Made by a program: the position numbers and the translations under genes. From an uncultured Alphaproteobacteria bacterium (GTDB lineage: Bacteria > Pseudomonadota > Alphaproteobacteria > CAAGCB01 > CAG-977): a stretch of 62,381 bases of DNA. This document shows positions 1 to 62,381 of the stretch, piece after piece. The stretch is taken from NCBI GenBank assembly GCA_944393745.1, contig CALYBD010000010.1, positions 1-62,381 on the forward strand, in the 5' to 3' direction. The number at the start of each line of letters is the position of its first letter. The first letter of the stretch is position 1. Under the pieces are notes generated by a model. It did not search any database, was not told where the DNA came from, and saw only the letters and a program-made list of their open reading frames with translations.

Positions 1-96
<96 letters not shown>

Positions 97-224
97 ATGT
101 TTTTTAAAAAAAACAAAATGAAAAAAGCTTTTTTGTTAAAAAAGACAAAGAAAAAGGTTGGGAAAGATGTACACGTAAAAGGGTATGTGTGTGGTAGTTA
201 TGACAGTGGCGGCGCCCGTACGCG

Positions 225-590
225 GCCGGCGGTACTACCCGTACGCGGCCGGCGGCCGAGGCACAACGTCTTCCAGACAGGGGATCAGATCGTGCCAACG
301 GCAAGAACTCCAAAAAACTGATGTCCCTGCGACCAGCAGCCCGTAGGGGGAAAACATCCTCCCGGGTGGCGGCGCCACAGGCTTAACGTCCTCCGGACAG
401 GGGATTAGGTCGTGCCGGTGGCAGGAAAGCAAAAAACTGATGCCCGTACGGCCAGTACCCCGTACGGGGATCATGCCCTCCCGACGGGGTGGCAGCGCCA
501 CAGGCTTAATGTCCTCCGGACAGGGATCAGATCGTGCTTGCGGCAAGAACTCCAAAAAACTGATGTCCGTACGACTAGTACCCCATACAT
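225..590. repeat. Three ~120 bp degenerate tandem repeats
   Basis: Three consecutive copies of a GC-rich unit. The anchor AACGTC/AATGTC, followed by a TCC-GACAGGG core, recurs at 265, 385 and 508, giving periods of 120 and 123 bases. Each copy then carries a GATCAG-ATCGTGC-like block and a CAAAAAACTGATG block. Upstream, a ~20 bp CCGTACGCGGCCGGCGG unit is itself repeated at 219 and 239. Small ORFs here read through repeats on both strands and look non-coding. The array lies between the contig edge and the glgP terminator. Confidence 0.75.
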
Positions 591-594
591 AAAC

Positions 595-623
595 AAAGCC
601 CCCTTTTTTGAAGGGGGCTTTTT
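595..623. terminator. Bidirectional intrinsic terminator at the 3' end of glgP
   Basis: AAAGCCCCCTT and AAGGGGGCTTT form a perfect stem around a short loop. A T run follows on the plus strand and a T-rich stretch follows on the minus strand. It sits 25 bases beyond the glgP stop codon, so its main user is the minus-strand gene. Confidence 0.85.
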
Positions 624-647
624 GAAAAACAACAGATATCGGAAAAA

Positions 648-3116
648 TTACAGAACGGGTTTGACGTCCCAGATATCTTCGGCGTATTCGGTAATCGTAC
701 GATCAGACGAAAATTTACCCGAGTGAGCAACGTTTAATATCGCTTTTTTGCCCCAAGAGGCTTTGTTCAGGAAATCTTTTCCGACTTTTGCCTGAATATC
801 AATATACGAACCGATATCCGCCAACAGCAAATAATAATCCGAAGTCATAATGTTCTGGAAGATCGGTTTGAAAATTCCCGGTTCGCCCGGCGAGAACATA
901 TTTGACGATAAAGCGTCCATAATCCGGCGAATACGCGTATCAGAGTTATATAAATCCCACGGTTTGTGCGAGCCGTCCTCATGGATTTTTTTAACTTCGG
1001 GCGTCGTTAAACCGAACAAATAGAAGTTTTCTTCACCGACTTCTTCTCGGATTTCAACATTGGCACCGTCCAAAGTCCCGACCGTCAACGCTCCGTTGAG
1101 CATGAATTTCATATTGCCCGTTCCGGACGCTTCAAATCCGGCAGTCGAAATTTGTTCGGAAACATCGGCCGCGGGGAAAACACGTTCCGCAATCGATACC
1201 TTGTAATCGGGAATAAAAATGACCTTCATCTGATCTTTGACGCGCGGATCATTGTTGATCACTTTTGACAGGTTGTTGAACAATTTGATGACCAGCTTTG
1301 CAAAATCATACGACGGAGCCGCTTTGCCGCCTAAAATAAATGTCCGCGGCGCAGGCAGGGCAAATCCGTCCTCTGTAATTTGCAGGTAGTTATAAATAAT
1401 GTTCAACGCGTTTAACAACTGACGTTTGTATTCGTGCATGCGTTTGACCTGTACGTCAAACAACGAATCCGTGTTAACCGTATTACCCGTCGTGTTCAAT
1501 ATAATATTGGCCAGTTTTTCCTTGTTGGCTTTTTTGATCTGGAAAAAGGACTGCACAAAATCGGAATCCGTTGCATACGGCGCTATTTCTTTCAGCTTGT
1601 CCAGATGCGTAATCCATTCCTGTCCGATTTTCGATGAAATCAAATCGGCCAATTCCGGATTTGCACTTAACAACCAACGACGCGGCGTAATGCCGTTTGT
1701 TTTGTTGTTAAAGCGTTCCGGCCACATTTCATAAAAGTCGGGTGCCAGGTTTTTCTTGACCAGCTCGGAATGAATCGCCGCAACCCCGTTGATGGAATGC
1801 GAACCGACAATAGCCAAATTACCCATACGGACTTTTTTCGGATTGCCTTCTTCGATAACGGACATACGCGACATTTTGCCGACATCACCCGGATATTTAC
1901 GGGAAACATTTTTCATTAAACGATCGTTGATGTCGTAAATAATGGACAAATGACGCGGCACGACCTTTTCCAACAAAGCAACAGACCAACGTTCCAACGC
2001 TTCGGGCAACAAAGTATGGTTCGTATAACCCATTGTCTTTTCCGTTATTTCCCAAGCCGTATCCCAATCCAGCCCGTGAATGTCCATCAATACCCGCATT
2101 AATTCGGGAATGGCCAGTGTCGGGTGAGTGTCGTTCAGCTGAATGGCTGCTTTTTTCGGAAAATCACGCAGATCCGTATTCTGTTCCAGAAAACGACGCA
2201 TAATGTCGCTGATGGCACAGGAAACAAAGAAATACTGCTGTACCAGACGCAGTTCTTTTCCGGCTTCAACGGCATCGGAAGGATAAAGCACCTTGGAAAT
2301 CGTTTCGGATTTGATTTTTTGTTCCACGGCTTTGATATAGCCGCCTTCGTTAAAAGTCTTAATATCCAGTTCGCTGGACGAACGGGCGGAAAACAAACGC
2401 AGATAATTGACGGTTTTGCCGCCGTAACCGACAATCGGCATATCGTAGGGCACTCCGACGATTGTTTCGGTGTCGACCCAATGCGGCCGACGTTCGCCGT
2501 TGACTTCTTCATAAACGACACGGCCGTAAATCGGCACGTTGCAAATGCGGTCGGCACGTTCAATCTGCCACGGAGAAGAACGTTCCATCCAGGAATCGGC
2601 CAATTCCTTCTGATAGCCGTTTTCAAAAACCTGTTTAAACAAACCGAACTGATAATTCAGCCCATAGCCGTATCCGGGTAAACCCAAAGTGGCCATGGAA
2701 TCAATAAAACAAGCCGCCAGACGTCCTAAACCGCCGTTCCCCAGTGCCGGGTCATATTCACAGTCAATGACGTCACGCAGAGGAATCGGGTTGTCCAGCT
2801 TGACCTGATCCAACAAATCATGAATACCCAAGTTGTCCAGATTGTTTACCAAAGAACGTCCCAGCAGATATTCAACGGATAGATAGTAAATACGTTTGGG
2901 GTTTTGCTGGGCATATCTGTTTGCCGTGGCATACATGCGGTCAACGGCAATTTCACGCACGGCCAGAGCCAAAGCCGTGAACAAGTCTTCCTTGGAAGCT
3001 TCACGCACTTGTTTGCACAAAGTGTACTTCATCAGGCGTTCAATTTTTTCGGCAATCATCTGCGCCGTTATTTTGGGCAGTTCGGGCAGAGTGTTTTCAG
3101 TCGTTTTTTTCGTCAC
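648..3116 (-). CDS. glgP: Glycogen/starch/alpha-glucan phosphorylase
   Basis: 822-residue glycogen phosphorylase (GT35), full length for the family. It releases glucose-1-phosphate from alpha-1,4-glucan using phosphate and pyridoxal phosphate. The PLP-lysine region EASGTGNMKFMLNGALTVGT is near residue 655-675, with the following DGANVEI. The N-terminal GNGGLGRLAACFIDSMATLG block and the RMHEYKRQLLN block are also intact. The gene is alone on the minus strand, ends in a strong terminator, and diverges from the helicase gene across 237 bases. It implies that the organism stores or scavenges glycogen-type polymers; no other glycogen gene is in the window. Confidence 0.97.
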   Translation of the reverse strand: MTKKTTENTLPELPKITAQMIAEKIERLMKYTLCKQVREASKEDLFTALALAVREIAVDRMYATANRYAQQNPKRIYYLSVEYLLGRSLVNNLDNLGIHDLLDQVKLDNPIPLRDVIDCEYDPALGNGGLGRLAACFIDSMATLGLPGYGYGLNYQFGLFKQVFENGYQKELADSWMERSSPWQIERADRICNVPIYGRVVYEEVNGERRPHWVDTETIVGVPYDMPIVGYGGKTVNYLRLFSARSSSELDIKTFNEGGYIKAVEQKIKSETISKVLYPSDAVEAGKELRLVQQYFFVSCAISDIMRRFLEQNTDLRDFPKKAAIQLNDTHPTLAIPELMRVLMDIHGLDWDTAWEITEKTMGYTNHTLLPEALERWSVALLEKVVPRHLSIIYDINDRLMKNVSRKYPGDVGKMSRMSVIEEGNPKKVRMGNLAIVGSHSINGVAAIHSELVKKNLAPDFYEMWPERFNNKTNGITPRRWLLSANPELADLISSKIGQEWITHLDKLKEIAPYATDSDFVQSFFQIKKANKEKLANIILNTTGNTVNTDSLFDVQVKRMHEYKRQLLNALNIIYNYLQITEDGFALPAPRTFILGGKAAPSYDFAKLVIKLFNNLSKVINNDPRVKDQMKVIFIPDYKVSIAERVFPAADVSEQISTAGFEASGTGNMKFMLNGALTVGTLDGANVEIREEVGEENFYLFGLTTPEVKKIHEDGSHKPWDLYNSDTRIRRIMDALSSNMFSPGEPGIFKPIFQNIMTSDYYLLLADIGSYIDIQAKVGKDFLNKASWGKKAILNVAHSGKFSSDRTITEYAEDIWDVKPVL

Positions 3117-3353
3117 GTTATGATCCTCATGTGATAAATTTGTCTACGCGGTTGCATAGCATAATTTACAAGGCAAGGTAAAGAAAAAATAAAAATTCCG
3201 CATATTTTTTTTCATTTTTTCGGGCAAACGAAAACGATGGCGGAAAAACAGCGAGTTCATGTCAATATTTGTCAAAAAAAACTTGTCGTTCTGTCTAAAA
3301 AAATGATATAAGTTAATAAATTTTTATGGATTTATGCCGCAAGCGGGGAAGTT

Positions 3354-5324
3354 TTGAGCAAAGAAGAAGAAATGAAACAGGCCAAAAAATGGCTGGGCGA
3401 AAATGCCGATGCCGTTGCAAAGTGGGCTGTCGAAATAACGGAAGAGTTAACTCATTCGGGGGCTTTTTATACGAAAGAGGAATTGTATACCGCTTTGACG
3501 GATTCTCTGCCTTTGTTGACCCCCGAACGAACAGGGATACCGGATTTGTCCGCCGTGCCCGAAGGCCGGATCGCCCGACGTATGATTGTTGCCAATACGG
3601 CGGCGGCCGTTATGAAAAATTCTTTGTCCCGCGATTTTGAAACGCCGCAGGGAGTACAGACGCGCTATACAACGGATTCCTTGCTGCAGGCCGAACAGAC
3701 AATTTTTACGCAGGCTGCCGAAATGACCGCAAAACCCACTGACGGCCAGCCGTATGCGGATTTAAACGATATTAAAAAAACCGTTGATCAAATGGCGGAC
3801 GTGATTGTTGTCGGTTCAAATTATACGTTTGATATGCCGGCCGAATATCTGAAGGTTTTTGATGATTTTCTAAAACCGGCAAACCTGCGCATTGCCAACG
3901 GTCCGCCGGGATCGGGAAAATCAACGTTGGCGCAGGGATTGTTGTTTGCTTTGACCAAAGAGGCCATTGAAAACGGACACGAAGTGCCGGATTTTTATGC
4001 TTCCGCTCCGTCCGAAAAAGCTGCGGCAGATATTGTGAACGATATGAATTTAATGAAGCACTTCTGCCTTGCTGGGGGTGCCGAAGAAATTGCGGAACGT
4101 ATGCCCAAAGTAAACGGTGCGGCTTCTTTGGACGAAATGATCGGACAGCTGCAATCCGGGCGGATCAAACCGGGATCCGTTTTGTTGATTGACGAAGCCG
4201 GGTTGATGGGAGCCAAACAGACGGCGGCTTTGCTGACGGCAGCCAATAAACGGGACGTTCGTTTGTTTATGGTGGGGGATAATCTGCAGATCCCGCCCAA
4301 AATGGCGGGAAACGGTTTTGATCAGCTGTTGCAGAATAAAGACGAGCTGGGACTGCAGACTTGTTCGCTTCGGGTTATTCTGCGTCAAAAGACCGAAAAA
4401 GAATCCGATTGGACCATTGATATTCGCGAAGATAATGCCTTAAAGGCGTTGCAAGGATATGCGAACCGCCGTTATACGGGATACTTTTTTACCGAATCGG
4501 GACAACTTACGGTTCGTTGTACGGATCAGGGGCGGGAAGAACGAGGTGATCCCGGCCTGCAGATGCAGGAAGACAAAGAAGCCGTTTATGCCCGTTTGAC
4601 AAAAGATTTTATCCGTTACAGACGCGAATGTCCTGCCGGGTCTTATGTGGTTATGGGAACGGACGAAGAATCGGCCCGAGATCTGAACCTGTATATGCGG
4701 CGCGAAATGATTGCCGACGGTCTGATCAAAAATGTGAAGAATTACGGAACGCCGGATCAACCGTTTGAATTGGGCAAAGGCGATACGCTGATTTTGAACA
4801 GCCCTGTAAAAATGAAGGCTTCGGAACGTGTTGATGTAGAGGAAATACAGGCGGGAACACAGTTGCAGATCGCCGGTGAAAAGGACGGAATGCTGATTGT
4901 GCGCCGCGGGGATCAGTGTTTTGACTGTTCGCCGCAGGCTTTGTGCAAAAATGCGAAATACGGGCTGGCATTACCGCTTTATCAGGCGCAGGGACAGTCA
5001 AAAGATCGCGCTTTTCTGGCCGTGGATAAGGTCGGGTGCATGGACAAAGTTTACGGCGGCGTTGCTTTTTCGCGCCATGTTCGGCAGATGTCGGCGTATG
5101 TGTCAAAACAGGCGTATCCGACGCTTGAGGCACTGGCTTCCGAAATGTCCGTGTTCAGAACGCGCCAGCCTTTGATTTCTGATAAAAACGGGTGTGAAAT
5201 CTTAAAAGAACAGCCCCGCCGGACAGAAGAAAAAGTTGCCGCCGATTTAAAACGGCAGGCCGGATCCGAAAAACCCGCGCCAAAAGATGTTTTATTAAAG
5301 AACAGGCTGATGAAGCTGCGTTAA
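3354..5324 (+). CDS. RecD/TraA-like SF1 helicase or AAA-type ATPase
   Basis: 656 residues. Superfamily 1 motifs are visible in order: Walker A GPPGSGKST near residue 184, Walker B VLLIDEAG near 277, motif III VGDNLQIPP near 307, an Arg-Gln-Lys motif near 344, then YQAQGQSKDRAFLAV and VAFSRH near 545-580. The closest families I can name are RecD2 and the helicase part of TraA/MobA relaxases, but no relaxase histidine cluster is present. The ~170 N-terminal residues are not recognised. The start is taken as TTG at 3354 after a GGGGAA stretch; ATG 3372 is an alternative. Two small genes follow at once, so the three probably form an operon. Its substrate is unknown. Confidence 0.75.
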   Translation: MSKEEEMKQAKKWLGENADAVAKWAVEITEELTHSGAFYTKEELYTALTDSLPLLTPERTGIPDLSAVPEGRIARRMIVANTAAAVMKNSLSRDFETPQGVQTRYTTDSLLQAEQTIFTQAAEMTAKPTDGQPYADLNDIKKTVDQMADVIVVGSNYTFDMPAEYLKVFDDFLKPANLRIANGPPGSGKSTLAQGLLFALTKEAIENGHEVPDFYASAPSEKAAADIVNDMNLMKHFCLAGGAEEIAERMPKVNGAASLDEMIGQLQSGRIKPGSVLLIDEAGLMGAKQTAALLTAANKRDVRLFMVGDNLQIPPKMAGNGFDQLLQNKDELGLQTCSLRVILRQKTEKESDWTIDIREDNALKALQGYANRRYTGYFFTESGQLTVRCTDQGREERGDPGLQMQEDKEAVYARLTKDFIRYRRECPAGSYVVMGTDEESARDLNLYMRREMIADGLIKNVKNYGTPDQPFELGKGDTLILNSPVKMKASERVDVEEIQAGTQLQIAGEKDGMLIVRRGDQCFDCSPQALCKNAKYGLALPLYQAQGQSKDRAFLAVDKVGCMDKVYGGVAFSRHVRQMSAYVSKQAYPTLEALASEMSVFRTRQPLISDKNGCEILKEQPRRTEEKVAADLKRQAGSEKPAPKDVLLKNRLMKLR

Positions 5325-5342
5325 ATGTCAGGGAAAACAAAA

Positions 5343-5771
5343 ATGTCGGAAGAAAACCGCATTTATAACTTTGGAAAGTATGTTACCTCTTCGGAAGAAA
5401 TTGCCGAAATCTTTTTTTTCCTTAAGCAAATGGAATCGGTGCTGTCTTTTCCGCCAGATGAATCCGTTGATTTTCTGGTAGAAAAGCAAACGGCTGTTTC
5501 GGGGTATGTTTCACGTATTAAAGCTTCTTTGCGTCAATTTATGGAAAAAGCGTACCGGATCGATCCGGATCTGGCGGAAAAAGGAACTTGTGCGGGAAAA
5601 GCAGTCGAAATACTTGACGAAATGAAAAAAATTACGTTTTATTTCCGTGATGCGGCTTTGCAGCTGCCGGCAGAAAAGTTAAAAGATAATCTTTTGCGTG
5701 CCGCGGCTTTGGCAAATCAGTTGCCTGCAGTGATTGCGGCTCTGGACGCCGGCGAAGACGAAATCAAATAA
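5343..5771 (+). CDS. Hypothetical helical protein
   Basis: About 142 residues, not recognised. It is acidic and predicted almost entirely helical, with no signal peptide, membrane segment or cysteine motif; the single Cys is in EKGTCAGKAVE. ATG 5343 is preferred over ATG 5325 because AGGGAA lies about ten bases upstream of it, while 5325 directly abuts the helicase stop codon. The stop overlaps the next ORF's upstream ATG, so translation is probably coupled to both neighbours. The length and composition suggest a small adaptor, which is inference only. Confidence 0.65.
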   Translation: MSEENRIYNFGKYVTSSEEIAEIFFFLKQMESVLSFPPDESVDFLVEKQTAVSGYVSRIKASLRQFMEKAYRIDPDLAEKGTCAGKAVEILDEMKKITFYFRDAALQLPAEKLKDNLLRAAALANQLPAVIAALDAGEDEIK

Positions 5772-5788
5772 TGCCGAAAGAGGTAAGT

Positions 5789-6130
5789 ATGGCCGAAAAA
5801 CAAACAGGACCGGAACAAGAGGGCTTTTACGATATTTTGCAAAACGGGGCGGGAGATCTGCTGATCTCGATTCGTGCGCGCGCCGGTGAACCTGATCACC
5901 CTCAGATTGTTTACGACGGCGGGAAACATGCGTTGCTGTATCGTCAGCACGGTTTTTCCATTACGTTGGATTTTATTCACCCTGATGCTCGGGCGCCGTT
6001 GGCCAAGGCCGAATCCGTCCTGATCGTTGAATTTGAAGGCGGTGAACTGATTCGCGAATATGAAGTCCCTGTCCGTTTTGTTAAAAAACTGCCGTTATCG
6101 CCGGAAAATCTGCCGGCTTTGCCGCAGTAA
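5789..6130 (+). CDS. PDHP-family small protein, copy 1
   Basis: 113 residues of unknown function. It starts at ATG 5789, which has a strong AAAGAGG ribosome binding site; ATG 5771, overlapping the previous stop, is the alternative. It shares one fold-length pattern with the products at 27320 and 38153: YDILQNGAGDLL near the start, then RARAGEPDHP, a [YF]DG turn, a central LD-P segment, a VLIVE strand, and Y-VPVRFVKKLP near the end. It appears to be a compact alpha/beta cytosolic protein with no catalytic motif that I recognise. It ends 50 bases before nuoA. Confidence 0.7.
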   Translation: MAEKQTGPEQEGFYDILQNGAGDLLISIRARAGEPDHPQIVYDGGKHALLYRQHGFSITLDFIHPDARAPLAKAESVLIVEFEGGELIREYEVPVRFVKKLPLSPENLPALPQ

Positions 6131-6179
6131 AACCTCTATGGGATTGATCTGAAGGTACGTTTGTTGTAAACCATACTGT

Positions 6180-6557
6180 ATGGAAAACGTAACTCACGCT
6201 TATTTTTATTTTTTGATTTTTTTCTTAACGGCTCTGCTGGTCAGCGCGATGATGCTGAAGTTTGCCGCGTATCTGAGCATCAAGCTGTTCGGCCGGCAAA
6301 AAGAGATTGTCAAAAATGACGGCTATGCCGGCGGGTTTTATATCCTTTCCAGCGAAACCAGCCGCTTTCCGTTGCGCTTTGTCTTTATTGCGTTGTTGTT
6401 TGTTTTGTTTACCGCCGAATTTTTGTTGCTGTTGCCTTGGGCAATGTCGTTGCATTTAACGCGGGGACAGGGAATCGTTACGGCCTTGTTGGTCGTTGTG
6501 CTGTGGGGAATCGGTTATTTTTACGAATACAAAAAAGGGGCGCTGGAATGGAAGTAA
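6180..6557 (+). CDS. nuoA: Complex I subunit A (divergent)
   Basis: 125 residues with three membrane segments, first gene of the complex I operon. NuoA packs against NuoH and NuoJ beside the quinone site. The family's YECG loop reads GYAGG (residues 48-52), so its Cys/Glu are missing. In the helix motif FDVE the Asp (E. coli D79) is Thr78 while the Glu is kept as E80, in LFTAEFLLLLPW. The ribosome binding site before ATG 6180 is weak. Identification rests on the operon position plus the LF--E----PW helix. Confidence 0.88.
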   Translation: MENVTHAYFYFLIFFLTALLVSAMMLKFAAYLSIKLFGRQKEIVKNDGYAGGFYILSSETSRFPLRFVFIALLFVLFTAEFLLLLPWAMSLHLTRGQGIVTALLVVVLWGIGYFYEYKKGALEWK

Positions 6558-7012
6558 AACAAGACGGCTGGATCGACAGGCTGCATCAATACGGAGTCGC
6601 CGCGGTGGCTTTTCAGTCTCTGGCTTCTTGGGTATGCGCGCAGGCACAGGCCGGCATGCCTGTTTCGACAGGGTGCTGTTCTTGTTTTTCTCAAATGCAC
6701 CGCGCCGGCATGGAAGGCGTTTTTAATCCCCATCATGCCGATGTGCTGGTTGTCAACGGCGCTTTGAGTACGAAAGCGGCTTTTATCGCACGTCGCCTTT
6801 ATGATCAGATGCCTGCGCCGAAATATGTGATTGCTTTCGGAAATTGTGCCGTGAACGGCGGATTGTTTGCAAAATCCTATGCAATCACTTCTGCCCGGGA
6901 TATTCTGCCGGTCGACGTGTGCGTGCCGGGTTGCCCGCCCGATACGGCCGCTTTGTCCGCCGGTATAGAAAAGTTGCGCCAAATAATCCGAAACAGAATC
7001 AGAGGGAAATAA
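6548..7012 (+). CDS. nuoB: Complex I subunit B, N2 cluster carrier
   Basis: 154 residues. NuoB holds the terminal [4Fe-4S] cluster N2, which passes electrons to quinone. All four ligand positions are present: the tandem pair in STGCCSCF (near residues 43-44), FGNCAVNGG and VPGCPPD. ATG 6548 lies inside the end of nuoA (10-base overlap) and gives the normal family length; the longer upstream reading is out of family. The N-terminal ~40 residues are less conserved. Electron transfer as far as N2 therefore looks intact, in contrast to the degenerate quinone pocket of NuoD and NuoH. Confidence 0.95.
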   Translation: MEVKQDGWIDRLHQYGVAAVAFQSLASWVCAQAQAGMPVSTGCCSCFSQMHRAGMEGVFNPHHADVLVVNGALSTKAAFIARRLYDQMPAPKYVIAFGNCAVNGGLFAKSYAITSARDILPVDVCVPGCPPDTAALSAGIEKLRQIIRNRIRGK

Positions 7013-7013
7013 A

Positions 7014-7595
7014 ATGGCGCTTTCTGTTTATAAAACTCAGGAAGAATTCGGACAGTTTGTTTGTCTGCATTTTGCCAAACAGGATATTCCCGAATGCGGC
7101 GTTGTGTCGGGTATGCTGACTTTGCGTGTTTTGCGTGCCGCTTTGCGCCGTGTGTTACAGTTTTTGCGTGATGATCCGGCGTGCCGTTTTTCTCAGCTGA
7201 CCGATATTTGCTGTACTCACTATCCCGACCGGCAGGAATGTTTTATGCTGACGTATCATCTGTTAAGTCCTTTGATGAACCGCCGATTGCGTCTGGAATT
7301 GACGACCGAAGACGACGTGGCCGTTTTGTCTGCGGCATCGATTTTTTCGAACGCCGTGTGGTATGAACGCGAAATACGGGAAATGTTCGGTGTTTCTTTT
7401 GAAGGTCACCCCGATTTGCGTCGATTGCTGACGCAAGACGAAATCGGCGTTTATCCGTTGCGCAAAACTTTTCCGGCTTGCGGTCGGCAGCATTTAATTT
7501 ACGATGAATCAAAAGAACAGTGCGTTTTTGTACGCCGTTCGGATCAACCGGCCGGTCATTTTTTTGGCGTTGACTTAAATCAGGAAGAAGAATGA
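7014..7595 (+). CDS. nuoC: Complex I subunit C (30 kDa)
   Basis: 193 residues. NuoC is a peripheral-arm structural subunit lying against NuoD. The signature is well preserved: WYEREIREMFGVSFEGHPD followed by LRRLLT and YPLRKTFP near residues 115-150. Good ribosome binding site AGAGGGA before ATG 7014. Its stop overlaps the nuoD start in an ATGA junction, a sign of coupled translation. NuoC and NuoD are separate genes here, as is usual in alphaproteobacteria. Confidence 0.95.
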   Translation: MALSVYKTQEEFGQFVCLHFAKQDIPECGVVSGMLTLRVLRAALRRVLQFLRDDPACRFSQLTDICCTHYPDRQECFMLTYHLLSPLMNRRLRLELTTEDDVAVLSAASIFSNAVWYEREIREMFGVSFEGHPDLRRLLTQDEIGVYPLRKTFPACGRQHLIYDESKEQCVFVRRSDQPAGHFFGVDLNQEEE

Positions 7596-8755
7596 CAACG
7601 TTGCAGGAAAGCTATTTTATGAATATTGCTCCGGAACCGGCGGCGGGGATCGGTATGTGCCGGCTGGTGGCGCAGTTGGACGGGGAAAAAGTCTGCCGAA
7701 TTGATCCGCATATCGGGTTTTCTCATCGCGGTATCGAAAAACTGATGGAAGAGCATAACCTGCTGCAGGGGTTGGTTTTTACGGATAAGTTAAATCGTTC
7801 GGCGCCTTTTTCCTGTGTGCATTCTTTGGTGTTGGCGGCAGAAAAGCTGTTGGGGGTTAAAGCCCCGAAACGAGCCGAATGTATCCGGGTGATACTGGCC
7901 GAAACGGGTCGGATTTTATCGCATTTGCGCGCAACGGCCAATCTGGCGGCAGATACGGGGACGGATATTGTTTATCCGGTTGTGCGCAAAGCCTGTCAGC
8001 AAGCTTATGCTTTACTGGATACCGTATGTGTTTCCTGTCCGCCGGCGGTATTTATCCGCCCGGGCGGAATAAAAAACGATATTGCGCCGCAGTCAAAAGA
8101 ATTGATTTTTAACTGGCTGACAAAAGAACTGCCGCCCGTTTTAATCGAAATTGAAGAACTGTTGACAGAAAACAGGATTTTTAAATCCCGGACCGTCGGC
8201 ATCGGCGTGATCGGGGAACAAGACGCCGTTGCCGCCGGTTTTTCAGGCGTGAATTTGCGGGCTTGCGGCGTTAAGTGGGACTTAAGAATTTCAGAACCGT
8301 ATGAGATTTATGATTCGCTTTCTTTTGATATGCCGGTCAATCCCGAAGGGGATTGTTATGCGCGTTATTTACTGCGCATCTTTGAAATTTATCAGTCAAT
8401 GTCAATCATTCGGCAGATTTTGGAAATGTTGCCCGACGGCGATGTTCTTTTGCCGGATTTTTGCATGGGGGAAAAAGCGGATTCTTTGACAGCACTCAGT
8501 CGCCGTTTTGAACTGTACGGGACGGGAACGGCGCTGTCGGCCGGCGAAGTATATGCCGCAACGGAATCTCCGTTGGGCGAGTTCGGCGTGTTTTTAATTT
8601 CAGACGGTTCCGAAAAACCGTACAGATGTCATTTCCGTTCTGCCGGTTTTCCGGTCATGCAGGCGCTGGATCTGTTGACAAAAGGATATGATTTGGCGGA
8701 TGTGCGGGTTATTTTAAGTTCTTTGAACATTTTGACAACGGAGACAGACCGGTGA
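7592..8755 (+). CDS. nuoD: Complex I subunit D (49 kDa), quinone ligands lost
   Basis: 387 residues, full length. The family framework is clear: DPHIGFSHRGIEKLMEE, LAAEKLLGVKAP, GEVYAATESPLGEFGVFLIS, PYRCHFRSAGF and the terminal TDR. The two residues that hold the quinone headgroup in ordinary complex I (bovine H59 and Y108) are not there. HPAAHG reads PAAGIG (Ile20 at the His position) and DRLDYVS reads DKLNRSA (Arg69 at the Tyr position). The two sites are 49 residues apart, exactly as in the bovine protein. No NiFe hydrogenase cysteines are present either. The stop overlaps the nuoG start, leaving no room for nuoE or nuoF. Confidence 0.93.
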   Translation: MTTLQESYFMNIAPEPAAGIGMCRLVAQLDGEKVCRIDPHIGFSHRGIEKLMEEHNLLQGLVFTDKLNRSAPFSCVHSLVLAAEKLLGVKAPKRAECIRVILAETGRILSHLRATANLAADTGTDIVYPVVRKACQQAYALLDTVCVSCPPAVFIRPGGIKNDIAPQSKELIFNWLTKELPPVLIEIEELLTENRIFKSRTVGIGVIGEQDAVAAGFSGVNLRACGVKWDLRISEPYEIYDSLSFDMPVNPEGDCYARYLLRIFEIYQSMSIIRQILEMLPDGDVLLPDFCMGEKADSLTALSRRFELYGTGTALSAGEVYAATESPLGEFGVFLISDGSEKPYRCHFRSAGFPVMQALDLLTKGYDLADVRVILSSLNILTTETDR

Positions 8756-10707
8756 TCAGTTTATGGATAGACAATAATCCCGTTTTGGCGCAGGAAGGCG
8801 ATTCCGTTTTACAGGCGGCTCTGTCGGCGGGAATTGAGATTGCGCATCTGTGTGATGAAAGCCAATCGGGATCCGAAAACCGGTGCGGTTTATGTCTGGT
8901 TGAAATAGCAGGCAAAGATGATCTTGTCCCGGCGTGCCGTACGTTGGTGGAAGAAGGTATGAAAGTTCTGACCAAAACACCGAAAACAGAAAAAGCTGTT
9001 CGCGCCAGAGCGGCGGAGTTGTTTTCTTCTCATCCCGCCGATTGTGCCACCTGCGTTAAAGCCGGTAATTGCGATATTCAAAAAATATGCGCGCGATATC
9101 GTCCCGAAATTCATTCTGAAAACGTTGTTTGCAAAACACAAAAGCTGTTGGATTGGATAGACGTTACGCCGCAAAAATGCATTCGTTGCGGACGTTGTGC
9201 CGCTTTTTTGAAAAAAGCCGGAATTATTCGGACGGATACGGATGTACCGCCAAAGCATTGCCCGCCGTTTTTATTGTCCGGTACTTTGATTGATTTGTGT
9301 CCTTCGGCAGCTTTGACGGACGCTTTGACATCAAAACTGACGCGGTCGTGGGAAACAATAAAAATCAACAGTATTGACGTAACGGACGCTGTCGGAGCCG
9401 GTATCAAAGTGGAAACGACAAAACAGCATGAAATTGTCCGCATCAGCCCTGCGCCGGGTTGCCTGATTTCGGATAAAGCGCGTTTTTGTTCGGACGGGCT
9501 GCACATTAATCGTCTGGACAGGCCTTATGCGCGGATTAACGGACGACTGAAAGAATGTTCGTGGACGGAAGCTTTTGTGACGATTGCTTCAAAAATAAAA
9601 GAGACGGCGCCTGAAAAAACAGCGGCTTTGATCGGTGATTTTGCCGATTGCGAAAGTATGTTGGCTTTGAAAGATTTGTTTGCGTTGATCGGCGCCAAAG
9701 CTATTGATGCCCGTACGGACAGCCAGATGTATTTGGATTTAAACAGCCGTCAGTCCCGTTTGTTCAATACACCGTTTTCGCGGATTAAAGACGCCGACTT
9801 TTTATTAAGCGTCGGCGCACGGATCAGTGATTTGGCGCCGGCTGTCGGCTGGCAACTGCGTCAGAATAAAATGCCGAAAGCTTTTGTCGGATTGAACGAA
9901 GAGGCCGATTTGCCCTATGAAGTTCTGGGGGCAACACCGCAGGTGTTAAAGGATATATTAAACGGATCCGGGATCGGAGCCGTGATGTTAAAACGCGCCC
10001 GAAAGCCGATGATTGTCGTCGGTCCGTCCGTGTTGCGGCGCAATGATGCCGCGGCCGTAATGGATCTGATCTGTCGGATTTGCGCAAAATATGATGTAAT
10101 CCGCAGCGATTGGAACGGATATAATTTTTTAAGTCAAAAAACGACTTTGATCGGCGCGGCCGAATTAGGGATGATTACTGCCGAACCGTTGCGGCCGAAA
10201 ATTGAAAAAGGAGACTTTGATTTCGTTTATCTGTTAAACGAAGATACCGTTTCGCGTTCTCAATCGGGGAATGCCTTTACGGTATATCAGGGGGTTTATG
10301 CGTCCCGGGCCGCACAGGACGCCGATGTGATTTTACCGGGACTGGCCTTCAGCGAGAAAAAAGCGACTTACGTTAATGCCGAAGGACGGGCGCAAAGTAC
10401 GGCAGTTGTTTCTCCGCCTTTCGGCATGGCGCGCGAAGACTGGAAAATTTTGCGGGCTTTGTCCGAATATCTGGGGACGGCGCCGCTGCCGTATGACGAT
10501 CTGGAGGATATCCGCGATTATCTGGCGGGGGAAAACGTTATCTTCTATAACCGCGGGGAAATTACCGCCGCGGACAATGTTTCCTTCGGAACACCCGGAG
10601 AAACGGAAGAAACACCGTTTTACGCCCGTGACGATATCTTTGATGACGAATTGTGCCGTCAATCGGAATATGCGGTCGTGTTGAAAAAAGGGTTGTTATC
10701 GAAATGA
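8752..10707 (+). CDS. nuoG: Complex I subunit G (75 kDa), Fe-S and molybdopterin-fold subunit
   Basis: 651 residues, GTG start in a GTGA overlap with nuoD. Fe-S ligands are complete for the proximal chain: a [2Fe-2S] set C-x10-C-x2-C-x13-C near residues 34-63, the H-x3-C-x2-C-x5-C set HPADCATCVKAGNC near 98-111, and CIRCGRC with a later LCP Cys for N4. The rest is the molybdopterin-oxidoreductase fold, truncated compared with E. coli NuoG. No N7 motif was seen. With nuoE and nuoF absent, this subunit is the most exposed electron entry point. A soluble ferredoxin or flavodoxin donor is a reasonable inference. Confidence 0.93.
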   Translation: MISLWIDNNPVLAQEGDSVLQAALSAGIEIAHLCDESQSGSENRCGLCLVEIAGKDDLVPACRTLVEEGMKVLTKTPKTEKAVRARAAELFSSHPADCATCVKAGNCDIQKICARYRPEIHSENVVCKTQKLLDWIDVTPQKCIRCGRCAAFLKKAGIIRTDTDVPPKHCPPFLLSGTLIDLCPSAALTDALTSKLTRSWETIKINSIDVTDAVGAGIKVETTKQHEIVRISPAPGCLISDKARFCSDGLHINRLDRPYARINGRLKECSWTEAFVTIASKIKETAPEKTAALIGDFADCESMLALKDLFALIGAKAIDARTDSQMYLDLNSRQSRLFNTPFSRIKDADFLLSVGARISDLAPAVGWQLRQNKMPKAFVGLNEEADLPYEVLGATPQVLKDILNGSGIGAVMLKRARKPMIVVGPSVLRRNDAAAVMDLICRICAKYDVIRSDWNGYNFLSQKTTLIGAAELGMITAEPLRPKIEKGDFDFVYLLNEDTVSRSQSGNAFTVYQGVYASRAAQDADVILPGLAFSEKKATYVNAEGRAQSTAVVSPPFGMAREDWKILRALSEYLGTAPLPYDDLEDIRDYLAGENVIFYNRGEITAADNVSFGTPGETEETPFYARDDIFDDELCRQSEYAVVLKKGLLSK

Positions 10708-11714
10708 ACGATTTTTTTGCCTCTTTGATGGAAAATGAAATCACGCCCTTTTTACACGAGCTGTTGCCGGCCGGCGGTATGATGCTGCGTGCCTGTTTAT
10801 ATTGCGTTGTTATTTTGGCCGCGGCGTTCTGTGTGTTCTGGGGAAAAGAAAAAATACGTGCCGGAATAGAAATGCGTCCCGGAAAATCGGCTCTCAGTCT
10901 TTTACGCCGGATTTGCTCTACGGCATTAAAGATTCCGGCCGTTCCCGATCCGGCTCAAAAAGTGTTGTTTGTTGCGGCGCCTTTGTTTGCCTTTGTCTTT
11001 TCGTTGTTTTTCTTTTTCTTTCTGCCGGTGAACAAAGGGTATTTTCTGCACCCCGATTTCAGTTTGCTTTATTTGTTGTTTGCCGCGTCCTGCGGAACGT
11101 ATGCTTTTATTGCCGGCGGGTGGAGCAGTACGACGCGTTTCAGTTTTTTCGCAGCCGTGCGCATGATCGCCCAGTCTTTATGCTGCCAGTCGGTTCTGGC
11201 TGTTGTCGTGATGACAATCCTGATGACGGCCGGAGCGCCGGATCTGTATTCCGTCATCAAAGCGCAAAGAAAAATATGGTTTGTCGTGCCGCATTTCCCG
11301 CTGTTTATTTTATATATGCTGTCGGTGGCAATGCTGTTGGGACTGGCACCGTTTAAAGGGCCGAAATCCGAAAGAGAACTGGCCGGCGGTATTTATGCGG
11401 AATACGGTGGCAGTCTGTATTTATTGTTTATTGCCGGTGAAAATATTTTGCTGTTGTTGTGTGCGGCACTGGGCAGTGTTTTGTTCTTGGGCGGGACGAT
11501 ACCGTTAGTTGGAACGGCAGTCTTGCCGGCATTTGTCTGGTTGTTGTTAAAGACGGGATTGCTGGTCTTTGTTTTCATTTTGATGGATTGCACTTTGCCG
11601 TGTTACCGGACGGATCGGCTGATGAATGTGTGTTTTAAGGTTTTTTTGCCGTTTGCTTTGGTGTGGTTGGCGGTTACGGCGGGATACCTGTATTTGTTGC
11701 AAACGGGAGGATAA
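10704..11714 (+). CDS. nuoH: Complex I subunit H (ND1-like), divergent
   Basis: 336 residues with about eight membrane helices, starting at ATG 10704 in an ATGA overlap with nuoG. Recognisable landmarks are AGGWSSTTRFSFFAAVRMIAQ, a degenerate PF-GP-SE-ELAGG loop, AEYGG and the C-terminal LKTG helix. Compared with E. coli NuoH, the SYE glutamate (E157) is Gln in SLCCQSVL. PFDLPEAE reads PFKGPKSE, turning D213 and E216 into Lys. The GPNRVGP loop is lost. These residues line the quinone chamber and the start of the proton path, so that function is doubtful. Confidence 0.9.
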   Translation: MNDFFASLMENEITPFLHELLPAGGMMLRACLYCVVILAAAFCVFWGKEKIRAGIEMRPGKSALSLLRRICSTALKIPAVPDPAQKVLFVAAPLFAFVFSLFFFFFLPVNKGYFLHPDFSLLYLLFAASCGTYAFIAGGWSSTTRFSFFAAVRMIAQSLCCQSVLAVVVMTILMTAGAPDLYSVIKAQRKIWFVVPHFPLFILYMLSVAMLLGLAPFKGPKSERELAGGIYAEYGGSLYLLFIAGENILLLLCAALGSVLFLGGTIPLVGTAVLPAFVWLLLKTGLLVFVFILMDCTLPCYRTDRLMNVCFKVFLPFALVWLAVTAGYLYLLQTGG

Positions 11715-12062
11715 ATGAACATGAAAAAAATTCATTTTACTCTTTTTGCGGATATTTTACGCAGTTTGCTGGTTGCTTTTCGTTATGTCGTCGGCTTGGG
11801 TGCCGGACAAAAAATAAAAGTCGAGGAAGAACCGAAGCCGGGATATCCTGATGTTGATGCCGAAAAGTGCATCGGGTGCAAACTTTGCGCAAAAATATGT
11901 CCGTCGCAGGCAATAGAAGTGGAAACGTTTGTACAAAACGATCGCAATCCGATCGAGTTCAGATGGATCGGCGAACGCTGTGTTGCTTGCGGTTTGTGCG
12001 TTGAATCCTGTCCTCGAAAGGCATTGCGGATTAAAAAGGAAAAGACAAATGTACGCGGTTGA
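11715..12062 (+). CDS. nuoI: Complex I subunit I, 2[4Fe-4S] ferredoxin-type
   Basis: 115 residues, shorter than the usual ~160 because the N-terminal extension is reduced. NuoI carries clusters N6a and N6b between NuoG and NuoB. Both motifs are complete: CIGCKLCAKICPSQAIEVE near residues 53-71 and CVACGLCVESCPRKAL near 93-108. Strong ribosome binding site GGAGG right before ATG 11715. The nuoJ start lies within its last codons. Confidence 0.95.
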   Translation: MNMKKIHFTLFADILRSLLVAFRYVVGLGAGQKIKVEEEPKPGYPDVDAEKCIGCKLCAKICPSQAIEVETFVQNDRNPIEFRWIGERCVACGLCVESCPRKALRIKKEKTNVRG

Positions 12063-12543
12063 GTTTTATGTTTTTGCCGTTTTGGTTCTTTCGGCGGCAT
12101 TTTTGTCGGTCAGTGTCCGGCATATTTTGTATGCGGTTTTCTGCCAGATGCAGGCAATTGTTGCCGTGGCCGGTATTTTGGCGGGACTGAACGCCAAATT
12201 TGTCAGTTTTGCTTTGTTGTCCATGTCGGCGGCATCAATGCTGGTTTTTTTGATTTTTGCTTTGATTGTTTTTGATTTTCGCCGAACGCAGGAATTTGTT
12301 CCCGAAAAAGCTTCTGCGGTTTCGCTGGTGTTTTTTGTTTTGCTGTGTTTGCAGACGGTGTACCTGTTTTTTAAACCGCAGTGGCCGAACGAAGAAATTG
12401 CTCCTGTTTTTTCTTTGCCGGTGTTGGGCGATATTCTGTATGCCGATTACGGTATATGCGTTTTGATTTTTGCAGCCTTGGTCTTGTCGTGCATGGTGGG
12501 TCTGTCGGCTTTGTTGGTCGGGAAAAAAGTACAGGAAGGATAA
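12049..12543 (+). CDS. nuoJ: Complex I subunit J
   Basis: 164 residues with five hydrophobic helices. The start ATG 12049 overlaps the end of nuoI by 14 bases and follows an AAGGA site. Identification is by operon position, size and the start EFYVFAVLVLSAAFLSV, which resembles NuoJ. NuoJ forms part of the junction between the quinone site and the antiporter-like modules. Sequence conservation is low, like the other membrane subunits here. Confidence 0.85.
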   Translation: MYAVEFYVFAVLVLSAAFLSVSVRHILYAVFCQMQAIVAVAGILAGLNAKFVSFALLSMSAASMLVFLIFALIVFDFRRTQEFVPEKASAVSLVFFVLLCLQTVYLFFKPQWPNEEIAPVFSLPVLGDILYADYGICVLIFAALVLSCMVGLSALLVGKKVQEG

Positions 12544-12549
12544 GACGTT

Positions 12550-12858
12550 ATGACAATCAACATTCCCGTTATCCTGACGGTCAGTTCGTTTCTGGTTTTT
12601 TTCGGCTTGTGGGGCGTTTTGCGTCATCGAAGCGATTTGATGCGGGTATTGTTGGCTTTACAGCTGATTTTTTTGGGATCGTTATTTAATTTTTCGATGG
12701 GAAGCGCTTTGTTCTATGAACCTTCCGGGTTGATTTTTTCTTTGTTCATGGCTTGTCTGAGCGGTGTGCAGATCGTTGTGTCGCTGGCATTGTTTTTACT
12801 TTATTTTAAAAAACACAATCATCTGACGATAGATCGTGTCGATACGATGAAAGGGTAG
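12550..12858 (+). CDS. nuoK: Complex I subunit K without its two membrane glutamates
   Basis: 102 residues with three membrane helices, normal NuoK length. The C-terminus IDRVDTMKG and the GLWGVL-R-R start match the family. The two intramembrane glutamates known to be needed for pumping (E. coli E36 and E72) are both glutamine: Q38 in LLALQLIFLG and Q74 in SGVQIVVSLAL. The spacing of 36 residues is identical to E36-E72, which supports the alignment. Helices 2 and 3 contain no acidic residue at all. Confidence 0.92.
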   Translation: MTINIPVILTVSSFLVFFGLWGVLRHRSDLMRVLLALQLIFLGSLFNFSMGSALFYEPSGLIFSLFMACLSGVQIVVSLALFLLYFKKHNHLTIDRVDTMKG

Positions 12859-12865
12859 GCGGAAA

Positions 12866-14689
12866 ATGGTTTTTGCTGTTCTTTTGCCTTTTTTTGCCGC
12901 GTGTTATGTTTTTGCGGCGGCTTTTTTAAAAAAGCGGACGTTTGCCTGGGAAATAGGAACCGCGGCGACCGGTCTGGCTTTTTTAAACATTGTTTCCATG
13001 GCGTTTAAAAATTTTGTTCACGGACAGGTTTACAGCGTTTTGCTGCTGCCCTTTTTAACGTTGGACGGAAAGACGTATGACTGGAGAGTGCATTTGGAAA
13101 CAACCGAAATATTTTTGGTCGTTTTTATCGTTTTTTCCGCTTTGATGTGTTTGTTGTTTGCCAAAGATTTTCTGCAACCCGAAAAAATGAACAGCTTTGT
13201 TGTTTTTTTACTGGGATTGACGTCTTTTTTGATTATTGTGATCGGCGCCAAAAATATGTTCCAGTTTTTTGTCGGCTGGGATTTGTCGGTTTTGTTTGCC
13301 TATTTATTGTTGATGCTGTTTCATGAAAAGCAGGCCGTGCGCCGATCCGGCGTGAATTTTCTGATCTGGCATACACTAAGCGACGTGCCGCTGTTTTGTG
13401 CGTTTTATATGCTGGCCGGCAAAACGGACGGTTTCTTTGTGGCTTCTTTTACGGCGGATTCCTTTTTGGCTTTTCAGGGAACGGAAACGGTTGTTTTTGC
13501 CGTTTTGATTTTGTTAAGCGTTTCTGCAAAATTGTTTTTGTTCGGCACGAATATTCTGATTGCGCAAACGGCCGGCATTTCCGTTCCGGCTTTGGCTTTT
13601 ATTGCGCCTGCCGCGTTGGGAGGACTGGGCGTTTATGTGTTGTATCTGTTCTTTCCGTTTGTGGACGACAATCAGACGGTGCGAACGATTTTTACGGTTT
13701 GGGGAATATTGACGGCACTGGGCGGATTGATGACGGCGTCGGCGCAGACAAATATCAAGGTTTTGCTTTGCCAGTTGCTGATGGGGCAGTTCGGTTTTGT
13801 TTTAACGGTTTTCGGCCTGATTGACCGAGACACGGCTTTTTGTGCTTATATTGCTTTGATTACGCCGATGACGGGGTTGATTTTATGCGCCGGTACGGTT
13901 ATTCAGGCACTGCAGGGAGAAGAAGAATTGCCGCGCATGGGAGGCCTGAAAAAATATCTGCCGTTTTCATTTTGGCCGATGCTGTTGTTTTCCGTATGTT
14001 GTGTCGGTTTTCCGCAAATCGGCAATTCTGCGGTTATTTTGGATATGTATGCCGTTTTAAAGGCTCGTTCTTTACCGGCGGGCAGTTTTTTCCTGACAGT
14101 GTATTTGTTTGCTTTGGCGTTTGTTTTTGCGCGGTTGTTGTTTCGGATTTTTTTGGCGGAAGAAAAATTTTCCGCTACAACGGCGGCCAGGATTTGTCGG
14201 CCGTCAAAAATTGAATCGCTGCCGTTGATGGTATTGCTGCTGTTGTCTTTTTTTCAGAATAAAGTTTTTGAACAATCCGTTTTGCCGAATTTGACGGGAG
14301 CCCTGTCGATCGGCGTTTTGGTGTCTTTACTGGCGGGGGGTTGCGGTTTGCCTGTCGGAATTTACTGTTTTTCCAAAGCGGAAAAAGCAGGCGGATTTCG
14401 TTTGTCCGGGGGGATTTTTCAAAAAATCGCTCATTTTTGTCAGAAAGGGTTTTATTTAACCGATTTTTATCAGGCTGTTTTTGTGCGCCCGTTTATGGCG
14501 CTGGCGGATTTTGCCTGGCGTTTTGCCGGCGCGGAGCTGCTGACGGAAAAATTACCGCGGGCATTAAAGAAAACAGCCGAAAATCTGCAAAAAACCCATT
14601 CGGGAAAGCCGTCTGATTTTCTGTTGTGGTCTTTGGCGGGACTGTTTGTTTTAATTTTTTCGCTGTTGCCGTTGTTGGCGGGAGAATGA
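12866..14689 (+). CDS. nuoL: Complex I subunit L, antiporter-like, degenerate
   Basis: 607 residues, many membrane helices, full NuoL length including the C-terminal part. The frame is seen in FFVGWDLSVLFAYLL (E. coli E144 as Asp), VSAKLFLFG (K229 kept), QTNIKVLLCQLLMGQFGF and PRMGGLKKYLPF. Lost features include the WLPDAM-GPTPVSALIHA block (here ISVPALAFIAPA, no His) and the H-x-x-x-H/K342 helix. The GFFSKDEIL lysine K399 is also gone, in a stretch reading FPQIGNSAVILDMY. The proton channel is therefore unlikely to work as in E. coli. Confidence 0.9.
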   Translation: MVFAVLLPFFAACYVFAAAFLKKRTFAWEIGTAATGLAFLNIVSMAFKNFVHGQVYSVLLLPFLTLDGKTYDWRVHLETTEIFLVVFIVFSALMCLLFAKDFLQPEKMNSFVVFLLGLTSFLIIVIGAKNMFQFFVGWDLSVLFAYLLLMLFHEKQAVRRSGVNFLIWHTLSDVPLFCAFYMLAGKTDGFFVASFTADSFLAFQGTETVVFAVLILLSVSAKLFLFGTNILIAQTAGISVPALAFIAPAALGGLGVYVLYLFFPFVDDNQTVRTIFTVWGILTALGGLMTASAQTNIKVLLCQLLMGQFGFVLTVFGLIDRDTAFCAYIALITPMTGLILCAGTVIQALQGEEELPRMGGLKKYLPFSFWPMLLFSVCCVGFPQIGNSAVILDMYAVLKARSLPAGSFFLTVYLFALAFVFARLLFRIFLAEEKFSATTAARICRPSKIESLPLMVLLLLSFFQNKVFEQSVLPNLTGALSIGVLVSLLAGGCGLPVGIYCFSKAEKAGGFRLSGGIFQKIAHFCQKGFYLTDFYQAVFVRPFMALADFAWRFAGAELLTEKLPRALKKTAENLQKTHSGKPSDFLLWSLAGLFVLIFSLLPLLAGE

Positions 14690-14692
14690 ACC

Positions 14693-16135
14693 GTGACATA
14701 TTATTCCTTACCTTCCGTTGTTTTGTTCTTACCGCTGCTGGGGGCTTTGTTTTTGCTGTTTATCCGCGGGGACGAACAAATTGTTTTTCAAAACAGCCGT
14801 CATGTTGCTTTGCTGATCACGGCGTGTGTGTTTATTTTGTCTTTTGTGTCATTTCTTTTTTATGAAGCCGATCCCGAAAAGTATTTAACACAGGCTTTTA
14901 CGCATTCGGTTCAGACCGATTGGCGCGTCGGCATTGATGCGCTGAGCATGATTTTTGTTTTATTGATTTCTTTTTTAACGGTATTGTCCGTTTGTGTCAT
15001 CAGGCGCCATGTGTCGTTTTGCGTCAGAGAGTTTTCTTTTCTGGTTTTAACGGCGGAAAGCTTTATGTTGATTGCCGTTTGTTCGCAAAATATGTTTCAA
15101 TTTTTTGTTTTTTGGGAAGCAGCGGTTCTGCCGTTATTTTTAATGACGGCAGTCTGGGGGGCGGAAAAGCGTATTTTTACGGCCTATAAGTTCTGCTTTT
15201 CGGATCTTTTGGGAGCAATTTGTTTAATGCCGGCGTTGTTTTTGCTTGCACAAAAAGCCGGATCTGCCGATTATGCCGCTTTGGCGCGGCTGAAACCGGA
15301 CGAAACAGAACAGACAGTTTTGTTGATTTGCTTTCTGGCGGCTTTGGCCTTTAAAGCGCCGTTGTTTCCTTTTCATGCCTGGTTAAGCGACACACAGGCC
15401 GAAGCGCCGGTGCCGACGGGAATTTTATTGTGCGGCATTTTTTCAAAATTAATTTTTTATGCTTTTTTGCGTCTGGCTCTGCCCGCATTGGAAAGCGTGC
15501 CGGATACATGGCGTTTGTTGTTGTTGATCTGGGCTGCTTTTTCGGCCGTTTACGGAGCACTGATTACGTTAAAACAAGTGGAAATAAAAAAAATCGCCGG
15601 TTTTGCTCATCTGGCTCAAGTCGGTTTTCTGGGCGCAGGCTTGTTTTGTGCGGCTCCGGCAACATTGCAAAGTCTGTTGTTTTTATGCGTGGCGCAAGGA
15701 TTGGCTTTTACGGTTTATTTAATGTCGGCAGGGGCTTTGTACGCGCGTTTCAATGATGCCGGCATGAAAGAACCGACCGGATTGATGAAATTATTCCCGT
15801 ATCTGGGAATGACTTTTTTCTTGTCGTGTCTGGCTGTTTTGGGCGTTCCGCCGTTAATGCCGTTTACGGGACAGTTTCTGATTTTTTATGACGTGTTCGG
15901 GCAATCAAAAATTGTGGCGTTTTTCCTGCTGTTGTCGGTTGTTTTGTTGTATTCGGCTTTTTTCAGGCTGTTTACGCGACTGCTGTTCGGAGAACCGCCC
16001 CAACAAAGTGCGGGGCTTCCGGATATGAGCTGGCGGGAAAAAACGGCGGCAATTGTGTTCGGATCTGTCTTTTTGATTTTGTCTGTTACGCCCGGGATCG
16101 TTTTTGATTTGGCCCGTCAGGCAATCGGCGGATAA
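14693..16135 (+). CDS. nuoM: Complex I subunit M, antiporter-like
   Basis: 480 residues, GTG start three bases after nuoL. NuoM is the middle antiporter-like module. Kept: E144 in FFVFWEAAVLPLFLM, K234 in LAFKAPLFPFHAWLSD and K265 in GIFSKLIFYAFLR. Changed: the terminal acidic residue of the channel, E. coli E407 in GEFMIL, is Gln in PFTGQFLIFYD, and the AHGLSAAGLF histidine is Gln in AQGLAFTVYL. It is thus closer to the canonical sequence than NuoL but lacks the exit carboxylate. Confidence 0.93.
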   Translation: MTYYSLPSVVLFLPLLGALFLLFIRGDEQIVFQNSRHVALLITACVFILSFVSFLFYEADPEKYLTQAFTHSVQTDWRVGIDALSMIFVLLISFLTVLSVCVIRRHVSFCVREFSFLVLTAESFMLIAVCSQNMFQFFVFWEAAVLPLFLMTAVWGAEKRIFTAYKFCFSDLLGAICLMPALFLLAQKAGSADYAALARLKPDETEQTVLLICFLAALAFKAPLFPFHAWLSDTQAEAPVPTGILLCGIFSKLIFYAFLRLALPALESVPDTWRLLLLIWAAFSAVYGALITLKQVEIKKIAGFAHLAQVGFLGAGLFCAAPATLQSLLFLCVAQGLAFTVYLMSAGALYARFNDAGMKEPTGLMKLFPYLGMTFFLSCLAVLGVPPLMPFTGQFLIFYDVFGQSKIVAFFLLLSVVLLYSAFFRLFTRLLFGEPPQQSAGLPDMSWREKTAAIVFGSVFLILSVTPGIVFDLARQAIGG

Positions 16136-16147
16136 AGGAAAATAAAA

Positions 16148-17578
16148 ATGAATGAAGCATTAAAAAGTATATTGCCCGTCGTACCGGAAATTCTGCTTTT
16201 GTTCTTTGCCGTTCTTTCTTTGCCGGCCGGTTTGTATGCGCCGGCGTCGAAATCAAAATCAATGGCAGACAGGTTTGTTTACGCGGGATTATTGTCGGCC
16301 TTTGGCGCATTGTGCCTGATTGATGTGCCGGCCGAAGGACTGTTTTCGGTTTTTCCCGGGGTGGGGCTGGACAGGTTTTCCTTATGGATGAAAAAAATTT
16401 TGCTGATCGGTGCCGTAATTGCATTGGCTTTTGGTGCGGATTGGTTGAAATATAAAAAGTATTCGCGTTTTGAATACGCTCCGCTGTTGGCTTTTTGCGT
16501 GACAGGCATGATGCTGACGGTTTCCGCACAAACATTTTTGGTGCAGTTCCTCGGGCTGGAAATGATGCATTTTCCGTTATTGTTTCTGACGGCCTATAAA
16601 CGCCAGGGCGAACGATCGACCGAGGCCGGAACAAAATACGTTGTGATGGTTTTTTTAAGTTCCGGATTATATTTGTTCGGCGTTTCTGTTTTATACGCTT
16701 GTCTGGGAACGTTGGATTTTGCCAAATTGGCGGCGACCGACAAACAGGAAATTATGCCGGCATTGCTGTGGGGACTGTCGTTTGTGACGGCGGGGCTTTT
16801 GCTGAAAATCGGTGCGGCGCCGTTTCATTCGTGGGCTGCCGATGTATACGAAGGGGCGCCTTCACCGGTGACGGCTTTGTTTGCCATGATGGTTCGTCTG
16901 CCCGTTCTTGCCGCCTTGGCTGAGATTGTTTCGAAACCTTTCGGCGATCTGGATTTTTATTGGCGTCCCGTTTTGGGCACAGCTGCCGTTTTGTCTGTTT
17001 ATATCGGCGGATTCGGTGCGATCGTACAAACAAACATTAAACGTCTGACAGCCTATACGGTAATTGTGTTAAACGGCTTTGCTTTGTCGGCGTTGGTTGT
17101 GAAAAGTACGGTATTATTATTGTTTTTAATGACAATTGATCTGATTTTGTTGGCGGGATTGTCTGCCGTTGTTTTATCGTTGCGCATCGGTGACGAGCTC
17201 AGTGAAGAAATTCGCGTTTTATTCGGACAGGGACAGACAAAGCCTTTGCGCGGCGGATTGTTTTCGTTGATTTTTTTGGGGTTGGCCGGCGCGCCGCCGT
17301 TTGCCGGATTTTGGACGCGTTTCGGATTGTTCAAAGACACGGCGGTTAACGGCATGATACCTTTATGTATTTTTCTGATGTTGGGCGGGTTGTTGATTAT
17401 GTATGTTTATTTAAAAATCATCCGTCAGATGTATATGGTTTCGGCCAGAGAAGATCTGTCTTTTGCGCCGATGCCGATGAAAGCCGTTATAACGGCTGCA
17501 GCGGTTGTTTCCGTTTTTTCTTTTGCAGCGGCGGAACCGTTGCTGAGCATTATGCAAACGGCCGGAATGCTTTTTTAG
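16148..17578 (+). CDS. nuoN: Complex I subunit N, antiporter-like
   Basis: 476 residues, last complex I gene. The best conserved of the three large membrane subunits: QFLGLEMMHFPLFLLTAY keeps the E133-type glutamate, and LKIGAAPFHSWAADVYEGAP keeps K217. The two other channel lysines are replaced by Arg: K247 in MMVRLPVLAAL and K395 in FAGFWTRFGLFKD. Charge is thus retained here, unlike in NuoK, NuoH and NuoM. birA follows after nine bases, the usual alphaproteobacterial order. Confidence 0.94.
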   Translation: MNEALKSILPVVPEILLLFFAVLSLPAGLYAPASKSKSMADRFVYAGLLSAFGALCLIDVPAEGLFSVFPGVGLDRFSLWMKKILLIGAVIALAFGADWLKYKKYSRFEYAPLLAFCVTGMMLTVSAQTFLVQFLGLEMMHFPLLFLTAYKRQGERSTEAGTKYVVMVFLSSGLYLFGVSVLYACLGTLDFAKLAATDKQEIMPALLWGLSFVTAGLLLKIGAAPFHSWAADVYEGAPSPVTALFAMMVRLPVLAALAEIVSKPFGDLDFYWRPVLGTAAVLSVYIGGFGAIVQTNIKRLTAYTVIVLNGFALSALVVKSTVLLLFLMTIDLILLAGLSAVVLSLRIGDELSEEIRVLFGQGQTKPLRGGLFSLIFLGLAGAPPFAGFWTRFGLFKDTAVNGMIPLCIFLMLGGLLIMYVYLKIIRQMYMVSAREDLSFAPMPMKAVITAAAVVSVFSFAAAEPLLSIMQTAGMLF

Positions 17579-17587
17579 CGGGGAAAA

Positions 17588-18322
17588 ATGACAATACGGT
17601 CGGTGCAGGGGTGGTCTTTAATCGAAAAAGAAGAAACGGACAGCACAAACGAAGATGTCAAAAAACTGCCGCCGGGATCAGATAAAACCGCGGTCTGCGC
17701 GTGTATTCAGACGGGCGGGCACGGACGTATGGGGCGCCGTTGGATCAGTCCGGCAGGGAATTTATATGTGTCGTTGTGTTTGGAAAAAATTCCGCCGGCA
17801 CAGGCGGGAATTTACAGCTTTTTGGCGGCGGTTGCTTTGATGCAGGCAATCGAAAAACTTTGCCCCGGATTACAGATGCACTGCAAATGGCCGAACGATT
17901 TGTTGATTAACGGCAAAAAAGTGACGGGTATTTTACTGGAAACCGACGGTGTGGACAGATTGATAGTCGGGATCGGCGTTAATTTAATTCCCATAGACGA
18001 AAGCCGATTGTTATATCCGGTGACGTCTTTGCGTCAGGAGGGATTTGATGTTGATAAAACGGATTTGCTGGAAGCTTTGCTGGAAAGTTTCGGTCAATGG
18101 CAAATACGTTTGAAAACACAGGGAAAAGAACCGGTATTATCTGCTTGGAAACGAAAAGCTTGCGGGATCGGCGGGTCGGTAACGGTTAATTTGCCCGACA
18201 GACAGTTGCGCGGAACTTTTTACGGTCTTGATCAGGACGGTTGCTTTTTGCTAAATAAAGAAGGGGAAATTTTAAAAATTACGGCCGGAGATATTTTTTT
18301 CGGCCGGACGGAAAAGAATTAA
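17588..18322 (+). CDS. birA: Biotin--[acetyl-CoA-carboxylase] ligase, catalytic domain only
   Basis: 244 residues. It attaches biotin to carboxylase carrier domains via biotinyl-AMP. The biotinyl-AMP loop is TGGHGRMGRRWISPAGN near residues 39-55 and the lysine motif is KWPNDLLINGKKVTGILLE near 99-117. The N-terminal DNA-binding domain of bifunctional BirA is absent, so it is an enzyme and not a repressor. It is transcribed with the nuo genes upstream and RNase J downstream. Confidence 0.94.
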   Translation: MTIRSVQGWSLIEKEETDSTNEDVKKLPPGSDKTAVCACIQTGGHGRMGRRWISPAGNLYVSLCLEKIPPAQAGIYSFLAAVALMQAIEKLCPGLQMHCKWPNDLLINGKKVTGILLETDGVDRLIVGIGVNLIPIDESRLLYPVTSLRQEGFDVDKTDLLEALLESFGQWQIRLKTQGKEPVLSAWKRKACGIGGSVTVNLPDRQLRGTFYGLDQDGCFLLNKEGEILKITAGDIFFGRTEKN

Positions 18323-18337
18323 ACGGGAAGAAACAAA

Positions 18338-20011
18338 ATGACCGACGGAACAAAAGAATATACGGACGTCCCCGACAAAGGTTTGTTTTTTGTCGCTTTG
18401 GGCGGTGTCGGCGAAATCGGAATGAATTTTTATCTTTACGCCTGCGACGGCGACTGGTTGGCCGTGGATTGCGGCGTGGGCTTTGCCGGCGACAGGTTAC
18501 CGGGCATTGATATGCTGTTGCCCGATCCGTCTTTTGCCGAAAAAATCGCCCCGCGGTTAAAGGGGTTGGTCATTACGCATGCGCACGAAGATCACATCGG
18601 CGCGGTGGCAACGTTTTGGCCGGGGCTGCGCTGTCCGGTGTACGTTTCGGCCTTCGGCGCTGAAATGTTGGAAACCCGTTTGGATGAAGCCGGGCTGCTG
18701 GGGCGTGTCCCTGTCCGCATCTTTGAACAGGGTGATCTGTTGGATTTAAAGCCGTTTGAAATTGAACTGTTTTCTATTAATCATTCTATACCGGAGGCTT
18801 CTTCTTTGTTGATCAAAACGCCGTACGGCAATGTATTTCATACGGGGGACTGGCGTTTTGATGAAGATCCCGTTGTCGGTGACCCTGTGGATTACAAAGC
18901 TTTGCGTGCTTTGAAAAAAGAAAAAATTTTGGCTTTGGTCGGGGATTCGACGAATGTTTTCGTTGAAGGCGATATTCCTTCTGAATCCGCGGTTAAGACG
19001 GCTTTGACGGAATTGTTTGCCGCGTACAAGGGAAAACGTTTGATCGTTACGTGTTTTGCTTCGAATGTCGGGCGAATAGAAAGTATTGCCGAAGCAGCGG
19101 AAAAAAACGGTCGGACGGTATGTTTGCTGGGGCGTTCTTTGTGGCGGGTCGAAGGCGCGGGACGCGCTGCCGGATATTTCAGGGGCGTGCCTGTTTTCCT
19201 GACCGAAGAAGAAGCCGCGGAACATGATCCGTCCGAAATTCTTTATCTGTGTACGGGCTGCCAGGGGGAACCCAAAGCCGCTTTGTCCAATATTTCTTAC
19301 GGTACCGGCGCCGTTCAACCGGTTAAAGGTGATGTCGTTGTTTTTTCTTCGCGTGTTATTCCCGGAAACGAACAGGCGATTGCCAATATACAAAACCGCT
19401 TTATTGCCAAAGGCATAGAAGTCATTACCGTTAAAGAGGCTTTGGTCCATGTGTCGGGTCATTCCGGACGCAAGGATATGGCAAAGCTGTATGAATTTCT
19501 GAAACCGAAAATTGCCGTTCCCGTTCACGGAGAGGCGGCTCATTTATATGAACATGCCGGTTTGGCCGCGGACTGCGGCGTTGAAAAAACCGTTATCGTC
19601 AAAGACGGTGATGTCCTTTGTCTGAGTTCCGAGGCACCGGAAATTATCGGCGAAGTCAAAACCGGTGTTCTGGCGCGGGACAGAAAACAAATTATTCCTT
19701 TAAATGCCGGCGTCTTAAAACAGCGCCGTCGCATGATTGACGAAGGAACGGTCGTTGCAACGGTGGTGCTGGATAAAAAAGGAATGGTTTCGGGGCCGGT
19801 TCAATTTTCGGCCGTCGGGCTGATCGAAAATACGGATCCGGTTTTGCAACAAATGGATGCGGCGGTAAAACAAGCCGTGGATTTATTGGCGGCAGAGAAA
19901 CGATCTGATGATCAAATCGTTGCAGATACCGTGAAATCCGCCGTGCGTAAAGTTGTCATGGAAACGCACGGCCGCCGCCCGATGGTAGAAACGCATCTGG
20001 TCAGAATATAG
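18338..20011 (+). CDS. rnj: Ribonuclease J
   Basis: 557 residues, a beta-CASP metallo-beta-lactamase RNase with endo- and 5' exonuclease activity. The zinc motif THAHEDHIGA is near residue 77. Further landmarks are VFHTGDW, GDSTNVF, CTGCQGEPKAAL, FSSRVIPGNEQ, VSGHSGRKD and VPVHGEAAHL. The length is normal and the C-terminal domain is present. In alphaproteobacteria RNase J typically follows nuoN-birA, as here, which shows that this operon end is ancestral. Confidence 0.96.
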   Translation: MTDGTKEYTDVPDKGLFFVALGGVGEIGMNFYLYACDGDWLAVDCGVGFAGDRLPGIDMLLPDPSFAEKIAPRLKGLVITHAHEDHIGAVATFWPGLRCPVYVSAFGAEMLETRLDEAGLLGRVPVRIFEQGDLLDLKPFEIELFSINHSIPEASSLLIKTPYGNVFHTGDWRFDEDPVVGDPVDYKALRALKKEKILALVGDSTNVFVEGDIPSESAVKTALTELFAAYKGKRLIVTCFASNVGRIESIAEAAEKNGRTVCLLGRSLWRVEGAGRAAGYFRGVPVFLTEEEAAEHDPSEILYLCTGCQGEPKAALSNISYGTGAVQPVKGDVVVFSSRVIPGNEQAIANIQNRFIAKGIEVITVKEALVHVSGHSGRKDMAKLYEFLKPKIAVPVHGEAAHLYEHAGLAADCGVEKTVIVKDGDVLCLSSEAPEIIGEVKTGVLARDRKQIIPLNAGVLKQRRRMIDEGTVVATVVLDKKGMVSGPVQFSAVGLIENTDPVLQQMDAAVKQAVDLLAAEKRSDDQIVADTVKSAVRKVVMETHGRRPMVETHLVRI

Positions 20012-20031
20012 TCGTCAGGAAAGCGCCGGAT

Positions 20032-20517
20032 ATGACAAAGCTGTTATTTTTTCTTTGTTTGTTTCCGATGACGTTGCACGCCGAACCCGTTCAGGTAAAA
20101 GTATCTGCCCGGGAATGTTATCGGCTGGTTATGTCGAAGGCTTCTTATGTTCCCGGTATTTCCGTAACGGGGCAGGCTGTTGTACCGGCCGATCTGAATG
20201 CAAAATCGTCGTTAAGCACAACGGGTCAGCCCGTTGTTCCGGCAGATTTAAACGGCAATATGACGGCGACGGATCTGCCTGATCTGATGACGTTGACGCT
20301 GCCGATTTCATTGGATCTGGAAAAAAATTACGGATTCTGGGATTCCGATTTGGATTTCGGATCCGTTCCGTTGGCAAAAATTGAAATCAGAGACGGTCAG
20401 GTTTTTGTCAATGGTCGGCTGATTTCCGCAAACACGGCGGACGCCTTGAAAAAAGCCTGTAAAGAACAAATTAACAAAGAAAATATGGACAAAAATCAAT
20501 TGACAACTGTCCAATAA
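20032..20517 (+). CDS. Hypothetical secreted protein with an internal repeat
   Basis: 161 residues with a clear signal peptide, LLFFLCLFPMTLHA, cleaved before EPVQV. The mature part has a duplicated segment, TGQAVVPADLN near residue 47 and TGQPVVPADLN near 65, about 18 residues apart. Two cysteines remain (ARECY and KKACK) and could pair in the periplasm. It begins 21 bases after RNase J. I do not recognise the family. The next gene has its own promoter overlapping its 3' end. Confidence 0.7.
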   Translation: MTKLLFFLCLFPMTLHAEPVQVKVSARECYRLVMSKASYVPGISVTGQAVVPADLNAKSSLSTTGQPVVPADLNGNMTATDLPDLMTLTLPISLDLEKNYGFWDSDLDFGSVPLAKIEIRDGQVFVNGRLISANTADALKKACKEQINKENMDKNQLTTVQ

Positions 20518-20527
20518 ATGATATTCT
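20500..20527 (+). promoter_or_regulatory. Sigma-70-type promoter for the metallopeptidase pair
   Basis: TTGACA at 20500-20505 and TATTCT at 20522-20527 with a 16-base spacer. It lies over the end of the preceding coding region and 35 bases before ATG 20562. The perfect -35 box makes this one of the better promoter matches in the window. Confidence 0.6.
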
Positions 20528-20561
20528 GATACCGTTCTTTGTCAAAAAGAGAGGCTTTCCT

Positions 20562-21560
20562 ATGGCTGAAACAGTCGCTGAATTCACACAAAAATCGTAT
20601 AAAAAGTATGCTTGCGGACGGGCGGCGCAAAAGGCTAAAAAGACCTTGACAAAAGCTTTTACCGCTTCTTCGGAACAAGATGCGGTTAAAGAACAAGTTC
20701 TGTTTGAAGAAATTATCGATTCCGTCATGAAGACCAAAAAAGGTCGCGAAACGCTGACGGCATTGTCGAAACTGGGATATTCCTTTGCTTTTGAAAAGGG
20801 GAACTTCGGCGGTTTCTGCGATCCCGGGCATAAAAAGATCGTTATTAACCCGGCTTTTGGTTTTGAATATGCGTTGCAAACGGCCGTGCATGAAGGACGT
20901 CATGCCATTCAACATTCATTTGAAAACCCGAACAGTCCGAACTTTGAACATACGCAGGTGGCCTCGATGCTCAGACAACGCCGTGCAATCGAAGCCGATG
21001 CCGTGGCGCATGAAATGGCTTTCGTTTATGAATGCAGACAGGTCTTGCCAAACGTGTATAAAGACGCAAAAGAAAATAACTTGCCGATGTTTCATGCTTA
21101 TGTCAATGAAATGGACAAATCTCATGACGAACGTAAGGCGATGCAGGCGTGCTTTAAATCATGGTATGAATGTGATTATTACCGCGATTATTATGATGCG
21201 TGTCATAAAAACGGCGTACAGGGTATTTGTGAATATGCCAAAGAAGTGCGTAATCCTGATTGCTTTTCAAAAGAATATCCTGTCGAAAATGTTTTGCAAA
21301 TGTGCCTGTATAAAGGAAAACCCTATATGTCGGCGGATTTCCTGAACAGCGGAAAGCCGTTTTCGATTACGCCGGGGGATAAAAAAGAAATTGTTGATAT
21401 GATTCAGGATTATGCCAAACTGGTTCCCGGAGCAAAGGCGGATAAGTCCGTTTTATCCATGGCAGAACGCGATTACAGCGGAAAAATAATTAAAGACGCT
21501 GCTTTTCAAAAAAAATCGGCGGCCGTTATTGCCGTCAGTTCAAAACAAAAAGGACGATAA
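20562..21560 (+). CDS. HExxH putative metallopeptidase, copy 1
   Basis: 332 residues. The zincin motif VHEGRHAIQH lies near residue 110, followed about 30 residues later by RRAIEADAVAHEMAF, whose Glu-Ala-Asp-Ala could supply the third metal ligand. No signal peptide is present, so it is probably cytosolic or exported unconventionally. It is paralogous to the next gene: same motif order, then MDKSHDERKAMQACFKSWY and the C-terminal YKGKPYMSADFL block. From memory the family resembles DUF6782 putative metallopeptidases; this is unchecked. Substrate unknown. Confidence 0.75.
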   Translation: MAETVAEFTQKSYKKYACGRAAQKAKKTLTKAFTASSEQDAVKEQVLFEEIIDSVMKTKKGRETLTALSKLGYSFAFEKGNFGGFCDPGHKKIVINPAFGFEYALQTAVHEGRHAIQHSFENPNSPNFEHTQVASMLRQRRAIEADAVAHEMAFVYECRQVLPNVYKDAKENNLPMFHAYVNEMDKSHDERKAMQACFKSWYECDYYRDYYDACHKNGVQGICEYAKEVRNPDCFSKEYPVENVLQMCLYKGKPYMSADFLNSGKPFSITPGDKKEIVDMIQDYAKLVPGAKADKSVLSMAERDYSGKIIKDAAFQKKSAAVIAVSSKQKGR

Positions 21561-21561
21561 A

Positions 21562-22458
21562 ATGTCGGATCAAAAATCCAATTTCGAATGTTTCGCCAAA
21601 TTAAACGATTCAATTTATGCTTTAACCGGCGCGGATCGTGAAAAATTTTCAAATCTGCTGAACATTTCCTACAAATATCCGAAAGGACAGGAAACCCTGA
21701 ATGCCGTTGCTTTTCAGGGCTATTCCTATATGTATGAATCAATGTTCGGCGTAAACGGTGCGTGCGATTATGACCATAAAGTGGTTCGACTGGATTCTTT
21801 TCGCCAGCAAAAAGATCTGGCGCCGATTTTAATTCATGAATGCACGCATATCCGACAGGTGGAACGCATCAATGAAATCAGCAACCAGAAAAAAACAACA
21901 GATTTTATCGGTTCTTTAAACGCGTATGATTTTATTAAATTAAACCGTGCGCTGGAAGCGGACGCCTGCGCGCATCAGGCGGCTTTTGCCTATCAGATGA
22001 AAGAAGACTATCCCCAGGTTTTCGAAACGGAAATGAAAACGCCGATGATGCAGGCTTATGTCGGGGAAATGGAAAAATCCGGTGATGAAACAAAGGCGAT
22101 GCAGGCTTCTTTTAAAGCTTGGTACGGTTATAAAAGGTACCAGGATTCTTATGAAGAAATGTATGTCGCGCAGATCCGTTTTAATGCCACGGAAAGAAAC
22201 AAAGAAACAAATGCCGTAAAAAAAGAAACGACGATTTCCAACGAACAGTTGACCAAAATCTGTCAGCATAACGGAAAGCCTTATATTTCCGCAGCGTTCT
22301 TTGACCGGGCCGAAAATATGGCCGTGTCGGAAAAAGGAAAAGAGGCTTTGGAACAGATCGGAGATCAATCGGTTGCAAAGCTGCCCGTCAGAGGCGCACA
22401 AAATTCCAAAACGCCGTCGCCGGTATTGTTAAAAGCCGCTGCCGCCAGAGGACGCTGA
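21562..22458 (+). CDS. HExxH putative metallopeptidase, copy 2
   Basis: 298 residues from ATG 21562, two bases after the stop of copy 1. The motif is IHECTHIRQVE near residue 94, with the distal NRALEADACAHQAAFAY. Like copy 1 it has EMEKSGDETKAMQASFKAWY and NGKPYISAAFFD, so the two arose by tandem duplication and then diverged to roughly a third identity by eye. The C-terminal 60 residues are basic and low complexity. A bidirectional terminator follows. Confidence 0.75.
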   Translation: MSDQKSNFECFAKLNDSIYALTGADREKFSNLLNISYKYPKGQETLNAVAFQGYSYMYESMFGVNGACDYDHKVVRLDSFRQQKDLAPILIHECTHIRQVERINEISNQKKTTDFIGSLNAYDFIKLNRALEADACAHQAAFAYQMKEDYPQVFETEMKTPMMQAYVGEMEKSGDETKAMQASFKAWYGYKRYQDSYEEMYVAQIRFNATERNKETNAVKKETTISNEQLTKICQHNGKPYISAAFFDRAENMAVSEKGKEALEQIGDQSVAKLPVRGAQNSKTPSPVLLKAAAARGR

Positions 22459-22471
22459 GAAAAACAAGAAT

Positions 22472-22500
22472 AAAAAGGCCGGCGTTTCTCCGGTCTTTTT
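22472..22500. terminator. Bidirectional terminator between convergent genes
   Basis: AAAAAGGCCGG and CCGGTCTTTTT form an 11-bp stem with one G-T pair around CGTTTCT. It serves the metallopeptidase pair on the plus strand and the MscS gene on the minus strand, whose stop lies at its edge. Confidence 0.85.
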
Positions 22501-23407
22501 ATTTTCCCCGCATGATTTGCACCACCCTTTGCGGAAAGGGAATTTCTATATTGTTATCATGAAATGTTTTTTGCAGGCGGATCATCAAGTCGCTTTTGAT
22601 GACGGAACGCTGCATGACGTTGCCGATATAACAGCGCAGCTGTATGCCGATGCTGTTGTCGTCAAAAGAAGTCACAATCGCCGATGCCGGCGGATCCGAA
22701 AGGATTCTGGAATCGTTTCGGACAATGCTTGTTGCCAGCTGTAACACTTTTTCCAGATCGGAATCGTATCCGACACCGACGGTAATTGTCAGCCGTCCTT
22801 GAGAATCCGTTAACGTCCAATTGGTTAGGTCGCCGGAAATAATATCCGCATTCGGAATGATGATCAGCGCTTTGTCAAAAGTTTCCAGCTCGGTCGAACG
22901 GATATTGATTTTACGCACGATGCCTTCTTTGTCTTTGATCACAATCCAGTCGCCGATGCGAAAGGGACGTTCGAACAAAATCAAAATGCCGGAAATAAAG
23001 TTGTTGACAACGTGCTGTAATCCAAATCCCAGACCGACGGAAAAGGCGCTGATAAGCAGCCCGAGGCTTTTCAGATTAACGCCGATGACCGACAATGAAA
23101 TCAATCCGGCAATTAAAACAGAAATATATCCGAAAGCTGCCGTAATCGAATTTTCCATGGTTTTGTTGAAATAGGGGTGATGAAACAAATGCGGCAGAAA
23201 AGCGTTACGGGCTAAACGCAAAAGATAGGTTATGGATAAAAACAGCATCAGCGCCAGAACGCCTCTGCGGATCGGAAGCCGAAGCGAAGAAACGTAGCTG
23301 TTAAAATCAATCCAGAGGCTTTCGTCTGAAAAACAATAGATTAAAAAAAGGAAAACGATCATCGGCAGTGTAAAGCGCCGGATCAACAAATACAGTTTTT
23401 TAAACAT
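22499..23407 (-). CDS. MscS-family mechanosensitive channel
   Basis: 302 residues. Four N-terminal hydrophobic helices precede the pore-lining helix LLISAFSVGLGFGLQHVVNN near residues 135-155. Then comes the MscS beta domain FERPFRIGDWIVIKDKEGIV with IIPNADIISGDLTNWT. It opens under membrane tension to release solutes during hypo-osmotic shock. A TATAAT-like -10 (23494-23499, minus strand) lies about 90 bases upstream without a clear -35 box. Single gene, closed by a shared terminator. Confidence 0.93.
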   Translation of the reverse strand: MFKKLYLLIRRFTLPMIVFLFLIYCFSDESLWIDFNSYVSSLRLPIRRGVLALMLFLSITYLLRLARNAFLPHLFHHPYFNKTMENSITAAFGYISVLIAGLISLSVIGVNLKSLGLLISAFSVGLGFGLQHVVNNFISGILILFERPFRIGDWIVIKDKEGIVRKINIRSTELETFDKALIIIPNADIISGDLTNWTLTDSQGRLTITVGVGYDSDLEKVLQLATSIVRNDSRILSDPPASAIVTSFDDNSIGIQLRCYIGNVMQRSVIKSDLMIRLQKTFHDNNIEIPFPQRVVQIMRGK

Positions 23408-23523
23408 CTTGTCTCCTTGCCGTTTTTGATAAGGTGACGGTTTTCGGCGGTAAAGACAAGACGGCTTTATGGCGAAACAATTTACACTGTCAGATTATAG
23501 TTGTTTGTTTAAAAAACAAAAAT

Positions 23524-24003
23524 TCAGCGAATCCGGTCCAGAAAGGTTTGTAAAATAAAAGCCGCCGCCCCCGCATCAAGCTTTTGTTTGCGTTTTTTGC
23601 GGCTCATATCGTAATCGGCGATCATGATGCGTTCCACGGCGGCGGAAGATAATCGTTCATCTTGAAAATAAACGGGTTTTTGAAAATAAGCCCCGATTTT
23701 TTCCGCCTGTTCGCGCGTGTATTTTGCCTGTTCGCCTTCTTCGGCGTTCATTTGCAAAGGTAATCCTGAAATAAAACAACCGATTTCTCGTCCCGTCAAT
23801 AAAGAGGCAAGTTCGTTCATATCGTATTGAAAGCTTTTCCTGAAAATAGTCTTTAACGGTGTTGCCGTCAGCCACAGAGTATCCGAAACGGCAACGCCTA
23901 ATGTTTTTGTTCCGATATCCAATCCGACCAGAGTTGTTTGCTTTTTAACAAAATCTGTAAAATCCGGTAAAGAAAATGCGGGTTTGGACTTGCCGTCTGC
24001 CAT
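23524..24003 (-). CDS. ruvX: RuvX/YqgF family RNase H-fold nuclease
   Basis: 159 residues, the putative Holliday-junction resolvase or pre-16S rRNA nuclease. Motifs are GLDIGTKTLGVAVSD near residue 28, ISGLPLQMNAEEG, QDERLSSAAVERIM and KLDAGAAAFILQTFLD. The N-terminal ~24 residues extend beyond the core. It diverges from gatC, an arrangement common in alphaproteobacteria. Confidence 0.95.
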   Translation of the reverse strand: MADGKSKPAFSLPDFTDFVKKQTTLVGLDIGTKTLGVAVSDTLWLTATPLKTIFRKSFQYDMNELASLLTGREIGCFISGLPLQMNAEEGEQAKYTREQAEKIGAYFQKPVYFQDERLSSAAVERIMIADYDMSRKKRKQKLDAGAAAFILQTFLDRIR

Positions 24004-24063
24004 TGTAAATGCTACCTTGCTGTAAAAGTTTGTTTTTTTAGTAATACAGGAGCAAGTATACCT

Positions 24064-24354
24064 ATGTCAATCGACAGGGAAATGGTCAAAAGACTGGGGA
24101 TTTTGTCGCGTCTGCGAATCCCTGAAGAAAATATGGACGAAATGGTCGGCGAACTGACAAAAATCTTGGGCTGGGTTGATCAGTTAAAAGATGTCAATAC
24201 CGATGATGTATTGCCGATGAATTCAGTCGTGGAGGATATGAATCTGCGTGAACGCGATGACGTTGTTACGGACGGCGATATCCGTGACGAAATTCTGGCA
24301 AACGCCCCCGAATCCATGGACGGTTATTTCCTGGTTCCCAAAGTGGTGGAGTAA
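24064..24354 (+). CDS. gatC: Asp-tRNA(Asn)/Glu-tRNA(Gln) amidotransferase subunit C
   Basis: 96 residues, the small belt-like subunit that holds GatA and GatB together. The pattern VKRLGILSRLRIPEENMDEM, LTKILGWVDQLKDVNTDDV and a PKVVE end is typical. An AGGAG site lies 12 bases before the ATG. It is the first gene of gatCAB, three bases before gatA. Confidence 0.95.
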   Translation: MSIDREMVKRLGILSRLRIPEENMDEMVGELTKILGWVDQLKDVNTDDVLPMNSVVEDMNLRERDDVVTDGDIRDEILANAPESMDGYFLVPKVVE

Positions 24355-24357
24355 ACA

Positions 24358-25848
24358 ATGACCGATTTAGTTGAATTGACAATTGCCGAAGCTTTAGACG
24401 GCTTGGCTAAAAAAGAATTTTCCGCCGTTGAATTGACGCAGGCGCACTTAAAAGAAATGGAAAAAGCGCGCGAATTAAACGCCTATGTTCTGGAAACACC
24501 GGAAATCGCTTTGGAACGCGCCAAAAAATCAGACGAACGTCGCGCGGCGGGGAAAGCCGGAAAAATGGAAGGCATTCCCGTCGGCATGAAGGATCTGTAC
24601 TGTACAAAAGGCGTGCGGACAACGGCTTGTTCCCATATTCTGGACGGTTTTGTTCCGCCGTATGAATCGACAGTTTCTCAAAAACTTGAAGACGAAGGTT
24701 CCGTCATGCTGGGCAAAACCAACATGGACGAATTCGCCATGGGAACGGCCAACCTGACCAGTTATTACGGCGCTGTGCGTAATCCGTACAAAGATAAAAC
24801 CAATCCGGATAAATTTTTAATTCCGGGCGGTTCTTCAGGAGGGTCTGCGGCAGCCGTTGCCGCCGGTTTGTGCATGGCGGCGACAGGATCCGATACGGGC
24901 GGTTCGATCCGTACGCCGGCTTCTTTCTGCGGGATTGTCGGATGCAAACCGACATACGGTCGTTGCTCGCGTTGGGGAATGGTCGCTTTTGCGTCTTCTT
25001 TGGATCAAGCGGGAACAATGACCCGTACGGTGCGCGATACCGCGATTATGCTGGAAGCTATGGCCGGCTTTGATCCGAAAGATTCAACTTCGGCCAACGT
25101 TGCGGTGCCGAATTATGAAAAGGCTTTGACCGGCGATGTGAAAGGGCTTCGGATCGGAATTCCCCGCGAATACAATCCGGATAAAGGCTTGAATGCCGAT
25201 GTGCGCCATGTCTGGGAACAAACGGCTGAAAAATTAAAAGCGGCCGGGGCGGAAATCGTTGATATTTCTTTGCCTTCGACACAGTATGCCTTACCGACAT
25301 ATTACCTGATCGCTCCGGCGGAAGCGTCTTCCAATCTGGCGCGCTATGACGGCGTGAAATACGGGTTGCGCGTTGACGGAAACAGTCTGGACGAAATGTA
25401 TACGAACACGCGTACAGAAGGCTTCGGTAAAGAAGTTAAACGCCGCATTATGATCGGCACCTGCATTCTGTTGGAAGGCTATTACGAAACCTGTTATCTG
25501 AAGGCGCAGAAAGTCCGCCGTCTGTTGTGTCATGAATTTGCCGAAGCGTATAAAAAGGTGGACGTCATTCTGGCGCCGGCCGCGCCTGAAACGGCGTTCG
25601 GCAAAGACGACGACAGCACAAGCGATCCGTTGAAAATGCAGTTGTATGATGTCTTTACCGTTCCTTCGTCTTTGGCCGGTTTGCCGGCTGTCTGCGTGCC
25701 GGCCGGAACATCAGAAGTCAACGGCCTGCCGATCGGTTTGCAGGTTATAGGAAATTCATTTCAGGAAGAAACGATTTTGCGCGTTGCCGGAACAATCGAA
25801 GCTATGTCCGATATGCCGATCCGTCCTTTGCGCGTAGGAGGAAAATAA
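24358..25848 (+). CDS. gatA: Amidotransferase subunit A
   Basis: 496 residues, amidase-signature enzyme that frees ammonia from glutamine for GatB. The catalytic Ser-cisSer-Lys triad is visible: Lys in [11 protein letters not shown] near residue 80, cis-Ser in [11 protein letters not shown] near 157 and the nucleophile in [14 protein letters not shown] near 180. Full length. It indicates that Gln-tRNA and/or Asn-tRNA is made indirectly, in keeping with the GltX further downstream. Confidence 0.97.
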
Positions 25849-25849
25849 G

Positions 25850-27304
25850 ATGTCTTATATCATTAAAGGTGAAACAGGTGACTGGGAAATCGTTGTCGGT
25901 CTGGAAGTCCATTGCGAAGTCATCTCAAAAGCGAAACTGTTTTCCGGTGCGGCAACGACGTTCGGCGCCGAAGCCAATACGCAGGTCAGCTTTGTCGATG
26001 CGGGATTCCCCGGCATGTTGCCCGTTATTAATCACGAATGCGTGGAACAGGCCGTTCGTACGGGCTTTGGTTTAAACGCGACGATCAATAAAAAATCGAT
26101 TTTCGCTCGCAAAAACTATTACTACGCGGATTTGCCGAACGGTTATCAGATTTCACAGTCGGATCACCCGATTATTTCCGACGGCTATATCGATGTTGAT
26201 TTGGAAAACGGAGAAACGCGCCGGATAGGGATTGAACGTTTGCATTTGGAACAAGACGCTGGAAAATTGATGCACGATCAGCATCCCAGCAAGACGTTTG
26301 TTGATTTGAACCGTGCCGGTGTGGCATTGATGGAAATCGTGTCCAGACCTGATATTCGTTCACCCGAAGAAGCGGGGGCTTATTTGCGTAAGTTGCGTTC
26401 AATCGTGCGTTATATCGGTTCTTGTGACGGGAATATGGACGAAGGATCGATGCGTTGCGATGCGAATGTTTCCGTGCATCGTCCGGGGGAACCGTTCGGA
26501 ACCAGAGCTGAAATTAAAAACGTCAACTCGATCCGGTTTGTCATGCAGGCAATCGAATATGAAGCCATGCGTCAGGTCGAACTGATCGAAAGCGGCGGGA
26601 AAGTCGTTCAGGAAACGCGGAAATTTGATTCCGTAAAAGGGGAAACGAAATCCATGCGATCAAAAGAAACGGCGGTGGATTACCGTTATTTCTATGATCC
26701 GGATTTAATTCCGCTGGTTTTGGACGACGCGATGATCGAACGGTTGCGTAAAGAAATGCCGGAATTGCCGGACGCGAAGAAAAAACGCTTTATCGAAGAT
26801 TACGGTTTGCCCGCCTATGATGCGGGACAACTGGTTGCCGAAAAGGAAATTGCCAACTACTTTGAAGCGGCCGCAAAAGGGCATGATGCCAAAAAGGTTG
26901 CCAACTATATCATGGGTGATCTGTTTGCCGTTTTAAACAAGCAGGGTAAATCAATTACCGAAAGTCCCGTCAAACCGGAAAATCTGGGGCGTATGGTTGA
27001 TCTGATCAATGACGGGACGATTTCTTCGCGCATTGCCAAAGACGTTTTTGCGTTTATGGTTGAAGAAGGCAAAACACCTGATGAAATCGTTGAAGAAAAA
27101 GGCTTGAAGCAGGTAACGGACACGTCCGCCATTGAAAAAATGGTTGATGAAGTTCTGGCGGCTAACCCGGATAAAGTGGCCGAATACAAGGGCGGCAAAG
27201 AAAAGTTGCTGGGTTGGTTTGTCGGACAGACGATGCGTGCTTCGCAAGGCAAGGCCAATCCCGCAATGTTAAATGAACTGGTTAAGAAAAAACTGGACGC
27301 TTAA
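25850..27304 (+). CDS. gatB: Amidotransferase subunit B
   Basis: 484 residues, the subunit that activates misacylated tRNA with ATP and transfers ammonia. Landmarks are [18 protein letters not shown] near the start, [36 protein letters not shown] and the C-terminal YqeY-like domain ending in [19 protein letters not shown] site before the ATG. The PDHP copy 2 gene follows after 15 bases and probably shares the transcript. Confidence 0.97.
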
Positions 27305-27319
27305 AAAAAGGAAAAAACG

Positions 27320-27613
27320 ATGGCTGAAAAGGAAGGACTTTACGACGTTGTGCAAAACAAGGACGGAGAGTTGCTGTTTTGTATCCGAGCGCGGACAGGC
27401 GTTCCCGATCACCCGCGTTTTTTCTTTGACGGCGTGGAAACAGGGTTGTTGATGCGTGATTCAAAACGTGCTATTCTGTTAGAGTATTTATCCCCGATGG
27501 CTTTGGCCTCTTTGCAAAAGGAAAGCAAAGTGTTGATCGCGGAAATATTGGATAATGAACTGGAACATGAATATTATGCGCCGGTCAGCAGAGTAAGAAA
27601 ACTTCCGGGGTAA
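27320..27613 (+). CDS. PDHP-family small protein, copy 2
   Basis: 97 residues of unknown function, homologous by eye to the products at 5789 and 38153. Shared pattern: GLYDVVQNKDGELLF, RARTGVPDHP, FFDG, LEYLSPMAL, VLIAEI and the C-terminal EYYAPVSRVRKLPG. This is the most similar of the set to copy 1. It lies directly behind gatB with an AAGGA site, so it is probably expressed with the amidotransferase. A physical or regulatory link to it is not shown. Confidence 0.7.
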   Translation: MAEKEGLYDVVQNKDGELLFCIRARTGVPDHPRFFFDGVETGLLMRDSKRAILLEYLSPMALASLQKESKVLIAEILDNELEHEYYAPVSRVRKLPG

Positions 27614-27655
27614 AAATTTTGTCATAATAAAAATAAGGAAGAAAAATTTTTATGC

Positions 27656-27661
27656 TATGAT
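27656..27661 (+). promoter_or_regulatory. Extended -10 promoter element
   Basis: TGCTATGAT: TATGAT at 27656-27661 preceded by TG at the extended -10 position. No convincing -35 box is seen. It lies 27 bases upstream of the 27688 start, which has the strong site GGAGG. Confidence 0.45.
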
Positions 27662-27687
27662 GATTCTAACTACCGCAGGAGGAAAAA

Positions 27688-28845
27688 ATGGCTGATTATA
27701 AGGAAGAAATAAAAAATACCGCGGACAATTTAAGCTATTTAAATATGTGTCTTGAAAGGTATAAAGAAGAAAATCCGAAAGATTTTTTACGCGTTAACGC
27801 TTATGCGCAAAGCGTGTTGAAGGCTTCGATTGAAGGCAGTAAAAGCGGCTCTTATGATCTGGAATACGAAAACGGTATGGATTATAAACAACGTCAGGCG
27901 TTCAGGTCTTTGGGCGAAAGAAAGCCGGATATCAATAAAGGACGTCCTTTTTTCAGTAAACTCGGGGCGAAAATAAAATCAGTCTGGTCAAAAGACTATG
28001 CTGCTTTAAATGATGCGCTGGAACGTATTCAAAAAGACGCAAAACGCAATCCTCAATATTACGCGGAAGCAATTAAAGAAAGCACGACTTATAACGGAAT
28101 AACCAGAATTTCCGAAATTGCGGAAAATGCTTCTTTACGCAATGATCAAACGAATAATCACTATAAGTATACGGAATCTTACAGGACGAAGGAAACAGCC
28201 AAAGCGCGTGCGGAATGCAGTGATGTTTTACAAGCAGTCGCCGATGCGATGAATGCATATAAGGTGCAACATCCGAAAGATGCTCGCCGTGCAGAGATCC
28301 ATGTTATGAAGACTTTGCGCGCTCATGCCGGCGTTAAAGGATATCATGGCGATTCCGTCGTGGATAAGATGTATCTGCCGTCCGGCGACGTAAAAGCGAA
28401 AGATAGTGAATATAACTTAAAGAAAGGGGCTCCGAGCGTTACAAAAGGTTTGTCTTTCTTTAAAAAGATCGGAGCAAAGCTGAAAAGCCATACTTTTGCC
28501 TTTAACGCGGAAAAACAGCTGGATCAGGCTATGGCCAAGGCGGTTGAATCAATGAAAAAAAATCGTTCCGTCTACAGCGACGTATTGGAAGATGTTTATA
28601 AAGATGGTGAACCCAGATCGATATCCGATATTGCTTCCGATGCAAAGGCGTGGGCTAAATCTGCAAAAAAGAATCACGAAGAATCTAAAAGAGTTCCATT
28701 GCAACAACAGTTGGATGGTGTTCAGAAAACTTTGTTTGGAAAGCCTGAACGCAAGATGGAGACGCCGGCAAAGACGGCTTCTGATAAATCCAAGATGTCT
28801 GATCAGATGTTTGCCAAGGTCTTAAAAGGATATAAGGTCAGATGA
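27688..28845 (+). CDS. Hypothetical protein built from two diverged repeats
   Basis: 385 residues, highly charged, helical, not recognised. Two ~140-residue halves are homologous. Half one runs from about residue 10 to 150 and half two from about 174 to 315. Matching blocks are ERYKEENPKDFLRVNAYAQ with NAYKVQHPKDARRAEIHVM, PFFSKLGAKIKS with SFFKKIGAKLKS, and ITRISEIAENA with PRSISDIASDA. A low-complexity basic tail follows and ends SDQMFAKVLKGYKVR. There is no signal peptide or membrane helix. The next small gene overlaps its stop. It lies between gatCAB and a tRNA-linked decayed mobile region. Confidence 0.75.
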   Translation: MADYKEEIKNTADNLSYLNMCLERYKEENPKDFLRVNAYAQSVLKASIEGSKSGSYDLEYENGMDYKQRQAFRSLGERKPDINKGRPFFSKLGAKIKSVWSKDYAALNDALERIQKDAKRNPQYYAEAIKESTTYNGITRISEIAENASLRNDQTNNHYKYTESYRTKETAKARAECSDVLQAVADAMNAYKVQHPKDARRAEIHVMKTLRAHAGVKGYHGDSVVDKMYLPSGDVKAKDSEYNLKKGAPSVTKGLSFFKKIGAKLKSHTFAFNAEKQLDQAMAKAVESMKKNRSVYSDVLEDVYKDGEPRSISDIASDAKAWAKSAKKNHEESKRVPLQQQLDGVQKTLFGKPERKMETPAKTASDKSKMSDQMFAKVLKGYKVR

Positions 28846-29039
28846 CAAAATTAAGCGAAAAGTCTTTGGTTAAACGGTTTGCAAAAAATGCGGCCGTAAC
28901 GGTTGAGCTGGGCGGAACACCCGAAAATTCCGCGGTGAATCAAAAACTGCGCAATTCGATTTTGCGTGATCCGGAAAAGAAATCGCCGGAAGCAGACCGA
29001 GTATCTTCCCATTTGTCAGAAGCCATGCTGCACAGATGA
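28842..29039 (+). CDS. Hypothetical small protein
   Basis: 65 residues, starting inside the previous stop codon (ATGA), so translation is probably coupled to the duplicated 385-residue protein. It is basic at the N-terminus (LSEKSLVKRFAKNAAVTVEL) and acidic/polar after that. No known family. A small partner of the upstream protein is the simplest guess. Confidence 0.55.
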   Translation: MTKLSEKSLVKRFAKNAAVTVELGGTPENSAVNQKLRNSILRDPEKKSPEADRVSSHLSEAMLHR

Positions 29040-29111
29040 TTTTCAGAATACCGCAGGATATTAATAGAATCCGTAGGTTGGGAAAGAAAGGCGTTTTGAA
29101 AATTTTTTAGG

Positions 29112-29139
29112 TTGACGGATAGAAAAACATTCGTTAGAA
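29112..29139 (+). promoter_or_regulatory. Probable promoter of tRNA-Ser
   Basis: TTGACG at 29112-29117 and TTAGAA at 29134-29139 with a 16-base spacer. The predicted start would fall a few bases before the mature 5' end at 29151. Confidence 0.45.
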
Positions 29140-29150
29140 AAGAACACGAC

Positions 29151-29240
29151 GGAGGACGGGCAGGACGGTAATGCAGCGGATTGCTAATCCGTACACGGGG
29201 TTATACCCGTGAGTGGGTTCGACTCCCACGTCCTCCGCCA
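29151..29240 (+). tRNA. tRNA-Ser(GCU)
   Basis: Acceptor stem GGAGGAC (29151-29157) pairs with GTCCTCC (29230-29236), then discriminator G and an encoded CCA. The anticodon stem GCGGA/TCCGT encloses TTGCTAA, giving anticodon GCT. The long class II variable arm CACGGGG/CCCGTG and the T arm GTGGG-TTCGACT-CCCAC are complete. It reads AGC/AGU serine codons. Confidence 0.96.
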
Positions 29241-29248
29241 TTTTGGAC

Positions 29249-29283
29249 AAGAACCCATTGTTTTCAACGGGTTCTTTCGTTTT
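29249..29283 (+). terminator. Terminator of tRNA-Ser
   Basis: AAGAACCC (29249-29256) pairs with GGGTTCTT (29269-29276), with inner TTG/CAA pairs and a T run just after. It lies nine bases behind the encoded CCA. Confidence 0.8.
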
Positions 29284-29305
29284 TTATAAAACCTTCAAAA
29301 ACTTA

Positions 29306-29329
29306 CTGCTAATCAAACTGCTAATCAAA
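29306..29329. repeat. 12-bp perfect tandem duplication
   Basis: CTGCTAATCAAA occurs twice back to back. Its TGCTAATC core also occurs in the anticodon loop of the tRNA-Ser at 29182-29189. Confidence 0.8.
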
Positions 29330-29517
29330 CGTTCCCCGCCGGTCTTTTTCGGGGGCTTTAATCCCATACGGGGGAGGTCGAACCATGCCCCTGTATAATC
29401 GCGGATCGTCCTTTTATGCCGTCTATTGCCTTTCCAAAGAAGAAAATCGTAAAACAAGACAGAACAAAGGAAATATGAGAAAATAAAAAAAACGGCAAAA
29501 AAATTCCGCTTGACTTT

Positions 29518-29547
29518 TTGATAAAAAAAATCACAATATGTTATATA
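29518..29547 (+). promoter_or_regulatory. Promoter upstream of the phage tail genes
   Basis: TTGATA (29518-29523) and TATATA (29542-29547) with an 18-base spacer and TG at the extended -10 position. Its transcript would reach a terminator hairpin after about 20 bases. Confidence 0.5.
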
Positions 29548-29574
29548 CTGAAAATGCACTTATTGTTTGTTTTG

Positions 29575-29598
29575 GCAGGGAAGATCCCTGCTTTTTTT
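29575..29598 (+). terminator. Terminator-like hairpin directly before the tail fibre start
   Basis: GCAGGGA-AGA-TCCCTGC followed by seven T. The stem is perfect and GC-rich, and the T run ends 14 bases before ATG 29612. In this position it would cap a ~45-base transcript from the promoter at 29518, unless read-through is licensed. Confidence 0.8.
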
Positions 29599-29611
29599 AT
29601 GGGAAAAACCG

Positions 29612-30478
29612 ATGACAGTAAGTACGACGACAAATAAAATTTCTTATATCGGAAACGGAATTTCAGTTGAATTTGCAATCCCGTTTCCTTTTTTGGAAAC
29701 AACGCATTTAAAGGTATTTCAGTTGTTAAACGATGTTCAGTCCGAACGGACGGACTGGACGGTTCAGGACGGAAATATTGTTTTTGCGGATGCTCCCGTA
29801 TCAGGGGCTCAGATTGTTATTTTACGGGAAGTACCTTTTACGCAGGAAACGGATTATCGTGAAAATGAAATCTTGGCGGCGGAAACGTTGGAAAGAAATT
29901 TCGATTCCTTGACAATGCAGGTTCAGCAGCTAAAAGAGCAAGCTGATCGTGCGGTAACGGTAGATATATTTGATGATACGCAGGCGGCAGATCTGCTGCC
30001 GAATATCAGAGCTGCCGTGTCAGATGCGGCCAGTTATGCGCAAACGGCAACGCAAAACGCGCTTAATGCGGCTCAGTCTGCCCAATCGGCAGAGAATAAA
30101 GTATTGGAAGCGATTACAACACTGGCGGATAAAGCGGATAAAAATATGGAAAATTTATCGGCGGAAGGAAAAAACGTTATCGCATATTTGTCCATGCCCG
30201 GTTTCGGGTATACGGATTTAACGCCGGGAGTCAGCGATACCGATTATACAATGCCGGCAAACGGCTATCTTTCGGTAAATTTTTCAGCTTCATCTGCCGG
30301 ATTTGTAAATTTGGCCGTGACGGCTTCCGGTTTGGTGCATACAGGCAGTGTTCCTTTCGGATCCGGCGGGTTCGGTATGTCTATTCCCGTTAAAAGCGGA
30401 GACAGTGTCAATGTATGGTATTCTGCGTCTTTGACCTTTCTTAGTGTTCGTTTCATTTATGCGCAAGGAGCTTCGTGA
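29612..30478 (+). CDS. Phage tail fibre-like protein
   Basis: 288 residues from ATG 29612. The N-terminus, NKISYIGNGISVEFAIPFPF with GAQIVILREVPFTQETDYRE and LERNFDSLTMQVQQLKEQ, matches the virion-binding domain of T7-type tail fibre proteins. A central alanine-rich coiled coil (residues ~140-180) and a beta-rich, glycine-rich C-terminus follow, as in receptor-binding fibres. The next gene is a tail chaperone-like gene, overlapping by one base. No other virion gene is present, so this is a remnant or a small retained cassette. Confidence 0.75.
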   Translation: MTVSTTTNKISYIGNGISVEFAIPFPFLETTHLKVFQLLNDVQSERTDWTVQDGNIVFADAPVSGAQIVILREVPFTQETDYRENEILAAETLERNFDSLTMQVQQLKEQADRAVTVDIFDDTQAADLLPNIRAAVSDAASYAQTATQNALNAAQSAQSAENKVLEAITTLADKADKNMENLSAEGKNVIAYLSMPGFGYTDLTPGVSDTDYTMPANGYLSVNFSASSAGFVNLAVTASGLVHTGSVPFGSGGFGMSIPVKSGDSVNVWYSASLTFLSVRFIYAQGAS

Positions 30479-30828
30479 TGTTTTATATTATGAAAAATTC
30501 AAAAATCGTATTTTCAGATACCAATCGCCAAAGATTGGTTGATACTTTACAATTTTTGCCCGACTTTTCTGAAAATGATATACGGGAAACAAATCAAAAA
30601 ATCGAAAATTTCATGTTTGAAGGAACGCCGGAGCATACGGTATGGAAAGCAAGGCAGGTCAGAACCGTGCGCAATGAAAAATTAAATGAAACGGATAAAT
30701 ACGCGTTGCCCGATTATCCGAATGAGGAGCTGCGGGAAAAATATAAAATCTATCGGCAGGCTTTGCGCGATCTTACTAAACAGGACGGATTCCCGAATAA
30801 TGTCGTGTTTCCCGAAGTTCCCGAGTAA
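30478..30828 (+). CDS. Phage tail fibre assembly chaperone-like protein
   Basis: 116 residues; ATG 30478 in a TGATG overlap, with AAGGAG upstream; GTG 30475 is an alternative. The C-terminal half, RNEKLNETDKYALPDYP then YRQALRDLTKQDGFPNNVVF and a final PEVPE, is typical of phage tail assembly chaperones that follow tail fibre genes. It supports calling the gene upstream a fibre. It ends at a strong hairpin shared with the convergent gene. Confidence 0.75.
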   Translation: MFYIMKNSKIVFSDTNRQRLVDTLQFLPDFSENDIRETNQKIENFMFEGTPEHTVWKARQVRTVRNEKLNETDKYALPDYPNEELREKYKIYRQALRDLTKQDGFPNNVVFPEVPE

Positions 30829-30829
30829 A

Positions 30830-30859
30830 AAAAACGCAAGGCGGAATTTTCCGCCTTGC
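30830..30859 (-). terminator. Terminator between convergent genes
   Basis: GCAAGGCGG (30836-30844) pairs with CCGCCTTGC (30851-30859). On the minus strand the stem is followed by eight T, so it mainly stops the SGNH gene. On the plus strand the T tract is weak. Confidence 0.85.
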
Positions 30860-30865
30860 CCGATT

Positions 30866-31900
30866 TTATTTGTTTATTTCCTCCCGTATCAGATCCGTAA
30901 GTTTTTTCGCGCCGTTTTCGTTCAGATGATCCGTGTCGCCGAAATCGGAATCCGAAAAACGTTTGTCGGAGAAAAAAGAAATAATGTTGATGTCTTTCAG
31001 CTTCAGCAGGGCTGAAAACGTTTCTTCAAAAGAAGGAAGAAAAGATGTGTAATCCGAACGGTACGGCGGAAGGACGACATATAAACCATGTCCTTTTTCA
31101 TCTGCCCGCTTTGCCATTAATTCAAGGTAGGAATTTTGATTTTCGTCGCGGACCGCTCCTTTCAGATGAGCTTTGGCTCTTGCTTCAGGATCCGTATCCG
31201 GCGGGTTAAAGGCGGTGTGCGGGCAATTCCCCATATAATGAAAATCATGCGGCGCGTTTTTTATGTCGGCGATAAGCGAAGCCAAGTCGTTTAAAACGGG
31301 TCGTTTTTCGTATTCGGTCGAAAAACGATAGGGAATATCAAAGAAAAACCTGTAAAGATCAGACCGCCATTCTTCCGGAGAAAGCTCTATAAGATATCCG
31401 GGGGAAAAGACCGAATAAAAAAGGATAATGTTTTTCAGTTTCGGCGCATTTGCGTATTTGTCGTATATTTTGTATGAATAATATAAATCCTGAGAAGGAT
31501 CGCAGGCGTTTATTTCATGGCGGGATTCTTCGGCCATATAACCGTAAAATCCGTGCGAATTTCCGACGACAATCGTTTCAATCGTGTTTTCATAAAGCTG
31601 CAGCGAGAAGTATTTTTTATAAAATATTTCGACGCTGTTTTTATTTATCTGAAACGGTTTTGTTTTTTCAGTGCTTACAGGGGGGGGAGGGGAGGATATA
31701 GTGAGAAGAGGAAGCAAAGGCAGTGTTTTTGTATTCCTTTTATGAACACAGTCGATTTTTTTGTATTTCGCGCGATACTTTTTCGCTTTTTGGCCGCAGG
31801 TCAGATGTGATAACAGGCGGTAGCGCATTTTAAGCAATTTCAGCGGCAGCGTGCACATCGGCAAATCGGTCGTTGCGACGTCAACGCTTATTGCGTGCAT
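30866..31900 (-). CDS. SGNH-type hydrolase-like protein with a polysaccharide-gene N-terminus
   Basis: Up to 344 residues. The SGNH pattern is seen as ETIVVGNSHGFYGY near residue 108 (block I with Ser) and GDTDHLNENGAKKLTDLI at the end (block V Asp-x-x-His). Such proteins modify surface glycans. The N-terminal CTLPLKLLKMRYRLLSHL resembles a module seen at the ends of sugar transferases. A run of eight C (coding strand; 31680-31687) falls between the two parts. The start is uncertain because the region at 31888-32022 carries a recombinase remnant in another frame; internal Met codons 15 or 25 are alternatives. Confidence 0.6.
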   Translation of the reverse strand: MHAISVDVATTDLPMCTLPLKLLKMRYRLLSHLTCGQKAKKYRAKYKKIDCVHKRNTKTLPLLPLLTISSPPPPVSTEKTKPFQINKNSVEIFYKKYFSLQLYENTIETIVVGNSHGFYGYMAEESRHEINACDPSQDLYYSYKIYDKYANAPKLKNIILFYSVFSPGYLIELSPEEWRSDLYRFFFDIPYRFSTEYEKRPVLNDLASLIADIKNAPHDFHYMGNCPHTAFNPPDTDPEARAKAHLKGAVRDENQNSYLELMAKRADEKGHGLYVVLPPYRSDYTSFLPSFEETFSALLKLKDINIISFFSDKRFSDSDFGDTDHLNENGAKKLTDLIREEINK

Positions 31901-32022
31901 CTCGGCATAGGATGAAATCGTCCTTTCCCGTTTGCTTTGCGGCGTTGCAAAGCTTCTTTCGTGCGCTTGCTGATCATTTCCCGCTCCAGCTCGGCAACCA
32001 AGCCTGTGTTCAGGGGGAGATT
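31888..32022 (-). pseudogene. 3' remnant of a serine recombinase (resolvase/invertase)
   Basis: Reading the minus strand toward a stop at 31888-31890 gives GLVAELEREMISKRTKEALQ then RRKANGKGRF. This matches the conserved end of the catalytic domain of serine site-specific recombinases, typically LAEFERELISERTKEGL. The catalytic N-terminus (YxRVSxxxQ and the Ser loop) and the DNA-binding domain are missing, so it is a scar. It overlaps the start proposed for the SGNH gene in a different frame. Confidence 0.6.
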
Positions 32023-32146
32023 TCGCTTTTTAACGTGATGAAAGAAAGCGGGGAAATCTCTGCGTTCTTTTTGTCTTAATGCTTGACTTTTGGCTGTTTT
32101 CGGATACAGATTTTAAAAAAATTGTTTTTTGAAAAGGATCTTAAGC

Positions 32147-33604
32147 ATGGAAGTCAGAAGCAGATTTGCCCCGTCTCCGACAGGATATATGCATATCGGA
32201 AACCTCAGGACGGCTTTGTACGAATATCTGGTTGCCAAAAGTGCCGGCGGCAAGTTCATCTTGCGTATCGAAGACACTGATCAGGAACGCTATGTCGAAG
32301 GCGCGGTCGATATCATTTATAAAACAATGCAAATGGTCGGGCTGCAACATGACGAAGGTCCCGATGTCGGCGGCGATTACGGTCCTTATGTGCAGTCGGA
32401 ACGCAAGCCGATTTATCAGGAATATGCCGACAAGCTGGTTGATCTGGGCGGCGCGCACTATTGTTTTTGTTCCGAAGAGGAACTGGAAGCCCAGCGCAAA
32501 GCGTGCGAAGAAGCGGGGATACCCTTTAAATTCCGCGATCCGTGCAAAAAATTAAGCGTTGAGGAAGCCAGAAAACGCATTGCCGCGGGGGAAAAATACA
32601 CCGTGCGGCAAACGATCGATCCCAAAGGAACGGTGTCTTTTGACGACTGCGTTTACGGTCATGTCACGGTCGAAGCAAAAACTTTGGATGAAGGCATTTT
32701 ATTAAAGTCGGACGGCTTGCCGACATACAACTTCGCCAATGTCGTGGACGATCATTTAATGAAGATCACGCACGTTTTGCGCGGCAACGAATATTTGTCT
32801 TCCACGCCGAAATATAATCTGATGTATCAGGCGTTCGGGTGGGACATTCCGACTTATGTTCATTTGCCCCCGATTATGAAAGACGAACACAACAAGCTGT
32901 CCAAGCGCAACGGCGATGCGTCTTTTCAGGATCTGGTTGCCAAAGGCTATCTGCCCGAAGCCATTGTCAACTACATTATTTTGCTGGGTTGGAGCGCCAA
33001 AAACGACGAGGAAATCTTTTCGATGGCGGAATTGGAAAAGATTTTCAATATTGAAGGCATCAACAAGTCTCCGGCGATTTTCGACATTGAAAAATTAAAA
33101 TGGATGAACGGCGTTTATGTGCGTAATCTGCCCGCCGAAAAATTCCACGAGCTGGCTTTGCCGTACTATAAAGACGCGATCAAGCGCGATATCGACTTGG
33201 TCGTGTTGTCAAAGTGCGTTCAGCCGCGCGTCAATATTTTAAGCGAAATTCCCGAAGCGGTCGATTTTATCGATGCGTTGCCGGCGTACGACATTGAAAT
33301 GTACGTCAATAAAAAGATGAAGACGACACCGGAAATCGCTTTGAAAGCTTTGGAGGAAGCAAAGCAAGTCATTGCCGGCATGACCGACTGGTCAAGCGTG
33401 GAAGCAGTGCACGATCCGTTGTTGGCGATGCCCGAAAAGCTCGGCATGAAGAACGGGCAGTTCTTATGGCCGATCAGAACGGCGTTGACGGGCAAGCAGT
33501 GCACGCCTGTCGGAGCGGTCGAAGCGGTCTATCTGTTCGGCAAAGACGAAAGCTTGAAGAGAATTGAAACGGGCATTGAAAAATTAAAAGCCGCTCTTGC
33601 TTAA
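32147..33604 (+). CDS. gltX: Glutamate--tRNA ligase
   Basis: 485 residues from ATG 32147. Class I synthetase with the HIGH-type motif APSPTGYMHIGNLRTALYEY at the start and the KMSKS-type motif KLSKRNGD near residue 250. It charges tRNA-Glu and, given the gatCAB genes, probably also tRNA-Gln for later amidation. TTG 32129 is an upstream in-frame alternative but lacks family sequence. A strong terminator follows. Confidence 0.96.
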   Translation: MEVRSRFAPSPTGYMHIGNLRTALYEYLVAKSAGGKFILRIEDTDQERYVEGAVDIIYKTMQMVGLQHDEGPDVGGDYGPYVQSERKPIYQEYADKLVDLGGAHYCFCSEEELEAQRKACEEAGIPFKFRDPCKKLSVEEARKRIAAGEKYTVRQTIDPKGTVSFDDCVYGHVTVEAKTLDEGILLKSDGLPTYNFANVVDDHLMKITHVLRGNEYLSSTPKYNLMYQAFGWDIPTYVHLPPIMKDEHNKLSKRNGDASFQDLVAKGYLPEAIVNYIILLGWSAKNDEEIFSMAELEKIFNIEGINKSPAIFDIEKLKWMNGVYVRNLPAEKFHELALPYYKDAIKRDIDLVVLSKCVQPRVNILSEIPEAVDFIDALPAYDIEMYVNKKMKTTPEIALKALEEAKQVIAGMTDWSSVEAVHDPLLAMPEKLGMKNGQFLWPIRTALTGKQCTPVGAVEAVYLFGKDESLKRIETGIEKLKAALA

Positions 33605-33607
33605 TTG

Positions 33608-33634
33608 AAAAAAACCGCCTTTTGGCGGTTTTTT
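33608..33634 (+). terminator. Terminator of gltX
   Basis: AAAACCGCC and GGCGGTTTT form a perfect stem around TTTT, then a T run. Confidence 0.88.
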
Positions 33635-33636
33635 AA

Positions 33637-33652
33637 TGTGACGAACGTCACT
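33637..33652. promoter_or_regulatory. CRP/FNR-type palindrome upstream of the RND pump
   Basis: TGTGACGAACGTCACT: TGTGA-N6-TCACT, nine of ten consensus positions of a CRP site and a perfect GTGACG/CGTCAC dyad. It lies 31 bases upstream of an extended -10 TGATATGAT (33680-33688) and ~80 bases before the adaptor gene. The regulator is not in the window. Confidence 0.5.
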
Positions 33653-33720
33653 TTTTGTTTTACGAATAAGAAACAGAAGTGATATGATACCGTATCTTTT
33701 TTATAGTAATGAGAAATAAG

Positions 33721-34908
33721 ATGATAAAACGTATTGCATATATGGCTGCTTTAGCCGTTTTGTTAACCGGTTGTTTTGAAAAAAAAGAAGAAAAGCAACC
33801 GACCGCAGCTCCGCAACAGCTTTTGACGGTCAGCGGGGTAACAGTTCAGACACAGGACGTTGATTTGTCCTTTGAATATACGGGCAAGGCGCAGGGGTCG
33901 AAAGAAACCGAAGTCAGGGCGCGTGTCGGCGGTATTTTGTTAAAAAGAAATTATACGGAAGGTTCTGCCGTTCAAGCGGGGCAGGTGTTGTTTGAAATCG
34001 ATCCCGAACCCTATAAAATCGCGATGGATAAAGCAAAAGCTCAGTTAGATCAGCAGCAGGCGGATTTAAAGGCGGCCGAAAAGCAATATGAACGTGTCAA
34101 AACGTTGGGGGAAAAGGGGTTTTCAAGCTCTAAAGCTCAAGATGACGCGGAAGCGCGTGTCTTATCAACCAGAGCCTCAATCAATGTCGCCAAAGCGGCT
34201 TATGAAGATGCGAAATTGAATTACAAGTATACAAAAGTGACTGCTCCGATCAGCGGCATAACCAGCATGGAAGTGCATTCGGAAGGATCCTTGATTTCAA
34301 CGGCGGGCGAAAACAGCCTGTTAACCACGATTACGCAGTTCGATCCGATTTACGCCGTTTTTTCGATGTCCGACAACGAATTGTTCAAGTTGGTGGACAT
34401 GGTGAAAAAAGGCTATGTCCGCAACCCCAGAGGAACGGACGAAGTCAGAGCGAAAATCGAATTGACGGAAGGATCCGTTTACGAAAAAGAGGGAATCATC
34501 AATTTCATCAATCCTATGGTGGATAAAGACACCGGAACGTTAAAGCTTCGGGCCGTGTTTGAAAATCCCAAACAGCAAATCATTCCGGGACAGTTTTTGC
34601 GGGTGTCTTTGGAAGGCTTGACGCGTCAAAACGCGATCGTTTTGCCCAAAACCGCCGTTATGCAAGGGGCAAACGGATCCTTTGTTTATGTGGTCGGCGC
34701 CGATGGTAAAGTCGCGGCTCGTCCGGTCGTAACGGGGTACACGACAAAGCAAGGGGACTGGATCATTGACGAAGGGTTGCAGGCGGGGGAAACCGTTGTT
34801 CTGGATAATTTCGTCAAAATAAAACCGGGGATGCCGGTGAACGTGAAATTGCAGGAAACGGCTCAATCTGACCAACCGGTTCAATCGGCTGAGGCAACTG
34901 AAGAATAA
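33721..34908 (+). CDS. RND efflux periplasmic adaptor (MFP)
   Basis: 395 residues from ATG 33721 (ATG 33709 is possible). Lipoprotein signal IAYMAALAVLLTGC, so the mature protein is anchored by the acylated Cys. The adaptor layout is clear: a split lipoyl domain ARVGGILLKRNYTEGSAV, a long hairpin at about residues 100-160, then YTKVTAPISGI and a beta-barrel with ITQFDPIYAVFSMSD. It links the inner-membrane pump encoded eight bases downstream to an outer-membrane channel. No TolC gene or local repressor is present. Confidence 0.93.
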   Translation: MIKRIAYMAALAVLLTGCFEKKEEKQPTAAPQQLLTVSGVTVQTQDVDLSFEYTGKAQGSKETEVRARVGGILLKRNYTEGSAVQAGQVLFEIDPEPYKIAMDKAKAQLDQQQADLKAAEKQYERVKTLGEKGFSSSKAQDDAEARVLSTRASINVAKAAYEDAKLNYKYTKVTAPISGITSMEVHSEGSLISTAGENSLLTTITQFDPIYAVFSMSDNELFKLVDMVKKGYVRNPRGTDEVRAKIELTEGSVYEKEGIINFINPMVDKDTGTLKLRAVFENPKQQIIPGQFLRVSLEGLTRQNAIVLPKTAVMQGANGSFVYVVGADGKVAARPVVTGYTTKQGDWIIDEGLQAGETVVLDNFVKIKPGMPVNVKLQETAQSDQPVQSAEATEE

Positions 34909-34916
34909 GGAAAAAA

Positions 34917-37900
34917 ATGTTTTCAAAGTTTTTTATTCAACGACCGATCTTTGCGACAGTCCTTTCTTTGGTCATTGTGATCGCTGGATTGGTTTCGATG
35001 AAAGTCCTGCCGGTCGAACAGTATCCGAATATCGTTTCTCCCGAAATTCAGATTACGGCCGTTTATCCCGGCGCAACCGCGGACGTTCTGGCGGATACCG
35101 TTGCCGCGCCGATCGAACAGGCGATCAACGGCGTCAAAAATATGATCTATATGTATTCAACGGCGACTTCGAGCGGCTATCTGACCATCGGAGCCGTTTT
35201 TGAAATCGGTACGGATCCGGATCAGGCAACAATCGATATTAACAATAAAGTGCAGTCGGCAACTTCGACTTTGCCTTCCGAAGTCACAAAACAAGGGGTG
35301 ACCGTTCAGGAAAAGTCGAACAACATCTTGCAAGTCGTGGCCATGAAATCGACTTCCGAACAATATGACACCGTTTATGTCAGTAACTACGCTTTGTTGA
35401 ATATTCTTGACGAAATCAAGCGTATTAAAGGGGTCGGAGACGCTTCTTTGTTCGCAACGCAGGACTATTCCATGCGTATTTGGCTGAATCCTGAAAAACT
35501 GGCTTCTCACGGTTTGACGTCTGTTGATGTCATTTCGGCCGTACAGGAACAAAACTCGCAGTTCGCGGCGGGGAAATTCGGCGAACAGCCGATGAAGGAA
35601 GAAACGCCTTATACTTACAGCGTCAATACAAAAGGGCGTCTGGTCGATGAAGAGGAATTCGGCAATATTATCTTGAAAACCAATCAGGATAATGCCGTTT
35701 TGCGCTTAAAAGACGTTGCCCGCATAGAACTGGGGTCTCAGGATTACAGCGTTTCTTCGAAATTCAACGGAGAAGATGCTGTTGCCTTCGCGATTTATTT
35801 GCAGTCCGGAGCCAACGCTTTGGAAGTTTCCAAACAAGTCCGCGAAATAATGGAACGCTTGTCCAAAAATTTCCCGGACGGCATCACTTATTCCATTCCG
35901 TATGATACGACAATCTTCGTGGAAGTGTCGATTAACGAAGTGATCCATACGTTCTTTGAAGCCGTTGTTCTGGTGATTCTGGTCGTTTATTTGTTCCTGC
36001 AAAACTTCCGCGCGACTTTGATCCCCATTCTGGCGGTTCCCGTGTCGATCATCGGAGCTTTTGCGGGAATGTACGCTTTGGGCTTTTCGATTAACCTGCT
36101 GACGCTGTTCGGCTTGATTCTGGCCATCGGTATCGTTGTCGATGACGCGATTATCGTGCTGGAAAACGTCGAACGTTTAATGAGCGAAGAACACATATCG
36201 GCCAAAGAAGCCGCCGTTAAAGCCATGCAGGAAGTGTCCGGTCCGGTTGTCGCCGTGGCGTTGGTGCTGTCTTCGGTGTTTCTGCCGATCGCTTTTCTGG
36301 GCGGTATGACCGGCGTGATGTATAAGCAATTCTCGGTCACGATCGCTATCTCTGTGATTATTTCGGCTTTCGTGGCTTTGTCGTTGACGCCTTCTTTGTG
36401 CGCGTTGCTGATTAAAGACAATCACAAAGAACCCAAAGGCTTTTTTAAAGCGTTTAACCTGTTCTTTGAAAAAGTGACAAACGGCTATATTGCTTTGGTG
36501 CGTTATTTCCTGCGTCACAGAGGGCTGGCTCTGACGGGCTTTGCGGTCGTGGTCGCGGGCATTGTCTGGTTGTTCGGGATTATTCCGGGCGGATTGGTGC
36601 CGAACGAAGATCAGGGTAATTTGTTGGTTTCTTATCAATTACCCAAAGCCGCTTCTTTGCCCAGAACGGAAAATTTGACGTCTCAGATCTCCGATGTGAT
36701 CGCAAAAGACGATAATGTCACTGATGTCCTGACGATTAACGGTTTTGATATGTTGTCCTCTTCTCAGTCAACGTATTCGGGGATCAGCTTTGTGATCCTG
36801 AAAGACTGGGAGGAACGCCAAACGGTTGAACAAAGTGCGGACGCTCTGATTAAAAAATTTACACAAGCCGGTATGTCTTTCCCCGAAGGGATCGGCTTTG
36901 CGTTTTCGATGCCCCCCATTATGGGCATGAGCACGACAGGCGGTTTTGAAGCGTATATTCAAAACAAAGCCGGAAAGACATACGAAGAACTGATGGAAAA
37001 AACAAACGAATTTCTGGCGGCGGCTTCCAAGAGTCCCGTCCTGTCCGGTGTCCGCACGACTTTTTCCACGGCAACACCGCAATACAGAATTGATCTGGAT
37101 CGTGAAAAAACGCGTTTGATGAATATTCCGATCAATTCCGTTTACACCGTGATGCAGTCGACATTCGGCAGCTTGTATGTCAATGATTTCACGTATTTCG
37201 GACGTAATTTCCGTGTGACCATGCAATCCGAAGCCGATTTCAGAAGATCTCCGGACGATCTGCACTATGTGTATGTTAAGTCGAATACGGGCTCTTTGGT
37301 TCCTTTGGATACGTTGATTTCGGTCGAACGTGTCGCCGGACCGGAGTTGATCAACCGTTTCAACATCTTTCCCGCGGCTAAAGTGCTGGGGGATCCGGCG
37401 CCGGGATACAGTTCCGGTCAGGCGATTGAAGAAATGGAAAGAATTGCCGATGAAGTCTTGGGAACGGATTATTCTTTGTCATGGATCGGCTCCGCTTATC
37501 AGGAAAAGTTGGCAGGAGGCGCCAGTACGCAAGCGTTTATCTTCGGGTTGATCATGGTTTTCCTGATCTTGTCGGCTCAATACGAAAAATGGTCTTTGCC
37601 TTTTGTCGTTTTGTTGTCGGTGCCGTTCGCAATCTTGGGTGCTTTGTTGGCAACTTGGGCGCGCGGGCTGTCAAACGATTTGTATTTCCAAGTCGGTTTG
37701 GTCACCTTGATCGGGTTGGCGGCTAAAAACGCGATCCTGATCGTGGAGTTTGCCGTCATTAAAGCCGAAGAAGGCTTGTCTTATGCCGAAGCCGCCGTTG
37801 AAGCCGCCAGATTGCGCTTCAGACCGATCGTGATGACGTCTCTGGCGTTCACGTTCGGCGTGTTGCCGTTGGCTTTGTCAACCGGAGCCGGTTCGGGCAG

Positions 37901-38030
37901 TCGTCACGCCATCGGTACGGGTATGGTCGGAGGTATGATTTTCTCGACCTTTATCGCCACAATCTTCGTGCCGATGATGTACGCGATCATCTGTGAAACT
38001 TTCGATAAAAAGAAAAAAACGGCAAATTAA
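34917..38030 (+). CDS. RND multidrug efflux transporter (AcrB/MexB type)
   Basis: 1037 residues, full length for hydrophobe/amphiphile RND pumps. N-terminus MFSKFFIQRPIFATVLSLVI. The proton relay is intact: the Asp pair in AIGIVVDDAIIVLENVERLM near residue 405 and the Lys in LAAKNAILIVEFA near 942. Two large periplasmic loops are present. It works as a trimer with the adaptor encoded just upstream. Because its charged relay is conventional, the residue losses in the nuo subunits are not a general feature of this genome's membrane proteins. Confidence 0.96.
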   Translation: MFSKFFIQRPIFATVLSLVIVIAGLVSMKVLPVEQYPNIVSPEIQITAVYPGATADVLADTVAAPIEQAINGVKNMIYMYSTATSSGYLTIGAVFEIGTDPDQATIDINNKVQSATSTLPSEVTKQGVTVQEKSNNILQVVAMKSTSEQYDTVYVSNYALLNILDEIKRIKGVGDASLFATQDYSMRIWLNPEKLASHGLTSVDVISAVQEQNSQFAAGKFGEQPMKEETPYTYSVNTKGRLVDEEEFGNIILKTNQDNAVLRLKDVARIELGSQDYSVSSKFNGEDAVAFAIYLQSGANALEVSKQVREIMERLSKNFPDGITYSIPYDTTIFVEVSINEVIHTFFEAVVLVILVVYLFLQNFRATLIPILAVPVSIIGAFAGMYALGFSINLLTLFGLILAIGIVVDDAIIVLENVERLMSEEHISAKEAAVKAMQEVSGPVVAVALVLSSVFLPIAFLGGMTGVMYKQFSVTIAISVIISAFVALSLTPSLCALLIKDNHKEPKGFFKAFNLFFEKVTNGYIALVRYFLRHRGLALTGFAVVVAGIVWLFGIIPGGLVPNEDQGNLLVSYQLPKAASLPRTENLTSQISDVIAKDDNVTDVLTINGFDMLSSSQSTYSGISFVILKDWEERQTVEQSADALIKKFTQAGMSFPEGIGFAFSMPPIMGMSTTGGFEAYIQNKAGKTYEELMEKTNEFLAAASKSPVLSGVRTTFSTATPQYRIDLDREKTRLMNIPINSVYTVMQSTFGSLYVNDFTYFGRNFRVTMQSEADFRRSPDDLHYVYVKSNTGSLVPLDTLISVERVAGPELINRFNIFPAAKVLGDPAPGYSSGQAIEEMERIADEVLGTDYSLSWIGSAYQEKLAGGASTQAFIFGLIMVFLILSAQYEKWSLPFVVLLSVPFAILGALLATWARGLSNDLYFQVGLVTLIGLAAKNAILIVEFAVIKAEEGLSYAEAAVEAARLRFRPIVMTSLAFTFGVLPLALSTGAGSGSRHAIGTGMVGGMIFSTFIATIFVPMMYAIICETFDKKKKTAN

Positions 38031-38031
38031 C

Positions 38032-38062
38032 AAAAAAGCCCTGTCAATCAGGGCTTTTTTTT
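38032..38062 (+). terminator. Terminator of the RND operon
   Basis: AAAAAAGCCCTG and CAGGGCTTTTTT pair around TCAAT, followed by T. Confidence 0.88.
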
Positions 38063-38152
38063 CGTTGACGCAACGAGAAAGAATGCTTTTAATTAAACGC
38101 AAATTCTTCTAAAATAAAAACGGTATTTTTATGGATACTTAAGAGATTGAAA

Positions 38153-38437
38153 ATGGATATCAACGAATATGATTTTTTGTTTAACGATGACGGCGAATTG
38201 ATGCTGGTCATGGACGGTTTTGATCAAAAACCCGAGAACCCTTGTTTGACTTTGGGGGACAGTCAGGCCATCCTGATCCGATCGAAAACAATGCCGTCTT
38301 TGCGCTTGACCGATGTGCCGCATGATATTTGGACAACGCTCGAAAGCGTGCCGCAGATTCTGGTCTGTGAAATTGATGAAGACGGAGCGCCCTCACAAGT
38401 TTATGATGCTCCGGTCAAAAAGATTTTTAACGCTTAG
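38153..38437 (+). CDS. PDHP-family small protein, copy 3
   Basis: 94 residues from ATG 38153 (TTG 38147 is in frame). It aligns with the products at 5789 and 27320 through YDFLFNDDGELMLVM, a PENPCLTLGD stretch in place of PDHP-[YF]DG, AILIRSK, a central P segment, ILVCEI and the C-terminal VYDAPVKKIF. This is the most divergent copy. It precedes dapL by nine bases and is probably the first gene of that operon. Function unknown. Confidence 0.65.
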   Translation: MDINEYDFLFNDDGELMLVMDGFDQKPENPCLTLGDSQAILIRSKTMPSLRLTDVPHDIWTTLESVPQILVCEIDEDGAPSQVYDAPVKKIFNA

Positions 38438-38446
38438 GAAGTAAAA

Positions 38447-39640
38447 ATGATTAAAGCCAATCCGCATTATTTTGATTTGTCCGCCAATTATTTGTTTCAG
38501 GATATCGCGCGCAAAATTAAAGCCTTTAAAGAAAAAAAGCCCGATGCCGATATTATCAGTTTGGGGATCGGCGATGTGACGCAACCCATTCCCGCCGCGT
38601 GTGTTAAAGCGATGGTCAAGGCGGCCGAAGAAATGGGCTCCGCCGCAACAATGCACGGGTACGGTCCGGAACAAGGTTACGAATTTTTGCGTCAGGTCAT
38701 AGCGGACAACGATTATCCTTCTTTAGGGATAGATATTGATGAAATTTTTGTTTCGGACGGTGCCAAGTGCGATGTCGGCAATATTCAGGAAGTGTTCAGT
38801 CAAACGGCTCGCGTGGCGATTCCCGATCCGGTTTATCCGGTGTATCGGGACACGAACATTATGGCGGGACGGCAGATCGAATATTTGCCGTGCGTGCGTG
38901 AAGCGGGATTTTCTCCGGCGTTGCCGAAAGAAAAGGCCGATCTGATTTATTTGTGTTCTCCGAACAATCCGACCGGAGCCGTTTTAACAAAAGACGATCT
39001 GAAAAAATGGGTGGATTACGCCAAGGAAAACGGATCGGTGATTATTTTTGATTCCGCTTATAAAGAATACATTACAACGCCCGATGTTCCGCACAGCATT
39101 TACGAAATCGAAGGGGCGAAGGAAGTCGCCATTGAATTAAGATCTTTTTCAAAGACGGCGGGCTTTACGGGCGTGCGTTGCGCTTACATGGTCGTGCCGA
39201 AAGCTTTAAAGGCGTTGGACGCCAAAGGAAACGAAACGTCCGTCAACGCGTTGTGGAGCCGCAGACATTCAACGAAATTCAACGGTGTCGCTTACATTGT
39301 TCAACGCGGCGCCGAGGCGGTCTTTTCCGAGGAAGGCAAAAAGCAGGTCAGGGAAATGGTCGGGTACTATATGGAAAACGCCCGATTGATCCGTGAAACG
39401 CTCGCGGCAAAGGGCTTTACGGTTTACGGCGGTGTCGATGCGCCGTATATCTGGTTGCAAACGCCTGCCGGCATGACTTCGGTCGCGTTGTTTGAAAAGT
39501 TGTTAAACGAAGCGCAGTTGGTCTGCACGCCGGGCAGCGGTTTCGGAACGTACGGCGAAGGCTTTGTGCGCTTAACGTCTTTCGGAACGCGCGAAAACAC
39601 ATTAAAAGCTCTGGAAAGAATAGGAAACCTCTCTTTATGA
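38447..39640 (+). CDS. dapL: LL-diaminopimelate aminotransferase
   Basis: 397 residues, class I/II PLP aminotransferase of the DapL type. It makes LL-diaminopimelate from tetrahydrodipicolinate in one step. Family marks are ISLGIGDVTQPIP near residue 36, HGYGPEQGYEFLR, VSDGAKCD, YLCSPNNPTGAV and the PLP lysine in RSFSKTAGFTGVR. It shares an ATGA junction with dapF, so the two consecutive steps of lysine and peptidoglycan precursor synthesis are coupled. Most alphaproteobacteria use the succinylase route, which makes this choice notable. Confidence 0.93.
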   Translation: MIKANPHYFDLSANYLFQDIARKIKAFKEKKPDADIISLGIGDVTQPIPAACVKAMVKAAEEMGSAATMHGYGPEQGYEFLRQVIADNDYPSLGIDIDEIFVSDGAKCDVGNIQEVFSQTARVAIPDPVYPVYRDTNIMAGRQIEYLPCVREAGFSPALPKEKADLIYLCSPNNPTGAVLTKDDLKKWVDYAKENGSVIIFDSAYKEYITTPDVPHSIYEIEGAKEVAIELRSFSKTAGFTGVRCAYMVVPKALKALDAKGNETSVNALWSRRHSTKFNGVAYIVQRGAEAVFSEEGKKQVREMVGYYMENARLIRETLAAKGFTVYGGVDAPYIWLQTPAGMTSVALFEKLLNEAQLVCTPGSGFGTYGEGFVRLTSFGTRENTLKALERIGNLSL

Positions 39641-40458
39641 CGGCAATCCCTTTTACAAAAATGGACGGGCTGGGAAACGATTTTGTCATTATTGACAATC
39701 GTGACGGAAATGTTCGTCTGACTGCGGATCAAATCGTGGCTTTGGGCAACAGAAAGACGGGGGTCGGATTCGATCAGCTGATCGTTTTGGAAAAATCAAA
39801 TAAAGTCGCCGTGAAAATCCTGTTCTTTAACGCGGACGGGTCGAAAGCGGGCGCGTGCGGGAACGGATCCCGTTGCACGGGAAAGCTGTTGATGGATCAG
39901 ATCCGGTCGAACTTTATTCAAATGGAAGCGCCGGACGGACGTATTTTAACGGCCTCCCGAGAAACCGAAGACGGATTGGTAACGGTGAATATGGGATCTC
40001 CTCGCTTGTTGTGGAACGAAATTCCGCTGGCAAAAAAAACGGATACGCTGGCCGTTTCGGGCGTATTGCCCGAATTGCCCGATCCGTGCTGTGTTTCGAT
40101 GGGCAATCCGCACGCCGTATTCTTTGTTGACGATGTCGAACGTTTCGATGTCGCGAAATTCGGTTCTCAAGTCGAAACGCATCCTTTGTTCCCGGATCGC
40201 ACGAATGTCGAATTTGCCGAAGTCTTGGCAAAAGATTTGATCCGTATGCGCGTTTGGGAACGCGGCGCCGGCATTACCGAAGCTTGCGGAACGGGAGCGT
40301 GCGCGACTTTGGTCGCCGCCGTCAGACGCGGCTTGTCGGCCGATAAAGCCGAAATCAGAATGGACGGCGGATCTTTGTGGATCGAATGGAAAGATCGAAA
40401 AGATATCCTGATGACAGGAAAAACGCATTGCGCTTTTACGGGCGTTTATAACGGATAA
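39637..40458 (+). CDS. dapF: Diaminopimelate epimerase
   Basis: 273 residues. It converts LL- to meso-diaminopimelate for peptidoglycan and lysine. The two catalytic cysteines are in AGACGNGSRC near residue 74 and EACGTGACATL near 215. N-terminus FTKMDGLGNDFVIID. It starts in the dapL stop and is followed after 11 bases by a Clp-like ATPase. Confidence 0.96.
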   Translation: MTAIPFTKMDGLGNDFVIIDNRDGNVRLTADQIVALGNRKTGVGFDQLIVLEKSNKVAVKILFFNADGSKAGACGNGSRCTGKLLMDQIRSNFIQMEAPDGRILTASRETEDGLVTVNMGSPRLLWNEIPLAKKTDTLAVSGVLPELPDPCCVSMGNPHAVFFVDDVERFDVAKFGSQVETHPLFPDRTNVEFAEVLAKDLIRMRVWERGAGITEACGTGACATLVAAVRRGLSADKAEIRMDGGSLWIEWKDRKDILMTGKTHCAFTGVYNG

Positions 40459-40469
40459 GGAGGCTTTTT

Positions 40470-42662
40470 ATGGGCAGCAGATATATCATTGATTATGCCG
40501 AAAAGCTCAAAAGCGGCGAGTTAAAACCGATTGTCGGTCGAAAAAAAGAAATCCGGCGCGTCATGCATATTTTGCTGCGCGATATGAAAAGCAATCCGAT
40601 GCTGTTGGGACAGACGGGGCTGGGCAAGACATCGATCGTGATCGGTGTGGCGGCGGCTTTGGCTGCCGGAGACTGCCCGCCGAAATTAAAAGGCCGCACG
40701 GTTGTCGGTGTCGATATCGCAACGATGATGATTGATTCCAAGACGCAGGCGGAATACGAAGACCACCTGAAAGAAGCGTTTCAGGAATTGCAGGCGGCGA
40801 AAGGACAAAAAGTGCTGTTTATCAATGATTTGGGCTTTTTGGCGATGACGCCGAACGGCAATCACGAAATTCCCAAATTTTTAAAGCCCAAAGTTCTGGA
40901 CGGCGGTATTCAGTGTATTGTCGAAGCGGAATTGAACGCGTACAAGATGTATATCGAAACCGATCCCGATTTGATGAGCTGTCTTCAGACAATGTATATC
41001 GAAGAGCCGCCCCCTGCGGAAGCAACGGATATTTTAAGAGGGATTGCGCCGCGTCTGGAAGAAAAGTACGGCGTTAAGATTCCCGATGACATTTTGCAAA
41101 AAGCGGTTTCCATGTCGGCGCGTTACGTCAAGTCACGTCTTTTTCCCGAAAAGGCTTTGGATTTATTGGACGAAGCGGCAACGGGGCTGATGATGGATCT
41201 GGACGAAGGCACGACAAAAGACAACGTTTTGACCGAACAGCACATTGCGAACATTGTTTCGTTCTGGACGGGGATTCCGATGGACAAAGTCGGATCGGAA
41301 GATAAGCAGAAACTGATTGATCTGGAAAACTTCATCGGTCGGCGCGTGATCGGTCAGCCGGAAGCGATTTCGGTGATTTCCGGCGCGGTCAGACGTATGA
41401 AATCGGGATTGCAGGATCCGAACCGTCCTTTGGGAACGTTCCTGTTTATCGGGACGACCGGTGTCGGTAAAACGGAACTGGCTAAAGCGTTGTCCGAATT
41501 TATGTTTGATGATGAAACGGCTTTGTTGCGTTTGGATATGTCCGAATATATGGAAAAATCGTCTGTCGCGCGTTTGTTGGGGCCTCCGCCGGGGACACCG
41601 GGATTTGAACAGGGCGGTGTCTTGACCGAAGCCGTTCGCTTGCGTCCGTATCAGGTGGTTTTGTTTGACGAATTGGAAAAAGCGCACAGTGAAATTTTAA
41701 ACCTGATGTTGCAGTTGTTGGACGAAGGACGTTTGACGGACGGTAAAGGGGTTACGGTGGACTTTAGAAACACGATCGTGATCATGACGTCCAACCTGGG
41801 GGCGAATTTGCCGAGATATCAGCGTATGGAATTTTTGCGCAAAAACTTGCGTCCCGAATTTTTGGCTCGTATTGACGACATTATTCCGTTCCACGGATTG
41901 GCGGAAGAAAATCTGTTGGCGATCGTGGACATTCACTTGAACAAATTCGTCAAGCGCGCCAAAGCGGTCGGACTGCGCGCGGAATTGACGTTGGAAGCCC
42001 GCAAATGGTTTGCGGACGAAGTCTTTATCGCCAAGAACGGTGTGCGTGAAATCAAGCGTCTTATTCAGCACCATATTGAAAATCCGTTATCTGTCTTGAT
42101 GATGTACGACAAAGTCAGCGGGGAGGATCTGATCAAGATCATTCGTCCGAAAGACAAGAAGGGGGTCGAGATTGTCGTCCTGAAACCCGAAGAACAGGAT
42201 AAACAATTAGAGGAAGCGGTAACGGTTGAAGTCAAAATGGACGATGGCGTTGACGATCGTCCGCCGCCGCCGCCGACATTTAAATTAAATGAAACCGGCG
42301 ACGAATATGCCGATCTGCCGGCGTGGAAACGTGCGGCTTTGGAAGCGGCCAAACAACAAAACGGCGCACCGATGGAAGCTGCGGCCGCACCGAAAATGGT
42401 CAAAGTACCGGTCATAAAAGGCTTTAAATCAACGCTGGGGAAAGGATTGGGCGTGCCGAAAATGCCTGCTGCCGCCATGGCAAAGGATATTTCGGAAATG
42501 CCGCCGGTACCCGAGGCAGATTCCGGCGTATCCGAAACACCGCCGCCGGCTGTTCCTCCGGCTATACCGGAAACACCGCCTCCGGTTGTTCCCCCTGCCG
42601 GCGAAACGAATCCGATTCCGCCGGTTGCACCGCCTCCGGTTGTACCGCCGGAACAACAATAA
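40470..42662 (+). CDS. Divergent Clp/Hsp100-like double AAA+ ATPase with proline-rich tail
   Basis: 730 residues. Two AAA+ modules are seen: D1 with Walker A GQTGLGKTS near residue 48 and a weakened Walker B VLFINDLGF; D2 with GTTGVGKTE near 328, Walker B VVLFDELEKAH and the arginine LRPEFLARID. The Clp N-domain is absent, the middle domain is at most very short and no ClpP-binding loop is seen. Both translocation pore tyrosines are gone: the D1 loop (usually KYRGEFE) reads KTQAEYE and the D2 loop (GYVGY) reads GTPGF. The last ~100 residues are rich in Pro (repeats like PETPPPVVPP). Unfoldase action is therefore uncertain. Confidence 0.8.
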   Translation: MGSRYIIDYAEKLKSGELKPIVGRKKEIRRVMHILLRDMKSNPMLLGQTGLGKTSIVIGVAAALAAGDCPPKLKGRTVVGVDIATMMIDSKTQAEYEDHLKEAFQELQAAKGQKVLFINDLGFLAMTPNGNHEIPKFLKPKVLDGGIQCIVEAELNAYKMYIETDPDLMSCLQTMYIEEPPPAEATDILRGIAPRLEEKYGVKIPDDILQKAVSMSARYVKSRLFPEKALDLLDEAATGLMMDLDEGTTKDNVLTEQHIANIVSFWTGIPMDKVGSEDKQKLIDLENFIGRRVIGQPEAISVISGAVRRMKSGLQDPNRPLGTFLFIGTTGVGKTELAKALSEFMFDDETALLRLDMSEYMEKSSVARLLGPPPGTPGFEQGGVLTEAVRLRPYQVVLFDELEKAHSEILNLMLQLLDEGRLTDGKGVTVDFRNTIVIMTSNLGANLPRYQRMEFLRKNLRPEFLARIDDIIPFHGLAEENLLAIVDIHLNKFVKRAKAVGLRAELTLEARKWFADEVFIAKNGVREIKRLIQHHIENPLSVLMMYDKVSGEDLIKIIRPKDKKGVEIVVLKPEEQDKQLEEAVTVEVKMDDGVDDRPPPPPTFKLNETGDEYADLPAWKRAALEAAKQQNGAPMEAAAAPKMVKVPVIKGFKSTLGKGLGVPKMPAAAMAKDISEMPPVPEADSGVSETPPPAVPPAIPETPPPVVPPAGETNPIPPVAPPPVVPPEQQ

Positions 42663-44734
<2,072 letters not shown>

Positions 44735-44738
44735 TTTT

Positions 44739-45194
44739 ATGGATCTGAACACTTCTAAAAAAGTCCAGACAAAAATGGAAAACGATCTGGCGGAAAAACT
44801 GGCAAAGCGCGCGTCCCGTCATCTGGTGAACAAGACGGACAAAAAGGCTTTTAAACCGGCCAAAGGTCTGGCTTTTTTGGGGGCACTGGGCTGGAATATT
44901 CCGATCCCGACTTTTTTGGGGGTCTTGTTGGGGCGATGGTGTGACACGCATTATAAAGTGGCTTCCGTTTCCTGGACGTTGAACTTTTTGTTGCTGGGGA
45001 TGCTGCTGGGGGCTTTCAGTGCCTGGCTGTGGCTGAAACGCGAAGGGATAGATCATGCCCAAAAAGAACAAAATCGGCGGAACCTGCTGGTGGAACAGGC
45101 ACAGGCCGAATCTTTGTCCGAAGGGGAAACTTTGTCGGACGATGCAGCCGAAATGACCGATAAAGAAGAAAATAACGAAGAGGAGAGCGAATAA
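44739..45194 (+). CDS. atpQ: N-type ATPase accessory protein AtpQ
   Basis: 151 residues with two membrane helices: PIPTFLGVLLGRWCD and WTLNFLLLGMLLGAFSAWLW. A charged N-terminus and an acidic tail lie in the cytoplasm. It resembles the AtpI/AtpZ type proteins and takes the AtpQ position between atpC and atpR that is specific to N-ATPase operons. Probably helps assemble the c ring or bring in cations; role not settled. Confidence 0.8.
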   Translation: MDLNTSKKVQTKMENDLAEKLAKRASRHLVNKTDKKAFKPAKGLAFLGALGWNIPIPTFLGVLLGRWCDTHYKVASVSWTLNFLLLGMLLGAFSAWLWLKREGIDHAQKEQNRRNLLVEQAQAESLSEGETLSDDAAEMTDKEENNEEESE

Positions 45195-45511
45195 TGACGG
45201 AATGGATGCCTTTGTCCATTGCAACGGGTTTGGCTGCGGGCGCTTTGATGGGCGGCTTGTATTTCGGCGGGCTGTGGTGGTCCGTTTTGAAAATTAAAAC
45301 GGTCGAACGCAAAAAATTGTTTTTGTTTTTCAGCTGGCTGTTTCGATGCGTTTTTTTGTGCGGCGGGTTGTTTTTTCTGGCCAATCATGATTCTCAGATG
45401 TTGTTGGGCGCTGCCGTCGGTCTGCTGAGTGTCAGATTTGTCATCGTTTACCAAGTGAAACGTAAAATTCCGCAAAAAATAAAACAAGAGGAGAAAGCGG
45501 CATGGATTTAG
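45194..45511 (+). CDS. atpR: N-type ATPase accessory protein AtpR
   Basis: 105 residues, three membrane helices, starting on the last base of atpQ's stop. The pattern GALMGGLYFGGLWWSV, an R in the second helix and GLLSVRFVIVYQVKR is that of AtpR, a small membrane protein found only in N-ATPase operons. It overlaps the start of atpB. Its presence is the most diagnostic marker for the N-type classification. Confidence 0.85.
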   Translation: MTEWMPLSIATGLAAGALMGGLYFGGLWWSVLKIKTVERKKLFLFFSWLFRCVFLCGGLFFLANHDSQMLLGAAVGLLSVRFVIVYQVKRKIPQKIKQEEKAAWI

Positions 45512-46230
45512 AATTGTATGATGAAGAAATTGCTTTTTATTTGCCGTATTTCAATATACCGATTAACTGGACGATTGCGTCAACGTGGATTGTGATGGCC
45601 TTTTTAATGTTAGTTTCCTGGTTGGCGACCCGACATTTGAAGACGAGTAACAAAGTGTCACATTGGCAGACGGGAATGGAAGTTTTGGTTAAGGCTATTT
45701 ACGGTCAGATTCATGAAATGACGACCGGTAATCCGATGACATACCTGCCGTTTGTCGGAACGTTGTTTATTTTTATTCTGACGTGCAATCTGTTTACGCT
45801 GATTCCGGAATTCAAATCACCGACGGCTTCTTTGTCAACGACAGTGGCTTTGGCTTTTTTAGTGTTGCTGGGGATTCCGTTTTTCGGCATTAAAAATGCG
45901 GGGTTGAAAAAGTATCTGAAAAAGTATCTGCAACCGTCTCCGGCAATGCTGCCGTTTAATATTTTAAGCGAATTGACCTCAACGGGGGCAATGGCCGTCC
46001 GTTTGTTCGGCAATGTCTTGTCCGGCGTGATCATCGGATCGATTTGTTTTATGCTGGTCCCGGTTATTCTGCCTTTGCCGATGCAGATATTGGGGCTTTT
46101 TACAGGAATGATTCAGGCTTATATTTTTGCGATGCTGGCGCTGATGTATATTTCTTCCGTACATGAAGAAGACGAAACGCCGCCCCTTTTGTCGGAAGAA
46201 AAACAAGCCGAAACAGACGAAACTTTATAA
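45502..46230 (+). CDS. atpB: N-type ATPase subunit a
   Basis: 242 residues, stator membrane subunit providing the ion half-channels. The essential Arg is in TGAMAVRLFGNVLSGVI near residue 172. A conserved Glu/Gln-rich helix reads GLFTGMIQAYIFAMLALMYI near the end. The length is normal. It overlaps atpR by ten bases. Confidence 0.94.
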   Translation: MDLELYDEEIAFYLPYFNIPINWTIASTWIVMAFLMLVSWLATRHLKTSNKVSHWQTGMEVLVKAIYGQIHEMTTGNPMTYLPFVGTLFIFILTCNLFTLIPEFKSPTASLSTTVALAFLVLLGIPFFGIKNAGLKKYLKKYLQPSPAMLPFNILSELTSTGAMAVRLFGNVLSGVIIGSICFMLVPVILPLPMQILGLFTGMIQAYIFAMLALMYISSVHEEDETPPLLSEEKQAETDETL

Positions 46231-46251
46231 AAAAAACAGGAGGACTGTATT

Positions 46252-46530
46252 ATGGATTTAGTAGCAATTTTGGGTTCCATTTCGATTTTTACCGCAGGTT
46301 TTTGTCTGTGTGTCGGGGCTTCTGCCGCCGGTTTGGCCGAAGGATATGCGGTTTCTTCCGGCTTGACGTCATTGGCGCAGCAGCCGGACGAAGCCGGATC
46401 GATTTCACGGACAATGTTTATTTCTTTGGCGATTATCGAAACGTCCGGGATTTATTGTTTTGTCGTGGCGATGATTTTGTTGTTTGCCAATCCGTTTTGG
46501 CAGTATGCCGTCAACGCGGCCGTGAAATAA
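46252..46530 (+). CDS. atpE: N-type ATPase subunit c, two carboxylates
   Basis: 92 residues, hairpin of two helices. The ion-carrying Glu63 is in AIIETSGIYCFVV, matching the sodium-type E-S/T-T/S-G-I-Y motif (Ilyobacter E65, S66, T67, Y70). The first helix has Glu30 in AGLAEGYAV, where Ilyobacter has Gln32. A second carboxylate at this position is reported for N-ATPase rings, including one described as proton-binding, so the coupling ion cannot be told from sequence alone. Signature loop AQQPDEAG is present. Confidence 0.94.
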   Translation: MDLVAILGSISIFTAGFCLCVGASAAGLAEGYAVSSGLTSLAQQPDEAGSISRTMFISLAIIETSGIYCFVVAMILLFANPFWQYAVNAAVK

Positions 46531-46570
46531 AAAAATTTCAGCCTTCACTCAACGGATAAGGATTTGAAAT

Positions 46571-47353
46571 ATGTCTGTAGATTATACCACAATACTGGCG
46601 CAGATCGTCAATTTTACGATTTTAGCCTGGGCTTTGTATAAGTTTTTATACAAACCTTTGCTGGTCGCAATTGACAAGCGTGAAAAACATATCGCCGGAG
46701 AAATTCAAAACGCCGAAGAACTGGCCGCCGATGCGGAAAAAAAACTGGACGAGCTGAATAAACGTTATCTGGCCATAGACAATGAACGGACGCAAATTTT
46801 AAAAGAAGCTCGAGAAGAAGCCGAAATGCTTCGCAAAGAAAAAGAACATGAAATTCAGGCGGAAATTCTGGAAAAACGTTTGCTGTGGCAGCAGGAACTG
46901 GATCGTGAAAAAGCGCTGATGATCAACGAGCTGCGCCAGGCCGTCGTGACGAATTTTTTGGAATTTGCCCGCAAAGCGTTTAAACGCATGGCCGATGAAG
47001 AACTGGAAAAAAGGTTCGTTTCCATATTCAGCCATCAGCTGGAAAATTTGCCTCTGAAAGATAAAAAACTGCTGGCGGCTGATACGCAGGACGTCGCGCT
47101 GCAGATTTCCACGTCTTCGGAATTAACGCCCGAAGCCCAGGAAGGATTAAAAAGAATATTGTCGGAAATTCTGGAAATAGAAAATCCGCAGTTTGTTTTT
47201 GAAGTCAATCCGCGTTTGCTGTGCGGTATTGAATTTTCCGTAAACGGAAATGTCGTTTCCTGGAATTTGGACGATTATCTGAATACGTTTACGGCAAAAA
47301 TGCACGATGCTTTGGAAAATATTTCTTTGCGTTTAAGCCGCGAAGAAAGCTGA
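46571..47353 (+). CDS. atpF: N-type ATPase subunit b with delta-like C-terminus
   Basis: 260 residues, about 100 longer than ordinary b. One N-terminal membrane helix (IVNFTILAWALYKFLYKPLLV), then a long charged coiled coil to about residue 150. The C-terminal ~75 residues resemble the end of subunit delta: ISTSSELTPEAQEGLKRIL, then FEVNPRLLCGIEFSVNGNVV and a final LDDYL helix. The operon has no atpH, so this fusion probably supplies the delta function, as proposed for N-ATPases. Confidence 0.88.
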   Translation: MSVDYTTILAQIVNFTILAWALYKFLYKPLLVAIDKREKHIAGEIQNAEELAADAEKKLDELNKRYLAIDNERTQILKEAREEAEMLRKEKEHEIQAEILEKRLLWQQELDREKALMINELRQAVVTNFLEFARKAFKRMADEELEKRFVSIFSHQLENLPLKDKKLLAADTQDVALQISTSSELTPEAQEGLKRILSEILEIENPQFVFEVNPRLLCGIEFSVNGNVVSWNLDDYLNTFTAKMHDALENISLRLSREES

Positions 47354-47372
47354 TAAAAAGAACGGAATTACC

Positions 47373-48902
47373 ATGTTAGTAGAAGCTGTCAAAGACGTTT
47401 TCGACATTGTTCAGGATACAATAGAGCTTCAGTCTGCCGATCTGAATATCGAAGAAATCAGCACGGTTTCTTCCGTTTCCGGCGGAACGGCCGAAGTTTC
47501 CCGCCTGGATAACGTTCAGATGGAAGAATTGCTGATGTTCCCGAATAATGTTATGGGAATGACCTTTACACTGTCGGAAAATTCCGTCGGGGTCGTGTTT
47601 TTAAACCAACCCGATGAAATCAAAGCCGGTGACCGCGTTTACCGCACCGGCCGTGTGGTTGACGTTCCCGTGGGCGAACGTCTGTTGGGACGCGTCATTG
47701 ATCCGTTGGGCAATCCGTTGGACGGGGCAGGGCGTATTATAACGGTCAACAGACGCAAAATCGAACGCGAAGCGTATCCGATTATGGCACGTGCGCCGGT
47801 ATCAACGCCTTTGCAAACGGGAATTAAAGCCATTGATTCTTTTACGCCCATCGGCCGCGGCCAGCGTGAATTGATTCTGGGCGACCGGCAGACGGGAAAA
47901 ACGGCTTTGGCCGTTGATGCCATTATTAATCAGAAAAATACGGACGTGATCTGTATTTACTGCGCGATTGCCCAACGCGGAACGGCTATTGCCCGCGTGG
48001 TTGACAGCCTGAAAAAATATGACGTTATGAAAAATACGATTGTCGTGGCGGCGTCCGGCGATGAAACGGCCGGTATGCAATATATTGCGCCGTATGCGGC
48101 AACGGCAATCGGTGAATATTTTATGGAAAAAGGGCGCGATGTCCTGGTGATCTATGATGATTTAACGAACCATGCGCGCGCTTATCGTGAATTGTCTTTG
48201 CTGCTGCGTCGTCCTCCCGGCCGCGAGGCTTTTCCCGGCGATATTTTCTATATTCATTCCCGTTTGTTGGAAAGATCGACTCATCTGCGTCCGGAATACG
48301 GCGGCGGGTCGTTAACGGCATTGCCGATTGTTGAAACCGAAGCACAAAATATTTCGGCCTATATTCCGACCAATATTATTTCCATTACGGACGGTCAGAT
48401 TTATTTGTCTTCCCCGATGTTTCAGAAAGGAATCCTGCCGGCAATCGATACGGGACGTTCCGTTTCCCGCGTGGGCGGAGACGCCCAGCTGCCGGCGTAC
48501 AGTTCTTTGGTCGGACCGTTGAAGCTGGCTTTTTCTCAGTTTGAAGAATTGGAAAGCTTTGCTAAGTTCAGATCGCATCTGGATCCCGAAACGGAAAAGC
48601 AGTTGAAACGCGGGCGATCTATTCGCGCCGTTATGCAACAAAAACAATTTGCTCCGGTCCCTGTTGTGGAACAAATCGCCGTTTTGTTCGCGACAACGGA
48701 AGGATTGTTGGATAATGTGTCCGATAAATTAAGGGAAAAAGCTTATCGCGTTATTGCTCAGCTGATGAAAACGACGCATAAGGAAACGGCAGATCTGATT
48801 TTGCATCGGGAAAAATTATCGTCGGAACGCAAAACCGCGCTGGCCAATGATATTCGGGAAGCCTTGATCAACGAACGTGTTCTTTCCGCAAAACAGGCAT
48901 AG
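47373..48902 (+). CDS. atpA: N-type ATPase subunit alpha
   Basis: 509 residues, regulatory nucleotide-binding subunit. P-loop GDRQTGKTALAVDAI near residue 171, QRGTAIARVVDSLKKY, IYDDLTNHARAYRELSLLLR and the signature PAIDTGRSVSRVGGDAQ near 357. Full length. Placed second to last in the operon, as expected for N-type order. Confidence 0.96.
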   Translation: MLVEAVKDVFDIVQDTIELQSADLNIEEISTVSSVSGGTAEVSRLDNVQMEELLMFPNNVMGMTFTLSENSVGVVFLNQPDEIKAGDRVYRTGRVVDVPVGERLLGRVIDPLGNPLDGAGRIITVNRRKIEREAYPIMARAPVSTPLQTGIKAIDSFTPIGRGQRELILGDRQTGKTALAVDAIINQKNTDVICIYCAIAQRGTAIARVVDSLKKYDVMKNTIVVAASGDETAGMQYIAPYAATAIGEYFMEKGRDVLVIYDDLTNHARAYRELSLLLRRPPGREAFPGDIFYIHSRLLERSTHLRPEYGGGSLTALPIVETEAQNISAYIPTNIISITDGQIYLSSPMFQKGILPAIDTGRSVSRVGGDAQLPAYSSLVGPLKLAFSQFEELESFAKFRSHLDPETEKQLKRGRSIRAVMQQKQFAPVPVVEQIAVLFATTEGLLDNVSDKLREKAYRVIAQLMKTTHKETADLILHREKLSSERKTALANDIREALINERVLSAKQA

Positions 48903-48911
48903 GAAAAGACA

Positions 48912-49814
48912 ATGGATATCGGCGGATTACAAAAACGTATCAAAACAACGCAGGACCTGCGTACGATTGTTTCGACAATGAAATCGTTGTCTGCCGTCAG
49001 TATTATTCAGTATGATACGGCGCTGAAGTCTTTGGTCGAATACGGCCGCACAATTAATCTGGGGGTTATGGCGTTAATGAAAAACGGGGATCTGCCGCAG
49101 GCAAGAGAACCCCGGGTCAAACCTGAATCCAGACGAGCTCTGGCCGTTTTGATCGGATCGGATACGGGGCTGGTCGGCAAGATGAACCGCGAAGTTGTTC
49201 GGTTTGCGCAAAAATCGCTGACGGAAAAAGGATTCCAGATCAATCAGTCCGGATTTATTGCCGTCGGCCGCCAGATTATCGGCCAGCTGATGCGCAACCA
49301 ATGGAATATGATCGGCAGTTATCCGATTTCCAATTCCGTTAAAGCCGTCAGTAAAACGGCGGCTTCGGTTTTAATTACGGCCGAAGAATATATGCGGACA
49401 AATCATGTAACGCATGTGTATGTTTATTACAGCGAAAAACGCGGGGTAAGCGTGTTGCCGACGTCGAATATTCTGATGCCGTTGGGGACGGAATGGTTGA
49501 AACGTTTAAAGAAAATAGGTTGGCCGGGGCGCAATATTCCGACGTATACACTGCCGGCGCAGACGATTTATTCGGCGTTGCTGAAAGAACGTCTGCTGAT
49601 TGAATTGTCGACGGCGATCACGGAAGCTTTGTCGGCGGAACATCATATGCGTTTAACTACCATGCAGGCCGCCGAAAAAAATATCGATGAAAATCTGGAG
49701 GCAATGAATCTTGAATTTCAGCAAAGGCGTCAGGAAAACATCACGACGGAATTGCTGGATGTTGTTTCCGGTGCCGAGGCTCTTCGGGCGCAGAAGGCAA
49801 AAAAAACGGGATAG
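48912..49814 (+). CDS. atpG: N-type ATPase subunit gamma
   Basis: 300 residues, the rotating shaft. N-terminal helix LQKRIKTTQDLRTIVSTMKS and the C-terminal helix with LTTMQAAEKNIDENLEAMNLE identify it, although the end diverges from the usual AMK-ATDNA pattern. Last gene of the operon; its stop codon lies within the terminator stem. Confidence 0.92.
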   Translation: MDIGGLQKRIKTTQDLRTIVSTMKSLSAVSIIQYDTALKSLVEYGRTINLGVMALMKNGDLPQAREPRVKPESRRALAVLIGSDTGLVGKMNREVVRFAQKSLTEKGFQINQSGFIAVGRQIIGQLMRNQWNMIGSYPISNSVKAVSKTAASVLITAEEYMRTNHVTHVYVYYSEKRGVSVLPTSNILMPLGTEWLKRLKKIGWPGRNIPTYTLPAQTIYSALLKERLLIELSTAITEALSAEHHMRLTTMQAAEKNIDENLEAMNLEFQQRRQENITTELLDVVSGAEALRAQKAKKTG

Positions 49815-49834
49815 AATTCGGCCTATCCCGTTTT
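49803..49834 (+). terminator. Terminator of the ATPase operon
   Basis: Perfect 12-bp stem AAAACGGGATAG with CTATCCCGTTTT around AATTCGGC. The left arm contains the atpG stop codon. Confidence 0.88.
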
Positions 49835-50036
49835 AGTGTACAAAGAAGGCTGAAATGTTTTTTCGGCCTCTCCTCCGCAGGAAAACCTTTTTCCTGTCTT
49901 TTCAGAATATAAAAAAAATGTGGCGGAAATATGGTTCTTTTTTCGTGCCGATGAAAAAAGTTTAACAGTTTGTTTTTGTTTATTTTTTTTTTCAATTTTT
50001 CGATGAATTGTGGCAAATTCGGGCAAAAATCATGCG

Positions 50037-50062
50037 AAAACCCCCGTTTCAACGGGGGTTTA
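50037..50062 (-). terminator. Terminator of flaF
   Basis: AACCCCCGTT and AACGGGGGTT pair around TC, with four T after the stem on the minus strand. It lies 18 bases beyond the flaF stop. The rest of 49835-50080 is AT-rich and holds no gene that I can see. Confidence 0.85.
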
Positions 50063-50080
50063 AGACAAAAAACGGTCGAA

Positions 50081-50407
50081 TCAGTGTTCCAAAAGACCTT
50101 CTGCAATCTGCAAATTCATGTTTTCCAAAGTATCCAGCGTTTTATCGCAGGCATCACAACCGTATTTGATGGTTTTTGCCACAACGAAGTTGGCCAGTTT
50201 AATCAGATTGTTTTTGACGTTTTCATTCAGCGGGTGATCTTTGCGAGAAACCAGAGTCTGAATAGCCGTCCATAACCGCATGTTTTCATCTAAGGCTATA
50301 GTCAAGCCCGTTTTGTCGCCGGAAAGGCGGGCGCGGGAAATATTTGTTGCGGAACGCAGCAACGCCAAAGCATCTTCTTCGCAGACGGTAAGTTTTTTTT
50401 CTGTCAT
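50081..50407 (-). CDS. flaF: Flagellar biosynthesis regulator FlaF
   Basis: 108 residues. FlaF, found in alphaproteobacteria, promotes flagellin synthesis or secretion opposite FlbT. The core ALDENMRLWTAIQTLV and the following LIKLANFVVAKTI match the family. Two Cys occur near the C-terminus in YGCDACDK, which is unusual for FlaF and could form a redox or metal pair. It has a separate terminator from the flg operon upstream. Confidence 0.82.
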   Translation of the reverse strand: MTEKKLTVCEEDALALLRSATNISRARLSGDKTGLTIALDENMRLWTAIQTLVSRKDHPLNENVKNNLIKLANFVVAKTIKYGCDACDKTLDTLENMNLQIAEGLLEH

Positions 50408-50439
50408 GAGAAAATCTCCTTTTGAAGGTTAGAGTGAAA

Positions 50440-50498
50440 AGAAAGAAAAGGCGCTCCGGGGGCAAAAAGGGAGATAAGGGAGACGGCTCCCGGAGCGC
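50440..50498 (-). terminator. Terminator of the flgFGAH operon
   Basis: GCGCTCCGGG (50451-50460) pairs perfectly with CCCGGAGCGC (50489-50498) across a 28-base loop, followed on the minus strand by a T-rich tract. It starts seven bases after the flgH stop. Confidence 0.75.
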
Positions 50499-50504
50499 AA
50501 ACCG

Positions 50505-51269
50505 TTAAAACGGACTGATAATATCCAGAACCTGACGTCCGTAACGCGGCTGCTGAACGTCGCTGATCGTGCCTTTGCCGCCGTAAGCAACGCGCAATTC
50601 CGCGATTTTTTCCGATTTGATCGTGTTTAAAGTGGAAATGTCTTCGCGTCTGATGATGCCCGTCATGTGCAGCTGGCGCATTTCATAATTGACGCGGACT
50701 TCCTGTTTGCCGGAAATCACCAGATTGCCGTTGGGTAAAATCTGCGTGACGACGGCGGCCATTGTCACGTCGATTTTTTCATTTCTGTCAATGGATCCGT
50801 CGCCGGTAATGTCGCGACTGCTGGTGATATTGAACAAATTTGATACGTCTACGCCACCGGGCAAAATTTTCCCTGCATATTTTTCCAATCCGGCCAAAGC
50901 GCCGATACTGACACTGTCGTCATCGTCACCGCGTTTTTGTTCCGATTTGTTTTCTAAAAGAGCTTTATCGGAAATAACCACTTGAACGGTTAAGATATCG
51001 CCGACCTGAGAAGCGCGCTGATCTTTAAAAAAGCCTTTGGATCCCGGCCGCCACAAAGAATTGGCATTGACGTACGGCGTTTGCGGTTCGGGCATGGGCA
51101 TGTCGACGGGTGTATAGCCTTTTTCTTTTGTCGGGTTTTGAATTTTAGAAAATTCAGGCGCTTTTCCGACATCTGCCAGACGTCCGAAATACGAACACCC
51201 CGATGCGTTCAGGACAATAACGGCGGTTAAAGCCGTCTTTGTCAGTTTTTCTAAAAAGGTGTGTTTCAT
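50505..51269 (-). CDS. flgH: Flagellar L-ring protein
   Basis: 254 residues, outer-membrane lipoprotein ring of the flagellar bearing. Lipobox VLNASGC at about residue 25. Family core SLWRPGSKGFFKDQRASQVG, GDILTVQVVISDKA and LPNGNLVISGKQEVRVNYE. Last gene of the flgF-flgG-flgA-flgH operon. No flgI is visible, so the P-ring gene must lie elsewhere. Confidence 0.95.
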   Translation of the reverse strand: MKHTFLEKLTKTALTAVIVLNASGCSYFGRLADVGKAPEFSKIQNPTKEKGYTPVDMPMPEPQTPYVNANSLWRPGSKGFFKDQRASQVGDILTVQVVISDKALLENKSEQKRGDDDDSVSIGALAGLEKYAGKILPGGVDVSNLFNITSSRDITGDGSIDRNEKIDVTMAAVVTQILPNGNLVISGKQEVRVNYEMRQLHMTGIIRREDISTLNTIKSEKIAELRVAYGGKGTISDVQQPRYGRQVLDIISPF

Positions 51270-51281
51270 TTTATCCTCCCT

Positions 51282-52277
51282 TTAACGGTTAACAGCCGGT
51301 GGGGTAATCGATACCGTTTCCGGCCCCGTAACCGTTCCCTGTACAACAGATTTGCTTTTTGTATTCATCACACGAACGGTGTCTCCCAATCCGCCGTTTT
51401 CCAAAGCTTTTCCCTTTGCGCTGAGCATTATGCCGCCTTTGGTAAAGCTCAGGGTGATCATTTTTCCTTTTTCGACCATGACCTGTTTTTGCACGTCTTT
51501 CAGCGTGATATTCTGTCCCGCCCGTATGGATCGTTTAACTTCCTTTCCGATCAGATCTTCAATGTCAACGGGGTCTATCTGGCGCCGCCCGCTTTCCTGA
51601 ACAACGTTGTCCATCCGTATGTCTTCGCGCGTGATGATCTGTCCCGACTTCATATCGTTTTTGGCAACGGGAACCGTAATGAAAATCTGCACTTTTCCGA
51701 CAAAAGACAAAGGATCTTTTTTTTCGCCGTTAACGATCAGGTCCATCTTTGATTCAAATGTCCGGCGAAAAGAATTGTATTCCGTTTGAACGGGATTAAT
51801 CTGCCAGGACGATTTCAACGGAACCAAAACAGGCAGGCTGCCGCTTTGAATAAACACATCTGCATTTTCGGGCAGTCCGTAAGTTTGCAGTTCCTTTTTT
51901 AAGATCTTTTTGATTTCTTCCGCACCGATTTCATGGGCGTCATGACGTACGACTATCGAAGCTTTCGTATCGGCGGGCGTCCATTTGATATCGTTTTTTT
52001 CGGCCAGTTTTTTTAACCATTCGGCGGTTAATACGGCTTCTTTGCCCAAAGCGGGCGCCGGCGCGACAATTTTTTTGTCTGCTTCGGAGCTCAGGCCGGA
52101 AAATAAATCCCCCAGACGAATATAATCACCGGCCACAACGGCTTTTTGCTTTAAAACAACCGGCAAAGCCTGCAGATTTTCATATTTTTCGGCTGTTTCT
52201 GTTTCCCACAGATCCGATCCCGCCGCGTTATTTGCCGGCAGTATCAATAAAACCGCAATGAAAATCAACCGCAGCAT
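51282..52277 (-). CDS. flgA: Flagellar P-ring assembly chaperone FlgA
   Basis: 331 residues with signal peptide LIFIAVLLILPANNAAG. The C-terminal SAF domain is marked by NDMKSGQIITREDIRMDNVV and SIRAGQNITLKDV; the end is VQGTVTGPETVSI. It is longer than typical FlgA (~220 residues) because of an N-terminal domain containing VAGDYIRLGDLFSGL. It escorts FlgI for P-ring formation in the periplasm. Confidence 0.92.
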   Translation of the reverse strand: MLRLIFIAVLLILPANNAAGSDLWETETAEKYENLQALPVVLKQKAVVAGDYIRLGDLFSGLSSEADKKIVAPAPALGKEAVLTAEWLKKLAEKNDIKWTPADTKASIVVRHDAHEIGAEEIKKILKKELQTYGLPENADVFIQSGSLPVLVPLKSSWQINPVQTEYNSFRRTFESKMDLIVNGEKKDPLSFVGKVQIFITVPVAKNDMKSGQIITREDIRMDNVVQESGRRQIDPVDIEDLIGKEVKRSIRAGQNITLKDVQKQVMVEKGKMITLSFTKGGIMLSAKGKALENGGLGDTVRVMNTKSKSVVQGTVTGPETVSITPPAVNR

Positions 52278-52288
52278 GGGCTTATTCC

Positions 52289-53080
52289 TTATGATTTTAA
52301 TTGGTTAATCGTTGAAAGCATCTGATCGGCCGTCGTAATGACTTTCGAATTCATTTCATAGGCACGTTGGGCAGAAACCAGTTCGGTGATTTCGGAAACA
52401 ACGTTGACGTTGGAATTTTCCAAATAACCCTGCAAAATGGTTCCGAATCCCAGTTCGCCCGGGACATCAACCGTCGGATCGCCCGAAGCGGCCGTTTCAA
52501 TAAACAGGTTGTCACCGATGGCTTCCAAACCGGATTCGTTTAAAAAATTGGCAATTTCCAACTGTCCGACATTAGTCAGTTCCGTTTCTCCGTCTTCTTT
52601 GACCCAGACTTCTCCCGAAGAGTTAATGGTAATGCCGATTGCATTTTCAGGGATTGTAATTCCGGGCTGTACCGTATAGCCGTCCGAAGTCACCAGCATA
52701 CCTTCCGAACTGACCTGAAAAGCTCCGTCACGCGTATATCCGATGCCGCGGTCATTGGGCAGTTCGATTTGAAAATAGCCGTTTCCCTGAATGGCCAGAT
52801 CCAGCGTGTTGTTGGTGTTTAAAACGGATCCGTGTTCCGATACGCGGTAAACGGAAGCCGTTTTGACCCCCAACCCCAACTGAATTCCCGAAGGAACGAT
52901 TGTGCCCGAATCCGATGAATTGGCTCCGACACGGCGCATATCCTGATACAAAAGATCATGAAATTCAGCCCGCCGGCGCGAATAAGCCGTTGTGTTCATG
53001 TTCGCAATGTTGTTTGAGATAACCTCGACATTTGTTTGTTGTGCCAACATTCCCGTTGCGCCGATATGAAGTGCTCTCAT
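52289..53080 (-). CDS. flgG: Flagellar distal rod protein
   Basis: 263 residues. N-terminal rod motif MRALHIGATGMLAQQTNVEV with SNNIANMNTTAYSRRRAEF and the C-terminal NVVSEITELVSAQRAYEMNS. FlgG forms the straight distal rod. It follows flgF by 27 bases and precedes flgA by 11. Confidence 0.96.
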   Translation of the reverse strand: MRALHIGATGMLAQQTNVEVISNNIANMNTTAYSRRRAEFHDLLYQDMRRVGANSSDSGTIVPSGIQLGLGVKTASVYRVSEHGSVLNTNNTLDLAIQGNGYFQIELPNDRGIGYTRDGAFQVSSEGMLVTSDGYTVQPGITIPENAIGITINSSGEVWVKEDGETELTNVGQLEIANFLNESGLEAIGDNLFIETAASGDPTVDVPGELGFGTILQGYLENSNVNVVSEITELVSAQRAYEMNSKVITTADQMLSTINQLKS

Positions 53081-53107
53081 GATAGTGACTCCTTATAAAA
53101 TAAATTC

Positions 53108-53848
53108 TCAGCTGCCTGATCTGGCATAAACCTGCATGGCGTTTTGCCGGCGTGTATGTTCGGTATCAATCATCATCTGAATGTTTTCATACGCGCGCTG
53201 CAATTTAATCATTTCCGTCATTTCAACAACGGCATTGACGTTTGATGTTTCGATCATGCCCTGTTCGACATTGGGCCGAACAACCGTCATCGGGTTATTA
53301 TCGGTATTTCTGTAAAGGCCGCTGTGGGTTGCGCGCAGTCTTTGCTGATCGGCAAATTCGACCGTTTGCAGTGTGGCAATCGGGCCGTTTTCCGTCAGAA
53401 TCGTTCCGTCGCGCGTGACATTAAATTCTGTTTCTTCGGGGGCGATAAAAATCGGATTGTTTCTGTCGTCCAAAATCGGATAATTTGACGACGTAACCAA
53501 CATTCCTTCGTCATTGATTTTCAGCTGCCCGTTGCGGGTGTAACGAATACCTTCGGGCGTATCAACGACAAAATAAGCCGGTCCGTGAATTGCCAGATCC
53601 AGCGGATTGTCCGTAGCGGAAAACGCACCTTCGGTAAAATCACGGACAATGCCGAAATCATGAACAAAAGACAATCTGTCCGACAACAGGCTTTCGTCTG
53701 TTTTGCTTTTGGAAATATATTCCGTAAAATGAGGCTGAATCCCTTTATACCCGGCAGTGTTGACATTTGCCAGGTTGTTTGCCACCATGTCCAGCTGACG
53801 CCATAAGCTGGTCTGTCGGGATAAAGCAATGTAAAGTGTGTTTTCCAT
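53108..53848 (-). CDS. flgF: Flagellar basal-body rod protein FlgF
   Basis: 246 residues, proximal rod protein. N-terminus MENTLYIALSRQTSLWRQLD with ANNLANVNTAGYKG; C-terminus NVNAVVEMTEMIKLQRAYE. It opens the minus-strand operon flgF-flgG-flgA-flgH and is preceded by a sigma-54-type promoter. Confidence 0.94.
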   Translation of the reverse strand: MENTLYIALSRQTSLWRQLDMVANNLANVNTAGYKGIQPHFTEYISKSKTDESLLSDRLSFVHDFGIVRDFTEGAFSATDNPLDLAIHGPAYFVVDTPEGIRYTRNGQLKINDEGMLVTSSNYPILDDRNNPIFIAPEETEFNVTRDGTILTENGPIATLQTVEFADQQRLRATHSGLYRNTDNNPMTVVRPNVEQGMIETSNVNAVVEMTEMIKLQRAYENIQMMIDTEHTRRQNAMQVYARSGS

Positions 53849-53895
53849 AACCGTTCTCCTGTTTTTACGGAGCTTTTTGTTTTCGCTTTTTGTCT

Positions 53896-53912
53896 ATGCA
53901 TAAACCGTGCCA
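53896..53912 (-). promoter_or_regulatory. Sigma-54-type promoter of the flgF operon
   Basis: On the minus strand TGGCACG-GTTT-ATGCA, matching the TGGCACG-N4-TTGCW consensus with one mismatch. The GG and GC doublets are ten bases apart, as required. The predicted start is about 35 bases upstream of the flgF ATG. Sigma-54 control of rod and ring genes is usual in alphaproteobacteria. Confidence 0.65.
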
Positions 53913-54039
53913 ATTTTTATTTTTAGAGTTTTTCTTGCAATAAAGCGGGGTAAAAATTATTTTTACTTATAACCTGTTATTAACCAAAACAGCGTATAAC
54001 AGACATGATTACGGTTTAAAATTCAAATGAGGATTCGCA

Positions 54040-54573
54040 ATGCCGGCAGAAATAAATGATGGTTTTTCCGATACGGAAGAACAAGAACGCCCGTCATCGA
54101 CTGTTGCGCCGAAAAAGAAAATTTTGCTGTTGCTGCTGCCGATTTTTTTGGTGATCGGATCGGTAATCGGTCTTTATTTTTCGGGCTTTATCGATACTTT
54201 TTTGGTTTTTCCGGAATCCGAATCCGGTGAAGAGGAATCCGAACCGCAGGAACCGGTGAATTTGTCGGCTGTCTTTTTTGATGTTCCGGAAATACTGGTT
54301 AATTTATCCGCCCGGCCGGGACAAAAGCCGATTTATTTTAAAATAAAAGTGGCTTTGGAAATGAATTCTGCCGCCGATGCCGAACAGGCCGAAAAAATGT
54401 TGCCGCGCATTATTGACAGTCTGCAGTTTTATTTGCGGGAAATGCGGTTGGAAGAATTGCAGGGATCCATCGGTACGTATCGACTTAAAGAAGAAATTCA
54501 GGGGCGGTTAAACCGTATTCTGGCTCCGGTAAAAGTAAATGACGTATTGTTTAAAGAGATTTTGATTCAATAA
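54040..54573 (+). CDS. fliL: Flagellar basal body-associated protein FliL
   Basis: 177 residues. A cytoplasmic leader, one membrane helix (LLLLLPIFLVIGSVIGLYFS) and an acidic linker precede the periplasmic FliL domain (PVNLSAVFFDVPEILVNLS onward). FliL surrounds the stator and supports torque. It diverges from flgF and heads the operon fliL-fliM-DUF6468-motE-cheY. Confidence 0.93.
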   Translation: MPAEINDGFSDTEEQERPSSTVAPKKKILLLLLPIFLVIGSVIGLYFSGFIDTFLVFPESESGEEESEPQEPVNLSAVFFDVPEILVNLSARPGQKPIYFKIKVALEMNSAADAEQAEKMLPRIIDSLQFYLREMRLEELQGSIGTYRLKEEIQGRLNRILAPVKVNDVLFKEILIQ

Positions 54574-54582
54574 GAGGATCAT

Positions 54583-55629
54583 ATGGCGCAAGATCGGCAA
54601 AACAATTTGATGACCGAACAAATGCAGACGGGGGTATCCGCAAATTCCGACGAATTTGATCAGGATAAGCAAAATATTTCACAGATTTTGAATCAAGATG
54701 AAATAGACAGCCTGCTGAGTAACGGCATTGAACGCGACGAACAAACAGGCGTTCAGGCTTTGCTGAATACCTCGACGGTGTCTTATGAACGTTTGCCGAT
54801 GTTGGAAATCGTTTTCGACCGTCTGGTGCGCCTGATGTCGACAACGCTGCGTAATTTTACCCAGTTTAATATTGAAATTACGCTGGAAGGAATCGACACC
54901 ATGCGTTTCGGCGATTATCTGGACGCTGTGGCGCCGGCGTCCATGATATCGGTTTTTAAGGCCGAAGAATGGGATAACTTCGGTTTGATGACGATAGATT
55001 CTTCGTTGATTTATACGATGGTTGACGTCTTGTTGGGCGGGCGGCGCGGAACGGCGGCCATGCGTTTGGACGGGCGGTCGTATACGTTAATCGAACGCAA
55101 CCTGATTGAAAAAATGTTGCATTTGGTGTTGTCGGATTTGTCGGCGGCTTTTGATCCGTTGTCACCGGTGACATTCCGGTTTGACCGTTTGGAAACAAAT
55201 CCGCGTTTTGCGATGATTTCCAGGCCTTCCAATGCGGCGGTTGTTGCAAAATTCAGAATAGATATGGAAGACCGCGGCGGTCGGGTCGAAGTCCTGTTGC
55301 CTTATGCAATGTTGGAACCCGTCCGCGAATTGCTGTTACAGGGCTTTATGGGGGAAAAGTTCGGTCGAGACAGCATTTGGGAAAACCATTTGGCCGAAGC
55401 CTTGTGGGTCAGCGAAATTGATTTGCTGGCTGTTTTGGACAGGCATATGACATCGTTAAAACAGGTACTGAATTGGAAAGTCGGGACACGTTTGTTGTTG
55501 AATGCAACGCCTGATTCCGAAGTGGAAATGGTGTGCGGAGATATTCCGATGTTTTACGGGCGCATGGGGCGCAAAGGCGATCATATCGCCGTTCAAATCG
55601 AAGATAAAATCAAACGGCAGAAGGATTAG
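54583..55629 (+). CDS. fliM: Flagellar motor switch protein FliM
   Basis: 348 residues. N-terminal LNQDEIDSLLSNG marks the CheY-binding/segment region, the middle CheC-like domain contains LLGGRRGTAAM and the C-terminal SpoA domain ends LNATPDSEVEMVCGDIPMFY. It forms the C ring with FliG and FliN, which are not in the window. Confidence 0.95.
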   Translation: MAQDRQNNLMTEQMQTGVSANSDEFDQDKQNISQILNQDEIDSLLSNGIERDEQTGVQALLNTSTVSYERLPMLEIVFDRLVRLMSTTLRNFTQFNIEITLEGIDTMRFGDYLDAVAPASMISVFKAEEWDNFGLMTIDSSLIYTMVDVLLGGRRGTAAMRLDGRSYTLIERNLIEKMLHLVLSDLSAAFDPLSPVTFRFDRLETNPRFAMISRPSNAAVVAKFRIDMEDRGGRVEVLLPYAMLEPVRELLLQGFMGEKFGRDSIWENHLAEALWVSEIDLLAVLDRHMTSLKQVLNWKVGTRLLLNATPDSEVEMVCGDIPMFYGRMGRKGDHIAVQIEDKIKRQKD

Positions 55630-55634
55630 GGCTT

Positions 55635-56237
55635 ATGTCAGTTGAACTTTTTATCAATATTGTCGTGATCTGTCTTTTGGTGCCCACGATTATTTTTGCG
55701 GTTATTTTAAATAAACGCCTGGAGGTTCTGAGAAACAGCCGCGCGGATTTAGGCCGACTGATCGAGGCGTTTAACGATGCGACAACGCGGGCAGAGGCCG
55801 GGATTCCCAGATTAAAACAGGCAGCGGACAGCGCAGGGCTGTTACTGCGTGAACAAATTCAAAAGGCACAGACCTTGCGTGATGATATGGCCTTTATGAT
55901 TGAACGGGCCGATACGGTTGTTCAGCGCCTGGAAAATTCAATACATACTGTGCCTGCCTCTGTCCGGTCTGCGGACGGATCGGTTTCCGGATCGGGAACA
56001 AAGCAGACTGATTCTTTTGCCCGGAAAACGAAGAAGAAAAGAGTCTTGGCCGAAAATCCCGAAGATTTAATCTCCTCTGCCGTATCGGCGGCGCAGGATA
56101 TTCTGCGCGATGTCGAGGGGCAAAAGGTTTCTGAAAATACGCAAAAAACGTTTATTCCTTCGCCGCAGGACGATATCGGTGCCGACAGATCGGAGGCTGA
56201 ACGGGAATTGCTTAAAGCGTTACAGTCCATGCGTTAG
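55635..56237 (+). CDS. Flagellar-cluster membrane protein (DUF6468-like)
   Basis: 200 residues. One N-terminal membrane helix (ELFINIVVICLLVPTIIFAV) followed by a long coiled coil with LRNSRADLGRLIEAFNDATT, the recognisable core of the DUF6468 family found between fliM and motE in alphaproteobacteria. The C-terminal half is charged and disordered. Function not established; a motor or stator accessory role is likely from its place. Confidence 0.78.
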   Translation: MSVELFINIVVICLLVPTIIFAVILNKRLEVLRNSRADLGRLIEAFNDATTRAEAGIPRLKQAADSAGLLLREQIQKAQTLRDDMAFMIERADTVVQRLENSIHTVPASVRSADGSVSGSGTKQTDSFARKTKKKRVLAENPEDLISSAVSAAQDILRDVEGQKVSENTQKTFIPSPQDDIGADRSEAERELLKALQSMR

Positions 56238-56248
56238 GAGTATCGGAT

Positions 56249-57022
56249 ATGCCTGAAATGAAAACTTCCGTGCCTCTGCGCAAAGAAAAAACAAAAAAAG
56301 TACGTGCTTCACGGTTCAGATTGCTGCCGTTGGTTATCTTTTTCTGCGTGCTGATGTTGTCGGTGCGTGTCGGTGTTGTCTGGCGGAATCTGGTTTTGCT
56401 GCAATCCGACACGGATCAGTCCGCCGTAGCCGTTACGGCCGTTCAGGCTCAGTCGTCGGCGGTCGCGGCCGAAGCAAAAGCGCAATCTTTGTCTTCCAAA
56501 ATAAATCAGGCCGTTTCTCATGCGGAAGATTTTCAAAAACAGGAAGAAGAACCTCAACCGGAAAAAAACTTTTCACAGTCCGAACTGGAAATTTTGCAAA
56601 AACTGGCTCAGCGGCGCGAAGAGCTGGATATTCGCGAACGCAGCATTGAACAAAAAGCCGGTGTGCTGAAGGCTGCCGAAGCGCAAATAGATATGAAAAT
56701 CGCAAAATTAAAAGAACTGGAAGCTTCCATCAAAGATTTGATCGGCGTTTATGATGAAAAAGAACGCGATCGACTGAATAATCTGGTCAAAATTTATTCA
56801 ACAATGAAGCCAAAGGAAGCCGCCCGGTTGTTTAATGATATGGAAATGTCTTTGCTGGTTCGCGTTTTTGAACAGATGAAAGAATCAAAAGCGGCGCCTA
56901 TCCTGGCTTTGATGGATTCCGCCAAAGCAAACGCTTTGACTTCTGAATTGGCCAATAAGAGGACTCTGCCGGGCTACGACGGCCCTGAACCGGAACAGGA
57001 AAAACAAGACGCTGTTGATTAA
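56249..57022 (+). CDS. motE: MotE-like protein
   Basis: 257 residues. Basic cytoplasmic start, one membrane helix (LLPLVIFFCVLMLSVRVGVV), then a long coiled coil. The MgtE-N-like domain YSTMKPKEAARLFNDMEMSL near residues 180-230 is typical of MotE. In Rhizobium-type bacteria MotE is a periplasmic partner of the MotB/MotC stator system. It matches this position in alphaproteobacterial fliL-fliM clusters. Confidence 0.82.
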   Translation: MPEMKTSVPLRKEKTKKVRASRFRLLPLVIFFCVLMLSVRVGVVWRNLVLLQSDTDQSAVAVTAVQAQSSAVAAEAKAQSLSSKINQAVSHAEDFQKQEEEPQPEKNFSQSELEILQKLAQRREELDIRERSIEQKAGVLKAAEAQIDMKIAKLKELEASIKDLIGVYDEKERDRLNNLVKIYSTMKPKEAARLFNDMEMSLLVRVFEQMKESKAAPILALMDSAKANALTSELANKRTLPGYDGPEPEQEKQDAVD

Positions 57023-57085
57023 AGGCTTTTATAAACGGCAAAGATACATTAAACTGCTTTATCAATCTGCCGAAAGAGGATAAAA

Positions 57086-57472
57086 ATGGCTGTAGATAAA
57101 GAAATGAGTGTGCTGATTATCGATGATTATCAGACAATGCGTGGCGTTATTCGCAACTTGTTTAATCAATTGGGCTTTTATAATACGATTGAAGCCGCAA
57201 CAACTGATGAAGCACTGGAAATTTTGCAAAAACAATCTTGCGGCCTGGTCATTTTTGACTGGCGGACGGGACCGATGTCCGGGGAAGACTTTTTAAAAAC
57301 AATCCGCAGTAATGAACAGTTAAAAAACACGCCGTTTGTCGTCGTCAGCGCGGAAAGTAATCAAGAGCTGAGCTCTGTCATGCGCGATGCCGGCGCGGCA
57401 GATTTTATTGCCAAGCCGTTTACCAAGGCAACTTTAAGAAAAAGAATGACGGCTTTGTTCGGTTCTTTTTAA
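57086..57472 (+). CDS. CheY-like response regulator
   Basis: 128 residues, a lone receiver domain. The acidic pair is in VLIIDDYQTM, the phosphorylated Asp in VIFDWRTGPMSG near residue 56, the switch Ser in VVVSAES and the Lys in IAKPFTKA. It lies in the flagellar operon and most likely binds FliM, but no chemotaxis kinase is in the window. Confidence 0.9.
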   Translation: MAVDKEMSVLIIDDYQTMRGVIRNLFNQLGFYNTIEAATTDEALEILQKQSCGLVIFDWRTGPMSGEDFLKTIRSNEQLKNTPFVVVSAESNQELSSVMRDAGAADFIAKPFTKATLRKRMTALFGSF

Positions 57473-57491
57473 TCAAAGGGGATCGGGCGCA

Positions 57492-60400
57492 ATGGGCAGA
57501 CTAATTAAAATTGTGGTACTTTTGGGGGTGTGGCTGATGAATCTGCCGGCTTTTGCGGCAGCTGCACCGGATCTGGCCGTTGTGCAACGTGAAAAAGAAA
57601 TTCGGCTGTTGTTTTCCTGGGATCAACCGGTAAATTTTTCCGAAAACACCCGGGCAGGCAGATATACATTGACTTTTTTAACGCCGGCGGCAGTGCCGGC
57701 CGGACGGTTAAGGCAAATTTCAACGGCGTTGCCGCGGCGCTGGCGGCAGATGACTTTAACGGAAAAGGACGGACATCTGACTTTTTCCGTAACGTTGCCA
57801 AAGGACAGTCGCGCTTTTGCCCAAAAAGAAGGGAATGATGTTTTTATTGTGTTATCGGAAAAAACTTCTCTTCCCGAACTGCGGCCGGTTTCCGATGCGC
57901 CGGAAACAGAAAAAAAACAGGAAACGTCCGAAAATTCTTCTGCAGAAATACCAGCTGTTTTAACGCCTCCTTTGATCTCTGCAAAACAAAAAGAAGTTAT
58001 TGACGATGCCGATGAACAGGACGAATCGCCTGAAAAGATTGATTTGTCCGCGATTCCGTATACGGATTCCCAGACAAATATCTCTTTGAGCCTGTCCAGT
58101 CCGCAGATTTTTGCCAACAAGGATATTTCGTCCGAAACGGAACCGCTGCCCGATGTTTCGGGATACCGGGCGGCAACGCTCAGCTTTCCTTGGACTCGCA
58201 TGACGGCGGTTGCGGCTTTTCGCCGGGACGGATATGTGTGGATTGTCTTTGACCGAAAGGGGGAATTTGATTTCAGCCTGGAACGCGAATTATACAAAGA
58301 CATTATTCACGAAATGATACAGGTGCCGCATTCTCATGCGACCATTTTCCGTCTGGTGACGCAAAAAGGATATAACCCCAGTCTGCGCCGGGAAGGATTA
58401 TTATGGGCTGTTGATTTAATGTATCAGCCGATACGGCCGAAACAATCGGTTGATTTGATTTTGCAACGCAAAACACCGTTCGGGGCGCGTATTTTTGTTC
58501 CGTTGGAAGAATCGCCGCAGGTTATTCCTCTGATTGATCCGGAGGTCGGCGATTTAATGTATATTGTGCCGATTTTTTCATTGGGCAAAGGCGTTCCGAC
58601 GCCGCGTTCGTTTGTTGATGCCAATTTTTTGCAAACGGCGCAGGGAATGGTTATCGTGCCCAATATTGAAGAGCTGAACGTTTATTCTTCGACTTCCGGG
58701 GTTGAAATTCGCGGCCCGAAAGGCGGCATGCGTTTTTCATCGGAAGATATCCTGTCTTTTTTGGCAAAATCGAAAATCAACACGGATCCTTTATCTCAGA
58801 TTCTTGACGTGGCGGCCTGGTCTTCCAACGAACCGCGGGATTATTTAAGAGATTTGAAAGTTCTGCAGAATAACGTTTTGAATGCCGATAAGAATAACAA
58901 AGATGTTCAGCGGTTGATTTTGGCGCGCTATTATTTTGCAAACGGTATGTATCCCGAAGCGATGAATGTTGTACGCGTTATTGCCGCGGATAATCCGGCA
59001 ATGGCAGAACTGCCGGGACTGATCGCTTTGCGCGGTGCGATTAATTTTATGATGATGCGCTATGACGAAGCGATAAAAGACTTGTCTTCGCCGCTGTTGA
59101 AAAATGATATGGCTTCGGATTACTGGCGTGCGGCGACTTTGGCAGCTTCTTCACGGACACCGGAGCTGTATTTGCAGACAATGAAAGACAATATGGCGAT
59201 TTTGCAGGCTTATCCGTATCCGATTAAAACACGTCTGGCTTTGGCCGGACTTCATGCCGCCGTGGCCGGAGGTGACGAATTTTCTATCCAGAATTTTATG
59301 GAAGCCGCTTATAATTCGCAAAATTCCAAAGCCGAAAACGACGAGATTACTTTTTATCATGCATTGTGGCAGGAAGCCAGCGGTATGTATACCTTGGCGC
59401 GCAACGAAATGAAACAGCTGGCCGAAGGTACGGACTTTTATTTCCGCGCGATGGGGGGATTGGAAAAAGTACGCATGGATACGCGCGCAAACGCTATTAC
59501 GCCTCAGGAACGAATCGAAGAACTTGAACGTTTGTCATACGCTTGGCGCGGCGGCGAATTTGAATATAACCTGATGACCATGCTGGTCGCGGCATATCAG
59601 GATCAAAAGAATTTTTCACAAGTTCTGCATATTCTGAAAGATATGCAGGTTCGTTTTAACGGTATGCAGGAAAGCGAAAGAATCCAAAAATTGATGGAAG
59701 ATATTTTCCAAAAGCTTTACCTGAGCAAAAACGAAGAGATTTTGTCTCCGGTCAAAGCAATCGCGCTGTACGAAGAATTTAAAGAACTGACACCTTCCGG
59801 GGAAAAAGGAGCTCAGATCGTGCGCCGTCTGGCAGACAGGTTGGTTTCCATTGATTTGCTGGATCGCGCGGCCGATTTGTTGGACGATCAGATTCGTCAG
59901 CCGATCGGCAACAAAGAACGCGGCCTGATTTCAACGCGTCTGGCTTTGGTACGCCTGTTGAATAAAGAACCGGAAAAAGCTCTGAATGCTTTGAAAATCA
60001 GTGAAAAAAGCCGTTTTTCGGACAGGCTTCAAAAACAGCGCCGCTATATTCAGGCAAAGGCTCTGGCCGATTTGAAAAAAACAAATGAAGCCGCAAAACT
60101 TTTGGAAGACGATGAGTCGCAGGAAGCAAAAATGCTGCGCGCCGAAATTTTCTGGCAGGCGCAAATGTGGGATAAGGCCGCCGATGCGCTGAAATTATTG
60201 ATTACGCGCCCCCGGCCTGATGTGCCTTTAACTCAGCAGGAGGCTCAGCGCGTTTTGGACTGGGCGGCGGCGTTACGGTTGGCCGGACGTCCGAAAGTTG
60301 TTATGCGTTTGCGGGAAAACTTTATGCCGTATATGGAAAAAACAAACCTTGCAGAAGCTTTTGATTTTATTACAAAAACACCTCAACAAGGTCTGCTGGA

Positions 60401-60509
60401 TTACCATCAGGTCGCCAAAGAAGTCGAATCGGCGGAAAGTTTTCATACTTTTGCCAAGGAATATACAAATCTGATAAAAACCCAAGGGTTAAGCGAAACC
60501 GTTCAATAG
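57492..60509 (+). CDS. Large secreted TPR protein of the flagellar cluster
   Basis: 1005 residues. Signal peptide IVVLLGVWLMNLPAFAAAAP. Residues ~25-120 form a beta-rich domain (IRLLFSWDQPVNFSENTRAG) like AMIN-type periplasmic domains, followed by a Glu/Ser-rich linker. From about residue 440 to the end come many helical TPR-like repeats (YYFANGMYPEAMNVVRVIA, RAADLLDDQIRQ). It is probably periplasmic. It follows the cheY-like gene after 19 bases and probably belongs to the motor, as a scaffold or stator-associated protein. This role is inferred from context. Confidence 0.72.
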   Translation: MGRLIKIVVLLGVWLMNLPAFAAAAPDLAVVQREKEIRLLFSWDQPVNFSENTRAGRYTLTFLTPAAVPAGRLRQISTALPRRWRQMTLTEKDGHLTFSVTLPKDSRAFAQKEGNDVFIVLSEKTSLPELRPVSDAPETEKKQETSENSSAEIPAVLTPPLISAKQKEVIDDADEQDESPEKIDLSAIPYTDSQTNISLSLSSPQIFANKDISSETEPLPDVSGYRAATLSFPWTRMTAVAAFRRDGYVWIVFDRKGEFDFSLERELYKDIIHEMIQVPHSHATIFRLVTQKGYNPSLRREGLLWAVDLMYQPIRPKQSVDLILQRKTPFGARIFVPLEESPQVIPLIDPEVGDLMYIVPIFSLGKGVPTPRSFVDANFLQTAQGMVIVPNIEELNVYSSTSGVEIRGPKGGMRFSSEDILSFLAKSKINTDPLSQILDVAAWSSNEPRDYLRDLKVLQNNVLNADKNNKDVQRLILARYYFANGMYPEAMNVVRVIAADNPAMAELPGLIALRGAINFMMMRYDEAIKDLSSPLLKNDMASDYWRAATLAASSRTPELYLQTMKDNMAILQAYPYPIKTRLALAGLHAAVAGGDEFSIQNFMEAAYNSQNSKAENDEITFYHALWQEASGMYTLARNEMKQLAEGTDFYFRAMGGLEKVRMDTRANAITPQERIEELERLSYAWRGGEFEYNLMTMLVAAYQDQKNFSQVLHILKDMQVRFNGMQESERIQKLMEDIFQKLYLSKNEEILSPVKAIALYEEFKELTPSGEKGAQIVRRLADRLVSIDLLDRAADLLDDQIRQPIGNKERGLISTRLALVRLLNKEPEKALNALKISEKSRFSDRLQKQRRYIQAKALADLKKTNEAAKLLEDDESQEAKMLRAEIFWQAQMWDKAADALKLLITRPRPDVPLTQQEAQRVLDWAAALRLAGRPKVVMRLRENFMPYMEKTNLAEAFDFITKTPQQGLLDYHQVAKEVESAESFHTFAKEYTNLIKTQGLSETVQ

Positions 60510-60518
60510 GAGCCATGT

Positions 60519-61040
60519 ATGTTTGAAGCTTTTCGGGACAATATGAAACAGGCCATGGATACCCTTCAGGAAAAATATCAGGGCTTTACGGATTCCGTTG
60601 ACAGATTTAACCAGGATCTGTTGGAAATCAGGGATATATTTGTCAGCATTAAAAATATTATCGGCGCCATTTTTTCTTTTATCGGTCAGGAAACGGCCGT
60701 TTTATTATTTTGCACGTTCTTGTTTTTGTTTATTTTCAATCTGATTCCTTTTTTGTTTTTTGATAAAAAACTGCGTTACTTTATCGGCGTGGGATTTGGT
60801 ATTTTTCTGTCGTTTTTTTTCGAATATACGGCCTGGTCAACGGCAAAATACATTTTAATTATGTTCTCGCCGATGATTCTTGAATATCTTTTGGTTGAAT
60901 TGTTTAAGGTTACCGGAAAATCGTTAAAAGCGCTTTTGGATAAATTTTTCGCACTGCTGAAAAGGGGAATTCAAGGCCTTTTCCAAAAAATTTTTGAAAA
61001 ATCAAAAAAGCCTGAAGAGGAAAACAGTTCTAAAAACTAA
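60519..61040 (+). CDS. Hypothetical membrane protein
   Basis: 173 residues with an amphipathic N-terminus (NMKQAMDTLQEKYQGFTDSV), three hydrophobic helices between about residues 45 and 130, and a basic tail. ATG 60519 is preferred, seven bases after AGGAG. Family not recognised. It is translated right after the TPR protein, so a joint function at the envelope is possible. A terminator closes the operon. Confidence 0.65.
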   Translation: MFEAFRDNMKQAMDTLQEKYQGFTDSVDRFNQDLLEIRDIFVSIKNIIGAIFSFIGQETAVLLFCTFLFLFIFNLIPFLFFDKKLRYFIGVGFGIFLSFFFEYTAWSTAKYILIMFSPMILEYLLVELFKVTGKSLKALLDKFFALLKRGIQGLFQKIFEKSKKPEEENSSKN

Positions 61041-61060
61041 AAAAATCTATAAAATATAAT

Positions 61061-61093
61061 CCCGAACTCAAAAAAATTGAGCTCGGGTTTTTT
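61061..61093 (+). terminator. Terminator of the fliL operon
   Basis: CCCGAACTCAA and TTGAGCTCGGG pair with one A-C mismatch around AAAAA, then six T. Confidence 0.85.
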
Positions 61094-61120
61094 AGAAGGC
61101 TTGTTTTCTTTTATCGATCC

Positions 61121-61320
61121 GACAGATGCTATGCAAAAGGTTTTTCTGTCTGACCGAAGCAAAGAAAAGCAATATAACATAACTTTTTCAGAGGCTGTCG
61201 CGGCTTCTGCAAAAGTCCTTTTTGTTATATTCAAAAGAATAACTCCGAAAACGGATACTTTCAAACAAAAAGTTCGTTTTCGGAAATATTTTCTGCTTTT
61301 GAAGATTTCAAGCCTTTTTT
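61121..61320 (+). other. Structured intergenic region upstream of the S24 regulator
   Basis: No gene. Four successive inverted repeats: GACAGA/TCTGTC (61121-61150); a long imperfect hairpin at 61171-61231 with arms AATATAAC/GTTATATT, ACTTTT/AAAAGT and CAGAGGC/GCTTCTG; a second at 61244-61284 with arms TCCGAAAACG/CGTTTTCGGA and ACTTT/AAAGT; and a terminator-like stem GCTTTTGAA/TTCAAGC followed by six T (61295-61320). It ends 15 bases before the regulator's ATG. Candidate attenuated leader, small RNA or operator region. Confidence 0.5.
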
Positions 61321-61335
61321 CGGAGAGCGGAAAAT

Positions 61336-62220
61336 ATGACCAAAACAACAAAGAACGAAGCTTTTCATCAACGTTTAGCCTTGCTTATCGGAACGGAAGA
61401 ACCGTTTCGCTGGGCAAAACGCATGGAGATTCCCAGCGCAACATTTGCCAGAATTTGGAATGATCATGACATACCGAAACATGATCATTTATGCCGAATC
61501 GCCAAAAACTGTAATGTTTCTCTGGATTGGCTGCTGCTGGGATATGGAAAATCGGACAGCGCGAATATCTCTTTTGCGGTTATGCCGCTGATTGGTCTGG
61601 CCAGTTGCGGAATTGCACAGGGCTGGTTTAACGAATCGGATCTGACCGGACATATTTTACTGCCTTCTTTTCTGGCCGAAGAAGATGCTTTTGCCGTTGT
61701 GTGCCGCGGAAAATCGATGGTCCCCGCCAAAATAGCGGACGGAAACGTCTGTATCGTTTATCCGAATCGTCCGGTCGAAATCGGCAAGCCGGTTCTTGTG
61801 CGGACAAAAACGTTTGTTAAAGGAAAAGAAATTGCTTTGGCAACAATTAAGCTGTTTGATTCACAGGACGAAGATGCGGTTTCTTTATCCGGTTGGCTGG
61901 ATCCCGATGAAACGGGTTATCAAAGCCTGTTTACGGAAAAACGTCTGAAAAACAGTATAACAATGCTGGCTCCCGTCGGAAATATTTTACAAATTTCCCT
62001 GCCCGAATCGGCATTACATTTCGAATCGGCCGTTGATAAATCCGTTTTGACCGAATGTCTGGATACCCTTAAACCCCTATATGGCAAAACGGATTCAAAA
62101 AAATTTGCCGATATGGTTTTGTTTCTGTATGACGATATTATGCGCAACGGCCGGCCAAACATGAAAACAATCAATCGGTTGGCCGAAATGATGGATCAAA
62201 AAAACAAACAAAAAAAATAA
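61336..62220 (+). CDS. HTH/S24 phage repressor-like regulator
   Basis: 294 residues. The N-terminal helix-turn-helix (HQRLALLIGTEEPFRWAKRM and IPSATFARIWNDHDI) resembles phage-type repressors. The S24 domain follows, with ASCG as a possible self-cleavage site near residue 95, the Ser in CRGKSMVPAKI near 134 and a candidate Lys in LATIKLF near 176. The C-terminal 80 residues are an extra helical part. If the Ser/Lys pair is active it may lose repression upon DNA damage, like LexA or CI. Its targets are unknown. Confidence 0.82.
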   Translation: MTKTTKNEAFHQRLALLIGTEEPFRWAKRMEIPSATFARIWNDHDIPKHDHLCRIAKNCNVSLDWLLLGYGKSDSANISFAVMPLIGLASCGIAQGWFNESDLTGHILLPSFLAEEDAFAVVCRGKSMVPAKIADGNVCIVYPNRPVEIGKPVLVRTKTFVKGKEIALATIKLFDSQDEDAVSLSGWLDPDETGYQSLFTEKRLKNSITMLAPVGNILQISLPESALHFESAVDKSVLTECLDTLKPLYGKTDSKKFADMVLFLYDDIMRNGRPNMKTINRLAEMMDQKNKQKK

Positions 62221-62228
62221 AAAGTCTA

Positions 62229-62257
62229 TTGACAAAAGGCTAAATAGATCTTATACA
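62229..62257 (+). promoter_or_regulatory. Strong sigma-70 promoter facing out of the window
   Basis: TTGACA (62229-62234), 17-base spacer, TATACA (62252-62257): a perfect -35 and five of six at -10 with optimal spacing. It starts eight bases after the regulator's stop and reads toward the right edge. The gene it drives is outside the window or the transcript is non-coding. Confidence 0.6.
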
Positions 62258-62329
62258 CAGATTTTGCGCTGATTATTTAAAAAGCGTTAAGAGTTCATAG
62301 GATGTAGTGAATATGTAGAGAAGAGAAGA

Positions 62330-62380
62330 GATGTACAGGCGGTGGCTGTTAGCAAGTGATGGTCAGTGCTGAAGTACATC
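62330..62380. repeat. Inverted repeat at the right edge
   Basis: GATGTAC (62330-62336) and GTACATC (62374-62380) are inverted copies 37 bases apart, ending one base before the window end. No ORF lies here. Confidence 0.5.
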
Positions 62381-62381
62381 G

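Follow-up and report, generated by a model that had tools for sequence, protein, structure and literature searches.

The window, i.e. the whole stretch of DNA that was analysed, is a single contig of 62,381 bases (G000:C10). It belongs to a genome of 2.25 Mb, which is 99% complete and of which 2,246,388 of 2,248,531 bases (99.9%) were read. An operon of complex I genes in the order nuoA-B-C-D-G-H-I-J-K-L-M-N, with nuoD inside, occupies positions 6180-17578 of the plus strand. The genes nuoE and nuoF, normally located between nuoD and nuoG, are absent from it.

nuoA, 6180..6557, plus strand: E51 replaced by Ala and D79 by Thr (E. coli numbering; alignment with 75 references)
nuoB, 6548..7012, plus strand: ATG start within a longer open reading frame; four N2 cysteines present; loop after the Cys pair shorter by about 8 residues
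nuoC, 7014..7595, plus strand: match to PF00329 (E 5e-36)
nuoD, 7592..8755, plus strand: 387 amino acids; I20 and R69 replace the quinone-headgroup His and Tyr; His of the PQHP motif replaced by Pro16
nuoG, 8752..10707, plus strand: ligands of N1b, N5 and N4 present
nuoH, 10704..11714, plus strand: E157Q, D213K and E216K (alignment with 67 references)
nuoI, 11715..12062, plus strand: all eight of the eight cluster cysteines present
nuoJ, 12049..12543, plus strand: ATG start within a longer open reading frame; Y59 replaced by Ser
nuoK, 12550..12858, plus strand: channel glutamates E36 and E72 both replaced by Gln; Glu at both positions in 62 of 62 references
nuoL, 12866..14689, plus strand: K229 present, K399 lost
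nuoM, 14693..16135, plus strand: E144, K234 and K265 present; E407 replaced by Gln
nuoN, 16148..17578, plus strand: E133 and K217 present; K247 and K395 replaced by Arg

The family to which the genome belongs is represented in our collection by 12 genomes, 11 of which carry nuo genes; G002 lacks the whole operon. Wherever the DNA read extends far enough in the 11 nuo-bearing genomes, the cluster is flanked by glgP on one side and by birA/rnj on the other.

MAFFT alignments matched I20 of the window NuoD with bovine H59 (T. thermophilus H38), and R69, 49 residues away, with bovine Y108 (T. thermophilus Y87). Placement was identical in phmmer alignments to the Paracoccus and mitochondrial 49-kDa subunits of known structure, and in alignments with other alphaproteobacteria and E. 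coli the two residues likewise occupied the His and Tyr columns. Among 100 reference NuoDs the His column contains His in 99 and a gap in the remaining one, and the Tyr column contains Tyr in all 100. The assignment of Ile20 and Arg69 to the positions of the headgroup-binding pair, made in a first-pass annotation of this DNA, was thus borne out. In the family the His is lost in all 11 nuo-bearing genomes and the Tyr in ten, being retained only in G008, and Pro replaces a further His of this loop (PQ-H-P) in 11 of 11. Since these changes are seen again and again across 11 genomes, with NuoDs that share 33-80% identity with the window NuoD and retain 77% of the conserved NuoD columns, chance can be excluded. 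The fold of the predicted NuoD monomer is intact (pLDDT 87.9), and the PDB structures that match it best are 49-kDa subunits of complex I; the prediction informs on the fold only and not on the NuoB/NuoD/NuoH cavity, and residues 1-20, including I20, have pLDDT values below 50. No report of this complex I variant was found in the literature collection that was searched.

The other two subunits that line the quinone cavity are also changed. Alignment confirmed the replacement of both NuoH loop acids (D213 and E216, E. coli numbering) by Lys in the window. Of nine NuoH sequences of the family, eight have Lys in place of E216, and D213 is variable. In NuoB the adjacent Cys pair is retained in 9 of 10 family sequences, with a shorter loop after the pair. 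The cavity subunits have in this way gained an Arg (NuoD) and Lys (NuoH) and lost part of a loop (NuoB). All four N2 cysteines of NuoB, which the annotation had noted as kept, are indeed present, and together with the eight cysteines of NuoI they make up the ligands of N6a, N6b and N2 of complex I. Across the family 111 of 112 of these cysteines are found (72/72 in NuoI, 39/40 in NuoB).

According to recent work on E. coli complex I, the proton route leads from NuoH E157 through NuoA D79 to NuoK E36/E72 (PMC13324432). Among 62-75 references these positions vary little or not at all; in the window they are Q, T, Q and Q, respectively, so that the E-channel carboxylates of complex I are missing. 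The family shows the same pattern: NuoH E157 is replaced by Gln (one Leu), NuoA D79 mostly by Asn, Thr or Ser, NuoK E36 by Gln (one Ser, one His) and NuoK E72 by Gln (one Tyr). NuoA E51 and NuoJ Y59 are likewise lost. The antiporter-type residues NuoN E133/K217 and NuoM E144/K234 are mostly retained. The share of conserved columns retained is 85% in NuoI, 75% in NuoN, 65% in NuoB, 60% in NuoA, 56% in NuoM, 49% in NuoH, 41% in NuoK and 26% in NuoJ, which places the heaviest loss around the E-channel. Ion pumping, if any, cannot rely on the standard E-channel glutamates.

The only NuoE and NuoF homologues encoded in the window's genome are HydC and HydB on contig C6, i.e. the NuoEF module of complex I was not found. 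A NuoF gene hidden elsewhere in this genome was rejected on the same ground, HydB being the only match. In a survey in which contig ends truncate the nuo clusters of G004 and G006, nuoE and nuoF were absent from the nuo-bearing members of the window's genus and from G007 and G011. G010 lacks E, F and G (11 subunits, by its own loss), and G009 lacks E, F, G and L. G008 retains nuoE and nuoF; its NuoF is devoid of the glycine-rich FMN/NADH motif and its NuoG has lost N1b ligands, and the N3 cysteines stay. G008 branches as the sister of all other family members in the NuoD tree, and the family, G013 (a member of another alphaproteobacterial family) and 20 other alphaproteobacteria are separated from the 80 remaining references with 100% SH-aLRT support. 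An ancestral or laterally acquired 11-subunit complex was rejected, because G008 still has nuoE and nuoF and because NuoD groups with alphaproteobacteria. Judged from the tree and the gene content, the simplest history would be the stepwise reduction of an ordinary alphaproteobacterial 14-subunit complex I, rather than survival of an ancient relic. The annotation was right about the quinone site, but it underestimated the extent of the change, because the loss of nuoE/nuoF and the neutralisation of the E-channel had escaped it; with these included, the alteration goes beyond an exchange of the quinone site.

The operon appears to be maintained under purifying selection and not to be decaying. 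Nei-Gojobori dN/dS values in ten comparisons of nuoB, C, D, G, H, K and M were between 0.046 and 0.173, although they are rough because dS is high (1.4-3). NuoK gave 0.046 despite both Glu changes. Several positions carry the same replacement across the family: NuoD H40P, NuoH E216K and E157Q, NuoK E72Q, NuoA E51A and NuoB A62G. No internal stop codon was found in NuoD in the 11 genomes, and the frames of the cluster genes read are open. An assembly artefact or a pseudogene was rejected in view of the dN/dS values and of the same locus occurring in 11 genomes.

The annotation had suggested that a search for quinone biosynthesis genes could reveal whether the acceptor is a normal quinone. Such a search of the window's genome yielded no convincing ubi or men pathway. 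E. coli UbiA, C, D, E, H, I and B and MenC, F and H used as queries found no match in this genome, and its few MenB, MenD, MenE and UbiG matches look like superfamily matches. PF01040, the family of UbiA, MenA and MqnP, was positive in 14 of 14 control genomes. Of the 12 family genomes, six had matches, all adjoining hisH/hisF, and 5-6, all nuo-bearing, had no match. Three scanned matches fitted decaprenyl-phosphate phosphoribosyltransferase models best (just under the curated cut-offs). Quinone synthesis through the one UbiA-like protein of the window's genome was rejected, since this protein is decaprenyl-phosphate phosphoribosyltransferase-like and adjoins hisH/hisF. Together with the family-wide loss of the site, the missing genes largely support the earlier suggestion that the acceptor may not be a normal quinone.

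In the window's genome the E. coli queries for bd and bo3 oxidases (CydA, CyoB/C/E), for the reductases of fumarate (FrdA/B/C), nitrate (NarG/I) and DMSO (DmsA/C) and for Rnf (RsxD/E) gave no match, and Pfam searches of the 12 family genomes agree on the absence of cytochrome bd and Rnf/Nqr. The window's genome encodes PFOR, AdhE, HydABC and further [FeFe] hydrogenases. Its four [FeFe]-hydrogenase-type genes are found at G000:C6:6781-11236, C31:17361-18044 and C32:9099-13427, and include the HydC-HydB-HydA operon; HydB is absent from G002, the sole relative without nuo. G010 carries a fumarate-reductase-like flavoprotein. Dihydroorotate dehydrogenase (PF01180) was above cut-off in only 2 of the 12 family genomes, as short partial matches, which suggests pyrimidine auxotrophy.

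With alphaproteobacterial complex I (NDH-1, 14 subunits) the window complex shares gene order, subunit homology, the Fe-S ligands of NuoG, NuoI and NuoB, the NuoD fold and the position in the tree, but it lacks NuoE/NuoF, the headgroup pair and the E-channel carboxylates, and its genome lacks quinone genes. On these features it is complex I by descent but does not qualify as an NADH:quinone oxidoreductase. An 11-subunit complex I-like enzyme without the NADH-oxidising subunits feeds menaquinone in Desulfitobacterium hafniense (PMC11238625). The 11-subunit enzymes of D. hafniense and Dehalococcoides resemble the window complex in the absence of these subunits, and ferredoxin or PFOR has been proposed as their donor; G010 has arrived at the same set of 11 subunits. 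They differ in that NuoG is retained in the window's genus and the quinone site is lost, whereas the Dehalococcoidia references keep the His, the Tyr and the E-channel acids.

Another related system is MBS, the membrane-bound sulfane sulfur reductase of Pyrococcus furiosus, which has no quinone His/Tyr, receives electrons from ferredoxin and reduces polysulfide at its N2-equivalent cluster (PMC7684303). Membership in the complex I superfamily, the missing His/Tyr pair, an altered Cys-motif region in the N2-bearing subunit and a fermentative setting with ferredoxin are common to both. MBS, unlike the window complex, retains two NiFe-site cysteines and has a charged axis and an Mrp-like distal module, and the N2 ligands of the window complex, unlike those of MBS, include the adjacent Cys pair of complex I. 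In MBS a shortened Cys motif leaves one iron of the proximal cluster without a cysteine ligand; in the family's NuoB it is the loop behind the Cys pair that is shorter. As the charged axis is kept in MBS and neutralised here, the analogy is limited to the redox end. Shared descent with archaeal Mbs/Mbh was not found: NuoD groups with alphaproteobacterial complex I, and its best fold matches are complex I 49-kDa subunits. A Group 4 [NiFe] hydrogenase (Ech/Mbh/Hyc), the large subunit of which has two pairs of NiFe-ligating cysteines, was also rejected; the window NuoD lacks CxxC, its C-terminal end reads TTETDR, and it scores far better as NuoD than as hydrogenase. Two gut alphaproteobacteria, Azospirillum CAG:239 and Acetobacter CAG:977, have been described with the same metabolic type, comprising HydABC, a second [FeFe] hydrogenase and PFOR; the accessible text of that report describes neither quinone-site or E-channel changes nor an absence of quinone (PMC4967309). 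They possibly belong to the same broad group as the window family.

Both substrate sites are lost from a complex of alphaproteobacterial descent that, as far as the sequences tell, keeps its Fe-S ligands under purifying selection, and quinone genes are absent from the genome. We consider it likely that the complex is redox-active, and favour, with moderate confidence, a quinone-independent complex I derivative of a fermentative, quinone-less family, probably fed by ferredoxin and passing electrons from N2 to a non-quinone acceptor. That G002 does without the operon counts against this reading. Because NuoEF is gone and the window's genus keeps the ligands of NuoG, NuoI and NuoB, the electrons most likely come from a soluble low-potential donor. 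Ferredoxin reduced by PFOR would be the best candidate, followed by the HydBC flavoprotein, and either would deliver electrons to NuoG/NuoI. The electrons would run via N6a and N6b to N2, and would most likely still leave at N2, in the remodelled NuoB/NuoD/NuoH cavity. Since this cavity has lost the His, the Tyr and part of the NuoB loop and has gained Arg and Lys, and since MBS offers a precedent, our leading guess is a small anionic acceptor, which might be reduced much as polysulfide is by MBS. Whether redox chemistry still drives ion translocation we regard as an even chance.

We give quinone very little chance of being the physiological acceptor. Gut habitats are rich in bacterial menaquinone, and one relative apparently comes from the sheep rumen; a quinone scavenged from gut bacteria (menaquinone or a tail-less naphthoquinone, e.g. 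DHNA) might still be reduced through the modified site, and the fumarate-reductase-like flavoprotein of G010 would fit such a use. This is nevertheless highly improbable, because every reference checked retains the His and Tyr, irrespective of the quinone it uses, and the NuoB loop is deleted. Moreover, no quinol-consuming enzyme was detected in the window's genome, leaving no obvious sink even for a scavenged quinone. The retention of most NuoN E133/K217 and NuoM E144/K234 residues next to a neutralised redox-pump relay could also mean that the redox part is idle and the operon is kept for its antiporter-like subunits, working as an Mrp-type cation/proton antiporter with Fe-S clusters of structural role only; the Na+-type-looking N-ATPase of the family makes sodium traffic plausible. 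We consider this unlikely: NuoI, the carrier of two clusters, retains the largest share of conserved columns (85%) and 72/72 ligands, and G009, which has no NuoL and a NuoM of 313 amino acids, has all NuoB and NuoI ligands.

Slow decay of a complex without a function worth mentioning would agree with the serial loss of E/F, then G, then L, with the disappearance of the whole operon from G002, with the missing glycine-rich FMN/NADH motif of the G008 NuoF and with the faster divergence of Nuo subunits than of their neighbours, e.g. glgP. Values of dN/dS of 0.05-0.17, the absence of stops in NuoD of 11 genomes and several replacements that are fixed and not random make decay very unlikely. Under the favoured reading of a redox-active, quinone-independent derivative, the complex could tentatively represent a second, independent origin, within the complex I superfamily, of an enzyme that uses N2 itself as the catalytic site for a soluble acceptor other than quinone; any redox energy it conserves would get to the antiporters without the E-channel carboxylates, which are regarded as essential. 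We hold this view with more doubt than belief.

The main unsolved problem of complex I is how the reduction of quinone powers proton pumps far away from it. In this family quinone, headgroup ligands and E-channel acids have been removed naturally from a complex seemingly under purifying selection, and intermediates with about 14, 12, 11 and 10 subunits are preserved there, so that comparison can test what these residues do. The complex also suggests that H2-producing bacteria of gut and rumen use an electron acceptor not recognised so far, and shows how the composition of complex I can move back towards that of its hydrogenase-like relatives.

The DNA of 42 genomes was screened for a pattern encoding P[Q/N]HPxxHG. 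At the NuoD locus the motif was present in 13 of 13 non-family genomes (9 families) that had the NuoD start and a UbiA-family match above cut-off, and in 5 of 5 further control genomes. It was absent from all family members and from nine genomes of f3, f22, f25, f70 and f92, none of which had a UbiA-family match above cut-off. Three UbiA-positive genomes were left out of the scoring: G086 and G264 (truncated NuoD) and G180 (distant homologue only). Besides G013 (f3), the motif-less genomes are G032 and G163 (f22), G035, G166, G263 and G341 (f25), G080 (f70) and G102 (f92). With only ~30% identity, the NuoD matches of f25, f70 and f92 might be paralogues; the cases of f3, where G013 was read directly, and of f22 are firmer. 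With the count restricted to secure families, three lack and nine have the motif, a perfect split expected by chance in 1/220, in a sample chosen for low similarity, with incomplete genomes (G013 81%), families that are not independent and UbiA-family matches that can be heme O synthase. Quinone site and quinone synthesis may have been lost jointly in further alphaproteobacterial families, most clearly in f3/G013 and f22. Dehalococcoides mccartyi, described as respiring without quinones (PMC6005880), retains all quinone-site and E-channel residues, hence lack of quinone is not always followed by remodelling of the site. The nuo locus of G013 (L047 1-6834) reads nuoABCDHJKLM, without E, F, G and I; its NuoD lacks the His and the Tyr-bearing stretch, and NuoK E36/E72 and NuoH E157 are retained. 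G013 represents a possible second route to quinone-site loss.

Some further features of the window were recorded. Directly upstream of nuoA lies an open reading frame of 119 amino acids (5771-6130) with no Pfam match, which is 86-97% identical in 10 of 10 relatives reached by DNA; the nuo genes are far less conserved. Between glgP and nuoA there is a TraI/AAA_30-type helicase-like gene (3354-5324, ~656 amino acids), which some relatives share; in others it is missing or shows 31-38% identity. Contig C6 encodes a standard F-ATPase that has delta. The window carries a second F-type ATPase operon (42846-49814) in the order beta-epsilon-(two small membrane proteins)-a-c-b-alpha-gamma, without delta, as in N-ATPases. 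Its c subunit (46252-46530) reads AIIETSGIY and resembles Na+-type c subunits.

Follow-up and report, generated by a model that had tools for sequence, protein, structure and literature searches.

The nuo operon of an uncultured alphaproteobacterium is, on the evidence of sequence comparisons, that of an alphaproteobacterial complex I, inherited vertically, which has lost its NADH module, its quinone site and its Glu-based E-channel. The reduced complex has been kept across the order as intact frames under purifying selection, with its cluster ligands and its central Lys/Glu pairs remaining. We tentatively propose that this order-wide complex I, free of quinone and NADH and with a conserved Gln axis, could be a new machine, either ferredoxin-driven or engaged in redox-free ion handling.

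Operon layout and conservation in the order

The stretch of DNA analysed, hereafter the window, is 62,381 nucleotides long. Residue numbering and residue roles follow E. coli complex I. The order was sampled with 12 genomes from 3 genera; the relatives compared are metagenome bins, in which genes may have been missed, and the window genome was searched protein family by protein family. Positions 6180-17578 carry nuoA-B-C-D-G-H-I-J-K-L-M-N on the forward strand, and all 12 frames were uninterrupted, including those that the earlier note had called intact. Profile matches thus identified 12 of the 14 complex I subunits in canonical order, nuoC (7014-7595) among them; every subunit was matched, most with scores far under the NCBIfam equivalog cut-offs.

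We found the nuo operon in 11 of the 12 genomes, representing all three genera. The NuoK-family search gave a match in 9/12 genomes; in G011 NuoK was present though below the sensitivity of that search, and in G007 nuoL-M-N were seen at a contig edge. Neither NuoK nor NuoD was found in G005, where the operon is lost. In G010 the operon (L019, 6203-12953) is further reduced, without NuoG and NuoL and with a NuoM of only 314 aa. One member of the order is a sheep-rumen metagenome bin. A NuoH search of genome contigs returned a single close relative, whose genome seems to be that of G003.

In the three genera the operon is flanked by a gene for a 119-aa protein upstream and by birA and RNase J genes downstream (17588-20011, forward strand, after nuoN in the window). 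Since gene order and flanks match those of canonical alphaproteobacterial operons except for nuoEF, birA following nuoN there too, we infer vertical descent. The 119-aa protein, encoded just upstream of nuoA (5771-6127), has no Pfam or NCBIfam match; it is 86-96% identical across the order, with a dN/dS of about 0.02 within the genus, and has paralogues of ~50% identity elsewhere in related genomes. In several genomes, nuo is also preceded by a gene for an AAA_30/TraI-type helicase and, after it, a small conserved gene (3354-5321). Elsewhere in the window we noted two tandem paralogues (20562-22458) with short His/Glu motifs of the HExxH type (HEGRH, HECTH), possibly metalloproteases, and, near the window start (235-726), short coding-like units that recur on both strands (DLIPCPEDVKPVAPPP repeats).

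Both NuoK glutamates are replaced by glutamine

The nuoK frame (12550-12858) is intact and matches the Pfam Oxidored_q2 and NCBIfam NuoK models. The claim that both essential NuoK glutamates had become glutamine with their spacing preserved was borne out by sequence and by structure. Q38 (12661-12663) and Q74 (12769-12771), both encoded by CAG and 36 residues apart, stand opposite Glu without gaps in an alignment with E. coli, nine alphaproteobacteria and Paracoccus (8qby_K). In an AlphaFold model (mean pLDDT 77) compared with E. coli NuoK (3rko; Z 12.4), residues 2-91 superposed on residues 1-89 with an offset of ~2, so that 38 and 74 fall on 36 and 72. Neither alignment placed an acidic residue at the E36 and E72 sites. 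The interior of TM2 and TM3 is devoid of acidic residues, as had been noted for helices 2 and 3, and D33 sits at the TM2 boundary.

Q74 is invariant in 9/9 relatives and is one of the 8 invariant columns of NuoK, in a set whose members are 36-81% identical. Position 38 is Gln in eight of the nine and His in the remaining one. NuoK of G010, which lies outside this set, has Ser/Tyr at the two Glu sites. Across independent genomes the Gln sites are encoded by both CAA and CAG. Misalignment was ruled out by the sequence and structural alignments, and sequencing error because different genomes show the same changes and use both CAA and CAG. Codon reassignment was not supported, conserved Gln positions being still Gln, and the search of the genome for a canonical NuoK copy gave a single NuoK match.

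Loss of coupling residues along the membrane arm

The other substitutions claimed along the charged axis were recovered by alignment as well. In NuoA (6180-6557), the Asp of the FDLE motif (D79) is Thr (6411-6413), and the loop Cys (YECGF) is replaced by Gly. In NuoH (10704-11714), E157 is Gln (11187-11189), a residue shared by 8/9 relatives and also by G010, and E216 is Lys (11364-11366), as in 9/9. In NuoM (14693-16135), E407 (15872-15874) is Gln. The E-channel acidic set (E157 and E216 of NuoH, D79 of NuoA, E36 and E72 of NuoK) is therefore not retained.

We found further losses by comparing canonical-invariant residues over the 12 subunits. NuoJ (12049-12543) has lost the YVGA pi-bulge motif of TM3. 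In NuoL (12866-14689), E144 is Asp; K229 and D178 are kept, and H254, H334, H338, K342, K399 and D400 are lost. NuoM keeps E144, K234 and K265, and its H322 (15617) and H348 (15695) are Gln, as at these sites in 10/10 and 9/10 cases, respectively. NuoN (16148-17578) keeps E133, K158, K217 and H224; K247 and K395 are Arg, and H305 is lost. Throughout the order, NuoM K234 and NuoN E133 are kept; NuoM E144 and NuoN K217 each show a single exception (Gln in G006 and Arg in G010, respectively), so the central Lys/Glu ion pairs of NuoM and NuoN are retained. In the antiporter-like subunits (NuoL/M/N), entry and central residues are kept, whereas exit-side residues are lost in all three, and a complete transmembrane proton path is thus not evident. 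Overall, charge has gone from the coupling relay and the exit sides, whereas the clusters and the central ion pairs persist.

The proton relay has been described as E157 (NuoH)-D79 (NuoA)-E36/E72 (NuoK), and D79N by itself drastically impairs pumping (PMC13324432); E407K in NuoM lowers the stoichiometry (PMC9271201). Since all these relay sites and E407 are changed, ordinary proton pumping via the known E-channel route seems very unlikely in this complex.

Quinone site, Fe-S clusters and electron-input end

In NuoD (7592-8755), both His of the quinone loop (GPQHPxxHG; 7628-7654) are lost, as in every member of the order, and the quinone-site Tyr, replaced in the window by the stretch NRS (within 7787-7807), is lost except in G001. 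NuoB (6548-7012) lacks the quinone-cavity loop RYDxxRFG by deletion and keeps the four N2-cluster Cys. NuoI (11715-12062) has lost its C-terminal extension and keeps all eight N6a/N6b Cys, which make up 8 of its 10 invariant columns. The NuoB and NuoI ligands of N2, N6a and N6b are kept wherever these subunits are present. NuoG (8752-10707) keeps the ligands of N1b, N5 (9031-9072) and N4 (from 9178), those of N4 and N5 being invariant wherever NuoG is present.

The window operon has no nuoE or nuoF between nuoD and nuoG or at any other place in it. The possibility that NuoE/F are encoded elsewhere was rejected, the only NuoF-like gene of the window genome adjoining [FeFe] hydrogenase genes. 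In the window NuoD we looked for the two CxxC motifs of [NiFe] sites and found none, which ruled out a group 4 [NiFe] hydrogenase. In G001 (genus g2), NuoE/F are present with their cluster Cys, including N3 of NuoF; the FMN/NADH motif of NuoF is destroyed and NuoG has lost its N1b ligands. The window's genus has lost NuoEF and kept N1b, G008 and G009 have lost both, and G010 and G011 have lost NuoG. Across the order, the electron-input end is pared back in steps.

Selection on the nuo genes

We estimated dN/dS pairwise (NG86) within the window's genus (g1), where dS is near-saturated. The nuo genes gave values of about 0.05-0.31, the lowest being those of NuoK (0.045-0.08 where dS was estimable); for comparison, RNase J gave 0.06-0.10 and birA 0.15-0.26. 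These values, far below 1, indicate purifying selection, and the Gln is conserved across the order. Within the genus, conservation was best for NuoK (80%), NuoJ (73%) and NuoL (70%) and worst for NuoI (46%), NuoB and NuoG (59% each). In canonical alphaproteobacteria, by contrast, NuoI, NuoD and NuoB are the best conserved, so that the order is inverted.

Metabolic setting

To our knowledge, the known quinone pathways need UbiA-family prenyltransferases. No prenyltransferase of quinone synthesis was found among the 12 genomes, where the UbiA-family protein of one genome, that of the window, was classified. A UbiA-family protein is absent from 6/12 genomes, including two congeners with intact nuo operons, and the only one of the window genome scored 192 bits as decaprenyl-phosphate phosphoribosyltransferase versus 33 bits as UbiA. 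Searches of the 12 genomes with E. coli CydA, UbiE, MenD and RsxD returned no homologue, one weak methyltransferase match aside. Cytochrome bd, fumarate reductase and Rnf were likewise not found in these genomes, an FrdB query giving two weak matches only (24-26% identity). Pyruvate:ferredoxin oxidoreductase (PFOR) and AtpA were both found in 12/12 genomes, AtpA at 60% identity and accompanied by a second copy. An operon for a trimeric [FeFe] hydrogenase resembling group A6 is present in the window genome. This gene content indicates a fermentative, hydrogen-producing metabolism, and the order appears to be one of gut alphaproteobacteria without quinones.

Besides the standard AtpA, located at G000:C6, the genome has a second F-type ATPase operon, which lies in the window (42795-49800) and has an N-ATPase-like order: beta and epsilon, then two small membrane proteins, then a, c, b, alpha and gamma. 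Both helices of its c subunit carry a Glu (LAEGYA, IIETSGIY).

Possible functions of the reduced complex

The earlier note had proposed a complex I that transfers electrons without ordinary proton pumping. The frames, the selection and the conserved Gln support a derived function without E-channel pumping; transfer from NADH to quinone does not hold, NuoE/F being absent, the quinone-site His and Tyr gone, and the quinone-synthesis prenyltransferase not found. Judging from these losses, any electron transfer must start from a donor other than NADH and end at an acceptor other than quinone. The note's alternative, a machine driven in a different way, may apply.

The reading that we prefer, with less than even confidence, is a repurposed ferredoxin-fed complex with a non-quinone acceptor near N2 and a membrane arm that does not pump by the known relay. 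Reduced ferredoxin from PFOR or from hydrogenase metabolism would feed the NuoG/NuoI clusters, and electrons would pass to the acceptor near N2. The membrane arm would not pump via E157-D79-E36-E72 and would have at most a weak or different coupling to ions, and Gln could maintain a polar, hydrated axis without proton movement. We favour this reading because the cluster ligands are so strictly retained. Against it, the operon is lost in G005, NuoK of G010 has Ser/Tyr, and in g2 the destroyed FMN/NADH motif of NuoF leaves an electron wire without an obvious terminal. The Fe-S clusters may also be kept for folding alone.

Redox-free repurposing is a possible alternative that we rate below the ferredoxin-fed complex: the membrane arm would act as an Mrp-like cation/proton exchanger, an ion leak or a scaffold, and the peripheral arm would be a structural cap pared from the outside in. 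The inverted conservation and the family f22, which lacks NuoI/G/E/F and yet keeps A-D, H and J-M, make such a pathway or scaffold nearly as plausible, and f22 counts directly against the ferredoxin-fed complex. The stepwise peripheral losses (NuoEF, N1b, NuoG) and the retained central Lys/Glu pairs point the same way, but the loss of exit-side residues in all three antiporter-like subunits does not, nor does the near-absolute retention of Fe-S ligands in the fast-evolving NuoI.

Slow decay of a useless complex I, shedding residues and subunits under relaxed selection, is improbable. The graded loss of NuoEF, NuoG and NuoL, the shortened NuoM of G010 and the missing operon of G005 would fit it; however, frames are intact in most genomes, NuoK is constrained to the level of RNase J, and the neutralised sites are fixed as Gln/Lys over order-level divergence. 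The low dN/dS, the invariant Q74 and the strict NuoI Cys refute simple decay for the window's genus, and for G010 slow decay could still hold. That the complex still pumps protons on scavenged quinone by means of compensating residues is very improbable: gut bacteria are able to take up quinones and the NuoM and NuoN central ion pairs are retained, but the quinone-site His are lost throughout, the NuoB cavity loop is deleted, the NADH module is absent and no cytochrome bd was found.

The coupling of redox chemistry to pumping through the E-channel is debated, the evidence coming mostly from point mutants. Here the relay was neutralised along with the quinone site and the complex then retained over order-level time, a natural experiment separating what complex I needs for its retention from what it needs for pumping, and pointing to a quinone-independent function of the membrane arm. 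If a new machine is indeed at work here, the similar quinone-less remnants of one or more other alphaproteobacterial lineages would turn it into an outcome that evolution has reached repeatedly.

Comparison with other lineages and known systems

In the open-licence literature, we found no account of a clade-conserved complex I with a neutralised E-channel. Among other reduced alphaproteobacteria, whose nuo operons are divergent, the families f22, f70 and f25 resemble the window in having lost the NuoD quinone-site His, which f103 keeps. In the two f25 contigs examined, only nuoC/D were recognised. In an RpoB tree, f22 and f70 fall together with the order at moderate support (94/85), beside the long E. 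coli branch, and f25 lies elsewhere, next to f103 and apart from f1; there may thus have been one shared His loss and one independent loss. NuoK of f22 is Q36/E72, so f22 shares the Gln at E36 and differs in keeping E72; it also differs in missing NuoG and in having as its only NuoI that of an Ech-type hydrogenase. The f22 genomes (L151, L152) carry, besides the quinone-less nuo operon, a group 4 [NiFe] hydrogenase (RVCGIC, DPCISC) adjoining NuoB/C/I-like genes.

The window complex shares with the alphaproteobacterial complex I of Paracoccus (8qby) its gene order, 12 subunits, fold, N2/N6/N4/N5 ligands and central ion pairs, and departs from it by the absence of NuoE/F and of the quinone-site His/Tyr, the neutralised E-channel and the lost exit residues. 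Complexes lacking the N-module are already known (PMC12361115). Archaeal Fpo and cyanobacterial NDH-1 likewise lack NuoE/F, and a non-NADH electron input is plausible for the window complex as well; however, they keep the acceptor site (phenazine or plastoquinone), whereas the window complex keeps NuoG and loses both the acceptor site and the E-channel. With the group 4 [NiFe] hydrogenases Ech/Mbh, the sulfane reductase Mbs and the Ehr complexes, a ferredoxin-type input and quinone independence could conceivably be held in common. Mbs and Ehr are not known to have a [NiFe] site in their NuoD-like subunit. The window complex differs from this group by its true NuoA/J/K/N, its nuo operon and its complex I ancestry, and by a NuoD free of [NiFe] Cys motifs.
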